Source of the DNA: Thermothelomyces thermophilus ATCC 42464
Taxonomy: Eukaryota > Ascomycota > Sordariomycetes > Sordariales > Chaetomiaceae
Length of the DNA stretch: 64,000 nucleotides
Direction of reading: 5' to 3'
Assembly (NCBI RefSeq): GCF_000226095.1
Contig: NC_016477.1
Span: 3,968,001-4,032,000 of the forward strand
Below the pieces are notes generated by a model. It worked only from the letters and a program-made list of their open reading frames with translations, did no database searches and was not told where the DNA came from. The position numbers and the translations under genes are program-made. Below, piece by piece: positions 1 through 64,000 of this stretch (position 1 is its first letter; the number at the start of each line of letters is the position of its first letter).

Positions 1-557
1 GCGACAACCTAATTCTTCTTCAGCCGCAGCCAGCCAGCTCTTTCAAAATCCGTCGTTATTGAAGTCGCCAGGCATGCCAAACCTGCTCCTCACGCCTCAT
101 CTTTCCGTCTGGGTGTTGAACGTTTCGGATCGTTCAGCCGCTGGTGCCAGTGAATAAGTATCGGGATACAGAGCGGCGTCGATTAGCTGCAGCAGATGCA
201 GACTTCTCTCCGCGGGCACTTGTCGGGAACTACTCCTGGTCCTGATGGCCATGCCTCGCGCACCATCCCTCGTATGGGACATAACCTCCCTTGGCGCAAG
301 CGCAGCCTCTCCGCCTCATCCCGTAAGGACATGGCTCCGGCGAGTTCCCCGCGGTGTGGCCCCTGGTAGCCGGGAGAGTAATGTAGTTCAGGGCTTGCGG
401 GAGAGCGGTAGCCGTGCTGCCACAGCCTTTGACCGCAATCGCCTCTCGTTCCGTGTGGCTGTAGCGACGCGCTGTCCCCGTGATCCAGCAAGTCGTTTGA
501 ACTCTTGTTCTGGTTCCAGCCGCCAACCGGAACCCCTCCCTCCTCCCACCAACCCAC
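1..557. other. Unique flank, no recognisable gene
   Basis: GC-rich unique sequence downstream of SPC19. Several overlapping open frames of about 60 to 130 codons exist on both strands, but none resembles a family I know and they overlap each other in a way typical of GC-rich non-coding DNA. The part next to 558 probably holds the SPC19 3' untranslated region. No tRNA-like cloverleaf or repeat was seen. Confidence 0.5.
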
Positions 558-1200
558 TTACTCCTGCTGGTCCAACCTCATCCTCAGCTCCCTCTCCTTC
601 TGCAGCACCTCCAACTCCAGCCTCTCCACCCCGTACTTGAGCGCCTCCTTCCGCTGCCGCACCACCTTGGCCCTCAGCGCGGCCCCGCCGTCGAGCGGCT
701 TCCCCTTCGCCCTGCCCTTCCCGCCCTCCTGCTCTCCCCCGCCTCTGCCCGGGGCGGGGTAATGCGACAGCCGGCCGGCATTCAGCTCCGCCCTCGCCTT
801 GAGCGTCTCGATGCGGCGGGCCTGTCGCTCAAGGTGTTTTTCTGCGCGGTCGAGGAGAAGGGCGATGAAGGGGCCGATCTCGTCCCGCAGAGAGGCTTCG
901 GCAGCGGCGAGGGTCGTTTGGGGGATCAGTTCGTAGTGCTGGATAGATATGTGGCGCAAAAACGCACGCGGTTAGTCGTCCTCTGCTTTTTGCGAAGGGT
1001 TTCGTCGTTTTTGGGCCGGGGAGGGGGGAGGGGGGGGGTTGTCAAAAACGTACGCGGACGGTCTTGAGGACGGAAGAGAGGCGGGGGAAGTCCTGCACGC
1101 CTGCACCGAGGGTGTCGACCGAGGATTCGAGGAACGAGAGCGAGGTGCGCAGCGACGACACGCAGTCGCTGTAGCCGAGGGCGGGGTTCGCGGTCGACAT
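558..1200 (-). CDS. SPC19: DASH complex subunit Spc19 (two exons)
   Basis: Kinetochore protein of the DASH/Dam1 ring, which couples kinetochores to spindle microtubules. The coding sequence is complement(join(558..938,1054..1200)), 175 residues, close to the usual Spc19 length (about 165 to 190). Exon 1 gives 49 residues starting MSTANPALGYSDCVSSLR and ending in LSSVLKTVR. Exon 2 continues HYELIPQTTLAAAEASLRDE, and the family signature (VLKTVR-HYELIP, then a helix with DRAEKHLERQARRIETLKAR) runs exactly across the splice. The middle has a low-complexity G/E/K-rich linker. The C-terminus is a charged helix rich in E, R and K, probably coiled coil, ending at TAA 558-560. The ATG at 1198-1200 is chosen because it gives the normal short Spc19 N-terminus. 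There is no RIP damage. Assignment is by recognition of the family, without a database search. Confidence 0.87.
939..1053 (-). other. SPC19 intron
   Basis: 115-nt intron on the minus strand with donor GTACGT at 1053 and acceptor ATCCAG ending at 939. A CTAAC branch-point match lies at 971-975. Splicing joins codon 49 (CGC) to a CAC codon in phase 0 and completes the conserved Spc19 segment. The intron holds a very long C-run on the coding strand (G-run on the plus strand, 1013-1038). Confidence 0.85.
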
Positions 1201-3228
1201 TGTTCGCTCTGTTTGTCTGCTGTGCGGGGTGGTCGACGTGGTGACGATTGGTAATCACGGTAAAGCAACGAGTCGCAGGCCCGTTTCAGCCACGTTTTGC
1301 GGTTTGAACTTTGGACATTGACCGCAATAAAAGCAAGATGTTGATCTGTTGAATAGCGTGTTGTTTGGGCCTGGTTGCCGTGTCGAGGGTGGACCTCCGC
1401 CCACAGTGTTGCATCCAAGCCATGTGATTGGACTGGTTTCAGCGCTGCAGTTCTAGAGCTCGAATGTCAACACTCGGGCCCTTTTCGACTTGTCCCTTTG
1501 CATTCTCTTGAACCCGCCCTCTAGTGACAACCTAATGGAGAACGAGCATTTCGTACCTGTACTCATCGTTTCAAATGATGCCAATCATATTAATGCCCAT
1601 ATGGAGTTCCTGTGTGTTCGGATAATGAATTTTAATCCAACTCCGACTGCACCCTGACTTCTGAGGGTTGGCGCCCGCTTTCAGCCCTTGTCAGACGCCA
1701 ACAAACTTGTCCACTCCAGGCGCGGCCAATGCTGCTCAATCTAGTTCCCTGTCTTCTGATAAGTTGCCGCGGAGTAAAGGGTCCGGCGAGTGGTTGCAGG
1801 TGCGCTTGGATTCGCCTCAAACTTGGAAGGTAAGTACGGAGATAAGCAAAGTAGGACAAACCAACATGGCATTCAAGGCCACCTTGACTATCGTCGACAA
1901 ACTTAGCAAATTCGTAGTTTCCCACCCAAGACGGGCTGCCTATATATTACCTCCACTATCAGCACTAATTTCCCATATTCCTAAACTTTAGGATTTGAAA
2001 TATACTAGACAAATTTGTGATATTTACATGTAATTGAAGAGCGTGAGTTAGAACGAATTTGTGTGGGAAATGGCCTTCGGAATATATTTAGGGGTTTCCG
2101 ACTTACAGTCTGCAATCCAACCCAGTCATAGCGCTTCATCTAATTACAGGAAAGAATCGAATACACATGTTATAAGCCAACCATTGGTTGTATCTGGCCC
2201 GTAACGCAGAAATATATTGCAGCTAGTGAGCCGGACGACTACCCTAATTAGCTAGTCGTCCGCACAATACCTGCCTGATATACGATTAAACGTCTTTTAA
2301 TGTCAGTTGTGTGCTAAGCATATCCCGTTTTTACATGGTTATTATTGTACTATAGGATGTGCCTAGGGCGTCGTTTTCGAGCCCCATCTCGGAGCAGTGC
2401 CTGGTTCCTCCACACTCACCATGCTGCTGAACGATACCTGGGGGAAGGGGAGAGAAAGGGGAAGGGAAGGTGTAAAGTCGCGGAGGAGCTTTAAATAATA
2501 ATGCACTTCTGAATGCCAGAGGAGATAGCAGAAGTTGTGAGGGATCAAGACAGCAAAGATGGTAAATAACGACCGTGGAAACCAATATTATATTTTTTTT
2601 TGCCGTCTCTTCGGTTGAGGAACAACGAGACCACTGGATCGACCATGGAACACATGGTTTAGCAGTATTATAGCTGTCTCCTGATGTAAGGAGCACTGCA
2701 CTTTGGGCCTATCGGGCAAGTTGAGCTTGCAAGTGCACATGTGAAGGTTCTTTCTTTGATTTCTTTCTTTTCCTTATCTTTTACTTCTTATCATTCTAAA
2801 ACAGAAGCCGTACCTATGTGTCTCTATATCTATAGCAGTGGTGTCTAATCTTTTTACACCCAGGAACAGTTTCTGGAATTAGGTGATACTGTAGCCAGTG
2901 ACTGATTTATGTAGGATAGGAGCTCAAGGTGCGCAGCTGGTGCGGCATATGCCACGTCTGGAAATACCATTACTGCGGTAGTAATCCGTATAATCCGTAC
3001 ACTTCCTTACCTCGGTACGTACCGACGTATTCGACAATGAATGGGATTCACCTTAATTACATGTTGTACACTCATGTACTCCGTACATCCCATGTCAATT
3101 TAGGATCCTGTCTGGCTGGTATTGTCAATCCCCGAGACCCTCTTGTAACTTCGACCGTTACAAAAATTAGTGATGCAGTACGTTGTCTACGGACGCGTCC
3201 ATCATGTAAGGTTAGATAAGATAAGACC
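1201..3228. other. Unique intergenic region between SPC19 and the repeat island
   Basis: Mixed-composition sequence with the SPC19 promoter at its left end. Open frames at 1632-1925 (minus), 1668-1991 (plus), 2331-2696 (minus, 121 codons) and 2929-3219 (plus) show no domain I recognise, no clear splice structure and no RIP signature. I treat them as chance frames. A 10-bp inverted repeat is at 2232-2262. Confidence 0.5.
2232..2262. repeat. Perfect 10-bp inverted repeat
   Basis: CGGACGACTA (2232-2241) and TAGTCGTCCG (2253-2262) are exact reverse complements around an 11-nt spacer. It could be a hairpin, a protein-binding palindrome or the remnant of a small element. Nothing next to it decides between these. 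Confidence 0.6.
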
Positions 3229-3760
3229 TGTGGATCTGGCAAACGGGCTGGCAAACGGAGGGTTCTTTGTTCCTAATCCTCTACTTATACCAGAGCCACA
3301 GGGCCAGCAAACGTAGGAAGAAGACATCGCTCTTTTGAACTATTTACAACTTACCAACTTTCTTCTATCTATTAGAAACCATCTTCTATTAAATGGTAGC
3401 GGAAACTCTACTTCTAACCATCTAAAACCATTAGCACTAGAATTAAATCACGTTAACGATTAGCTTAGTACCACTTTTGCGATAGTTACGTTTAGTTTCG
3501 GTGACTTGGTAACCAAACTAAGTAATTCTGTTATAACTACTATAAAATCTCTCTATTCCTGGTAACTTGGTAACTAGGGTAGTTATCTATCTACCTATCT
3601 CCTCCTCTTATCTATTAACCCTATCTTTGTTTGCCCCTAGCGACTTGGTAACCGGTGGCTAGGCGAATCTCATGTTAACCCTAGGATCTTTTCCTACGGA
3701 AGATCCTCCTTAATCTTCCTATCCTTTAAATACTCCTATAAAAAAGCTAAATATTAGGGA
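3229..3760 (+). other. Probable LTR/leader of gypsy element A
   Basis: AT-rich non-coding sequence between unique DNA and the first gag-like codons. It contains three copies of ACTTGGTAAC at 3504-3513, 3565-3574 and 3643-3652. One of them could belong to a primer-binding site, since each holds TGG, but the LTR end cannot be fixed without the partner LTR. A TG start at 3229 is the only terminus hint. Confidence 0.4.
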
Positions 3761-3849
3761 ACTGTCTAACTACACTACAAGCGTTCTAAGGAGGCGTAAT
3801 AAGATACCTTATATACTATAGATATAGGCGTCGGATTATAATCCTAAAG

Positions 3850-4653
3850 GCTAACTATAAGAAGAAGCTCCTCTATAGGAACCGGAATTGCTACTTGAAT
3901 TTACTAACGAATACGAGCTATAGTAAGCCAAACCTGATAAGTTTGGCACTAACAAGGAAACATTGGCTTAGTTAAACGGCAAGATAGATCTCTGGTTTAA
4001 TTAGCTAAAGGAATAAACTAACTATATTTTTGATAAGATTAAAGGAGCTATCTATAAGCTATTGTAGATGCTTGAAAAGCGTCTTACTAGGATAGATTGT
4101 AACTTTGCTTACTACTTATAAGAAGCTAAAGATTAAATCTCCTAGTGCCTAGAGAAATACGTAGAAGAAATGACGGCACTATTAGCTAATCGTATCAAAG
4201 GACTAGAAATCTATATAAATTAGTATAGTAATATACTTGGCTAAGTAATATCTTAGATGAAGAAATTGGTCGATATAATATATAGTATAGATAACGAGAT
4301 TAACGATTAACTGCCTAGTTATCGGTAATCTTCCTTTGACCTTACTAGACTTAGTACTATTATAGAAGAAGTATAGTAAGTTAGCGATCTTATAGAAGAT
4401 ATATGATATAATAGTAGTACTTTTCTTATACTTTCTAAGGGTATTAGTATTAGCTATCGTTATAATCTTAGCTACTCTAAATATATATAGTCTTTATATA
4501 AAGTCCTATACCTTATAACTAGCGGTAGTAGAGGCAGAGAACCTAGTTTCTTAAGCTCTAATAACAGCGATAACATTCTATCTAACTATTGCTAACCTTT
4601 AGGTGACTAGAATCTAGGATGCTATCGTAGTACTCTATACCCTAGTAATAGTA
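3850..4653 (+). pseudogene. gag of gypsy element A, 5' part
   Basis: A plus-strand frame with many TAG/TAA codons in CAG/TGG contexts reads through gag-like sequence such as EPELLLEFTNEYEL near 3880 and LEKYVEEMTALLANRIKGLE near 4150. It is rich in charged helices, as expected of a capsid region. It breaks off at 4653 at the target duplication TAGTA, where element 1 is inserted, and resumes at 12214. No intact start codon can be chosen with confidence. Confidence 0.55.
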
Positions 4654-5081
4654 TGTGACGAACCTAACTCAGACTGCTTCTAAAAGGGTTCAGACGAAGG
4701 TGGGTTAAGCAGGACAAGCGTACAGGTCGTCTAAGGGATTCGGTGAAGCCAAAGGGTTCACAACAACACTTAGAGTTGTCTCTCACAGTAATCAGCAATG
4801 CTTGGTATGAGTACTGTAATTGTGATTATTACCACTGGTGAACTCCCAGAGTCCACTATAACGAGTGACTATTTACATGTATATATATTCCTAGGATTAC
4901 TAGCAGTCGTGGTGATCATTTATACTAGCTTACCTAGCTTATATCGTGAGCTAGTGATCCTCTGTTAGGATCATTTCTTACTAAGCGTGATCCTGTCCTG
5001 ATTAGTCTATCATTCTTTCGACTTGATTGGCCTATTTATGTTAGTAGCTTAGGTAGCATCTATATATATATTTCCGTGACA
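4654..5081 (-). repeat. Element 1 3' LTR
   Basis: 428 bp, TGTGACGAAC to TTCCGTGACA on the plus strand. The same sequence with RIP differences is at 11781-12208. The minus-strand U3 has two CCAAT-like boxes and several GATCAC/GTGATC blocks before an AT-rich TATA tract. Confidence 0.93.
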
Positions 5082-5207
5082 CGATGCCTTCCCTCTGAGG
5101 CTTTTAACCTAAAAGCCCTCTTTTAGGCCGTTTCAAATAGCGCTAATATCCTTTCTATATATACCTTGTAATTTTTCCCTTTTTCTATATTACTAGTGAC
5201 TAACAAG

Positions 5208-5850
5208 ATGGTAGATCGTGTTTCTAAGCGCCAATCCTCGAAATCCTAATAGCACGCTACGCTTACTTCTTTTATTAATTCTTCTAGTGTAGACGTTATA
5301 CCGTGTTTGTAGTATTTTAAGCGGAACTTGGCTTGTCATATGGCGTCAGGCTCTTCCTACTATAGCAAGTATATATATTAGGGTCGTTCTTACGATAGTT
5401 CCGACGTAGCGTCTGCTTATTTATAACCTGGTTTATTGCCTTAATGTTTATAGCTAATTCTTTATAATAACGAAGATTATATCCGAATAAAAGTATATAG
5501 AGTAAGAAGAGGCCGATGCTAAAGAGGCCCTTTTTATCCTTCAGACTTAACTTTAGACGGCTGTCAGTCGATTAGCTCGTCTTTATCGCTAGAAACGTTT
5601 CTTAAAGGAGCAGGGTTCCAAGCTGTTTCGTCAAGGTATATAGTCTCTAGAGGAAATAGAGGCGGAAGAACGGAGGGTGCGGGAGTCCGAAGTACGTATT
5701 ATTAGTGATGTACGGTCCTAGGGTACTAACGTCCTGTTTGACTAGTCTTCTTTAGGCCTGGATTTGTCGGAGGCTGACTTGGCTGTTTTGTCTGAGCTAG
5801 TGCTTGCGGTCGATCCGGGTTCTGCCGGTAGAACTGTTCCAGTTTCTTAG
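5208..5850 (+). pseudogene. Antisense Zn2Cys6-like/coiled-coil gene of element 1
   Basis: Runs opposite to the element, starting 127 bp inside the 3' LTR. ATG at 5208. Residues 33 to 62 (5304-5393) carry six cysteine positions at C-x2-C-x6-C-x8-C-x2-C-x6-C. Positions 1 and 3 are still Cys (TGT), while 2, 4, 5 and 6 are TAT/TAC (Tyr). Exon 1 seems to end near 5420. A likely intron holds a GCTAATTC branch-like site and ends before about 5511. Exon 2 encodes a helical region (EALFILQT, then RLARLYR and KRFLKEQGSKLF, then SLEEIEAEERR) with leucine/charged periodicity. The frame ends at TAG 5848-5850, overlapping the last 125 bp of pol (stop 5726-5728) tail-to-tail. RIP-type TAG/TAA codons make it non-functional. 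Function unknown; the cysteine spacing matches fungal zinc-cluster transcription factors. Confidence 0.65.
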
Positions 5851-8800
5851 GGCAGTTTAAGTTCTTGACTAGTTCCTACGAGTTGTCTTCTAGTCTAAAA
5901 TCAAGCTATTTGACTAGGTACTATAGTTCCCTATTGATGATGCGTGAATCTAGAATTTCTTCGACGTCCTATTCTTCTTCCTCGTCTTCTGCTTCGATAT
6001 ATGTAGCAACCTTAGCGTTTTTTGGTACTAGTTTAAGAAGCGAAATATAAAAAACATCTGTCTATAGTCGTATAGATGATAGTAACGATAGTCAGTAGTT
6101 AGATGTCGAAATTCGTTCTTTAATAATGAAGGGTCTAACCTTCTTAAAGTCTAGCTTTATGCTTGGTCGTTTGGTTTGTAAGTTTTGTACGATTAGGTAG
6201 GCTTTGTCTCCCCTCTCTAGGCAAGGTCCCTCGAGCCTGTGTTTGTCGTAGTAGTTCTTTATTCTAGTCTTAATAAACTCAAGTTCCTTCTTAAGCTTCT
6301 TATATAGTGCGTACATCTGTTTTACTTTAACTACTGCTCTTAGTACTATGACCTTTGGCCCTTGCCTAAGGTCTGCTTTATATCTATAGTTCGCGAAGAA
6401 TAGTATAACTTTAGTTATTTCCGTTAGTATCGTATTGTAAGCGAGTTATACTATTAGTAATAGTATGACCTAGTTGTCTTGCTAGTAGTTAATGTAAGAG
6501 CAGAGGTATTGCTTAATAACTTAGTTTAGTCGCTCCGTCTGTCCGTTAGTCTGCGGGTGATATACTATTAATAGCTTGCTATTAACGCCTAATCGTCGTA
6601 TTAACGCTTGCTAGAACTTCGACACAAACTTCGTATCTCTGTTGGTGATCTATTCTTACGGCTAAGCATACACTAATGTAACTTGCCGATAGATTACGTC
6701 TGCTAACTGTTCCGCTATCTAGGACTCCTTGTAGGGAAAGAAATATACCTACTTAGTTAGGCAATCTACTATAGTAAGAATACTATTGTAGGTTACTCCT
6801 ATAGCCGTATCTTTAGATTCTAGTAGCTTTGTAATGAAGTCTATCGTAACCGAGCTCTATGGTTTGTCAGCTATTAGCAGTAGCTAAAGTAGCCTATATA
6901 GCTTATATCGTGCCGTTTTACTTCGATTGTAGATGTCGTAGCTCTATACGGCTTCCTTAACTCGTACCGTTAACTGTGGAAAGTCGTAGTGTTTCTTGAC
7001 TTGTACGACAATCTTCGTAACTCCTTTATATCCTCTAAGTTTCGACTCGTAGAGTTCTCAAATCATTCGCAGCTATTGATCCTTGTCGTAGATATATACT
7101 TTACCTTGGTACTAGAGTTTCCTATCTTTCTCTTCTACTCTATCAGGTACCACTAGTCCGGGTGCTACTTAATACTATGCCTCGTTAATCCTTTCCTCTC
7201 GAAAGATTATATAGCATTCGAGGAACGAGGTAAGTAGATTATCTTCTATAGGTGTCTGCGTTTTGTGATATAGCGTTCTATCTGTTTGTTCCTTGAATAA
7301 TGGTGGTATTATTTCCGTTCGTCCTTCTATGTGATCTGTTCGTTGGCTTAAAATGTCTGCTCGTACGTTTTCTTTGCCCTTCTTGTAGCAGATCTCGAAG
7401 TTAAATTCCGCGAGGAATTCTGCCTATCGTATTTGTTGTCTATTAAGTTCCTTTGTCGTTGTGAAGTATCGTAGGTTCTTATAATCTGTATATACTTATA
7501 CTGGTTTAATCGTACCACTAAGGTATGGTCGCTATTCCTTAAAAGCTTTAATAATTATAAGTAGTTCCTTATTATGAATTGGATAATTAAGATGTAGTCT
7601 GTCAAGCTTCTTTGAAAAGAAGGCTATAGGATGTAGCTTCCCTTGTTTGTCTCGTTGTCCTAATTGTCCTCCGATAGCGTAGTCTAAAGCGTCCGTTTCT
7701 ACCTCGAATAGCTTCTTAGGGTCTGGCAGTACTAGTATTAGATCTTTAGTAATGGCATTATAGATCTGTGTAAATGCTTACTCGTATCGCTCTTCCTATT
7801 GGAATTTAGCGTTCTTCTTAGTAAGTTCGTGTAAAGGTTGTACGATCGCTCTAAAGTTCCTAATGAACATTTAGTAGAAGTTTGTAAATCCGATAAAGCT
7901 TTGTACTTCCATAACTAACGTTAGTTATAGCCAATTCTTAATAGCTTTAACCTTTGAAGGTTCTATCTAAATTTGTCCTAGGGATATTTCGTATCCTAGA
8001 AACACTGTTTTCCTAACGTGGAATTTACTCTTTTCCTTGTTAACTAATAGCTTATACGCGTATAGCGCGTCTAGCACTACTTTTACATACTTCTAGTGTT
8101 CGTTTATCGTCTTAGAGAAGATAAGTATATCATTAAGATAATATATTGTAAATTTGTTAAGAAAGGGTTAGATAGCTTAATTAATTAGGGCTTAGAACGT
8201 TGCTAGCGTATTCGTAAGTCCAAATGGCATAACAAGGTACTTATAGTAGCTATAGGGTGTCCTAAAGGCCGTTTTCTACTTGTCGCCTTCTTTAATCTAT
8301 ATATAGTTATAGGCCAATAGCAAGTCAAGACACGTAAAATATTAGGCTCCTGCTAACTAATCTCGGAGCCGTAAGATTAGCGGTAACAGGTATCAATTTT
8401 TCATAGTCTGTTCGTTAAGTTACCGATAGTCGACGTATAACTATAGCTTTCCGTCTTTCTTAGGCATAAATAGGATTAGGTAGCCTGCTAGCGATATTAA
8501 CAGGTAGATATATCCTCTTCGAAGGTTCTCCTCCAAATATCGCTTAAGTTCTTTGTTCTATATTTAGCTCGTATAGTAAATCTTGAAGAACTTCAGTCGT
8601 GCTCCTTCCTTGAGCTTAATCTCGTGATCCTATGGGCCGTGTTCTGGTAATCCTTCTAGATGTTTCGGTTCGAATGCTAGGTGTCCTTTGTATTCCTTTG
8701 GTACTTCCCTAGTCTTATCTTGTCTCTCGGTTTTCTAATAGTATACGAACTTAGTTCCGTCTATAGCAATACTAGCGATTTCTCCTGTCTTAACCTACTA

Positions 8801-9535
8801 CTCTAATTACAGTGCTCCACATTCGTTAATGGAAAGAACAGCTATTGGCGATTTAGCTTGTTCCTCCTATCGCGATATCGATGTCGTTATACCGCCTCTT
8901 CTAGAGTCTGTAGTAGTCTGCCTGCTACTATCTGTCTCTTGTAGTAGATCTATAGGATATGCCTTTCCTTAAGCATTATCCGCTTACGATCCTTGTACGC
9001 TCCCTATCTTGCTAGTTAAATACGACTCCGTTTGGGGTTACAGGTAGCTACCATTCTTCTAGCTAATGTCCGGGTTGTAATCTTCATACTATGGTAATCC
9101 TAATATCATGTCTTTGTCATTGCCTATGTCTACAATGCTAAATATAACTATTATAGTCTTTCCTACCATAGTAATGTCGATTAGTTTGGTCTCCCTACAT
9201 ACCTATTACGTCAGAAATGGCCCTTTGACTATGCTATACTTCCGCTTTATTCTCTAGGGTATCCGTAGCTAATTTATAAGTGTTGGCGAAATCAGGTTTA
9301 TCTCTGCTCTACTATCTACTAGTACAAGCATTTCGTGCTATTTCCATTATGCTATTATCTATAGTCGCTTATCCTGCCATTATCGTCTAAAGATTGTAGC
9401 GATTTCCTATATTTCTGCTAGGAGGTCTCGATATAGTGGTCTCTTATACTAGTCCTTCCTATACTACGCTATTACTCGCCACTACACGGGCGTTAATGGT
9501 TTCTAGGCCCCTTAAAGGGCCCTAACCCGTTTCCT
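5726..9535 (-). pseudogene. pol of element 1 (PR-RT-RH-IN-chromodomain)
   Basis: Frame -1 to gag from the decayed slippery site at about 9535. The protease motif at 9308-9316 is D-S-R (Gly lost: GGA to AGA). The RT catalytic box at 8129-8140 is Y-L-N-D, so the first Asp is gone. Integrase lies at about 6300-7200; its C-terminal KLKKELEFIKTRIKNYYDKH and KLDFKKVRPFIIKERIS are readable at 6092-6316. The chromodomain is at about 5850-6050. The stop TAG is at 5726-5728 after a Q/P-rich tail. Many RIP stops; cannot make protein. Confidence 0.85.
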
Positions 9536-11714
9536 AGGTTAGTATTAACCTCTTTAGTTGTTCGGCTAATAGCGGCTTTGTCGATTGTGCTCATTTCTAT
9601 AAGCCATTAAGTGCTTGTAGCTTCCTACCATTAGGTCCGTTTTACTTTCCGTCATACGTGCTATAGCTTTGTCTAAAGCTCCCGAATTCGTAATTTCTTT
9701 TCGTCCGTGTGATAGAGGTAATTGTTACTCTAGCACAAGTCCTATATATCTCGTCCCGTTCTATAGTGCCTAGGCCAGGCTTGTCTTAGAACTATCGTAA
9801 TGCTTCCTAGATCGCGGGCTTCGATCTTCTAGAGCAATTCGGCTACTCTATTTCCTACATTGTAGACCTATTCCATAGGGCGTAAGCTTCCGTCCTTATT
9901 TCCTTATCAGGTCGGCTAGTAATTGTTTTCGAATTTATCATAGAAGTAATATCGGCATTCGTATACTATACACTAGAACCAGGGCACTTGCGCATGTGCC
10001 TTATATCAAGGGTATAGTCGTGTAGCGTCGCCTAGGAGGTATTAGAATTCTTTCCCGAATCCTTCCCACTATATATAGACTGTAGGTACTCTAGTGCTAA
10101 GATAGGAGTATTTCTTCCAATAGTTTTCCCACGTACGCTCGTCTTTTTCGCAGTTCGTGTGTATAAACTAGTATTCTAGGTTCCGTACGTCGTTGCTAAG
10201 TTACTAATCGTCAAGGTACTTGGTGTAGCTATCGGGCCTATTATATATCACAGGCTAATCTCCTTTAATAGCTTCTACGATATGTTAGAGTTCCCTTATT
10301 TCGTCCTTCATCTTATCGCTCTACTAGGCAAGTCGAGTTAAGCGCCTATCCCGTTCGCGCAGTTCCGTATTAAGTCAGAAAACTTCGTTACGATACTATT
10401 CGATTTGTTCCTAGAGGAATAGAGCATTAGGTCCCGGTCTTTCGATTCCTTAGGTGTCGGTTATCTACGATCTATCCTACCTCTACGTAACTATAAAACC
10501 CTACTGCCTTAAGGCTAGGAGAATCGAAACTGGCGGTGTATATTCTCCTGCCATATCCCATTCGGCAAGACCTGTCTCTAGATCTATAGTGACTAGTTCG
10601 GAGTACGGTGCTTATTTATCTTTACTATTACTGTCGTGTCCGAGACTGTTTATATCACTGTCCTTGTCTTTGTAGCTCGTAGCCGCTACTTTAATAATAT
10701 CCTTAGTAATTTTGTTAATAGCCGTAATTTCCTTCCTAGGGGCTAGTTTCCATTCTTTCTTTAGGCTCTAGTATTCTCGCTTATAGTGCCCTTTCTTTCT
10801 ATAGTTATAGTAGGTAATACTAGACTTATCTTTGGTCGTCTTCTTCTGGTCTTACTTCTATATTACGTCTATATCTATAGCTCTTTGGTGCGTCCTATAC
10901 GAGGTACTGACGTATACTTGCTTTTTCTTATCGTTAGCCTTAACTGTGGTTCCGTTCATTTGACCTTGTTTCTGCTACTCTCGTATATAGAGTTAATCAT
11001 CGATCCTGATGGCCTATACGATGTATTTGTCTAGGGTCTTAGGCCGATCGTACTTATATAGCTCGTCTTTAACCTTTTCCTTTAAGCCGTTATAGAACAA
11101 TTATATCAATGCCTCGTCGTTAAGCTAAGACTTAAGTATGTCCTATCTAAACTATATAATATAGGAGGCTACTAACTTAGTCTGTCGGAGATTAGCAAGT
11201 CTTTCTTACATATAAATCTTCTTGTCTTTATCACTAAAAACTTTCCGAAGCTCTTCTTCGAAACGGTTATAAGATTAGAAGACTACCTATATAAACGCGT
11301 CTTAGTTATCTTTATCTTCCTTAGTAAGATAGTCGTTCTATATAGGCTCGAACCATCTAAGTGCCTTGCCCTCTAGTCTTGTAGCTATATAGAGGACTTT
11401 AGCTTTATTGTCCGGAAACTTGTCGTCATTAAGCTAGAAGTAGATCAGAGGTTTGTCAGGAATCCTACAAGATCCTCCTTAGTTCCTCCGTATTTGCTAG
11501 GTAGTTCGATCTTAATACGCTTTACTTTGGCGCCTTCGAGTGCCTCGATTTTGGCGTAGGCCTCGTTGACCAGCTTCTGCAAGTACTTTTCGCGGTTCTC
11601 GAGTTCCTTGATTCGAGCTTGAGCAGCCTTGTCTCTCTGGTCTAACTCCTGGATCTGCTGCTAGAGTTGACTAAGCTAAGCGAGCAGCTATTCGGCCGTA
11701 ATGTTAGTAGCCAT
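9493..11714 (-). pseudogene. gag of element 1
   Basis: The start ATG (11712-11714) is intact. The N-terminal region is a Q/E/K coiled coil, followed by the capsid domain. The zinc knuckle lies at 10771-10812, with all three Cys codons now TAC/TAT and the His kept. Compared with the other copies, one G is missing at about 11450, a frameshift. The stop TAA is at 9493-9495. In intact copies the length is 740 codons, long for a gypsy gag because of a C-terminal extension after the knuckle. Confidence 0.82.
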
Positions 11715-11780
11715 GTCGATGTTAAGGTCGAAGTCACCTCTGTTCTAAACTATGATAGAACAAAGGGAGTAGTAATAACG

Positions 11781-12208
11781 TGTAACGAACCTAACTTAGA
11801 TTGCTTCTAAAAGGGTTTAGACGAAGGTAGGTTAAGCAGGATAAGTATATAGGTCGTCTAAGGGATTTGGTAAAGCTAAAGGGTTTATAACAATACTTAG
11901 AGTTATCTCTTATAGTAATTAGCAATGCTTAGTATAAGTACTGTGATTGTGATTATTACTACTAGTGAACTCCTAGAGTCCACTATAACGAGTGACTATT
12001 TACATGTATATATATTCCTAGGATCATTAGCAGTCGTGGTGATCATTTATACTGGCTTACCTGGCTTATATCGTGAGCCAGTGATCCTCTATTGGGATCA
12101 TTTCTTGCCAAGCGTGATCCCGTCCTGATTGGTCTATCATTCTTTTGACTTGATTGGCCCGTTCGTGCCAGTGGCTTAGGCGGCATCTGCATGCATATTT
12201 CTATAACA
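11781..12208 (-). repeat. Element 1 5' LTR and primer site
   Basis: 428 bp. On the minus strand the LTR is followed after CG by TTATTACTACT (plus 11768-11778). This is perfectly complementary to the 11-nt LTR segment AGTAGTAATAA (plus 11953-11963), just downstream of the TATA tract: the Tf1-type self-priming arrangement. Confidence 0.9.
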
Positions 12209-12213
12209 TGGTA

Positions 12214-13680
12214 GTAGTAGTAATAACGGTGACAATGGCAATAGACGTTATAGATATAAGTCTATATATGATACTACTATAAGTATGTAGAGCCGCTTAG
12301 ACTTTAAGATTAAGAAGGACGATATTAGCTAGTTTGATCCTTCTTTCCCTAACCTACGTTCCTTAGGCATTATTAACGACGGTAAGAATCTAGTATTTAC
12401 TAACATCTACTGCTTCACTGACCGTATTAAAACCTTCTTAGAAAGCGACCCTAATAGTAGCATTAAGACGTAGATTCTATCCTTCTTCTAAACTCTTCTT
12501 AGTAGTCTAGCTATCATTTAGTAGACTAACAAGTTAAACGGCTCTATATATAGATAATTACGCAAACTAGGTCTTCGAGCCATTATAGATTAACTATAGG
12601 AACGCTTTATACCTAACGTTATAACTACTACTTGTAAGTTTAACAAAGCCTGCCTACGTTTAAAGGATATCGCAAAGGACAAGTAAATGCTTAGTTTCTT
12701 CGTTTAGAAGATACTTTATTAGGCACGCTTAATACGTATACTTAACGAATGTAACGATAACTAGTAAGGAGTTATAGTTTAAGTCTAGTTAGCTATAGAC
12801 CTCTACATCAAGTAGTATTTAGATCCTCCCTAGCGATACTCCTCTCTTGGCATATATATATAGTATATCGAGCAGTCTCGATCTATCGTTCTAGTGGCCG
12901 CTCTTAACCGCTACCTATATCTAGAAAAGAAGATATCTATAGATAGCAAGGCTAAAGACCGCCCTTACAAGCCTATATACCGTAATGCTAATCGACCGTA
13001 CTAATTTGGCTATAGATACAACAAGTCTCCTAAATACGACTAGCACTACTATGGATTTAACCGTAATCGTAGGTTTGAACGCGATTACGGATTTGACCGT
13101 AACCGCGACCAGGATCGCTATAACTAGGATTGCCACGATCAGGATCACTGCGATTAGGATCGCCGTAAGCAAGGCAATTGTGGCCAAAAGCAGGTCAGAT
13201 TTGGTAAGGATGACCGCTAGCGAAAGGAATATTATAACCGTGCCTACTTTGCTAAAGAAGCTAGCGATGGCTCCGAGCTAGATCAATCTAATGTATAGTT
13301 AGCCAAAAGCACCCCTAAATCTAAATCTAGATCTGAATCTTTAGGTAGCGATACTAGCATTACGTATATCGTTTTAGACTCGTAGCTTACTTGCTATAAG
13401 TGCTATAAGTCCTTTAACTTGTAAATCGAACTATGTGCCTACGTTAAGCAATACCGTAGAACTGGTTCTCTTCCTTCTATCTGTAACTACAAAGCTAATT
13501 TTACGGACCTGGCTTGCCGTACCTATAGTTTCTATAATACCACGCTAGAATCGCAAAACGCTCTCTTTTAGTACTTGAAATCTTGTAAAGATATAAATTC
13601 TGGTAGCGTTCGCTACCTAGCGGATCCTTCTACTTTAAACTACTAGTCAGATCTGCCTACTTTGCCGCTAGAAAATGTAT
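12214..13680 (+). pseudogene. gag of gypsy element A, 3' part
   Basis: Continues the interrupted gag after element 1. Around 12290-12480 it reads SRLDFKIKKDDIS, then DPSFPNLRSLGIINDGKN, a capsid-like stretch. At 13040-13200 comes a basic tract dominated by R, D, N and Q (FERDYGFDRNRDQDRYN), typical of a nucleic-acid-binding gag tail. A CYKCYK segment near 13390 may be a decayed zinc knuckle. Premature stops are frequent and almost all TAG/TAA. Confidence 0.6.
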
Positions 13681-16600
13681 ACTAAGCTATAGACGTACTA
13701 CCTATTACGTTGCTAGCGGACACTACGGCAAAAGCGTACTAAGTTAGGGACGTACCTCCTAGGCGTACGCCTAATCACTATGGTTTACTACTAGGATATA
13801 CTTATCTATACGTTAAGGTATACTATAAACCTATAGATCGCGAAGCCGTAGAAGTATACCTAGATCCTAGTACTAGCCACTCCCTAATCGACTATATATT
13901 CCTATAGCGATTAAACTACCAAATCGAATGATGTAAAGGCAAGGTCAAGGGCGTGGGAAACGCTATATTAAACCTTAACGAATAGGCGTCCTTTAATATC
14001 TATTTACTAGGTATAGAAAACGGTATTCCTACCCTAGCTAAGTTTACCTATATAGTATAGGTCGTTAACTCTCTGGCACTAAATCTTTTGATAGGAAACG
14101 AATTCCTAGATTCGTACGATGCGAATATCGACTACTAATGTAAGGAAGTCAAATTATAGCTATTCGACTTCCGTTTTCCTTTCTCTATATACATGTACTC
14201 TATGCCCTATATACGGAAGGTCAAAACCACTCGCGAAATCACTCTTCTGCCTAACTAACGGGCAATAGTGCCTATCGAGTATAAGCCTCTCCTAATAGGT
14301 CGTGCCTTTATATTTAACTCGGCTTATATAGCCGTTTATAACTTCGTTATAGATACGAAGACCCTAAAGGTTATACCTATTAAAAATACTATATGTGGAA
14401 CGCTACGTATCCTAAAGAGGTACCTAGTCGGAAGAATCAAAGAAATGAAAGATAGTAGCTATTTTGCCTATTCGTAGAATACCGCTTTCTATATAGCGGT
14501 AATTATAACTACCACTTTAACGATAGCTATACCTATAGTGGCGAACGACATTGACCCTACAATAGTAGTCGCTAATTAATATGACGCTATACCGGTTAAC
14601 GCTTCCTTTGATTTGAACCGCTATTCGAACACAATCCTCGAAGGCAGTTATATCCCTATAAAGCTACCTATAGCTATAGCCTTGTTTATAGCTACTAGCA
14701 ACGTAAACGTCGTTAATAACGCTAATTTAGACATACCTATTAGCGACTTCGTCTTCTAACTTATATAGCAATCTTAACCTTTTCTACTATAGGATATTTC
14801 GCTAGAAGTAATCCTAGGAGCTAACGATATAGAACACAAGCCACACGTGCCTAAAAAGCATTCTACACTAGGATTGAAGATACCCGGCTCCCTGCCTAAG
14901 ATTGTTACTAATAACGGCATCTATATCTATATAGGCGATCTAGTACTAGCGTAGAAGTTCGCTAACTTGGTTAACGAATTTCTATAACTCTGGAACGACG
15001 CTAGTCTGATCGATATACCGTAAAACGAATAGATGAAAGTGCTACTTGTAGAAGGGTAGTAATACTAGAAAGTACGCTCCTGTATATACCCGTTAAGCTA
15101 GAGGGATAGGGAAGTCCTGGACAAAACCTTTAACGTCCTTTATTAATAGGGTAAACTGCGGTTCGCAAAAGACGCTACTCCTTTTGCCTATCCTATTTTC
15201 GTGGTCTAGCGTACTATTAAGGGTATCGCTAAAGGTCACGTTATCATCGATCTATATAGTCTAAATAAGGTTACTATTCCTAATAATTACTTACTACTAC
15301 TATAGTTAGAGATTATCGCGGCTCTATATAGAAAGAAATTCATTATAGTAATCGATGCTATATCGTTTTTCTATTAATTTAGTATATATCCTCTATATCG
15401 AGACAGATTTATACTAATTAGTCTTCGCGGTCTAGAATAGCCGACTATAACGCTTATAGGTTACCGTAATTTACCTGTATATGTATAATGGTTTATAGAT
15501 TAGCTATTACGACTATATTCTTCCTATTATTATACGTTTATTAATGACATTATCATCTTCTTAGATATAGCTAAGGATTATATATAGCACTTAAGGACGA
15601 TCTTTACCCTGTTCTGGAAGAAGAATATCGCTATCTTGCCTACTAAATTATATATCGGCTACCCGAATGTAGAACTACTTGGCTTTTATATAGATAGTCT
15701 TGGCCTTACTAATACGGATTAGCGCGTTAAAGCGTTTAAGCAGTTATCCTTTCTATATACGTTAAAAGCGCTAGAACAGTACTTAGGCGTTATTAGTTTC
15801 CTTCGACACTTGATTCTATACTATATAAAGATCGCCAAGCCGCTTTAGAAATGTAAGACTAACTTGCCTACGTATAGCCGTAAGTCTAGCGAGCTGGAAG
15901 TTAGTAACCGTACCTAAAGGATAGGCTATTATAGCTATACTTCCTTCGAGCTAACCAAGCAGGAAGAAACGTCCTTTGTAGCCCTATAAGAGGCTATATG
16001 TTATAAGAACCTGATTATCCTCTACTACTTTAATCTTAATAAGTAGTTATATATTTAACTTGATAGCTATTTAGAACGCGGATTTGGCGTTATAGTCTTC
16101 TATACTTGTAATAGATATGATTAGTGCCCGGGCAACCCTATCCTAGCTAACTAAGTGCTGCTAGTGATATTCTTAAGCCGCCTATTAATGAAGGCTAAGA
16201 TATAATATAGACCCTCTGAATAGGAAGTCGCTTATCTAGTCTAGGCAATTCGTAAACTATATATAATAGTCTATTTAGCACGTATACTAGTTATCATTCT
16301 AACCGACTATACTGCTATATACGGTATGATAGAACAAACTAATCTAGATATAAGTTCTACCGACCGTGCTAACCGTCGCCTAATTAACGCGTCTATCTAC
16401 CTATCGTAATACGACCTTAAAGTCTACCATCTTCCTAGAAGACTTAACTTTATACTAGATATATTAAGTAGATTAAGCGCTTTAGGAGACCCCGAACCTT
16501 TTAAATGCCTAGATAGAGCGGCCGTACTTAATGATGTTTAGTTTACTTTTACCAAGGCACGGATAGATCCAGATCTCAAGGCAAAGTTCGTTAATAGCTA

Positions 16601-17165
16601 TAAGGCTAATGCCAAGTATACCCCTATTATAGAAGATTTGAAAAACAACCATGTAGATAGGACCGTTAACGATAAGGATATTGCTATTTTCTTACGCTAT
16701 AGGCTACCATTTGTCCTAATTAACAAGCTCCTCTACTATATTTACCTAGACGGTATATACGTGCTATACGTTCTATTAAGCCTTATATAATATATCCTAA
16801 GCCTGGCCTACGATGAGAAGTATTACTTCGGAACTAATAGGATAATATATAACTTATATAGCATTACGATCGACAGAAAAACTAGGTATATATAGGACTA
16901 CGTAAAGTACTACCCTATCTATTAAGTTAATACTACTAATTATAATCTTCCTATAGGCAACTACTAGCTAATTTACCTATCTAATATACTACTAATATAA
17001 GTAATTACTATTAACTTTATAGTAGCTTTACCGTTAGTTCCATTAGCCGGAACGCTATAACATTTAAATAGGTACGATAAGTTTAATTTAATAATAACCA
17101 TATCTTATAAGTCATCTAAACAAATGCTACTTATACCTAGCCACTTAAGGATTTTAGTCAACTTA
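13680..17165 (+). pseudogene. pol of gypsy element A (PR-RT-RH-partial IN)
   Basis: A retropepsin-like DPSTSHSLIDYIFL lies near 13860. RT is marked by GHVIIDLYSLNKVTIPNNY (about 15235-15290) and by FINDIIIF near 15540, where the first catalytic Asp of the FxDD box is Asn (AAT, 15543-15545), a G-to-A change. ALEQYLGVISFLRHLI (about 15770) is the end of the RT thumb. RNase H-like sequence follows, then the integrase zinc-binding region (HDEK-like AYDEKYYFGTN, about 16810) and VITINFIVALP (about 17000), where the core catalytic Asp is also Asn. The frame is lost at about 17165, where the LINE begins. Confidence 0.75.
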
Positions 17166-17499
17166 ATCCCTATAACCTAGCAGGAGCTTCTCTTGCATCT
17201 TTGCGAATACCCTACCAAAACACACGAAACTACCATCGCTAGAAAGCTCTCGAAAAACGCTATCTAACGGTACCACTTTCAACTGCGCGCGAGCCGTTGC
17301 GGGTGTGCAACAGGCATCACAGGCGTAGGAACCGGACCCGACCGCAATCCGACCGCACCTCGCGCGCCTGTCAAAATTTTCACTGCACAGACTACCTAGC
17401 GCCCCTGAACGCGACGTCGACTTAAGGCCTAACGCCAAGCCACTAAGTAGGGAGGCCTATGGCTTCGAACCAATCAAAGGGGGGCCTACTATAGGCCTA
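17166..17499 (+). other. LINE 5' untranslated region
   Basis: GC-rich leader between the broken integrase of gypsy A and the first ORF1-like codons. The opposite-strand frame at 17163-17438 has no similarity I recognise and I treat it as chance. The exact LINE 5' end cannot be fixed without another copy or the 3' flank. Confidence 0.45.
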
Positions 17500-18780
17500 C
17501 CCTGCCCCGGATATCAAGGAGCTAAGGGGTCTTGTCGTATAACTAGTCGACCTTGTACTAAGCCCTAAACGGGGCAAGGTATAGGACCTCGCCAATAGGC
17601 TCTTATAGGGCCTTATAACCACTATTATAGGCCTGGTTCCGAACCTATAGGAACTCGTGGCCGAAGAAGTCAAAAAGGGGCTTAAAGAAGCCCTTAAGGC
17701 CACCCCCCGCCCTACCTAGGCATAGGTGGCTATAGGGCTATAACAAGGGGTAACAGGTCCCTAAGGAGGCCTACCGTCGGCTAAGGCAGTGCCGTTACGG
17801 GCCTTGTGGGAGGTCACGATACGGAACGTAGGCCTACGGGAGGACCTTAAAGCCTGAACCCCGGCCGAGATAGTCTAAGCAGTTAACGGGGCCTCTAGCC
17901 ACTAGGGAGCCGTTGCGGCTAGGAAGCTCCCAAGCAGGGATGTAGTAGTGGTCTTCAAGGATAAGGCTACTAAGGATTGGTATTCGGCTAACAAGCGATA
18001 GGTGGCTATAGCCTTCGGAGAGGAGGCTAGGGAGGTCGGCAGGGCCTATATGGTCCTAGCTAAAGGAGTCCGGAAGGAAGAGCTATAGGGGGTTAGCGAA
18101 CAAGACTTTAAGGGGGCCGTAGGCCTACACTCGATCGAAACGGTCAAGTTCCGGCTGCTAAAGAGCCTATAGAGGAAATGGGCCACAGTACTCCTAGGCT
18201 TACGGGACCTTGAAGAGGCCCAGAAGGCCTGTAACAAGGGTGTAGTCTAGGATGCCCGGGTGCTAGACTGTAAGCCCTACTAGGATGCTCTAGAGCCAAG
18301 GCAGTGCTACAGGTGCTAGAGCTTTAGCTATACCTAGCGGTACTACTAGCGGCCGGCCCGTTATGGCCGTTGCGGCGTAAAGGCCTATAGGGAGGGGGGG
18401 AAGACTAGGGAGGCCTAGTGCCCTACCTACTCTAACTAACTCCCTTATAGGTATACGGCCTGTGGGGGCCCCTATATAGCCTGGTATAGGGGCTGCCTAA
18501 AGAAGGTCGAAGCCTAGGAGAGAGCTAGGGAGGCCTACTAGTATAGACCCTAGACCTTCTAACCACCAGAGTAACCACACTAGAAGGCAGCCTTCGAGTT
18601 TAATAACTAGCTAGAGGATGACGACTACTACTAAACTAGGGCTAAACGCCCCTGCGGGAGGCCTACCCTAGCCTAACAGGCGGCTAGGAGTGCCTTGTTC
18701 GATGCCCGACAGACCTATATCTCCTTTCTATAGCCTAGAACCCCCTCCCTCTCGTAGCTAGCCAAGGGGGTAATGGCTAT
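17500..18780 (+). pseudogene. LINE ORF1 (RNA-binding gag-like protein)
   Basis: The frame reads AAREKLPS-like sequence, then DVVVVFKDKATKDWYSANKR (about 17945-17998), EEAREVGRAYMVLAKGVRKEEL (about 18020-18088) and VGLHSIETVKFRLLKSL (about 18118-18170), typical of ORF1 in fungal Tad1 elements. Near 18300 comes a CCHC series: QCYRC at 18302-18316, followed by positions where His and Cys are now Tyr, then CGV and TACGG near 18450. ORF1 binds the element RNA. Premature TAG codons occur throughout; the start is not determinable. Confidence 0.72.
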
Positions 18781-18784
18781 AGAG

Positions 18785-18967
18785 CCTACTACTACTACCA
18801 TGCCTTTGTCCTCTGCCCTAGCTACCTTGAATATAAATTAAGATCCTTTAGTAGAACACCTAAGGTAACAAACAGGCCCTCGAGGTCCTACTAGAGGAGG
18901 CTAAATATGACCTATTAGCCATCTAGGAACCGTAGATCAACCGGTTTATAGGGTTAATATACTACCC
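18785..18967 (+). pseudogene. LINE ORF2, N-terminal start of endonuclease
   Basis: The segment reads NLNIN-DPLVEHLR near 18830 and YDLLAI-EP about 18905-18930, the opening strand and Glu-Pro motif of an apurinic-type (EEP) endonuclease, with stops from RIP. It ends at TACCC, the target duplication of element 2, and continues at 26500. Confidence 0.65.
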
Positions 18968-19388
18968 TGTCACGGAAATATGCATGTAGGACGCTGCCTA
19001 AGCTGCCTCCCCCGACAGGCCAATAGGACAGCAGGCACGAACGGACTAATCAGGAAAGGATTACGCTTAGCAAAGTGATCTATACACTATAGGATCACTA
19101 CCATAGCCGTGATCTAGACAGCAAAGGATCACTAGGTAAAGAGTAATCTCAGGATTATATATACATATAGATAGTCACTCATTATAGTAGACTCTAAGAG
19201 TTTACCAGTGGTAACAATCACAATCACAGTACTTATACTAAGCATTGCTAATTACTATAAGAGATAACTCTAGTATTGTTATAAACCCTTTGGCTTTACC
19301 GAATCCCTTAGACAACCTACCTGCTTGTCACGCTCAACCCACCTCTATCTAGACCCTTTTAGAAGAAGTCTAAGTTAGGTTCGTCATA
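18968..19388 (+). repeat. Element 2 5' LTR and primer site
   Basis: 421 bp. The U3 array of GGATCAC/GTGATC blocks is present with RIP changes. AGTGGTAACAA (19207-19217) lies downstream of the TATA tract. The primer site TTGTTACTACT follows two bases after the LTR (19391-19401) and pairs with it at 11 of 11 positions, allowing one G-U pair. Confidence 0.92.
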
Positions 19389-19454
19389 CGTTGTTACTAC
19401 TCCCTTTGTTCTATCATGGTTCAGAACGGAGGTAACTTCGACCTCGATATCGAT

Positions 19455-21677
19455 ATAGCTACTAACGTTACGGCCGAATAGCTGCTCGCTTAGCTTGGTC
19501 AACTCTAGCAGCGGATCTAGGAGTTAGACTAGAGAGACAAGGCTGCTTAAGCTCGAATTAAAGAACTCGAGAACCGTAAAAAGTACTTGCAGAAGTTAGT
19601 TAACGAGGCTTATGCCAAAATCGAGGCACTCGAGGGCGCCAAAGCGAAGCGTATCAAGATCGAACTACCTAGTAAATACAGAGGAACCAAGGAGGATCTC
19701 GTAGGATTCCTAACAAACCTCTAATCCTACTTCTAGCTTAATGACGACAAGTTTCCAGACGACAAAGCCAAAGTCTTCTATATAGCTATAAGACTAGAGG
19801 GCAAGGCACTTAGATAGTTCGAGCCTACGTAGAACGACTATCTTACTAAGGAAGACGAAGATGACTAAGACGCGTTTATATAGGCAGTCTTCCGATCTTA
19901 CGACCGTTTTGAAGAAGAGCTTTGGAAAGTTTTTGGCGACAAAGACGAGAAGATTCATATATAAGAAAGACTTGCTAATCTCCGATAGACTAAGTTAGTA
20001 GCCTCCTACGCTATATAGTTTAGATAGGATATGCTTAAGTCTTAGCTTAATGATAAGGCGTTGATATAATTGTTCTATAATGGCCTAAAGGAAAAGGTCA
20101 AGGACGAGCTATATAAGTATAATCGGCCTAAGACTCTAGATAAATATATCGCGCAGGCTATTAGGATCGATGATCGACTCTATATACGAGAGTAGTAGAA
20201 ATAAGGTCGAATGAACAGAACTACAGTTAAGGCTAACGACAAGAAAAAGCGAGCGTACGTCAGTACCTTATATAGGACGTACCTTAGAGCTATAGATATA
20301 GACGTAGCGTAGAAGCAAGACTAGAAAAAGGTAATCAAAGATAAGTCTAATGTTACCTACTATAACTATAGAAAGAAAGGGCACTATAAGTGAGAATACT
20401 AGAGCCCGAAGAAAGAATAGAAACCAGCCCCTAGAAAGAAAATTACGGCTATCGACGAAACTACTAAGGACGTCATCGAAGTAGTAGCTATAAGCTACAA
20501 AGACAAGGATAGTGATATAGATAGTCTCGGACATGACGGTAACGGTAAAGATAAACAAGCACTATACTCCAAACTGGTCACCGTAGACCTAGAGATAGGT
20601 CTTGCCAAATGGGACACGGCAGGAGAGTATACACCGCTAATTTCGATTCTCCTAGCCTTGAGGTAGTAGGGTTTCATAGTCACGTAGAGGTAGGATAGAT
20701 CGTAGACAACCGATACCTAAGGAATCGAAAGACCTAGACCTAATGCTCTATTCCTCTAGGAACGAATCGAATAGTACCGTAATGAAGTTTTCTAACTTAA
20801 CACGGAACTGCGCGAACGGGATGGACGCTTGATTTGACTTGTCTAGTAGAGCGATAAGATAAGGGACAAGATAAGGGAACTCCGATATGTCGTAAAAACC
20901 ATTAAAGGAGAATAGCCTATGACATATGATAGGCCTAATAGCTATACTAAGTACCTTGACGATTAGTAACTTAGTAACGATGTATAGAACCTAGAATACT
21001 AGTTTATACGAGCAAACCGCGGGAAAGACAAGCATATATAGGAAAGCTACTAGAAGAAACACTCTTATCTTAGCATTAGAGTACCTACGGCCTACGTATA
21101 ATAAGAAGGATTCGGGAAAGAATTCTAATACCTCCTAGGCGATGCCACGTGACTACACCCTCGACACGAGGCATATGCGCAAGTGCCCTAGTTCTAGTGT
21201 GTGGCGTACGAATGCCGATATCACTTCCGCGACAAATTCGAAAACAATCACTAGCCGACCCGATAGGAAAACGGGGACGGAGGCTTATACCCCGTAGAAT
21301 AGGTCTACGATACAGGAAACAGAGCGGCCGAATTGCTCTGGAAGATCGAAGCCCACGATCTAGGAAGTATTACGATAGTTCCAAGACGAGCCTAGCCTAG
21401 GTACTGCGGAACGGGACGAGACATATAGGACTCGTGCTAGAGCGACGATTGCCTCTATTACACGGACGAAAAGAAATTGCGAATTTAGGAGCTTTAGATG
21501 AAGCTATGGCACGTACGACAGAAAGCAGAACAGACCTAATGGTAGGAAGCCGTAAGCACTTAATAGCTTATAGAAATAAGCACGATCGACGAAGCCGCTA
21601 TTAGCTAAACAACCGAAGAGGTTAGCACTGACCTAGGAAACGGGTCAGGGCCCTTTAAGGGGCCCGGAAACTATTAA
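19455..21677 (+). pseudogene. gag of element 2
   Basis: The start codon is ATA where the family has ATG. A heptad-like N-terminus (QQRI-ELD-RDKA) precedes the capsid (IELPSKYRGTKEDLVGFLTN, about 19654-19722). The zinc knuckle at 20358-20399 has Cys codons changed to TAC/TAT and a TGA inside. A long C-terminal extension follows, with C-x4-C at 21198-21215 followed by His codons at 21222 and 21249, and a second C-x4-C at 21435-21452. The stop TAA is at 21675-21677, 12 codons after the slippery site. The 740-codon length is about twice that of many gypsy gag proteins. Confidence 0.82.
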
Positions 21678-24600
21678 CGCCTGTATAGCGGCAAGTGGTA
21701 GTGTAGTATAGGAGGAACTAGCGTAAGAGACCACTATACCGAGACCTCTTAGCAGAAATATAGGAAATCGCTATAATCTTTAGACGACGGTGGCAAGATA
21801 AGCGATTGTAGATAATAGCATAGTAGAAACAGCATAAAATGCTCGCACTAGTAGACAATGGAGTAGAGATAAACCTGATTTCGCTAATACTCGTAAATTA
21901 GCTATAGATACCCTAGAGAATAAAGTAGAAGCATAGTATAGTCAAAGGGCTATTTCCGATGTAATAGGTATATAGAGAGACTAAACCAATCGATATCACT
22001 ATGGTAAGGAAGACTATAGTAATTATATTTAGCATTATAGACATAGGCAACGATAAAGACATAATATTAAGGTTACTATAGTATAAAGATTATAACCTAG
22101 ACATTAGCTAGAAGAATAGTAGCTACCTATAACCCCGAACGGAGTTATATTCGACCAGCGAGATGGGGAGCGCGCAAGGATCGCAAGCAGACAATGCTTA
22201 GAGAAAGGCATGTCCTACGGATCCACTACAAGAGACGGACAGTGGCAGGCAGACCACTATAGACTCTGGAAGAAGCGGCATAACGACATCGATATCGCGA
22301 TAGGAGGAACGAGCTAAACCGCTAATAGCTATTCTCTCTATTAACGAATACGGAGTATTATAATTAGAGTAGTAGGTTAAGATAGGAGAAATCGCTAGTA
22401 TCGCTATAGACAGAACCAAGTTTATATACTATTAGAAAACTGAGAGACGAGACAAGACTAGGGAAGTACCGAAGGAATACGAAGGACACCTAGCATTCGA
22501 ACCGAAGTATCTAGAAGGATTACCGGAATACGGCCTATAGGATTACGAGATCAAGCTTAAGGAAGGAGCATAACTAAAGTTCTTTAAGATTTACTATACA
22601 AGCTAGACATAGAACGAAGAACTTAAGCGATATTTAGAGGAGAACCTTCGAAGAGGATATATCTACCTGTCGACATCGCTAGTAGGCTACCTAATCCTAT
22701 TTGTGCCTAAGAAAGATAGAAAGCTATAGTTATACGTTAACTATCGGCAACTTAACGAACAGACCGTGAAAAATCGATACCCGTTACCACTAATCTTACG
22801 GCTCCGAGATTAGTTAGCAGGAGCCTAATATTTTACGTGTCTTGACTTGCCATCGGCCTATAACTATATACAGATTAAAGAAGGTGACGAGTAGAAAACG
22901 GCCTTTAGGACACCCTATAGCCATTACAAGTATCTTATCATGCTATTCGGACTTATAAACGCGCTAGTAACGTTCTAAGCCCTAATTAATCAAGCTATCT
23001 AACCCTTTCTCGACAAATTTGCGGTATATTATCTTGACGATATACTTATCTTCTCTAAGACAATAGACGAACACCGGAAGTATATAAAAGTAGTACTAGA
23101 CGCGTTATATATATATAAGCTATTAGTTAACAAGGAAAAGAGCGAATTCTATATTAGGAAAATAGTATTTCTAGGATACGAGATATCCCTAGGACAAATT
23201 CAAATAGAACCTTTAAAGATTAAAGCTATTAAGAATTGGCTACGACCGACATTAGTTATAGAAGTACGAAGTTTCATCAGATTTGCAAACTTCTACTAGA
23301 TGTTCATTAGGAACTTTAGAGCGATCGTACGACCTTTGTACAAACTTACTAAGAAGAACGCTAAATTCCAATGGGAAGAGCGATACGAGCAAGCATTTAT
23401 ATAGATCTGCGACGCCATTACTAGGGACCTAGTACTAGTACTGCCAGACCCTAAGAAGCCATTCGAGGTAGAAACGGACGCTTCAGACTACGCTATCGGA
23501 GGACAATTAGAACAACGAGACGAACAAGGGAAGCTACATCCTATAGCTTTCTTTTCAAAGAAGCTTGATAGACCATGTCTTAATTATCCGATCTATGACA
23601 AGGAACTACTTGTAATTGTCGAAGCCTTTAAGGAATAGCAACTATACCTTAGTAGCATAATTAAACTAATATAAGTATATATAGATCACAAGAACCTATA
23701 ATACTTTATAACGACAAAGGAACTTAACGGACGACAAATACGATAGGCAGAATTCCTCGTAGAATTTAACTTCAAGATCTGCTATAAGAAGGGCAAAGAA
23801 AACGCATAAGCGGACATCTTAAGCTAACAAACAAATTATACGGAAGGACAAACAGAAACAATACTACTATTGTTTAAGGAACGAACAGACAGGACGCTAT
23901 ATCACGAAACGTAAATACCTATAGGAGATAATCTACTCGACTTGTTCCTAGAATGCTACGTAATCTTTTGAGAAGAAAGGATTAACGAGGTATAATATTA
24001 AGCAGCACCTAGACTAATAGTACCTAACGGAGTAGAAGAAAGAGATAGAAAACTCTAGTACCGAGGTAAAGCGTATATCTACGACAAAGATCAATAGCTA
24101 TAGATGATTCGAAAACTCTACGAGTCGAAACTCGGAGGATACAAAGGAGTTACAAAGACTATCGCACAAGTCAAGAAACACTATGACTTTCCATAGTTAA
24201 TGGTACAAGTTAAGGAAGTCGTACGGAGCTACGACATCTATAATCGAAGCAAAACGGCACGACACAAGCCATATAGGCTACTTTAGTCACTACTAATAGC
24301 TAATAAACTATAGAGTTTAGTTATGATAGACTTTATTACAAAGCTGCTAGAATCTAAGGATATAGCTACAGGAGTGACCTACGATAGTATTCTTACTATA
24401 GTAGATTGCCTAACTAAGTGGGTATATTTCTTTCCCTATAAGGAGTCCTAGACAGTAGAATAGTTAGCAGACGTGATCTATCGGCAAGCTACATCAGTGT
24501 ATGCTTGGCCGCAAGAATAGATCACCGACAGAGACACTAAGTTCGTATTAAAGTTCTAGCAAGCGTTAATACAACAATTAAGCATTAATAGCAAGCTATT

Positions 24601-25405
24601 AACGGCATATTACCTACAGACTGACGGACAGACAGAGCGACTAAACTAAGTTATTAAGTAGTATCTCCGTTCTTATGTTAACTACTAGTAAGACGACTAG
24701 GTCATACTATTGCCAATAGTATAACTCGCTTATAATACAATGCCAACAGAAACGACCAAAGTTATACCGTTCTTCGCGAACTATAGATATAAAGCAGACC
24801 TTAAGCAAGGACTAGAGGTCATAGTGCCAAGAGTAGTAGTCAAAGCAAAACAGATGTACATACTATATAAGAAGCTTAAAGAGGAACTCGAGTTTATTAA
24901 GACTAGAATGAAGAACTACTATGACAAACACAGGCTCGAGGGACTTTGCCTAGAGAGGGGAGACAAAGTCTACCTAATTATACGAAACCTGTAAACCAAA
25001 CGACCAAGCACGAAGCTAGACTTTAAGAAGGTCAGACCCTTCGTTATCAAAGAACAAATTTCGACATCTAACTACCGACTATCGTTACCGTCATCTATAT
25101 AATTACAGATAGATATTTTTCATATTTCACTCCTCGAACTAGTACCAAAAAACGCCAAGGTTGTTATACACATCGAAGTAGAAGACGAGGAAGAAGAATA
25201 GGACGTCAAAGAAATTCTAGATTTACGTATTATTAATAGGGAACTATAGTACCTGGTTAAATAGCTTGATTTTAGACTAGAAGACAACTTATAGGAACTA
25301 GTTAAGAATTTAAACTGCCCTAAGAAACTGGAACAGTTCTACCGGCAGAACCCGGATCGACCAAAGGCAAAACCGGGACAGAATCAAAGACGGCGCCCTA
25401 GTTAA
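21635..25405 (+). pseudogene. pol of element 2 (PR-RT-RH-IN-chromodomain)
   Basis: Read in the -1 frame from the slippery site (here AGGAAAC, RIP-changed from GGGAAAC). The protease D-N-G is at 21854-21862. RT has LFVPKKDRKL (about 22690) and RLDLPSAYN-like at about 22840, and an intact YLDD (23030-23041). RNase H has EVETDASDYAIGGQL (about 23465-23508). The integrase HHCC zone is about 24115-24260, the core MIDFITKLLE about 24324, ITDRDTKF about 24520 and TDGQTERLN about 24620. The chromodomain is at about 25180-25340, followed by QFYRQNPDR and stop TAA 25403-25405. RIP stops throughout. Confidence 0.88.
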
Positions 25406-25951
25406 TAACGTTAACGCCACCATTGAGCTGTACACCTAGAACCGCCCCTGATTCCTGCTGTCCCACCTCTTCCAATTCATCCAAAGACGCAAGACCCCGG
25501 CGAACCATCTCCGACCCTCGAGACAATAACGATCGCTTTTGACGACGAATACGGTCTAAACGAGCTAGAGATTCGTCCAGATGATGCTACGCTTTTGCTA
25601 ATAAATCGCGGTCGGCACGGAGAGCCTCTTTAGCATCTTATTCTAACTGGTCGAGGTGCTTTGATTCGTCTACAATGCGGGACACTATAGAAGTTAGTAT
25701 AGAAAAAATATACTAGCAAGGGAATACGGACAAGACGAGACCGGAACCCTAGAATCGTCGCACGACCTCCCGCGACAAACGTACTCGCCGTAATAAGAAG
25801 AACTCTCTATTATACGGCAGCAGAGGCCGCGAGAAAAACAATAAGAATAAGGCATTACTTTAAACCCTAGCTTATTAATAGCAGCAGCTAGGGCAATACG
25901 CTCCTCGGTCTTCACAGATCTTTTTATCGAACGCTTTACTATACGAGACAT
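25320..25951 (-). pseudogene. Antisense Zn2Cys6-like/coiled-coil gene of element 2
   Basis: The best-preserved exon 1 of this gene. It runs from ATG 25949-25951 with 73 codons free of stops. The basic N-terminus (SRIVKRSIKRSVK) is followed at residues 35 to 64 (25760-25849) by six positions spaced C-x2-C-x6-C-x8-C-x2-C-x6-C. Residues 38, 45 and 64 are Cys; 35, 54 and 57 are Tyr from TGY-to-TAY changes. A 47-nt intron (25685-25731) has a TACTAAC-like branch site and a TATAG acceptor. Its donor GTCCGT is unusual, but this splice joins VSS-L to SRIVDESKHLDQLE in frame. Exon 2 is a coiled coil (ALRADRDLLAKA, then RLDRIRRQKRSLLSRGSEMV and LASLDELEEV) and ends at TAG 25320-25322, 86 bp inside pol. 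Exon 2 carries a few TAG/TAA codons. Resembles a zinc-cluster regulator by spacing only. Confidence 0.7.
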
Positions 25952-26073
25952 GTTATTAGCAGTATATAGAGGAAAGAGGGAAACACGGGAGACAACTCAC
26001 TAAGGGTTATTAGCGCTATTTGAAACGGCCTAAGATAGGCTTTTAGGTTGAAAGCCTTGAAGGAGGGGCATCG

Positions 26074-26494
26074 TGTCACGGAAATATATATACAGGACGC
26101 CGCCTGAGCCGCCTCCCCCGACAGGCCAATAGGACAGCAGGCACAAATAGACCAATTAGGAAAGGATCACACTTGGCAAAGTGATCTATACACTATGGGA
26201 TCACTACCGCAGCCGTGATCCAGACGGCAAAGGATCACTAGGTAAAGAGTGATCTCAGGATTATATATATATATAGATAGTCACTCGTTATGGTGGACTC
26301 TGGGAGTTTACCAGTGGTAACAATCATAATTACAGTACTTATACTAAGCATTGCTGATTACTGTAAGAGATAACTCTAGTGTTATTGTGAACCCTTTGGC
26401 TTCACCGAATCCCTTAGACGACCTGCCTGCTCGTCACGCTCAACCTACCTCCGTCTGGACCCTTTTAGAAGAAGTCTGAGTTGGGTTCGTCACA
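26074..26494 (+). repeat. Element 2 3' LTR
   Basis: 421 bp, preceded by a purine-rich tract (AAGGAGGGGCATCG) serving as polypurine tract. U3 holds CCAAT at 26126-26130 and 26152-26156. A periodic hairpin array follows, then TATA at 26262-26275. The segment that mirrors the primer site is at 26313-26323. Less RIP-damaged than the 5' copy. Confidence 0.93.
26164..26254. promoter_or_regulatory. Six alternating GGATCAC/GTGATCC blocks at exact 17-bp steps
   Basis: Blocks begin at 26164, 26181, 26198, 26215, 26232 and 26249, alternating in orientation. They form three hairpins of 24 nt (7-bp arms, 10-nt loops) separated by 10 nt. They lie between the CCAAT boxes and the TATA tract of the LTR, so they may be binding sites for an activator or repressor of the element. 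The 5' LTR keeps the same layout with single-base RIP changes. Confidence 0.75.
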
Positions 26495-26499
26495 TACCC

Positions 26500-29400
26500 C
26501 CGGGCTTCGAAATACTACCTAGTTCACAAGCCTAAGGGCAAGGCGGCTATTCTAGTGGCCAAGCGCTTCCCGGTTGGCTAGTGGGACTATTTAGCGGAGG
26601 AGAACTGGTGTAAGGTAACCTTTCCGGCCCTAGGAGAGAGGGGGTTCGAGCTCTAGTCAGTCTATAATAATAAGGGGGAGCAGGCCCTCTTACAGAACCT
26701 GCTAGCCCTACCTTGGCCAACCTACCCCTTAGTTCTTACAGGTGACTTCAACCTCTACCACCCGGTCTAGGACCTATTTGATAGGCTTAGCCCGGGGGCC
26801 AGGGACCTCTTTAGCCTTATAGACTAGTAAGACCTCGACCTACGTACGCCCTATGGCCAGGTTACTAGGGCCCCCTAGGGGGACTAGCGCGGCCGGCCTT
26901 CTACGATAGACCTATTCTAGGCCTCGGCCAGGCTAGAAGCAACCTATAGGGATATCACGGAACGTAGGAAATCCGACCACTACCTACAGGCCCTAAATGT
27001 CTCCCTCTAGGGGACCAAAGGGCCTGTGCCGGCTAGTAAAGGGTAGGATTAGAAGAGCCTAGACAAGGAGGTCACATGGGCCGAGGCGGCCCACCTCTTA
27101 CTCTGGCTTGGTAGGTAGGTATCGGCCCCGGCCGGGCCTATTTTCCGGGGCCCGGAGGAGCTTCTATAGGCCTTTAACAGGCTTATAGAGGCCCTTGAGG
27201 AGATAGCTACGGTCTTGGCCCTGGCAAAGAAGGCTAGTACGGGCGGTAAACAAGCTCGATGGTAGACGAAGGAGGTTCGGGAGGCCCGGAAGAGGGCCAA
27301 GGAGGTAGAAAGGGCCTATAAAGGTACCCTAAGCCCCTATACGCAAGAGGCACTTCGGCAGGCCCTATAGGACCAGGCTAGGACCATTACGGCCGTAAAG
27401 ACTAAGAGCTAGAGAGCCACGTTACAGGAGGTAACTAACCGGCCGGACCTGCTATAGAGGCTAGAGAGGTAGGCAAGGCTATAAAGCTACCTACTAGTCG
27501 ACCCCCTAAAGCTTCCGGCCTTCGAAGGGGGGCTTACAACCTACTAACAGAAGGCTAGAGCACTGGCCAATAAGTTCTTTCCGAACCCGGAAGCAGACCT
27601 GTCAGATATCAATAACCTAGATCTAAACGACCACTAGGAGCCGAAGTTCGAAATAAGCTAGGAGGTTACGGTAGGCGAAGTCAAGGCAGTACTGGCTAGG
27701 GCAGCCCCGTAGAAAGCCCCGGGGGAGGACCTCCTCCCTATAGGCCTATTAAAGGCCTGTAGGCGGCCGCTCTACCGGATATTAGCCAAACTAGCCTCGG
27801 AGAGCCTTCGGCTTAGCTGTTTCCCGGCCCGGTTTAAAAGGGCTAAGACAGTAGTCCTCCGCAAGCCCGGCAAACCCCTACAGGCCTACTTTACCCTAGG
27901 TAGCTATAGGCCTATAGCGCTCCTACTAACGGTAGGCAAGGTGCTAGAGGCTATAATCGCCCGGAAGGTAACGGCCGTTACAGAGGCCTACGGGCTTCTA
28001 CTAGCCAAACAGATAGGTAACCAGGAATATAGGTCTATAGAACTAGCCATCCGGCTTATTACGGCTCAGGTCTAGGAGGCCTAGAGGTATAAGGCAGCCG
28101 CCTCCCTCTTACAGCTCGACATCTCAGGGGCTTTTGACACCGTTAACCATACCTGGCTACTAGCCACTTTATAGAGCCAGGGCTTCCCGAAGTGGTTAAT
28201 GGTCTAGGTCAGGGAGTGGCTACGAGATAGGGTGGCTATCCTTTACTTTGATGGCCAGGAAACAGAGGATATAGTAGTAAGGGCCGGGGTCCTATAGGGG
28301 TCACCCCTCTCCCCTATACTATTTATCCTTTATATAGCCTCCCTCTACTAGGCCATTCGCCAGGCCAGCCCTATGGTCAGTTTGATAGGCTTTGCCGATG
28401 ACACCAACCTCCTAGCCTTTGGGAGGGCCGAGGAGGCCTGTAATAGTTAGCTACGGAGGGCCTGGAAGGCCTGCCTCTAGTAGGCGAGGACCTAGGGTAT
28501 GGCTTTTGCCCTAGAGAAGTGCGAGCTTATTCACTTTAATAGGGGCTAGAAACAGTGGTCGCGACCGCTAGAGCTCTTACGGCCTAGAGGGGGTACTACT
28601 ACTATAGCCCTTTCGAAGTCGGCCAGATTCCTCGGGGTCTAGCTAGACCGGAGGCTATAGTAGGGCCCCTACTATGTAAAGGTAGCTAGGAAGTTAGAAA
28701 CCTAGGAGTTTGCCCTAACTAGGCTCGCTACGAAGACCTAGGGCCCTGGCCTCCTACGGGCCCGCAAGGTCTATACCAAGTATATCCGTAACGCCCTAGC
28801 CTATAGGGCCTCGAACTTCTACAAGCCTACTAAGCTAGGGGGTAAGCTAGAAGGCCCTGCTAGGGAACTATCGAAGGCCTAATATAGGGCCCTTCGAGTG
28901 GTTACCGGAGCTTATAAGGCTACCCCTATCTGGTGCCTCGAAACAGAAGCCTAGGTGCCGCCCCTTGACCTCTATCTTAACAAGAGGCTAGCCAACTTCG
29001 AAGCTAAACTTGACTAACCACTCTTACAGACCGGGGCAGGTCCGGGGGCCTCCTGGGTCCCTACAAGGGCTCTTATCTAATAGGCCTGCAATGGGCTAAG
29101 CTAGAGGTTCCGGAAGAGAAGGGCCAGGGCAAGGGGCTAGGAACCGAAGCCTATAGCCCTAGAGGTAGCAAGGTCAACGGTCTAGCAGTAGGTTTAGGAG
29201 GGCTGTAGAGGGGGTCGACCCCCCCTATAGACCCTATAAAGAAGGCCACGGGCTACGGAACTGGCCGTGTTAGCCAGCTAGAGCAACCGTTAGAGGGCCG
29301 ACTAAGCCGGCAGGAGGATATAGCGTGTATCAGACAAGGACCCTCCGCGCCTAGTTTTTACAGGGGAAGGCCTATAAAGGCACTAGGGCCTAACAAAGGC

Positions 29401-29640
29401 CCAGAGCTCCCTACTAGTACAGGCCCACACAGGGGCTATCGGCCTCTGTGACTTCCTATTTAGGGTTTAAGTCCCAAGGGTCAGTACCCCTTACTATGCC
29501 TATAGCCAGGGGAGGGAGACTGTTAAGTACCTGGTTGTTTGGTGCCCGAACCTACTAAGAAGCCAAACATGGGAGTCCTAGGAAATACGGTCGCAAAGGG
29601 ACCTAGACCTTGTTTTACAGGGTATAAGGGCCTGTAACCA
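26500..29640 (+). pseudogene. LINE ORF2: endonuclease, reverse transcriptase, C-terminal Cys/His region
   Basis: Picks up the endonuclease where element 2 cut it. TGDFNLYHPV (about 26739-26768) and KSDHY (about 26970) mark the EEP domain. RT follows: YRPIALLLTVGKVLEAIIA (about 27908-27962), QLDISGAFDTVNH (about 28110-28150), GSPLSPILFILYIASLY (about 28298-28350), and FADD at 28391-28402, intact with both catalytic Asp. The C-terminal region has LLVQAHTGAIGLCDFLFRV (about 29410-29470) and a Cys/His set ending in VVWCPNLL (about 29535), as in Tad1-group ORF2. There is no separate RNase H block that I can see. TAG codons replace Gln/Trp codons throughout. The reading stops at 29640, where element 3 begins, near the expected ORF2 end. 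Confidence 0.8.
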
Positions 29641-30068
29641 TGTCACGGAAATATGTATGTAGGACGCTGCCTAAGCCGCCTCCCTAACAGGCCAATAGGA
29701 CAGCAGGAATGATAGACCAATCAGGACAGGATCACACTTAGCAAGAAATGATCCTAGCAAAGGATCACTAGCTTATAATATAAGCTAGGTAAGCTAGTAC
29801 AGAGGATCACTATAACTATTAGTAATCCTAGGATTATATATATATATAGATAGTCACTCGTTATAATAAACTCTAGGAGTTCACTAGTAATAGTAACCTA
29901 TAATTATAGTACTTATACCAAGTATTGTTAACTACTATAAGAGATAACTCTAGTGTTGTTATAAACCCTTTAGCTTTACCAAATCCCTTAGACGACCTAT
30001 ACACTTGTCCCACTTAACCTACCTTTGTCTAAACCCTTTTAGAAGAAGTCTAAGTTAGGTTTGTTATA
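29641..30068 (+). repeat. Element 3 5' LTR and primer site
   Basis: 428 bp. The segment AGTAATAGTAA (29886-29896) pairs with the primer site TTGTTATTACT (30071-30081) at all 11 positions if G-U pairs count. U3 contains a palindrome AGCTTATAATATAAGCT and scattered GGATCAC blocks in place of the regular array of element 2. Confidence 0.9.
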
Positions 30069-30134
30069 CGTTGTTATTACTCCCTTTGTTCTATTATAGT
30101 TTAGGACGAAGGTGATTTTGACCTCGACATTGAT

Positions 30135-30988
30135 ATAGTTACTAACGTTACGGCCGAATAGCTGCTTACCTAGCTTGGTTAACTCTATTAGCGGATCTAG
30201 GAGTTGGACTAGAGAGACAAGGCTGCTCAAGCTCAGATCAAGGAACTCGAGAACGGCGAAAAGCACTCGTAGAAGCTGGTTAACGAGGCCTACGCCAAAA
30301 TCAAGGCACTCGAAGGCGCTAAAGTAAGCCGTATTAAGATCGAACTACCTAGCAAATATGGAGGAACTAAAGAGGATCTTGTAGGATTCCTAATAAACTT
30401 CTAATCTTACTTTTAGCTTAATGATAATAAGTTTCTGGACGATAAAGCTAAAGTCCTCTATATAGCTATAAGACTAGAAGGCAAGGTACTTAGATGGTTT
30501 AAGCCTATATAGAATGACTATCTTACTAAGGAAGATGAAGATAACTAAGATATATTTATATAGGTAGTCTTTCGATCCTATGACCATTTTAAAGAAGAGC
30601 TTTAGAAGGTTTTTAGTGATAAGGATAAGAAGATTTATATATAAGAAAGACTTGCTAGTCTCTAATAGACTAAGTTAGTAGCCTCCTATACTATATAGTT
30701 TAGATAAGATATACTTAAATCTTAGCTTAACGATAAAGCATTAATATAACTATTCTATAATGGCTTAAAGGAAAAGGTTAAAGACGAACTATATAAGTAT
30801 GACTAGCCTAAGACCCTAGATAAATATATCGTATAGGTCATTAGGATTAATGATTAACTCTATATATAAGAGTAGTAGAAACGAGGTTAGATAAATAGAA
30901 CCATAGTTAAGGCTAATGACAAGAAAAAACGAGTATACGTTAGTACCTTATATAAGATATATCCTAGAGCTATAGATATAGATATAGC
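30135..30988 (+). pseudogene. gag of element 3, 5' part
   Basis: Start codon ATA (ATG in the family). Covers the coiled-coil N-terminus (QARIKELENG-like) and most of the capsid; many Gln codons are TAG/TAA. It is cut at the ATAGC target duplication by element 4, 49 nt before the zinc knuckle. Confidence 0.8.
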
Positions 30989-31435
30989 TGTCACAGATAA
31001 GCATATAGACGGCCTGGCAGGCTACAGCCAGGACGCGGGACATTCTGACAGCCAATCACTTGACAGACCAATCAGAAGATTATTACTGCCAAGACCAAGG
31101 TCTTCACTAGTGATAATAACATGTCACCGTCGACAACGCGGAGTCACAGAGTAAAAGGAGAAATGGTACTAGTGATAACTACTAAAGAGGGACAGACAAT
31201 TATATATATATAGCTAGCTAGTCACTCGTTATAGTAGACTCTAGGAGTTTACTAGTAGTAACAATTATAATCATAGTATTTATACTAAGCATTGCTAATT
31301 ACTATAAGAGACAACTCTAATGTTATTATAAACCCTTTAGCTTTACCAAATCCCTTAGACAACCTGCCTACTCGTCACGCTTAATCTACCTCCGTCTAGA
31401 CCCTTTTAGAAGAAGTCTAAGTTAGGTTCGTCACA
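30989..31435 (+). repeat. Element 4 5' LTR
   Basis: 447 bp. CCAAT boxes at about 31052 and 31069, a nested inverted repeat around AAGACC-AA-GGTCTT, and TATA tract from 31201. AGTAGTAACAA (31254-31264) lies about 45 nt past the TATA tract and would be the 5' end of the transcript under self-priming. Confidence 0.93.
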
Positions 31436-31437
31436 CG

Positions 31438-31448
31438 TTGTTACTACT
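31438..31448 (+). promoter_or_regulatory. Self-priming primer-binding site of element 4
   Basis: TTGTTACTACT, two bases after the LTR, is the exact reverse complement of the LTR segment 31254-31264. No TGG-initiated tRNA primer site is present at this position in any of the seven elements. Confidence 0.75.
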
Positions 31449-31501
31449 CCCTTTGTTCTGTCATAGTTCAGAACGGAGGTAACCTCGACCTCGACATCGA
31501 C

Positions 31502-33724
31502 ATGGCTACTAACGTCACGGCCGAATAGCTGCTCACTTAGCTTGGTCAACTCTAGCAGCAGATCTAGGAGTTAGACTAGAGAGATAAGGCTGCTTAAGCT
31601 CGAATTAAGAAACTCGAGAACCGCGAAAAGTACTCGTAAAAGTTAGTTAATAAGGCCTATACCTAAATCGAGGCGCTCGAGACCACTAAGGCGAGCTATA
31701 TCAAGATCGAACTACCTAGCAAATACAGAGGAACTAAGGAAGATCTTATAGGATTCCTAATAAACCTCTGATTCTACTTCTAGCTTAATGACGACAAGTT
31801 TCCGGACAATAAAGCCAAAGTCCTCTATGTAGCTATAAGACTAGAGGGTAAGGCACTTAGATAGTTTGAGCCTATATGGAATGACTATCTCACTGAGGAA
31901 GATAAAGACGATCGAGATACGTTTACATAGGCAGTTTTCTAATCTTACGACCGTTTCGAAGAAGAGCTTCGGAAGGTTTTTAGCGACAAAGATAAGAAGA
32001 TTTATATATAAGAAAGACTCGCTAATCTCTAATAGACTAAGTTAGTAGCCTCCTACGCTATATAGTTTAGATAGGACATGCTTAAGTCTTAGCTTAATAA
32101 TAAGGCGTTAATATAATTGTTCTATAACGGCTTAAAGGAAAAGGTTAAGGACGAGCTATATAAGTACGATCGGCCTAAAACCCTAGATAAATATATCATA
32201 TAGGCTATTAGGATCGATAATCAACTTTATACACAAGAGCAGTAGAAACGAGGTCAAATGAATAGAACCACAGTTAAGGCTAACAACAAGAAAAAGCAAG
32301 TATACATTAGTACCTCGTATAGGACGTACCCTAGAGCTATAGATATAGACATAGCGTAGAAGTAGGACTAGAAGAAGACAACCAAAGACAAGTCTAATGT
32401 TACTTACTATAACTATAGAAAGAAAGGGCATTACAAGCAAGAATACTAGAGCCTAAAGAAAGAATAGAAACCAGCCCCTAGAAAGGAAATTACAGCTATT
32501 AACGAAACTACCAAGGACGTTATCGAAGTAGCGGCTACAAGCTATAAAGACAAGGATAATAATATAGATAGTCTTAGATACGACGGCAACGGTAAAGACA
32601 AACAAGCACCGTACTCCGAACTAGTCACTATAGATCTAGAGACAGGTCTTGCCAAATGGGATACGGCAGGAGAGTATGCACCGCTAATTTCGATTCTCCT
32701 AGCCTTGAGGCAGTGGGGTTTCACGGTCATATAGAGGCGGGATAGATCGTGGACAACCGACACCTAAGGAATCAAAAGACCTAGACCTAATGTTCTATTC
32801 CTCTAGGAACGAATCGAATAGTACCGTAATGAAGTTTTTTGACTTAATATAGAACTATATAAACGGAATAGACGCTTGATTTGACTCGTCTAGTAGAGCG
32901 ATGAGATAAGGGACGAGATAAGGGAATTCCGACATATTATAGAGGCTATTAAAGGAAAACAGCCTGTGATATATGATAGGCCTAATAGCTACGCCGAGTA
33001 CCTTGACGATTAGTAACTTAGTAACGACGTATAGAACCTAGAATACTAGTTTATATGAGCAAACTGTAGGAAAGACGAGTGTATATAGGAAAGCTACTAG
33101 AAGAAACACTCTTATCTTAGCATTAGAGTACCTATAGCCTACGTATAGTGGGAAGGATTCGGGAAAGAATTCCAATACCTCCTAGGCAATGCTACGTGAC
33201 TATACCCTTAATACGAGGCATATATACAAGTGCCCTAGTTCTAATGTATGGCATACGAATGCCGATACCACTTCTACGATAAATTCGAAAACAATCACTA
33301 GCTGACCTAACAAGGAAATGAGGACGGAAGCTTACGCCCTATAGAATAGGTCTACAATATAGGAAACAGAGCAGCCGAATTGCTCTGGAAAATCGAAGCT
33401 CGGAGTCTAGAAGGCATTACAATAGTTCTAAAACGAGCCTAGCCTAGGTACTATAGAACCGGACAAGACATATAGGACTCGTGCTAGAGTAACAATTGCC
33501 TCTATTACACAGATAAAAAGAAATTACGAATTCGGGAGCTTTAGATAAAGCTATAGTACGTACGACGGAAAGCGGAACGGACCTAATAGTAGGAAGCCGC
33601 AAGCACTCAATGGCTCACGGAAATGAGCACGATTGACGAAGCCGCTATCAGCCGAACAACCGAAGAGGTCAACACTGACCTAGGAAACGGGTCAGGGCCC
33701 TTCGAGGGGCCCGGAAACCATTAA
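31502..33724 (+). pseudogene. gag of element 4
   Basis: Intact ATG followed by ATNVTAE. Knuckle at 32405-32446 with Cys positions TAC/TAT/TAC and His kept. The gag extension has CMAYEC followed by RYHFYDKFENNH (about 33240-33300). The slippery region 33682-33688 reads AGGAAAC, and the stem GGGCCC-TTCGAG-GGGCCC is at 33695-33712. Stop TAA 33722-33724. Multiple RIP stops. Confidence 0.83.
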
Positions 33725-36700
33725 CGCCCGCGTAGTAGCGAGTGGTAGCGTAGTATAGGAGGGACTGGTACAAGAGACCACTATACCGAGACCTCCCGGC
33801 AGAAACATGGGAAATCGCCGCAATCTTTGGACGACGGCGGCAAGATAAGCGATTATAGATAATAGCATAGTAGAAATAGCACGAAATGCTTGTACTAGTG
33901 GATAGTAGAGCAGAGATGAACCTGATTTCGCTAATACTTATAAATTAGCTATAGATACCTTAGAGAATAAAGTAGAAGTATAGCATAGTCAAAGGGCTAT
34001 TTCCGATGTAATAGGTATATAAGGAGACTAAACCGATTAATATTACTATAGTAAGGAAGACTATAGCAGTCGTATTTAGCATTATAGATATAGGTAACGA
34101 TAAAGATATAATATTAGGGTTACTATAGTATGAAGATTACGACCTAGACATTAGCTAGAAGAATAGTAGCTACCTATAACCTTAAATAGAGTTATATTTG
34201 ACTAGCGAGATAGGGAGTATATAAGGATTACGGGCAGACGATGCTCAAGGAAAGGCATGTCTTACAGATCCACCGTAAGAGATAGATAGTAGTAGGCAGA
34301 CTACTACAGACTCTAGAAGAGGCAGTATAATAACATCAATATCGCGACAGGAGGAACGAGCTAAACCGCTGATAGCTGTTCTCTCCGTTAACGAATGCGG
34401 AGTACTGTAATTAGAGTAGTAGGTTAAGATAGGAGAAATCGCTAGTATTGCTATAGACGGAACCAAGTTTGTATACTATTAGAAAACCAAGAGACAAGAT
34501 AAGACTAGGGAAGTACCGAAGGAATATAAAGGACACCTAGCATTCGAACCGAAGTATTTAGAAGGATTACCAGAACACGGCCCATAGGATCATGAGATCA
34601 AGCTTAAGGAAGGAGCATGACTGAAGTTCTTTAAGATTTATTATACAAGCTAGACATAGAACGAAGAACTTAAGCGATATTTAGAGGAGAACCTTCGAAG
34701 AGGATATATCCGCCTGTTGATATCGCTAGCAGGCTACCTAATCCTGTTTATGCCTAAGAAAGACGGAAAGCTACGGTTATACGTTAACTATTAGCAACTT
34801 AACGAACAGACTATGAAAAACCGATACCTATTACCGCTGATCTTATGGCTCTGAGATTAGTTGGCAGGAGCCTAATATTTTACACGTCTTGACTTGCTAT
34901 CGGCCTATAACTATATATAGATCAAAGAAGGCGACGAGTAGAAAACGGCCTTTAGGACACCCTATAGCCACTACGAGTACCTCATTATGCTATTTGGACT
35001 TACGAACGCACTAGTAACGTTCTAAGCCCTGATTAATCAAGCTATCTAACCCTTTCTTAACAAATTTACGGTATATTATCTCGATAATATACTTATCTTC
35101 TCTAAGACGATAGACAAACACCGGAAGTACGTAAAAGTAGTGCTAGACGTGCTATATATATATAAGCTATTAGTTAACAAGGAAAAGAGCGAATTCTATA
35201 TTAAGAAGATAGTCTTTTTAGGATACGAAATATCCCTAGGACAAATCCGGATGGAACCTTTAAAGATTAAAGCTATTAAGAATTAGCTACGACTAACGTT
35301 AGTTACAGAAGTACGAAGTTTCATCAGATTTACGAACTTCTACCGGATGTTCATCAGGAACTTTAGAGTGATCGTACGACCTTTGTACGAACTTACCAAG
35401 AAGAACGCTAAATTCCAATGGGAAGAGTGACACGAGTAAGTATTTATGTAGATCTGTAACGCTATTACTAAGGATCTAGTACTAGTACTACTAGACCCTA
35501 AGAAGCCATTCGAGATGGAAACGGACGCTTTAGACTATGCCATCGGAGGATAATTGGGATAACGAGACAGACAAGGAAAGCTATATCCTATAGCCTTCTT
35601 TTTAAAGAAGCTCGATAGACCATGTCTTAATTATCTGATCTACAATAAGGAACTACTTGCAATTGTCGAAGCTTTCAAGGAATGGCGACTATACCTTAGC
35701 GGCACGACTAAACCAGTACAAGTATATATAGATTATAAGAACCTACAATACTTCACGACGACAAAGGAACTTAACGGACGACAAATACGATAGGTAGAAT
35801 TCCTCGTGGAATTTAACTTTAAGATCCGCTATAAGAAGGGCAAAGAGAACGTACAAGCGGATATCTTAAGCCAATAAACGGATCATATGGAAGGACAAAC
35901 GGAAACAATACCACCGTTATTTAAAGAACGAATAGACGGAACGCTATATTACGAAACGCAGACACCTATAGGAGATGATCTACTTGACTTGTTCCTAGAA
36001 TGCTATATAATCTTTCGAGAAGAAAGGATTAACAAGGTATAGTATTAAGCAGCACCCAGACTACTAGTACCTAACGAAGTAGAAGAAAGAGATAGGAAAC
36101 TTTGGTACTAAGGTAAAGCGTATATCTATAATAAAGATTAATAGCTATAGATGATTCGAGAACTCTACGAGTTGAAACTCGGAGGATATAAAGGAGTTAC
36201 GAAGACTGTCGCACAAGTCAAGAAACATTACGACTTTCTATAGTTAATGGTACGAGTTAAGGAAGTCGTACGGAACTGCGACATTTGCAATCGAAGCAAG
36301 ATGGTATGACACAAGCCGTATAGGCTACTTTAGCCACTACTAACAGCTGATAAACTATAGAGTTTAGTCACAATAGACTTTATTATAAAGCTGCTAGAAT
36401 CTAAGGATATAGCTATAGGAGTGACCTATAATAGTATTCTTACTATAGTAGATTGCCTAACTAAGTGGGTATACTTCTTTCCCTATAAGGAGTCCTAGAC
36501 AGCGGAATAGTTAGCAGACGTGATCTATCGGCAAGTTACATCAGTGCATGCTTGGCCACAAGAATAGATCACCAATAGAGACACGAAGTTCGCGTCGAAA
36601 TTCTAGTAAGCGTTAATATAACAATTAGGCATTAATAGCAAGCTGTTAACGGCATATTACCTACAGACTGACAGACAAATAGAGCAACTAAACCAAGTTA

Positions 36701-37452
36701 TTAAGTAGTACCTCTGCTCTTATATCAACTACTAGCAAAACGACTAGGTCATGCTATTACTAATAGTATAACTCGCTTACAATACGACGTTAACAGAAAC
36801 GACTAAAGTCACACCGTTCTTCGTAAACTACGGATATAAAGCAGACCTTAGGCAAGGACCAAAGGTCATAGTGCCAAGAGCAATAGTCAAAGCAGAACAG
36901 ATGTACGTACTATATGAGAAGCTTAAAAAGGAACTCGAGTTTATTAGAACTAGAATAAAGAACTACTACGACAAATATAGGCTCGAGGGACCTTGCCTAG
37001 AGAGGGGAGACAAAGTCTACCTAATCGCACGAAACTTACGAACTAAACGACCAAGTACAAAGCTAGACTTTAAGAAGGTCAGACCCTTTGTTATTAAAGA
37101 ACGAATTTCGACATCTAACTACCGACTATCGTTACCGTCATCTATATAACTACGGACGGATGTTTTTTATATTTCACTTCTCGAACTAGCACCAAAAAAC
37201 GCTAAAGTTGCTACGTATATTGAAGCAAAAGACGAGGAAGAAGAATAGGACGTCAAAGAAATTCTAGATTTACGTATTATTAACGGAGAACTATAGTACC
37301 TAGTTAAATGGCCTGATTTTAGACTAGAAGATAACTTATAGGAACTAGTCAAGAACCTAAATTGCCCTAAGAAACTGGAACAGTTCTACTAGTAGAATCC
37401 AAATCGACTAAAGGAAAACCTAGGACAGAACCAAAGACAACGTCCTAGTTGA
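33682..37452 (+). pseudogene. pol of element 4 (PR-RT-RH-IN-chromodomain)
   Basis: The protease reads D-S-R (33901-33909). The RT palm has an RLDLLSAYN-like motif near 34885, and the catalytic box is Y-L-D-N (35077-35088). RNase H is at about 35515-35880 and integrase at about 36160-36760. The C-terminal integrase run at 36871-37149 is stop-free for 92 codons (MYVLYEKLKKELEFIRTRIK). The chromodomain is at about 37200-37370. Stop TGA 37450-37452. Confidence 0.87.
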
Positions 37453-38005
37453 CAGCATCGGCAGTATCATTAATCTCTAACAAGGGCATAGTAGGCGCCT
37501 CTTACCGCTCTTGCCGCTTAACTACCTCTAACTTGTCTAAGGTCGATAGACTATACGCTACCATATCGGCACCTTTCTCCACTAAAAACTCCTTCTATTG
37601 ACGAAGACGCCAGAGCCGTATAAGCTTTTCAGATAACTCGTGCTAGGCTTCTTCTAGACGGTGTTAGGATTTATCTAGCTCAAGTTCGGCACGACGTTTA
37701 GCATCCTTAATACGACGTTGCTCCTAGAGAATGCGATCTACTAGAACAAATATTAGGAATCATACTTAAAAAAAAAAAAAAAGGGAGACAAGCTTATAGG
37801 AAGAAAGCGGGATGCCAGAGCTATCGTAAAAACGACCTTGACGAATATAGGCCTTGTAACGCTTTATATATGCGATTATTTTGCAGATAAGACCTTGAGA
37901 CACGCACCAAAAGCAAGGCATAATGATAAAACCGTTCTTAGCGATGTTCTAAGCAAGGGAAGCATAGTAACGTATAGAATACGACTTCCGTTTCTCTACT
38001 AGCAT
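37367..38005 (-). pseudogene. Antisense Zn2Cys6-like/coiled-coil gene of element 4
   Basis: ATG 38003-38005, 126 bp inside the 3' LTR. Residues 31 to 60 (37826-37915): the first three cysteines are intact (PCFWC, then LIC), the last three are Tyr, with the same C-x2-C-x6-C-x8-C-x2-C-x6-C spacing. One in-frame stop at residue 19 (CAG to TAG). A poly-T run on the coding strand (plus-strand A-run near 37769-37783) sits in the presumed intron, before an acceptor near 37740. Exon 2 (AKRRAELELDKS-like, then RLWRLRQ and VEKGADMVA) is a predicted coiled coil. It ends at TAG 37367-37369, overlapping pol. Confidence 0.65.
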
Positions 38006-38131
38006 TTTGTTAATATAGCGACCACAACGCAGAAATAGGAAGAATATAGTACTTATAAGCGAAGGGTATTAGCACTATTTGAAATAGCCTAAGAGGGCTT
38101 TCAGGTCAAAAGCCTTAAAGGAGGGGCATCG

Positions 38132-38578
38132 TATCACAGATAAGCATATAGACGGCCTGGCAGGCTGCAGCTAGGACGCGGGACATTCCGACAGCCAATC
38201 ACTTGACGGACCAATCAGAAGATTATCACTGCCAAGACCAAGGTCTTCACTGGTGATAATAACATGTCACCGTCGACAACGCGGAGTCATAGAGTGAAAG
38301 GAGAAATGGTACTAGTGATAACTACTAAAGAGGGACAGACAATTGTATATATATAGCTAGCTAGTCACTCGTTATAGTGGACTCTAGGAGTTCACCAGTG
38401 GTAATAATTATAATTATAGTACTTATACCAAGCATTGCTGATTACTATGAGAGACAACTCTAGTGTTGTTGTGAACCCTTTGGCTTTACCGAATCCCTTA
38501 GACGACCTGCCTGCTCGTCACGTTCAATCTACCTCTGTCTAGACCCTTTTAGAAGAAGTCTGAGTTGGGTTTGTCACA
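38132..38578 (+). repeat. Element 4 3' LTR
   Basis: 447 bp, beginning TATCACAG (RIP of TGTCACAG) after the purine tract AAAGGAGGGGCATCG. Less mutated in U3 than the 5' copy. Ends TTGTCACA before the ATAGC duplication. Confidence 0.93.
38222..38260. promoter_or_regulatory. Nested inverted repeat in U3 of the element 4/7 LTR type
   Basis: Outer arms ATTATCAC (38222-38229) and GTGATAAT (38253-38260), inner arms AAGACC (38234-38239) and GGTCTT (38242-38247). It occupies the place of the hairpin array in element 2 and shares the TCAC/GTGA core. A role as regulator-binding site is inference. Confidence 0.6.
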
Positions 38579-38583
38579 ATAGC

Positions 38584-39978
38584 ATAGAAGTAGGACTAAA
38601 AGAATATAACTAAAGATAAGTCTAATGTTACCTACTATAACTATAGAAAGAAAGGGCATTACAAGTAAGAATGTCAAAGCCTAAAGAAAGAGTAGAAAAT
38701 AGTCCTTAGAAAGGAAATTACGGCTATCGACAAAACCACTAAAGATATTATCAAAGTAGTAGCTATAAGCTACAAAGATAGGGATAGCGACACAGACGGT
38801 CTCGGACACGATAGCGATGGTAAAGACAAACAAGCACCGTACTCTAAACTAGTTACGGTAGACCTAGAGACAGGTCTTGTCAAATAGGACACGGCGGGAG
38901 AGTATATACTACCAATTTCGATTCTCCTAGCCCTAAGGTAGTAAGGTTTTATAGTTATATAGAGGTAGGATAGATTGTAGACAACTGATACCTAAGGAAT
39001 CGAGAGACCTAGACCTAATGTTCTATTTCTCTAGGAACAAATCAAATAGTATTGTAACGAAGTTTTCTGGCTTAATACGGAACTACGTAAACGGGATAGA
39101 TGCTTGATTTGACTTGCCTAATAGAGTGATAAGATGAGGGATAAGATGAGGGAACTCTGACATATTGTAGAAACCGTTAGAGAAGAACGGTCTGTGATAT
39201 ATAATAGGCCCGATAGCTACGCTAAGTATTTTGATGATTAGTAACTTAGCTATGACGTATAGAACCCTAAGTACTAGTTTATACGTACAAACCATGGAAA
39301 AGATAAGCGTATATAGGAAAACTACTAGAAGAAACACTCCTACCTTAGCATTAGAGTACCTATAATCTACGTATAGTAGGAAGGATTTGGAAAAGAATTC
39401 TAATACCTTCTAGGCAACGCTATATAACTATACCCGCGACACAAGGTATATATATAAGTGCCCTAGTTCTAGTGTATGTCATACAAATGCCGATACTACT
39501 TTCGCGACAAATTCGAAAATAATCATTGGCCGACCTGACAAGGAAATGAGGACAGAAGCCTTTGCCCTATGGAATAGGTCTATAATATAGGAAATAGAGC
39601 GGCCGAATTGCTCTGGAAAATCGAAGCCCGTGATCTAGAAGGTATTACGGTAGTTCTAAAACGAGCCTAGCCTAGGTATTATAGAATAGGACGAGATATA
39701 TAGGATTTGTGCTAGAGTAACAATTACCTCTACTACGTAGATAAAAAGAAATCGCGGATTTAGGAGCTTTAGATAAAGTTATGATTACGTATAATAAAAA
39801 TAATAGTAGGAAACTATAAGCAAAAGTAAAACGGACCTAATAGTAGGAAACTATAAGCACTTAATAGCTTATAGAAATAGGCACGATCGACAAAGCCGCT
39901 ATTAGCCGAATAACTAAAGAGGTTAGCACTGGCCTAGGAAACGGGTTAAGGCCCTTTGAGGGGCCTGAAAACTATTAA
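38584..39978 (+). pseudogene. gag of element 3, 3' part
   Basis: Begins after the second ATAGC copy. Knuckle at 38633-38674: first two Cys are Tyr, His kept, last Cys kept (TGT). The gag extension contains a 22-nt direct repeat at 39801-39822 and 39838-39859 within a region that is 26 nt longer than in siblings and shifts the frame. Stop TAA 39976-39978. Confidence 0.78.
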
Positions 39979-42900
39979 CGCCTATATAGTGGCAAGTAGT
40001 AGCGTAATATAGGAGGAACTAGCGTAAGAGACCACTATATCAAGACCTCTTAGCAGAAACATAGGAAATCGCCGTAATCTTTGGACGACAGCGGCAAGAT
40101 AAGCGACTATAGATAATAGCATAATGGAAATAGCACGAAATGCTCGTACTAGTAGATAGTGGAGCAGAGATAAACCTGATCTTGCCGATGCTTGTAAATT
40201 AGCTATAGATACCTTAGAGAATAAAGTAGAAGTATAACATAATCAAAGGGCCATTTCTAATATAATAAGTATATAGGGAGACTAAACCGATTGACATTAC
40301 TATAGCAAGGAAGACTATAGTAGTTATATTTAGTATTATAGATATAGGTAACGATAAAGATATAATATTAGAGTTATTATAGTATGAGAATTATAACCTA
40401 GACATTAGCTAGAAGAATGGTAGCTACCTATAACCCCGAACGGAGTCATATTTAACTAGCGAGATAAGGAGCACGTAAGGATTGCAAGCAGACGATGCTC
40501 AAGGGAAGGCATATCCTATAGATCCACCGCAAGAGACGAATAGTAGTAGGTAGACTACTACAGACTCTAGAAGAAGTGGTATAACGATACCGACGTTACA
40601 ATAGGAGGAACGAGCTAAACCGCCGATAGCTGTTCTCTCCGTTAACGAATGTAGAGCACTATAACTAGAGTAGTAGGTTAAGATAGGAGAAATCGCTAGT
40701 ATCGCTATAGATAGAACCAAGTTTGTATACTATTAGAAAACTGAGAAACGAGACAAGACAGGGGAAGTACTAAAGGAATATGAAGGATACCTAGCATTCG
40801 AACCGAAGCATCTAGAAGGATTATTAGAATACGGCCTATAGGATTATAAGATCAAGCTTAAGGAAGGAGTACGACTAAAGTTCTTTAAGATTTATTATAC
40901 GAGCTAGATATAGAACGAAGAACTTAAGCAATATTTAGAGGAGAACCTTTAAAGAGAATATATCTACCTATTGACATCGCTAGTGGGCTACCTAATCCTG
41001 TTTATACCTAAGAAAGATAGAAAGCTATAGTTATATATTGACTATTAATAACTTAATAAATAGACCGTGAAAAACCGATACCTATTACTGCTAATCTTAC
41101 GGCTCTAAGATCAGTTAGCAGGAGCCTAATACTTTACACGTCTTGACTTGCTATTAGCTTACAACCACATACAGATCAAATTTAGACTTACAAACACACT
41201 AGTAACGTTCTAAGCCCTAATCAATCAAGCTATCTAACCCTTTCTCGACAAATTTACGGTATATTATCTCGACAATATACTTATCTTCTCTAAAACGATA
41301 GACAAATACTAGAAGTATATAAAAGCAGTACTAGATACATTACATGTATATAAGCTATTAGTTAACAAGGAAAAGAGCGAATTCCACGTTAGGAAAACGG
41401 TGTTTTTAGGATACGAAATATCCCTAGGACAAATCTAGATAGAACCCTTAAAGGTTAAAGCTATCAAGGATTAGCTATAACCAACGTCAGTCATAGAAGT
41501 ACAAAGTTTCATTAGGTTTATAAACTTCTACTAGATGTTCATTAGGAACTTTAGAGTAATCGTACGACCTTTATACGAACTTACTAGGAAGAACGCTAAA
41601 TTCTAATGGGAAGAGCAATACGAGCAAGCATTTACGTAGATCCGCGATACTATTACTAAAGATCTAGTACTAGTGCTACCAGACCCTAAGAAGCTATTTA
41701 AGGTAGAAACGGACGCTTTAGACTATACCATTAGAGGACAATTAGGACAACGAGACGAATAAGGGAAGCTATATCCTATAGCCTTCTTTTTAAAGAAGCT
41801 TAATAGACTACGTCTTAATTATCTAATCTATAACAAGGAACTACTTACGATTGTTAAAGCTTTTAAGGAATAGCGACTATATCTTAGTAGTATGATCGAA
41901 CTAATATAAGTATATATAGATTATAAGAATTTACGATACTTTATAATGATAAAGAAGCTTAATAGATAACAAATATAATAGGTAGAATTCCTTACAGAAT
42001 TTAATTTTGAGATCTGCTATAAGAAGGGCAAAGAGAACGTACAAGCAGACGTCTTAAGCCGACGAACAGATTATATAGAAGGATAAACAGAAACAACGCC
42101 ACCGTTATTTAAGGAACAAATAGATAGAACTCTATATCACGAAACGTAGATACCCGTGGAAGATGATCTACTCGACTCGTTCCTAGAATGTTACGTAATC
42201 TTTCGGGAAGAGAGGATTAACAAGACATAGTATCAAGTAACACCCGGACTAGTGGTACCTAACGGAGTAGAAGAGAAAGATAGGAAACTCTGGTACCAAG
42301 GCAAAGTATATATCTACGATAGGGATTAATAGCTATAAATGATTTAAGAACTTTACAAATCGAAACTCGGAGGATATAAAGGAGTTACGAAGACTATCAC
42401 ACAAGTTAAGAAATACTACGACTTTCTACAGTTAATAGTACGAGTTAAGGAAGTTATATAGAGCTATAATATCTATAATCGAAGCAAAACGGCACGATAC
42501 AAACTGTATAGGCTACTCTAGCCACTGCCAATAGCTGACAAACTATAGAGTTTAGTTATAATAGACTTTATTACGAAGCTATTAGAATCTAAGGATATAG
42601 TTATAAGGGTAATCTACGATAGTATTCTCACTATAATAGATCGCATAACTAAATAGGTATACTTCTTTCCCTATAAGGAGTCCTAGATAGCTAAACAGCT
42701 GGCAGACGTGATCTATCGGCAAGTCGTATTAGTATACGCTTGGCTATAGGAATAGATTACCGACAGAGACACCAAGTTTATATCGAAGTTCTAGCAAGCA
42801 TTAATGTAACAATTAGGCGTTAATAGCAAGCTATTAATGGCATATTACCTATAGACTAACGGACAAACGGAGCGACTAAACCAAGTTATCAAGTAGTACC

Positions 42901-43679
42901 TCTGTTCTTACGTTAACTACTAGTAAGACGACTAGGTTATGCTGTTGCCAATAGTATAACTCGCTTATAATATAATGCTAACGGAAACGACTAAAGTCAC
43001 ACCGTTCTTCGCGAACTATGGATATAAAGTAGACCTTAGGCAAGGACTAGAGGTCTTAGTGCCGAGAGCAGCAGTCAAAGCGAAACAAATGTATATACTA
43101 TATAAGAAGCTTAAAAAGGAACTCGAGTTTATCAGGACTAGAATAAAGAACTACTACGACAAATATAGGCTTAAGGGACCTTGCCTAAAGAGGGGAGATA
43201 AAGTCTACCTAATTACACAAAACTTATAAACCAAATGACTAAGTATAAAGCTAGACTTTAAGAAGGTCGGACCCTTTGTTATTAAAGAACGAATCTTAAC
43301 ATCTAACTATTAACTATCGTTACTATTATCTATACAACCACGGACAGACGTTTTTCATATTTCACTTCTCGAACTAGCGCCGAAGAATGCCAAAATCGCT
43401 ATAAATATCGAAGTAGAGGACGAAGAGGAAGAATAGGATATTAAAGAAATTCTAGATTTATATATTATTAATAGGGAACTATAATATCTAGTTAAATGGC
43501 TTGATTTTAGACTAGAGAATAACTTATAAGAACTAGTCAAGAATTTAAACTGCCTTAAGAAACTAGTATAGTTCTACCGACAGAACCTAGATCAACTATA
43601 GGCACTAGCTCAGATAAAACGGCCAAGTTAGCCTCTGACAAATCCAGGCCTAAAGAGGACTAATCAAATAGGACGTTAG
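39936..43679 (+). pseudogene. pol of element 3, with an internal RT deletion
   Basis: The protease D-S-G is intact (40155-40163). In RT, 66 nt (22 codons between the SAYN motif and the LFGLTN motif) are missing at the junction 41180/41181. The catalytic box is Y-L-D-N (41265-41276). RNase H, integrase (FITKLLESKD about 42570) and chromodomain (about 43400-43545) follow in order. Stop TAG 43677-43679 after a Pro/Thr-rich tail, 9 nt before element 5. Confidence 0.83.
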
Positions 43680-43688
43680 CACCCTAGG
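43555..43688 (-). pseudogene. Antisense Zn2Cys6-like gene of element 3, 3' end
   Basis: The last part of exon 2 of the opposite-strand gene, ending at TAA 43555-43557 and overlapping pol. It is interrupted at CTAGG by element 5 and continues at 51237-51330. Assigned by alignment with the intact layout in elements 1 and 5. Confidence 0.6.
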
Positions 43689-44115
43689 TGTGACGAACCC
43701 AACTCAGACTTCTTCTAAAAGGGTCTAGACGGAGGTAGATTGAGCGTGACAAGCAGGCAGGTCGTCTAAGGGATTCGGTAAAGCCAAAGGGTTTATAACA
43801 ACACTAGAGTTGTCTCTCATAGTAATTAGCAATGCTTGGTATAAGTACTGTGATTGTGATTGTTACCACTGGTAAACTCCCAGAGTCTACTATAACGAGT
43901 GACTATTTATATATATATATACTCCTAGGATCACTAGCAGTCGTGGTGATCATTTATACTAGCTTACCTGGCTTATATTGTAAGCTAGTAATCCTCTGTT
44001 AGGATCATTTCTTGCCAAGCGTGATCCTGTCCTAATTGGTCTATTATTCCTTCGGCTTAATTGGCCTGTTTATGCTAATAGCTTAGGCGGCATCTGTATA
44101 TATATTTCCGTGACA
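43689..44115 (-). repeat. Element 5 3' LTR
   Basis: 427 bp, TGTGACGAACCC to TTTCCGTGACA on the plus strand. Good preservation: GATCAC blocks, CCAAT-like boxes and the TTGTTACCACT segment (reverse complement of the presumed transcript 5' end) are readable. Confidence 0.93.
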
Positions 44116-44241
44116 CGATGCCCTCCCTCCGAGGCTTTCGACCCGAAAGCCCTCTTTTAGGCCATTTTAAATAGTGCTAATATCCTTTCTACGTATACCT
44201 TATAATTTTTCCCTTTTCCTGTACTACTAGTGACTAATAAG

Positions 44242-44884
44242 ATGGTAGATCGTGTTTCTAAGCGCCGATCCTCGAAATCCTAACAGCGTGCTGTGCTTGC
44301 TTCTTTTATTGATTCTTCTAGCGTAGACGTCATACCGTGTTTATAGTGTTTTAAGCGGAACTTGGCTTGTTATATGGCGTTAGGCTCTTCTCGCTATAGT
44401 AAGTGTATATGTTAGGGTCGTTCTTATAATGGTTCTAATATAGCGTCTGCTTGTTTATGACCTAGTTTATTGCCTTAATATTTGTAGCTAATTCTTTATA
44501 ATAACAAAGATTATATCTAAATAAAAGTGTGTAGAATAAGAAGAGGCCAATGCTAAAGAGGCCCTTTTTGTCCTTTAGACTTAACTTTAGACGGCTGTCG
44601 GTCGATTAGCTTGTCTTCGTCATTAGAAACGTTTCTTGAAGGAGCAGGGTTCCGAGCTGTTTCGTCGAGGTATGCAGTCTCTAGAGGAAATAGAGGCGGA
44701 AGAACGGAGGGTATAGGAGTCCGAAGCACGTATTATTAGTGATATACGGTCCTAGGGTGCTAATGTCCCGTTTGACTAGTCTTCTTTAGGCCTGGATTTA
44801 TTAGAGGCCGACTTGGCTGTTTTGTCCGAGCTAGTGCCTATGGTCGATCTAGGTTCTGCCGGTAGAACTGTTTTAGTTTCTTAG
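44242..44884 (+). pseudogene. Antisense Zn2Cys6-like/coiled-coil gene of element 5
   Basis: ATG at 44242 (MVDRVSKRRSSKS). This copy retains the most cysteines: in the zinc-cluster block 44338-44427, positions 1, 2, 3 and 5 are TGT, and only 4 and 6 are TAT. Likely intron from about 44456 to about 44531, with GCTAATTC as branch-like site and TGTGTAG as acceptor. Exon 2 reads ANAKEALFVL, then RLTVG- and RNVS-shifted segments that return to EEIEAEERR near 44690. Stop TAG 44882-44884, overlapping the pol tail (pol stop 44760-44762). A few TAG codons remain in frame. Confidence 0.67.
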
Positions 44885-47800
44885 GGCAGTTCAAGTTCTT
44901 AACTAGTTCCTATAAGTTGTCTTCTAGTCCAAAATTAAGCTATTTGACTAGGTACTATAGTTCCCCGTTAATAATATATAAATCCAGAATTTCTTCGATG
45001 TCCTATTCTTCTTCTTCGTCTTCTGCTTCGATATACGTGGTAACCTTCGCGTTTTTTGGTACTGGTTCGAGGAGTGAAATATAAAAAATATCTATCTGTA
45101 GTCGTATAGATGATAGTAACGATAGTCGGTAGTTAGATGTCGAAATTCGTTCTTTGATAATAAAGGGTCTGACCTTCTTAAAGTCTAGCTTCGTGCTTAG
45201 TCGTTTGGTTCGTAAGTTCCGTGCGATTAGGTAGACTTTGTCTCCCCTCTCTAGGTAAGGTCCCTTGAGCCTGTATTTGTTATAGTAATTCTTTATTCTG
45301 GTTTTGATAAACTCGAGTTCTTTTTTGAGCTTTTCATATAATGCGTACATTTGTTCTACTTTAACTGCTGCTCTCGGCACTATGACCTCTAGTCCTTGCC
45401 TAAGGTCTGCTTTATATCTATAGTTTGCAAAGAACGGTGTGACTTTGGTCGTTTCCGTTAGTGTCGTATTGTAAGCGAGTTATGCTGTTGGCAATAGCAT
45501 GACCTAGTCGTCTTACTAGTAGTTGACGTAAGAACGGAGGTACTGCTTAATAACTTGGTTTAATTGCTCTGTTTATCTGTTAGTCTGTAGGTAATATGCT
45601 ATTAACAGCTTACTATTAATGCCTAATCGTCGTATTAACGCTTACTAGAACTTCGATGCGAACTTGGTGTCTCTATTAGTGATCTATTCTTGCGGCCAAG
45701 CATGCACTAATGTAACTTGCCAATAGATCACGTCTGCCAGCTATTTAGCTATCTATGACTCCTTGTAGGGAAAGAAGTATACCTATTTAGTTAAGCGATC
45801 TACTATAGTAAGAATACTATTATAGATTACTCCTATAGCTATGTCCTTAGATTCTAGTAGCTTTGTAATGAAGTCTATCGTGACTAAGCTCTATAGTTTG
45901 TCAGCTGTTAGTAGTAGCTAAAGTAGCCTATATGGCTTATATCGTGCCGTTTTGCTTCGATTGCAAATGTCGTAGTTCTATATAACTTCCTTAACCTGTG
46001 CCGTTAACTATAGAAAGTCGTAATGTTTCTTGACTTATACGATAGTCTTCGTAACTCCTTTGTATCCTCCGAGTTTCGACTCGTAGAGTTCTCGAATCAT
46101 CTGCAGCTATTGATCCTGGTCGTAGATATATGCTTTGCCTCGGTACCAAAGTTTCCCATCTCTTTCTTCTACTCCGTTAGGTACTACTAGTCTAGGTGCT
46201 GCCTAATACTATGCCTCGTTAATCCTTTCCTCTCGAAAGATTATATAGCATTCGAGGAACGAGTTAAGTAGATTGTCTTCTATAGGTGTCTACATTTCGT
46301 GATGTAGCATTCCGTCTGTTCGTTCTTTGAATAATGGTGGTGTTATTCCCGTTCGTCCTTTTGTATGATCCGTTCGTCGGCTTAAGATGTCTGCTCGTAC
46401 GTTCTCTTTGCCCTTCTTATAGTGGATCTCAAAGTTAAATTCTATAAGGAATTCTACCTATTGTATTTGTTGTCTGTTAAGCTCCTTTATAAAGTATCGC
46501 AAATTCTTATGATCTGTATACACTTGTACCGGTTTAATTGTACTACTAAGGTATAGTTACTATTCCTTAAAAGCTTTAATAATTATAAGTAGTTCCTTGT
46601 CATAGATCGGATAATTAAGACGTAGTCTATTGAGCTTCTTTGAAAAGAAGGCTATAGGATATAGCTTTCCTTATCTGTCTCGTTGTCCTAATTGTCCTCC
46701 GATAGCGTAGTCTAAAGCGTCCGTTTCCACCTTAAATGGCTTCTTAGGGTCTGGTAGTACTAGTACTAGATCCTTAGTAATGGCGTTACAGATCTATATA
46801 AATGCTTGCTCGTATCGCTCTTCCTATTGGAATTCGGCGTTCTTTTTGGTGAGTTCGTATAAAGGTCGTACGATCGCTCTAAAGTTCCTAATAAACATTT
46901 GGTAGAAGTTTATAAATCTGATGAAGCTTTGTACTTCTGTGACTAATGTTGGTTATAGCTAATTCTTAATGGCTTTAACCTTTGAAGGTTCTATCCGAAT
47001 TTGTCCTAAGGATATTTTATATCCTAGAAATACCATTTTCCTAACGTGAAATTCGCTCTTTTCCTTGTTAACTAATAGCTTGTACGCGTATAGCGTGTCT
47101 AGTACTGCTTTCACGTGCTTCCGGTGTTTATCTATTGTCTTAGAGAAGATAAGTATATTATCGAGATAATATACTATAAATTTGTCGAGAAAGGGTCAGA
47201 TAGCTTAATTAATTAGGGCTTAGAACGTTGCTGGCGCGTTTGTAAGTCTGAATGGCATGACAAGGTACTTATAGTGGCTATAGGGTATCCTAAAGGCCGT
47301 TTTCCACTCGTTGCCTTCTTTGATCTATATATAGTTATAGGCCGATAGCAAGTCAAGACGTGTAAAATATTAGGCTCCTGCTAACTGATCTTAGAGCCAT
47401 AAGATTAGCAGTAACAGGTATCGATTTTTTATAGTCTGTTCGTTAAGTTGCCGATAGTCGACATATAACCGTAGCTTTCCGTCTTTCTTAGGCATAAATA
47501 GGACTAAGTAGCCTGCTAGCGATGTCGACAGGCAGATATATCCTCTTCGAAGGTTCTCATCTAAATATCGCTTAAGTTCTTTGTTCTATATCTGGCTCGT
47601 GTAGTAAATCTTAAAGAACTTTAGTTATATTCTTTCCTTAAGCTTGATCTCGTGATCCTATAGGCCGTGTTCTGGTAATCCTTCTAGATATTTCGGTTTG
47701 AATGCTAGGTGTCCTTCGTATTCCTTCGGTACTTCCCTAGTCTTGTCTTGTCTCTTGGTTTTCTAATAGTATACGAACTTGGTTCCGTCTATAGCGATGC

Positions 47801-48563
47801 TAGCGATTTCTCCTATCTTAACCTACTACTCTAATTATAGTACTCTGCATTCGTTAACGGAGAGAATAGCTATCGGCGATTTAGCTCGTTCCTCCTATCG
47901 CGATATCGATGTCGTTGTGCTACCTCTTCTAGAGTCTGTAGTGGTCTGCCTGCCACTGTCTGTCCCTTGCGGTAGATCCGTAGGATATGCCTTTCTTTAA
48001 GCATCGTCTACTTATAATCCTTGCGTACTCCCTATCTTATTAGTTAAATATGACTCTGTTTAGGATCGTAGGTAGCTACCATTCTTCTAGCTAATGTCCG
48101 AGTTATAATCTTTATACTATAGTAACCCTAATATTATATCTTTATCATTGCCTATATTTATAATGCTAAATATAACTACTATAGTCTTCCTTACTATAGT
48201 AATATTAATTAGTTTAGTCTCTCTATATACCTATTACGTCGGAAATGGCCCTTTGACTATGCTATGCTTCCGCTTTATTCTCTAGGGTATCTATAGCTAA
48301 TTTACAAGTGTTAGCGAAATCAGGTTTATCTCTGCTCTACTATCTACTAGTATAAGCATTTCGTGCTGTTTCTACTATGCTATTATCTATAATCGCTTAT
48401 CTTACCGCCGTTGTCCAAAGATTACGGCGACTTCCTATACTTCTGCCAGGAGGTCTCGATATAGTGGTCTCTTGCGCTAGTCCCTCCTATACTACGCTAC
48501 TACTCGCCACTACATGGGCGTTAATAGTTTCTAGGCCCCTCGAAGGGCCTTGACCCGTTTCCC
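44760..48563 (-). pseudogene. pol of element 5 (PR-RT-RH-IN-chromodomain)
   Basis: Starts at an intact slippery heptamer. Protease D-S-R (48336-48344). RT box Y-L-D-N (47157-47168). The integrase C-terminus and the start of the chromodomain are stop-free for 125 codons (45003-45380: KLKKELEFIKTRIKNYYNK, then LRIDIFYISLLEPVPKNAKV-like). Stop TAG 44760-44762. Confidence 0.87.
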
Positions 48564-50743
48564 AGGTTAGTGTTGACCTCTTTAGTTATTTAGCTAATAG
48601 CGGCTTCGTCAATTGTGCTTATTTCCGTGAGCCATTGAGTGCTTGTAGCTTCCTACTATTAGGTCTGTTTTACTTTCTATTATACGTGCTATAGCTTCAT
48701 CTGAAGCTCCCGAATTCGTAATTTCTTTTCGTCTGCGTGATAGAGGCAATCGTTACTCTAGTACGAGTCCTATATATCTTGTCCCGTTCTGTAGTGCCTA
48801 GGCCAGGCTCGTTTTGGAACTATTATAATGCTTTCTAGATCGCGGGCTTCGATCTCCTAGAGCAATTCGGCCGCTCTGTTTCCTATATCGTAGACCTATT
48901 CTACAGGGCGTAAGCTTCCGTCCTCATTTCCTTGTCAGGTCGGCTAGTGATTGTTTTCGAATTTGTCGTAGAAGTGGTATTAGCATTTGTATACTATATA
49001 CTAGAACTAGGGCACTTGTATATATGCCTTATATCAAGGGTATAGTCGCATAGCGTTGCCTAGGAGGTATTAGAATTCTTTCCTGAATCCTTCCCATTAT
49101 ACATAGACTATAGGTACTCTAGTACTAATATAGGAGTATTTCTTCTAGTAACTTTCTTATATACGTTTGTCTTTTCTACGGTTCGCGCGTATAAACTAGT
49201 ATTCCGGGTTCTATACGTCGTTACTAAGTTGCTAGCCATTAAGATACTTAGCATAGCTATCGGGCCTATTATATATCACAGGCTATTCTCCTTTAATAGT
49301 TTCCACAATACATCGGAGTTCCCTTATTTCGTCCCTTATTCTATCGCTCTACTAGGCAAGTTAAATCAAGCGTCCATCCTATTCGCGTAGTTCTATATTA
49401 AGTCAAAAAACTTCATTACGGTACCATTTGATTCGTTCCTAGAGGAATAGAACATTAGGTCCGGGTCTTTCGATTCCTTGGATGTCGGTTGTCTATGATC
49501 TATCCCGCCTCTATATGACCGTGAAACCCCACTGCCTTAAGGCTAGGAGAATCGAAATTGGCGGTATATACTCTCCTGCCGTGTTCTATTCGGCGAGACC
49601 TGTCTCTAGGTCTATAGTGACTAGTTTGGAGTACGGTGCTTGTTCGTCTTTACCGTTGCCGTTGTGTCCGAGACTATCTATATCATTGCCCTTGTCTTTG
49701 TAGCTTGTAGCTGCTACTTTGATAACGTCCTTAGTAGTTTCGTTAATAGCTGTAATTTCCTTCCTAGGGGCTGGTTTCTATTCTTTCTTCGGGCTTTGGT
49801 ATTCTCGCTTATAGTACCCTTTCTTTCTATAGTTATAGTAGGTAATATTAGACTTGTCTTTAGTCGTCTTCTTCTAATCTTACTTCTACACTATATCTAT
49901 ATCTATAGCTCTAGGGTACGTCCTATATAAGGTACTAACATATGCTCGCTTTTTCTTGTCGTTAGCCTTAACCGTAGTTCTGTTTATTTGACCTCGTTTC
50001 TACTACTCTTATATGTAGAGTCGATTATCAATCCTAATAGCCTGTGTAATGTATTCGTCTAGAGTCTTAGGCCGATCGTACTTATATAGCTCGTCCTTAA
50101 CCTTTCCCTTTAAGCCATTATAGAATAATTATATTAATGCCTTATTATTAAGCTAAGACTTGAGTATATCCTATCTAAACTATACGGCGTAGGAGGCTAC
50201 TAACTTGGTCTATTAGAGATTGGCAAGTCTTTCTTACGTATAAATCTTCTCGTCTTTGTCGCTAAAAACTTTCTAAAGCTCTTCTTCGAAATAGTTATAA
50301 GATCGGAAGACTACCTATATAAACGTGTCTTGGTCGTCTTCGTCTTCCTTAGTAAGATAGTCATTCTATATAGGCTTAAACTATCTAAGTACCTTGCCTT
50401 CTAGTCTCGTAGCTATATAGAGGACTTTGGCTTTATTGTCTAGAAACTAGTCATCATTAAGCTAGAAGTAGGATCAGAGGTTTATTAAGAATCCTACGAG
50501 ATCCTCCTTAGTTCCTCTATATTTGCTAGATAGTTTAATCTTGATATACTTTGCTTTAGCGCCCTCGAGTGCCTCGATTTTAGCATAGGCCTTATTAACT
50601 AACTTCTACAAGTACTTTTCGCGGTTCTCGAGTTCCTTAATTCGAGCTTAAGTAGCCTTGTCTCTCTAGTCTAACTCCTAGATCCACTGCTAGAGTTAAC
50701 TAAGCTAAGTAAGCAGCTATTCGGCTGTGACGTTGGTAGCTAT
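48521..50743 (-). pseudogene. gag of element 5
   Basis: Start ATA (ATG in the family) at 50741-50743. Knuckle at 49799-49840: Cys positions are Tyr and the His codon is TAC, so all four ligands are lost. Stop TAA 48521-48523. Otherwise collinear with element 2 over 2,223 nt. Confidence 0.82.
48533..48563 (-). promoter_or_regulatory. Intact -1 frameshift signal of element 5
   Basis: On the minus strand GGGAAAC (48557-48563) is followed by a 6-nt spacer and an AGGCCC-TTCGAG-GGGCCT stem-loop. The heptamer sits in the gag frame as G GGA AAC (gag offset 2180). Pol is in the -1 frame downstream. Confidence 0.8.
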
Positions 50744-50809
50744 GTCGATATCGAGGTTAAAGTCACCTCCGTTCTGAACCATGATAGAACAAAGGGAGTA
50801 GTAATAACG

Positions 50810-51231
50810 TATAACGAACCTAACTTAGACTTCTTCTAAAAGGGTCTAGACAGAGGTAGATTAAGCGTAATAAGTAGGCAGGTCGTCTAAGGGATTCGGT
50901 GAAGCCAAAGGGTTTATAACAATACTAGAGTTGTTTAGTAATTAGCAATGCTTAGTATAAGTACTGTGATTGTGATTGTTACCACTAGTGAACTCCCAGA
51001 GTCTACTATAATGAGTGACTATTTATATATATATATACTCCTAGGATCACTAGTAGTCGTGGTGATTATTTATACTGGCTTACCTAGCTTATATCGTGAG
51101 CTAGTGATCCTCTGTTAGGATCATTTCTTGCTAAGCGTGATCCCGTCCTGATTGGTCTATCATTCCTTTGGCTTGATTGGCCCGTTTGTGCCAGTGGCTC
51201 AGGCGGCATCTGCATGTATATTTCCGTGACA
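50810..51231 (-). repeat. Element 5 5' LTR and primer site
   Basis: 422 bp. The primer site lies two bases inside (plus AGTAGTAATAA, about 50797-50807) and pairs with the LTR segment TTGTTACCACT-type sequence near 50978 with one RIP difference and one G-U pair. Confidence 0.9.
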
Positions 51232-51236
51232 CTAGG

Positions 51237-51330
51237 ACTATACGTCATTGACAACGCGTGCCTTGGAATCCTATATCCTCTGTTCTTCTGCCTCTATTTC
51301 TTCTATAGACTATATACCTCGACGAAATAG
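51237..51330 (-). pseudogene. Antisense Zn2Cys6-like gene of element 3, coiled-coil fragment
   Basis: 94 bp matching the coiled-coil part of the gene in elements 1 and 5 (plus-strand AGGCGGAAGAACGG-type sequence, read in reverse), lying between element 5 and element 6. The zinc-cluster exon lies outside the window. Confidence 0.55.
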
Positions 51331-51470
51331 TGTCACGAGCCAACTATATACCGCGACCCGGCAGGGCACAGGAGGCTGAATGAGCCACCAATCAAGAAGG
51401 TGTTACGAGCTAACTATATACCGCGACCTGGCAGGGCACAGGAGGCTAAATAAGCCACCAATCAAGAAGG
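51331..51470 (+). repeat. Tandem 70-bp repeat at the LTR terminus
   Basis: Copies 51331-51400 and 51401-51470 differ at a handful of sites, all C/T or G/A (TGTCACGAGCCAAC against TGTTACGAGCTAAC; GACCCGG against GACCTGG; GGCTGAATGAGCC against GGCTAAATAAGCC). The unit starts exactly at the LTR TG terminus. Confidence 0.9.
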
Positions 51471-51859
51471 GCACGAAGCAAGGCTGACACAGGATCACTA
51501 GGGAGCGTAGGCTACCACAGGCGAATAATTACCAAAAGGGAAAGATAGCAGAGGATAGCTAGCTACCAAAGGCGATCTAAGGATAGGATAGAAGGGGACT
51601 ATAAGCGATCGGTAGAAGTATATATATATATAAATAGCTACTTATTATAGTAGACTCTAGGAGTTCACTAGTGATAGTAACTATAACCTATAATTACAAG
51701 TACTTATACTAAGTATTACTAACCATTGTAAGAGATAACTCTAGTATTATTATAAACCCTTTAGCTTTACCGAATCCCTTAGATAACTTATACGTTTGTC
51801 CTGCTTAATTTACCTTCGTCTAAACCCTTTTAGAAGAAGTCTAAGCTAGGTTTGTTATA
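51331..51859 (+). repeat. Element 6 5' LTR with 70-bp tandem duplication
   Basis: 529 bp, of which 51331-51400 and 51401-51470 are two adjacent copies of the LTR start. Without the extra copy the LTR would be 459 bp. It ends TTTGTTATA (RIP of CGTCACA). AGTGATAGTAA is at 51670-51680. Confidence 0.85.
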
Positions 51860-51861
51860 TA

Positions 51862-51872
51862 TTGCTATTACT
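51862..51872 (+). promoter_or_regulatory. Self-priming primer-binding site of element 6
   Basis: TTGCTATTACT pairs with the LTR segment AGTGATAGTAA (51670-51680) through 11 pairs including two G-U. It differs from the element 1/2/4/5/7 site at positions matched by changes in the LTR partner. Confidence 0.72.
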
Positions 51873-51925
51873 CCCTTTATTCTATTATGGTTTAGGATGA
51901 AGGTAATTTCGATCTTAATATTAAT

Positions 51926-53170
51926 ATAGCTACTAATGTTACAGCCGAATAGCTACTTACCTAGCTTGGTTAACTCTAGCAGCAGATCTAGGAGTTAGAC
52001 TAGAGAGATAAGGTTACTTAAGCTCGGATTAAGGAACTCGAGAATGGCGAAAAGCACTCGTAGAAGCTAGTTTACAAGACCTACACCAAAATCAAGGCAC
52101 TCGAAGGCGCCAAAGCGAGCTACATCAAGATCGAACTACCTAGCAAATACAGAGGAACCAAGGAGGATCTCGTAGGATTCCTAACAAACCTCCGATCCTA
52201 CTTCTAGCTTAATGACGATAAGTTTCTAGACGACAAAGCCAAAGTCCTCTATATAGCTACAAGACTAGAGGGCAAGGCACTTAGATGGTTCGAGCCTATA
52301 TAGAACGACTATCTCACTAAGGAAGACAAAGACGACCAAGACGCGTTTATATAAGCAGTCTTTCGATCTTATAACCGTTTTGAAGAAGAGCTTTAGAAGG
52401 TTTTTAGTGATAAAGATAAGAAGATTCATATGTAAGAAAGACTTGCTAGTCTTCGACAGACTAAGTTAGTAGCCTCCTACACTATATAGTTTAAATAGGA
52501 TATACTTAAGTCTTAGCTTAACAATAAGGCATTAATGTAACTATTTTATAATAGCTTAAAGGAAAAGGTTAAAGATAAGCTATATAAGTACAACCAGCCT
52601 AAGACCTTAGATAAATATATTGTATAGGCTATTAGAATCGATGATCGACTCTATACGCGAGAGTAGTAGAAACAAGGTCGAATAAATAGAACTATAGTCA
52701 AGGCTAATGATAAGAAAAAATAAGCATATGTTAGCACTTTATATAGGATATATCCTAAAGCTATAGATATAGACATAGCATAGAAGCAAGACCGAAAAAA
52801 GACGACTAAAGACAAGTCTAATATTACCTACTATAACTACAGAAAGAAAGGGCATTATAAGCAAGAATGTCGAAGCCCGAAGAAAGACTAGAAACTAGTC
52901 CCTAGAAAGGAAATTATGGCTATTAACGAAAATACTAAGGATGCTATCGAAGTAGCGGCTACAAGCTACAAAGATAGGGACAGTAATATAGATAATCTTA
53001 GATATGATGGCGATGGTAAAGACAAACAAGCACTATACTCCGAACTAGTCATAGTAGACCTAGAGATAGGTCTTGCTAAATGGGACACGGCAGGAAAGTA
53101 TATACTACCAATTTCAATTCTCCTAGCCCTAAGGTAGTAGGGTTTTATAGTTATATAGAGGAAGGATAGA
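51926..53170 (+). pseudogene. gag of element 6, 5' part
   Basis: Start ATA (ATG in family). Coiled-coil N-terminus, capsid, and knuckle at 52829-52870. The first two Cys are Tyr, while His and the last Cys (TGT, 52868-52870) are kept. Interrupted at ATAGA by element 7. Confidence 0.8.
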
Positions 53171-53617
53171 TGTGACGAACCTAACTCAGACTTCTTCTAA
53201 AAGGGTCCAGACAGAGGTAGATTAAGCATAATAAGCAGGCAGGTCGTCTAAGGGATTCGGTGAAGCCAAAGGGTTTACAACAACACTAGAGTTGTCTCTT
53301 ACAGTAATTAGCAATGCTCGGTATAAGTACTGTGATTGTAATTATTACTACTAGTAAACTCCCAGAGTCTACTATAACGAGTAACTAGCTAGCTATATAT
53401 ATACAATTGTCTATCCTTCTTCAATAGTTATCACTAGTACCACTTCTCCTTTCACTTCGTGATTCTACGTTATCGATAGTAATATGTTATTATCACTAGT
53501 GAAGACCTTAGTCTTGGCGGTAATAATCTTCTAATTAGTCCGTCGAGTAATTGGCTGTCGGAATGTTCCGTGTCCTAGCTACAGCCTGCCAGGCCGCCTA
53601 TATGCTTATCTGTGATA
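53171..53617 (-). repeat. Element 7 3' LTR
   Basis: 447 bp from TGTGACGAACC to CTGTGATA (RIP of CTGTGACA) on the plus strand. Carries the nested inverted repeat of this LTR type near 53500. Confidence 0.93.
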
Positions 53618-53634
53618 CGATGCCCCTCCTTTAC

Positions 53635-53653
53635 GGCTTTCGACCCGAAAGCC
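53635..53653. promoter_or_regulatory. Conserved palindrome beside the polypurine tract
   Basis: GGCTTTCG-ACC-CGAAAGCC, an 8-bp stem with a 3-nt loop, about 18 bp from the LTR. The same palindrome, with RIP changes, is at the same place in elements 1, 2, 4 and 5. It lies upstream of the opposite-strand gene and at the end of the sense transcript, so it may serve either. Confidence 0.6.
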
Positions 53654-53744
53654 CTCTTAGGCCGTTTCAAATAGCGCTAATAACCCTTCGCTTGTGAGTA
53701 CTGCATTCTCCCTATTTCTACGTCGTAGTCGCCATGCTGACAAA

Positions 53745-54374
53745 ATGCCGATAGAGAAACGGAAGTCGCATTCTGCACGTTACCGTGCTTCCCTTGCTTA
53801 GAATATTGCTAAGAATGGTTTTGTTGTTATACCTTGCTCTTGGTACGCGTCACAAGGCCTCGTTTGCAAAATGATCACGCGTATAAAGCGTTACAAGGCC
53901 TATATTTGTCAAGGTCGTTCTTACGATGGCTCTGGCATCCTACTTTCTTCCTATAAGCTTGTCTCCCCTTTTTTTTTTTTTTTACTATAATTTCTAATGT
54001 TTGTTCTAATAGATCGTATTCTTTAGGAGTAGCGTCGTATCAAGGATGCTAAACGTTATGCCGAACTTGAGCTAGATAAATCCTAACGCCATCTAGAAGA
54101 AGCCTAGCGCGAGTTGTCTGAAAAGCTTATACGGCTCTGGCGTCTTTGTTAGCAGAAGGAGTTTTTGGTAGAGAAAGGTGCCGATATGATAGCGCGTGGT
54201 CTGTCAACCTTAGACGAGTTGGAGGAGGTTAAGCGGCAAGAGACGCCTGCTATGCCCTTATTATAGATTAATGATGCCGTCGATGCTGTCGACTAGGGCG
54301 CCGTCTTTAGTTCTGTCCCGGGTTTTCCTTTGGTCGATCTAGGTTTTGCCGGTAGAACTGTTCTAGTTTCTTAG
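53745..54374 (+). pseudogene. Antisense Zn2Cys6-like/coiled-coil gene of element 7
   Basis: ATG at 53745. Residues 31 to 60 (53835-53924) hold the zinc-cluster spacing: Cys at 31 and 41, Tyr at 34, 50, 53 and 60. One stop (TAG, codon 19) interrupts exon 1. The presumed intron contains a long T-run (about 53968-53984), a CTAAT-like branch site and TAATAG before about 54012. Exon 2 (AKRYAELELDKS, LIRLWRL, KEFLVEKGADMIARGLSTL, then DELEEVKRQE) is strongly coiled-coil-like. Stop TAG 54372-54374, overlapping the pol tail by roughly 100 bp. Sequence identity to the gene in elements 1 and 5 is low; spacing and layout are the same. Confidence 0.67.
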
Positions 54375-57300
54375 GGCAGTTTAAATTCTTGATTAGTTCC
54401 TATAAGTTGTCCTCTAGTCTAAAATCAAGCTATTTAACTAGATACTATAGTTCTCTATTGATAATACGTAAATCTAGAATTTCTTTGATATCCTATTCTT
54501 CTTCCTTGTCTTCTGCTTCGATGTATATAACAACCTTGGCGTTTTTCGGTGCTGGTTTAAGAAGTAAAATATGAAAAACATCTATCTATAGTTATATAGA
54601 TGACGGTAACGATAGTCGGTAGTTAGATGTCGAAATTCGTTCTTTGATAACGAAGGGTCCGACCTTCTTAAAGTCTAGCTTTACGCTTGGTCGTTTGGTT
54701 TGTAAGTTCTGTACGATTAGGTAGACTTTATCTCCCCTCTCTAGGTAAGGTCCCTCGAGCCTATATTTATTATAGTAGTTCTTTATTCTAGTCTTGATAA
54801 ACTCGAGTTCTTTTTTAAGCTTTTTATATAGTATATACATTTGTTCTACTTTGACTGCTGCTCTTGGCACTGTGACCTCTAGTCCTTGCCTAAGGTCTGC
54901 TTTATATCCGTAGTTCGCGAAGAACGGTGTGACTTTAGTCGTTTCTGTTAGTGTCGTGTTGTAGGCAAGTTATACTATTAGCAGTAGTATGACCTAGTCG
55001 TCTTGCTAGTAGTTAATGTAAGAGCGGAGGTACTACTTAATAACTTAGTTTAGTCGTTCCGTTTGTCTGTCGGTCTACGGGTGATATGCTGTTGACAGCT
55101 TGCTGTTGACGCCTAATCGTCGTATTAACGCTTGCCAGAACTTCGATATGAACTTGGTGTCTCTGTCAGTAATCCATTCTTGCGGCCAAGCATGTACTAA
55201 TGTAACTTGTCGATAGATTACGTCTACTAGCTATTTAGCTATCTAGGACTCCTTATAGGGAAAGAAGTATGCCTATTTAGTTAGGCAATCTACTATAGTA
55301 AGAATACTATTATAGGTTACTCCTATGGCTGTGTCCTTAGATTCTAGCAGCTTCGTGATAAAGTCTATCGTGATTAAACTCTATAGTTTGTCAGCTATTA
55401 GTAGTAGCTAAAGTAGCCTATATAGCTTGTGTCGTGCCGTCTTACTTCGATTGCAAATATCGTAGTTCCGTACGACTTCCTTAACTCGTACCGTTAATTA
55501 TAGAAAGTCGTAGTGTTTCTTAACTTGTGTAATAGTCTTCGTGACTCCTTTGTATCCTCTAAGTTTCGACTCGTAGAGTTCTCGAATCATTCGTAGCTAT
55601 TGATCCCCGTTGTAGATATATACTTTGCCTTGGTACTAGAGTTTCCTATCTTTCTCTTCTACTCCGTCAGGTACTACTGGTCTAGGTGCTGCTTGATACT
55701 ATACCTCATTGATCCTTTCCTCTTGAAAGATTACGTAGTATTCTAGGAACGAGTTAAGTAGATCATCTTCTACGGGTGTCTACGTTTCGTGATATAGCGT
55801 TCTGTCTGTTTGTTCCTTAAACAACGGTAGTGTTGTTTCCGTTTGTCCTTTCGTATGATCCGTTCGTCGGCTTAAAATGTCTGCTCGTGCGTTTTCTTTG
55901 CCCTTCTTATAGCAGATCTCGAAGTTAAATTCTACAAGGAATTCTGCCTATCGTATTTGTCGTCTGTTAAATTCCTTTGTTATCGTGAAGTATTGTAGGT
56001 TCTTGTGATCTATATATACTTGTATTGGTTTAATCGTGCCACTAAGGTATGGTCGCCATTCCTTAAAAGCTTCGATAATCGCAAGTAGTTCCTTGTTATA
56101 GATTAGATAATTAAGACATAGTCTATTGAGCTTCTTTTGAAAAGAAGGCTATAGGATGTAGCTTCCCTTGTTCGTCTTATTATCCTAATTATCCTCCGAT
56201 GGCGTAGTCTAAAGCGTCTGTTTCTACCTCAAATAGCTTCTTAGGGTCCGGTAGTACTAGTACTAGATCCTTAGTAATAGTGTTACGGATCTACGTAAAT
56301 GCTTGCTCGTATTACTCTTCCTATTGGAATTTAGTGTTCTTCTTGGTGAGTTTATACAAAGATCATACGATCGCTCTAAAGTTCCTAATGAACATTCGAT
56401 AGAAGTTTATAAATCCGATAAAGCTTTGTACTTCTATGACTGACGTCGGTTGTAGCTAATTCTTAATAGCTTTAACTTTTGAAGGTTCTATCCGAATTTG
56501 TCCTAGGGATATTTTATATCCTAGAAACACCGTTTTCCTAACGTAGAATTCGCTCTTTCCCTTGTTAACTGATAGCTTGTACGTGTATAGCGCGTTTAAT
56601 ACTGCTTTTACGTACTTCTGGTATTTGTCTATTGTCTTAGAGAAGATAAGTATGTCGTCAAGATAATATACCGTAAATTTGTCGAGAAAGGGTCAGATAG
56701 CTTGATTAATCAGGGCTTAGAACGTTGCTAGCGCGTTTGTAAGTCCGAATAGCATAATAAGGTACTTGTAGTGGCCATAGGGTATCCTAAAGGCCGTTTT
56801 CCACTCGTCGCCTTCTTTGATCCGTATATGGTTGTAGGCCGATGGCAAGTCAAGACGTGTAAAATATTGGGCTCCTGTTAACTGATCTCGGAGCCGTGAG
56901 ATTAGCGGTAACGGGTATCGGTTTTTCACGGTCTGTTCGTTAAGTTGCCGATAGTCGACGTATAACCGTAGCTTTCCGTCTTTCTTAGGCATAAATAGGA
57001 TTAGGTAGCCTGCTAGCAATGTCGACGGGCGGATATGTCCTCTTCGAAGGTTCTCCTCTAAATATTGCTTAAGTTCTTCGTTCTATATCTAGCTTATATA
57101 GTAAATCTTAAAGAACTTTAGTTATATTCCTTTCTTAAGCTTGATCTTGTAATCCTATAGGCCGTGTTCTGGTAATCCTTCTAGATGCTTCGGTTCGAAT
57201 GCTAGGTATCCTTTATATTCTTTTGGTACTTCCCTAGTCTTATCTCGTCTCTTGGTTTTCTAATAGTATACGAACTTGGTTCTATCTATAGCGATACTAG

Positions 57301-58060
57301 CGATTTCTCCTATCTTAACCTACTACTCTAATTGTAATACTCTATATTTGTTAACAGAGAGAATAGCTATTGGCGGTTTAGCTCGTTCCTTCTATTGCGA
57401 TATCGATGTCATTATACTGCCTTTTCTAGAGTCTGTAGTGGTCTGCCTGCTACTGTCTGTCTCTTGCGGTAGATCTATAGGACATGCCTCCCCTTAAGTA
57501 TCGTCTGCTCGTGATCCTTATATACTCCCTATCTCGCTAGTCGAATATAACTCTATTTAGGGTTATAGGTAGCTACTATTCTTCTAGCTAATGTCCGGGT
57601 CGTAATCTTCATGCTATAGTAACCCTAATATCATATCTTTGTCGTTACCTATATCTATGATGCTAAATACGACTATTATAGTCTTCCCTATTATAGTAAT
57701 GTCGATTAGTTCGGTCTCTTTATATACCTATTACGTCAGAAATGGCCCTTTGATTATGCCATACTTCCGCTTCATTCTCTAGGGTATCTATAGCTAATTT
57801 ATAAGTGTTAGCGAAATCAGGTTCATCTCTACTCCACTATCTACTAGTACAAGCATTTCGTGCTGTTTCTACTATGCTGTTATCTACAATTGCTTATCTT
57901 GCCGCCGTTGTCTAAAGATTGTGGCGATTTCCTATATTTCTGCCGGGAGGTCTTAATATAGTAGTCTCTTACACCAGTTCCTCCTATATTACGCTACCAC
58001 TCACCGCTATACGGGCGTTAATGGTTTCCAGGCCCCTCGAAGGGCCTTGACCAGTTTCCT
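54268..58060 (-). pseudogene. pol of element 7 (PR-RT-RH-IN-chromodomain)
   Basis: Protease D-S-G intact (57833-57841). RT has [20 protein letters not shown], then [20 protein letters not shown] and [18 protein letters not shown], all without stops, and YLDD at 56654-56665. One extra T at about 56130-56140 (TTTTG instead of TTTG) shifts the frame in the RNase H zone. The integrase C-terminus is stop-free at 54592-54870, and the chromodomain is at about 54390-54560. The stop is probably TAA 54268-54270, because TGA used in element 4 is CGA here. Confidence 0.87.
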
Positions 58061-60240
58061 AGGTCAGTGCTAACCTCTTTAGTTGTTCGGCTAATAGTAG
58101 CTTCGTCGATCGTGCTTATTTCCGTAAGCTATTAAGTGCTTACAGCTTCCTACCATTAGGTCCATTCCGCTTTCCGTCGTACGTGCCATAGCTTCATCTA
58201 AAGCTCCCGAATTCGTAATTTCTTTTCGTCCGCGTGATAGAGGCAATTGTTGCTCTAGCACGAGTCCTACGTGTCTCGTCCTGTTCCGCAGTGCCTAGGC
58301 TAGGCTTGTCTTAGAACTATCGTAATGCTTCCTAGATCGCGGGCTTCGATCTTCTAGAGCAATTCGGCCGCTTTGTTTCCTACATTATAGACCTATTCCA
58401 TAGGGTATAAGCTTCTATCCTTATTTCCTTGTCGGGTCGGCCAGTGATTGTTTTCGAATTTGTCGTAGAAGTGATATTGGCATTTGTATACTATATACTA
58501 GAACTAGGGCACTTACGTATGTGCCTCGTGTCGAGGGTATAGTCGTATAGCGTTGCCTAGGAGGTATTAGAATTCTTTCCTAAATCCTTCCCACTATATA
58601 TAGACCGTAGGTACTCTAGTACTAAGATAAGAATATTTCTTCTAATAGTTTTCCTATATATGCTCGTCTTTTTCGCGGTTCGTATACATAAACTAGTATT
58701 CTAGGTTCCGCACGTCGTTACTAAGTTACTAATTATCAAGGTACTTAGTGTAGCTATTAGGCCTATTATATATCATAGGCTGTTCTCCTTTGATAGCTTC
58801 TACGATACATCAGAGTTCCCTTATTTCGTCCTTTATCTTATTGCTCTACTAGGCAAGTCAAGTCAAGCGCCTATCCCGTTCGTACAGTTCTATGTTAAGT
58901 CGAAAAACTTTGTTATAGTACTATTCGATTTGTTCCTAGAGGAATAGAGCATTAGGTTTAGGTCTTTCGATTCCTTAGGTATCAGTTGTCTACGATCTAT
59001 CCTGCCTCTACGTAACTGTGAAACCCTACTACCTCAAGGCTAGGAGAATCGAAATTGGTGGTGTATACTCTCCTACCATATCCTATTTGGCAAGACCTGT
59101 CTCTAGGTTCATAGTGACTAGTTCGGAGTACGGTGCTTGTTCGTCTTTACTATTACCGTTATATCCGAGACTATCCGTATCACTATCCCTGTCTTTGTAG
59201 CTTGTAGCCGCTACTTCGATAACGTCCTTAGTGGTTTCGTCGATAGCCGTAATTTCCTTTCTAGGGGCTAGTTTCTATTCTTTCTTCGGGCTCTAGTATT
59301 CTCGCTTGTAATGCCCTTTCTTTCTGTAGTTATAGTAGGTAACATTGGACTTGTCTTTGGTTGTCTTTTTCTAGTCCTACTTCTACGCTATATCTATATC
59401 TATAGCTCCGGGGTATGTCCTATACGAGGTACTGACGTATACTTGCTTTTTCTTGTTATTAGCCTTAACTATAGTTCTATTCATTTGACCTCGTTTCTAC
59501 TACTCTTGTATATAGAGTCGATCATTGATCCTGATGGCCTATACGATGTATTCGTCTAGAGTCTTAGGCCGATCGTACTTATATAGCTTGTCCTTAACCT
59601 TTTCCTTTAAGCCATTATAGAACAATTATATCAACGCCTTATCATTAAGCTAAGACTTAAGCATGTCCTGTCTAAACTGTATGGCGTAGGAGGCTACTAA
59701 CTTGGTCTGTCGGAGATTGGCAAGTCTTTCTTATATATAAATCTTCTTGTCTTTATCGCTAAAAAGTTTCCGAAGCTCTTCTTCGAAACGGTCGTAGGAT
59801 CGAAAGACTACCTATATAAACGTGTCTCGGTCGTCTTCATCTTCCTCTATAAGATAGTCGTTCTATATAGGCTCGAACTATCTAAGTACCTTACCCTCTA
59901 GTCTCGTAGTTATATAGAGGACTTTGGCTTTGTCGTCTAGAAACTTATTATCATTAAGCCGAAAGTAGGATTAGAGGTTTATTAAGAATCTTATAAGATC
60001 CTCCTTAGTTCCTCTATATTTGCTAGGTAGTTCGATCTTAATATGCTTCGCTTTAGCACCCTCAAGTGCCTCGATTTTAGTATAGGCCTTGTTAACTAGC
60101 TTCTACAAGTACTTTTCGCGGTTCTCGAGTTCCTTGATTCGAGCTTAAGTAGCCTTATCTCTCTAGTCTAACTCCTAGATCCGCTGCTAGAGTTGACTAA
60201 GCTAAGCGAGTAGCTGTTCGGCCGTGACATTGGTAGCTAT
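58018..60240 (-). pseudogene. gag of element 7
   Basis: Start ATA (ATG in family) at 60238-60240. Knuckle 59296-59337 with Cys positions TAC/TAC/TAC and His kept. The slippery heptamer is changed to AGGAAAC. Stop TAA 58018-58020. Exactly collinear with elements 2, 4 and 5. Confidence 0.83.
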
Positions 60241-60306
60241 ATCGATGTCAAGGTCGAAGTCACCTCTGTTCTGAACTATGACAGAACAAAGGGAGTAGTA
60301 ATAACG

Positions 60307-60753
60307 TGTGACGAACCTAACTTAGACTTCTTCTGAAAGGGTCTAGACGGAGGTAGATTGAGCATAACAAGTAGGCAGGTCGTCTAAGGGATTCGGTAAA
60401 GCTAAAGGGTTTATAATAACATTAGAGTTGTCTCTTATAGTAATTAGCAATGCTCGGTATAAGTACTATGATTGTGATTATTACTACTAGTGAACTCCTA
60501 GAGTCTACTATAACGAGTAACTAGCTAGCTATATATATATAATTGTCTGTCCTTCTTTAATAGTTATTACTAGTACTACTTCTCCTTTTACTTTATGATT
60601 CTACGTTATCGACGGTGACATGTTATTATTACTAGTGAAGACCTTAGTCTTGGTGGTGATAATCTTCTGATTGGTCTGTCGAGTGATTGGCTGTCGGAAT
60701 GTTCCGTGTCCTAGCTACAGCCTGCTAGGCCGCCTATGTGCTTATCCGTGACA
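60307..60753 (-). repeat. Element 7 5' LTR and primer site
   Basis: 447 bp. The primer site (plus AGTAGTAATAA, 60294-60304) and the LTR segment (plus TTATTACTACT, 60478-60488) are perfectly complementary in the transcript, 11 of 11. Confidence 0.93.
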
Positions 60754-60758
60754 ATAGA

Positions 60759-61736
60759 TTATAGACAACCGACACCTAAGGAATCGAAAGACCTAGACCT
60801 AATGCTCTATTCCTCTAGGAACGAATCGAATAGTATTGTAACAAAGTTTTCCGGCTTAATACGGAACTACGTAAACGGGATAGACGCTTGATTTGACTTA
60901 CCTAGTAGAGCGATAAGATAAGGGACGAGATAAGGGAACTCTAATATATTATAGAAACTATTAAAGGGGAATAGCCTATAATATATAATAGGCCTAATAG
61001 CTATACCAAGTATTTTGACAATTAGTAACTTAGCTATAATATATAGGACTTAGAGTACTAGTTTATATATATAAACCGTGGAAAAGATAAATATATATAG
61101 GAAAACTACTAGAAGAAACACTCCTACCTTAGCATTAGAGTACCTACAGTCTACATATAGTAGGAAGGATTTGGAAAAGAATTCTAATACCTTCTAGGCA
61201 ACGCTACACGACTATACCCGCGATACAAGGCATATATACAAGTGCCCTAGTTCTAGTATATGTTATACGAATGCCGATACTACTTTCGCAACAAATTCGA
61301 AAACAATCACTAGCTAACCTGACAGGGAAATGAGAATGAAAGCCTCTGCCCTATGGAATGGGTCCATGATGTAGGAAACAGAGCGGCTAAATTGCTCTGG
61401 AAGATCGAAGCCCGCGATCTAGAAGGCATTACGGTAATACCAAAATGAGCCTAGCCTAGGTACTATAGAATAGGACGAGACATATAGGACTCGTGCCGAA
61501 GTAACGACTACCTCTACTATACGGACGAAAAGAAATTGCAGATCTAGGAGCTTCAGATGAAGCTATAGTATACACGACAGAAAGCAGAACAGACCTAATA
61601 GTAGGAAGCTGTAAGCACTTAATAGCTTACAGAAATGAGCACGATCGACGAAGCTACTATTAGCCGAACAACCAAAGAGGTTAGCACTGACCTGGGAAAC
61701 AGGTTAGGGCCCTTCGAGGGGCCTGAAAACTATTAA
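60759..61736 (+). pseudogene. gag of element 6, 3' part (C-terminal extension)
   Basis: Resumes directly after the second ATAGA copy. Contains the Cys/His extension, with both C-x4-C motifs damaged, and ends at TAA 61734-61736. The -1 frameshift signal lies at 61694-61724. Confidence 0.8.
61694..61724 (+). promoter_or_regulatory. Intact -1 frameshift signal of element 6
   Basis: Slippery heptamer GGGAAAC (61694-61700), in the gag frame as G GGA AAC. A 6-nt spacer follows, then stem-loop GGGCCC-TTCGAG-GGGCCT (61707-61724). Pol continues in the -1 frame. Confidence 0.82.
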
Positions 61737-64000
61737 CGCCTGTATAGTGGCGAGTAGTAGCGTAGTATAGGAGGAACTAGCGTAAGAGACTACTATATTG
61801 AGACCTCCCGGCAGAAATATAGGAAATCGCTATAATCTTTAGACGATAGTGGCAAGACAAGCGATTGTAGATAATAGCACAATAGAGATAGTACGAAATG
61901 CTTATACTAGTAGATAATGGAGCAGAGATAAACCTGATTTTGCTAACGTTTATAAATTAGCTATAGATACCCTAGAGAATGAAGTAGAAGCATAGTATAG
62001 TCAAAGGGCCATTTCTAATATAATAGGTATATAGGGAGACCGAACTAATTAATATTACTATAGTAGGGAAGACTATAGTAATCGTATTTAGTATCGTAGA
62101 CATAGGTAACGATAAGGACATAATATTAGGGTTACTATAGTATAAAGATTATAACCTAGATATTAGCTAGAAGAATGGTAGCTACCTATAACCCCAAACA
62201 GAGTCATATTTAACTAGCGAGATAAGGAGTGTACAAGGATCGCAAGCAGATAATACTTAAGGAAAGGCATATCCTACAGATCTACCGTAAGAGATAGACA
62301 GTGGTAGGCAGACCACTACGGACTCTAGAAGAAGCAGTATAACAACACTAACGTTACAACAGGAGGAACGAGCTAAACCGCCGATAGCTATTCTCTCCGT
62401 TAACGAATACGGAGCACTATAACTAGAGTAGTAGGTTAAGATAGGAGAAATCACTAGCATCGCTATAGACGGAACTAAGTTTGTATATTATTAAAAAGCC
62501 GAGAGACGAGACAAGACTAGGAAAGTACTAAAGGAATATAAAGGACACCTAGCATTCGAACCGAAGTATCTGGAAGGACTACTAAAGTATAGCCTATAGG
62601 ATCACGAGATCAAGCTCAAGGAAGGAGTACAACTGAAGTTCTTTAAGATTTACTATATAAGCTAGATATAGAACGAAGAACTTAAGCAATACTTAGAGGA
62701 GAATCTTCGAAGAGGATATATCTGCCTGTTGACATCGCTAGCAGGCTACCTAATCCTATTTGTGCCTAAGAAAGATGGAAAGCTATAGTTATACGTCGAC
62801 TATCGGCAACTTAACGAATAGACTATGAAAAACCGATACCCGTTACCGCTAATCCTATAGTTCCGAGATCAGTTAGCAGGAGCCTAATATTTTACGCGTC
62901 TTGACTTACCATCGGCCTATAACTATATATAGATTAAAGAAGGCAACGAGTGGAAAACGGCCTTTAGAACACCCTATAGCTACTATAAGTACCTTATCAT
63001 GCCATTTAGACTGACGAACGTGCTAGCAACGTTCTAAGCCCTAATTAATTAAGCTATCTAACCCTTTCTCGACAAATTTACAGTATATTATCTTAATAAT
63101 ATACTTATCTTCTCTAAAACGATAGACGAACACCGGAAGTATGTAGAAGTAGTACTAGACACGTTATACGTATACAAGCTATTAGTTAATAAGGAAAAAA
63201 GCAAATTCTACATTAGGAAAACGGTGTTTTTAGGATACAAAATATCCCTAGGACAAATCCGGATAGAACCCTTAAAGGTTAAAGCCATTAAGGATTAGCT
63301 ATAACTAACGTCAGTTACAGAAGTACGAAGTTTCATTAGGTTTACAAATTTCTACCAGATGTTTATTAGGAACTTTAGAGCGATTATACGACCTTTATAC
63401 GAACTTACTAAGAAGAACGCTGAATTCTAATAGAAAGAGTAATACGAGTAAGCATTTATATAGATCTGCGACGCCATTACTAAAGATCTAGTACTAGTAC
63501 TACTAGACCCTAAGAAGCCATTTAAGGTAGAAATGGACGTTTTAGACTACGCTATCGGAGGACAATTAGGATAACGAGATAAACAAGGGAAGCTATATCC
63601 TATAGCCTTCTTTTTAAAGAAGCTTGATAGACTATATCTTAATTATCTGATTTACGACAAGGAACTACTTGTGATTATCGAAGCTTTTAAGGACTAGCGA
63701 CTATACCTTAGCGGCACGATCGAACTAGTATAAGTATATATAGATCATAAGAATTTACGATACTTTACAATAACAAAGGAGCTTAACGGACAATAAATAC
63801 AATAGGTAGAATTCCTTATAAAATTCAATTTTGAGATCTGCTATAAGAAGGGCAAAGAGAACGTACAAGCAGATGCCTTAAGCCGACGAACGGATTATAT
63901 AGAAGGACAAACGGAAACAACACTACCGTTATTTAAGGAACAAATAGATGGAACGCTACATCACAAAATACAGACACCTGTAGAAGATAATCTACTCGAC
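61694..64000 (+). pseudogene. pol of element 6 (PR-RT-RH, partial)
   Basis: Protease D-N-G (61913-61921). RT box Y-L-N-N (63089-63100): both catalytic Asp lost. RNase H region about 63525-63900 (DYAIGGQL readable; the two Asp positions partly changed). Runs off the window shortly before integrase. Confidence 0.84.

Follow-up and report, generated by a model that had tools for sequence, protein, structure and literature searches.

The retrotransposon island in the window, meaning the whole 64,000-nucleotide stretch analysed (contig C6 3968001-4032000), raises the question of whether the open frames opposite gag-pol in its Ty3/gypsy elements form a gene and what its product might do. The island consists of nested Ty3/gypsy elements with approximately 6.2 kb in common at about 87% identity. 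The stretch adjoining the 3' LTR falls into separate types without mutual DNA alignment, namely modules A (elements 1 and 5), B (element 2), and C (elements 4 and 7). On its left edge, the island has a GC-rich stretch (window positions 1-1250; 0.62 over 1-1000), probably a host gene.

In five window elements, an antisense gene was placed between pol and the 3' LTR on the strand opposite gag-pol, starting about 130 bp within the 3' LTR and ending within the 3' end of pol. Its parts and the U3 regions of the same elements are listed below by window position (no strand is assigned to U3).

5208..5418, plus strand, element 1 (module A) exon 1, six-Cys part
5419..5467, plus strand, element 1 intron, 49 nt, phase 1, AT..AA in this copy
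5468..5868, plus strand, element 1 exon 2, long helix and tail, stop at 5866-5868
4872..5080, element 1 U3 of the 3' LTR, type A
11999..12201, element 1 U3 of the 5' LTR, type A
25732..25951, minus strand, element 2 (module B) exon 1
25685..25731, minus strand, element 2 intron, 47 nt, GT..AG kept
25302..25684, minus strand, element 2 exon 2
26075..26277, element 2 U3 of the 3' LTR, type B
18969..19171, element 2 U3 of the 5' LTR, type B
37798..38005, minus strand, element 4 (module C) exon 1
37741..37797, minus strand, element 4 intron, 57 nt, AT..AG in this copy
37349..37740, minus strand, element 4 exon 2
38134..38361, element 4 U3 of the 3' LTR, type C/D
30990..31218, element 4 U3 of the 5' LTR, type C/D
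44242..44452, plus strand, element 5 (module A) exon 1
44453..44501, plus strand, element 5 intron, GT..AA in this copy
44502..44902, plus strand, element 5 exon 2
43906..44114, element 5 U3 of the 3' LTR, type A
51022..51230, element 5 U3 of the 5' LTR, type A
53745..53952, plus strand, element 7 (module C) exon 1
53953..54009, plus strand, element 7 intron, AT..AA in this copy
54010..54392, plus strand, element 7 exon 2
53388..53615, element 7 U3 of the 3' LTR, type C/D
60524..60752, element 7 U3 of the 5' LTR, type C/D
43599..43688, minus strand, element 3 exon-2 fragment, cut by element 5 (match above 40 bits)
51229..51330, minus strand, further element 3 exon-2 fragment (match above 40 bits)

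The original prediction of a gene opposite gag-pol in elements 1, 2, 4, 5, and 7 proved to be real, as all five starts hold ATG (5208, 25951, 38005, 44242, and 53745) and all five copies close with a stop at a homologous site (stop ends 5868, 25302, 37349, 44902, and 54392). The intervals given there were right at their starts and fell 18 bases short of the stops at their ends. A gene in pieces had also been proposed for element 3; among matches above 40 bits, the two exon-2 fragments flanking element 5 were found, and nothing beyond exon 2. The element 3 remnant also contains a 71-bp tandem duplication of 93% identity beside the element 5 insertion (window 51330-51470). Positions 5876-5878, considered as a pol stop, were rejected, since an intact copy has a tryptophan codon column of the chromodomain there.

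Searches of the genome (38,744,216 bases, 7 contigs) scored 40 places for each module from 365 (A), 228 (B), and 458 (C) first-look candidates. The copies analysed comprised every scored place for A, the 20 best-scoring of 40 for B, and the 19 best-scoring for C together with window element 7; these 80 copies are best matches, the window's own included, rather than a random draw. The gene had been given as one interval per copy, without an intron, but it comprises two exons. In modules A and B, the part coding for the zinc module and the part coding for the helix are out of frame with each other; in module C they share one frame but are separated by in-frame stops. Both situations are accounted for by an intron at the same position and phase (phase 1, behind the first codon base), with lengths of 49 nt in A, 47 nt in B, and 57 nt in C. 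The donor was GT or its RIP form AT in all 80 copies (GT in 20/40 A, 17/20 B, and 1/20 C), and the acceptor was likewise AG or AA throughout (AG in 33/40 A, 20/20 B, and 18/20 C), with CTRAY no more than about 20 nt ahead of it in 79 copies. In the five window copies, the splice sites are partly changed by RIP. When the intron was removed in silico, all copies (40, 20, and 20) reached one common stop. Splicing of the antisense gene is thus predicted, and the intron can persist through retrotransposition because it is antisense to the genomic RNA and hence is not spliced out there.

The six cysteines are spaced C-x2-C-x6-C-x8-C-x2-C-x6-C in modules A, B, and C. Both this spacing and the claim that every lost Cys is TAY were confirmed, as the six columns hold Cys or Tyr exclusively in all 80 copies (40 A, 20 B, and 20 C). 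The change from TGY to TAY is the expected RIP product, because TGY has the RIP target CpA on the other strand. The fourth column of module C holds Tyr in 20/20 copies and Cys in an intact relative, family D; module C alone therefore cannot reveal this cysteine, and D does. No Cys/Tyr-exclusive column was found among the 133 (A), 127 (B), and 130 (C) codons of exon 2. In exon 1, B and C each show a single additional column of this kind, and 2-4 occur in each of the two remaining forward frames of that exon. Every one of the 80 A, B, and C copies carries 1-14 internal stops. A fixed-stop test was unusable, since RIP is saturated at many codons; a refined version, which lists saturated RIP columns as well, was of use in locating the intron.

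Families without stops were found through a protein search with one B exon 2, in which 150 of 690 candidates were scored; the reference loci are L105 for family D (C2:2524800-2526700) and L106 for family E (C2:2837500-2839000). Family D comprises 18 LTR pairs about 7.15 kb apart with 99-100% identity, plus 4 unpaired LTRs (among 40 scored), and family E comprises 15 LTR pairs 7.10 kb apart, also with 99-100% identity within pairs. The original prediction implied that intact homologues exist in RIP-free relatives, and these were found: both antisense exons are open at 100% identity in 18/18 D copies, the antisense frames are open in 15/15 E copies (12 at the top score, 3 slightly lower), and all six Cys are intact in both families. 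The pol frame of D (1264 aa) is stop-free in 18/18 copies; that of E (1287 aa) is complete in 12/15, with shorter open frames in the other 3. The chromodomain was identified at the C-terminus of D pol (PF00385, E-value 2.8e-14, 53.2 bits, cut-off 25.1). The antisense product has 196 aa from two exons in D and 212 aa from one exon in E. In a tail-to-tail overlap, the gene shares 125 nt with pol in D and 194 nt with pol in E. The intact D intron is 70 nt long (GTAAGC...CTGAT...CTAG); the phase-1 intron is thus common to A, B, C, and D, and the E gene is without intron. Families D and E were spared by RIP in the same genome as their RIP-hit relatives, pointing to recent activity without RIP passage. 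The D intron (L105 988-1057) contains a long T tract. Across the 18 D copies, the open frames read through it have lengths of 110 to 136 aa, a spread suggesting that the tract itself differs in length from copy to copy. One of the unpaired D LTRs (C3:250404-250851) and the nearest LTR of a complete E element (C3:250972-258482) are 120 bp apart.

Coding constraint was examined by frame comparison with one copy per module, excluding the pol overlap and using intact sequences for D and E and X at stops for A and B. The gene frame ranked first of all 36 frame pairs in 6/6 module pairs (152-376 vs. 63-239 for the best other), the runner-up being a reverse-strand pair in each case; the best of 200 residue shuffles per module pair reached 58-73, under the gene-frame scores. 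In frame-blind DNA alignments, the differences by codon position were 63, 51, and 102 for D-B, 69, 60, and 89 for D-A, and 61, 42, and 85 for A-B. The D-B transversions, a class of change that RIP does not make, were distributed as 45, 26, and 67. The predicted third-position bias therefore holds for D-B, D-A, and A-B, but not for D-E (77, 58, and 72), where position 2 has the fewest changes. Between these two RIP-free families, the proposed dN/dS comparison gave a dN of 0.74 and a dS of 1.58, the latter near saturation; as the third-position excess is absent, constraint for D-E rests on position 2 and on dN being lower than dS. The antisense gene is a real, independent protein-coding gene whose six Cys are conserved apart from RIP changes.

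The predicted protein begins with a basic head, followed by a six-Cys zinc-cluster-like module and a long helix. It ends in a weakly acidic tail, in which acidic residues number 5 of 46 in D and 6 of 62 in E, against 0 and 2 basic ones, respectively. It had been placed within the known Zn2Cys6 consensus. As regards spacing, this holds for A, B, C, and D, which fit the PF00172-type pattern C-x2-C-x6-C-x5-12-C-x2-C-x6-8-C with x2-x6-x8-x2-x6, but not for E, which has C-x2-C-x7-C-x9-C-x2-C-x7-C. Zn_clus was the sole Pfam family listed for D exon 1, at an E-value of 0.073 and 13.6 bits, below the cut-off of 21, and 10 of the 11 antisense-protein sequences had no Zn_clus match. Pfam gave no match for the RIP-hit interval of the original prediction and two chance matches only for six exon pieces; PDB sequence searches returned no zinc cluster. 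The PROSITE PS00463 signature, with basic recognition residues between Cys 2 and 3, was matched by 0/4 modules. The predicted model of the Cys module was weak (pLDDT 59.9), with a short helix at each CxxC. Given the sub-threshold Pfam match, the PROSITE result, and the weak model, we label the module zinc-cluster-like rather than a Zn2Cys6 member. Compared with fungal Zn2Cys6 proteins (PF00172), it has six Cys with zinc-cluster spacing (A-D) followed by a helix and a Pfam match, albeit one below the cut-off, but lacks the basic residues between Cys 2 and 3; it is also presumably distinguished by its small size and by the absence of a middle homology region. HBZ of HTLV-1 is a bZIP protein and hence of a different class from the zinc-cluster-like module, and VANC of VANDAL elements belongs to another protein family. 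A coiled coil had also been proposed behind the Cys module. A helical segment is predicted there: E folded alone gave a 44-residue helix (residues 78-121) with block mean pLDDT of 78-92 over residues 81-120 and 84-92 over 91-120, in a model with an overall mean of 63.1. A candidate coiled coil stands out from shuffles in D only, the heptad score being reached by 15/500 shuffles for D and 199/500 for E.

The gene is linked to the neighbouring U3, a link absent from the original prediction. D and E are 97-100% identical over L105 205-384 (R-U5), whereas from about 385 to 1414 they are hardly alignable (identity 0.23-0.72 per 60 columns). In pol, identity is 0.87 and then 0.97-1.00, with 0.85 and gaps in the last bin. 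Outside the overlap, D-E pol has a pS of 0.09 and a dS of 0.096; its 149 codons contain a single non-synonymous difference, and transversions are absent. Across the border, dS thus rises from 0.096 in pol to 1.58 in the antisense gene, and because rate alone hardly gives a sixteen-fold synonymous jump at one border, we infer that a block was exchanged or that the backbone was homogenised. One end of the block falls close to the antisense stop and the other at the TATA/R border, which matches template switching. Homogenisation of the pol backbone in place of block exchange was considered for D-E; it would also need a unit that escapes homogenisation. The pol tail past the chromodomain (L105 1316-1440) falls within the block, with a D/E pN of 0.27 over 41 codons in the overlap, unlike the rest of the compared pol end, which is nearly identical.

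Gene type equalled U3 type in 82/82 loci (L025-L106: 40 A, 20 B, 21 C/D, and 1 E), four of which themselves supplied the type sequences, and the U3 type matched the gene type in both LTRs of the five window elements. Because gene and U3 lie side by side, their linkage is by itself no proof that they work as a pair. Two loci outside the 82 represent another type, F, with its own gene and its own U3. The F U3 comes closest to A and the F exon 2 to B, and the F exon 1 is weakly nearest to C/D; as these affinities disagree, U3 and gene similarity are not parallel between types. On the alignments, gene and adjacent U3 upstream of TATA are shown to differ as one block between elements with common gag-pol and R-U5.

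Moreover, the U3 regions contain iterated motifs. The most repeated 6- or 7-mer of each U3, the word being chosen by the U3 itself, was compared with 1000 dinucleotide shuffles. GATCGCA was found five times in the E U3 and GATCAC six times in the B U3, neither count being reached in any of 1000 shuffles. The signal was weaker in the two A copies for 6-mers (GATCAC/GGATCA four times, 14-16/1000); among 7-mers, TGAGCCA occurred four times, with 0/1000 in one copy and 38/1000 in the other. It was also weaker in D, where GGTGATA was present three times (21/1000 for 7-mers and 264/1000 for 6-mers). The R-U5 controls showed no enrichment except for a borderline D 7-mer (28/300). The B sites, at 24, 40, 58, 74, 92, and 108, alternate in orientation with a 34-bp period. 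The core GYGAT, picked after the word test, has 4 sites in A, 6 in B, 5 in D, 8 in E, and 7 and 10 in F, some E sites overlapping on both strands; these counts were reached by 40 (A), 0 (B), 6 (D), 0 (E), and 0 and 0 (F) per 1000 shuffles. In the five types, 38 of the 40 GYGAT sites are located between TATA and the first CCAAT box.

Antisense genes at this site are already known in plants (aORFs) and in Botrytis (brtn), and the genes described here have the traits of the aORF-3R/brtn kind, namely an opposite-strand ORF between pol and the 3' LTR and many copies with coding constraint. According to the papers that cite it, brtn is carried in antisense by the Boty-like Ty3/gypsy elements found in Botrytis cinerea (Zhao et al. 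2011, Virology 417:248, cited in PMC7264820, PMC8365987, PMC4227169, and PMC5987419). As here, it lies antisense between pol and the 3' LTR of a fungal chromodomain Ty3/gypsy element, but the mentions of it in those papers describe no U3 cassette or iterated motif. The plant aORF-3R, including Grande gene23, RIRE2, and Retand TRP28, are likewise antisense ORFs between pol and the 3' LTR of Gypsy elements (PMC7264820; PMC11963269). Their domains, in contrast, are TRP28 and SMC, and the available parts of these sources describe neither a zinc cluster nor a linked U3 exchange. For Grande, an own promoter and a nuclear protein have been reported, for Retand DNA binding has been predicted, and a regulatory role has been suggested (PMC7264820; PMC11963269). 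HBZ of HTLV-1, a nuclear protein acting in the life cycle, is also coded antisense in an LTR element (PMC11963269). In crapaud of Podospora, the U3 region upstream of TATA distinguishes the subfamilies, which have R-U5 and most of the internal region in common; this resembles the present divergence, and template switching and recombination at that switch are discussed for U3 (PMC10787394). An antisense gene is not mentioned there, the word "antisense" having 0 occurrences in the main text. In the literature searched, which covered few subscription papers, the antisense genes of LTR elements found in a search for fungal zinc-cluster cases were brtn and the plant cases only, and no report was found in which such an antisense protein is zinc-cluster-like, its gene contains an intron, or gene and U3 form a cassette with private arrays.

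We consider it somewhat probable, from the gene and U3 sequences, that the antisense protein binds DNA and regulates the LTR of its own element. Counting against this are the Zn_clus score under the Pfam cut-off and the missing PROSITE signature. Activation and anti-silencing would both be possible, and activation or protection from silencing would be more likely than repression. A promoter in or beside the U3 of the 3' LTR would read backwards into the gene, and the protein would enter the nucleus, pair through its helix, and bind the iterated GYGAT-type sites of its own cassette's U3 between the TATA and CCAAT boxes, whereby it would control the LTR of the element. Template switches in R and near the end of pol would move protein and target together, and key and lock would stay matched because they move together. 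The earlier suggestion of a role in LTR transcription control is thus backed by the linked U3 and its motif array, the function being proposed here on that basis. The fuller form of the idea, a lock-and-key cassette in which each antisense protein recognises its own U3 motif and both diverge jointly and are swapped as a unit by template switching, is advanced more tentatively, as a possibility that we rate a little below even on this comparative evidence.

Readings that dispense with a functional protein fare poorly. A frame can be open by reflection of a sense gene, and the second rank of a reverse-strand pair in all six module pairs would suit a spurious mirror frame, but the gene lies mostly outside pol, the gene frame came first in the same six pairs, and the Cys columns, the intron, and the intact copies of two very different proteins refute this reading in practice. 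Slightly more credit, still very little, may be given to the antisense RNA as the working product, forming dsRNA with the pol end over the 125-194 nt overlap and leaving the protein incidental. The tail-to-tail arrangement of the two genes would allow it, and an RNA role has been considered for plant elements (PMC7264820), but conservation at the protein level, the retention of Cys, and the intron make it highly improbable.

A harder rival is that the protein is a non-regulatory accessory factor, for instance a nucleic-acid helper in the particle or a factor for nuclear import, with the U3 arrays being host transcription factor sites that are linked to the gene merely as neighbours. Adjacency would account for the gene-U3 linkage, the arrays vary by module as sites for host factors could, and the zinc module has no basic recognition residues; type F has its closest U3 match in one type and its closest gene match in another, and selection on U3 as promoter/enhancer has been proposed for crapaud (PMC10787394). 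We nevertheless rate it as rather unlikely, since the core of the array is common to five types and sits in the same place beside a gene with a DNA-binding look. Less likely again, and argued by analogy, is that the protein would act like VANC of VANDAL as a sequence-specific anti-silencing factor, lifting silencing without driving a promoter. VANC is also coded by its element, and its targets are often tandem repeats whose motifs differ between related elements (PMC5735166), just as the module-specific arrays here adjoin a divergent gene; VANDAL elements, however, are DNA transposons, and binding is reported for VANC, whereas here it is proposed. No homology would be expected between the two, and the arrays lie in a typical promoter place, between CCAAT and TATA, which argues against a purely anti-silencing role.

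If a regulator of its own LTR is the right reading, an exchangeable promoter-regulator pair would be the reason why U3 diversifies and the rest of the element does not, and the hitherto unexplained antisense genes of Gypsy elements would gain a function. If the lock-and-key cassette holds as well, families with nearly identical gag-pol would use different private promoters, which would explain crapaud-like fungal LTR families that differ mainly in U3. The two RIP-spared families, with their identical or nearly identical copies, would make this directly testable in one fungus.
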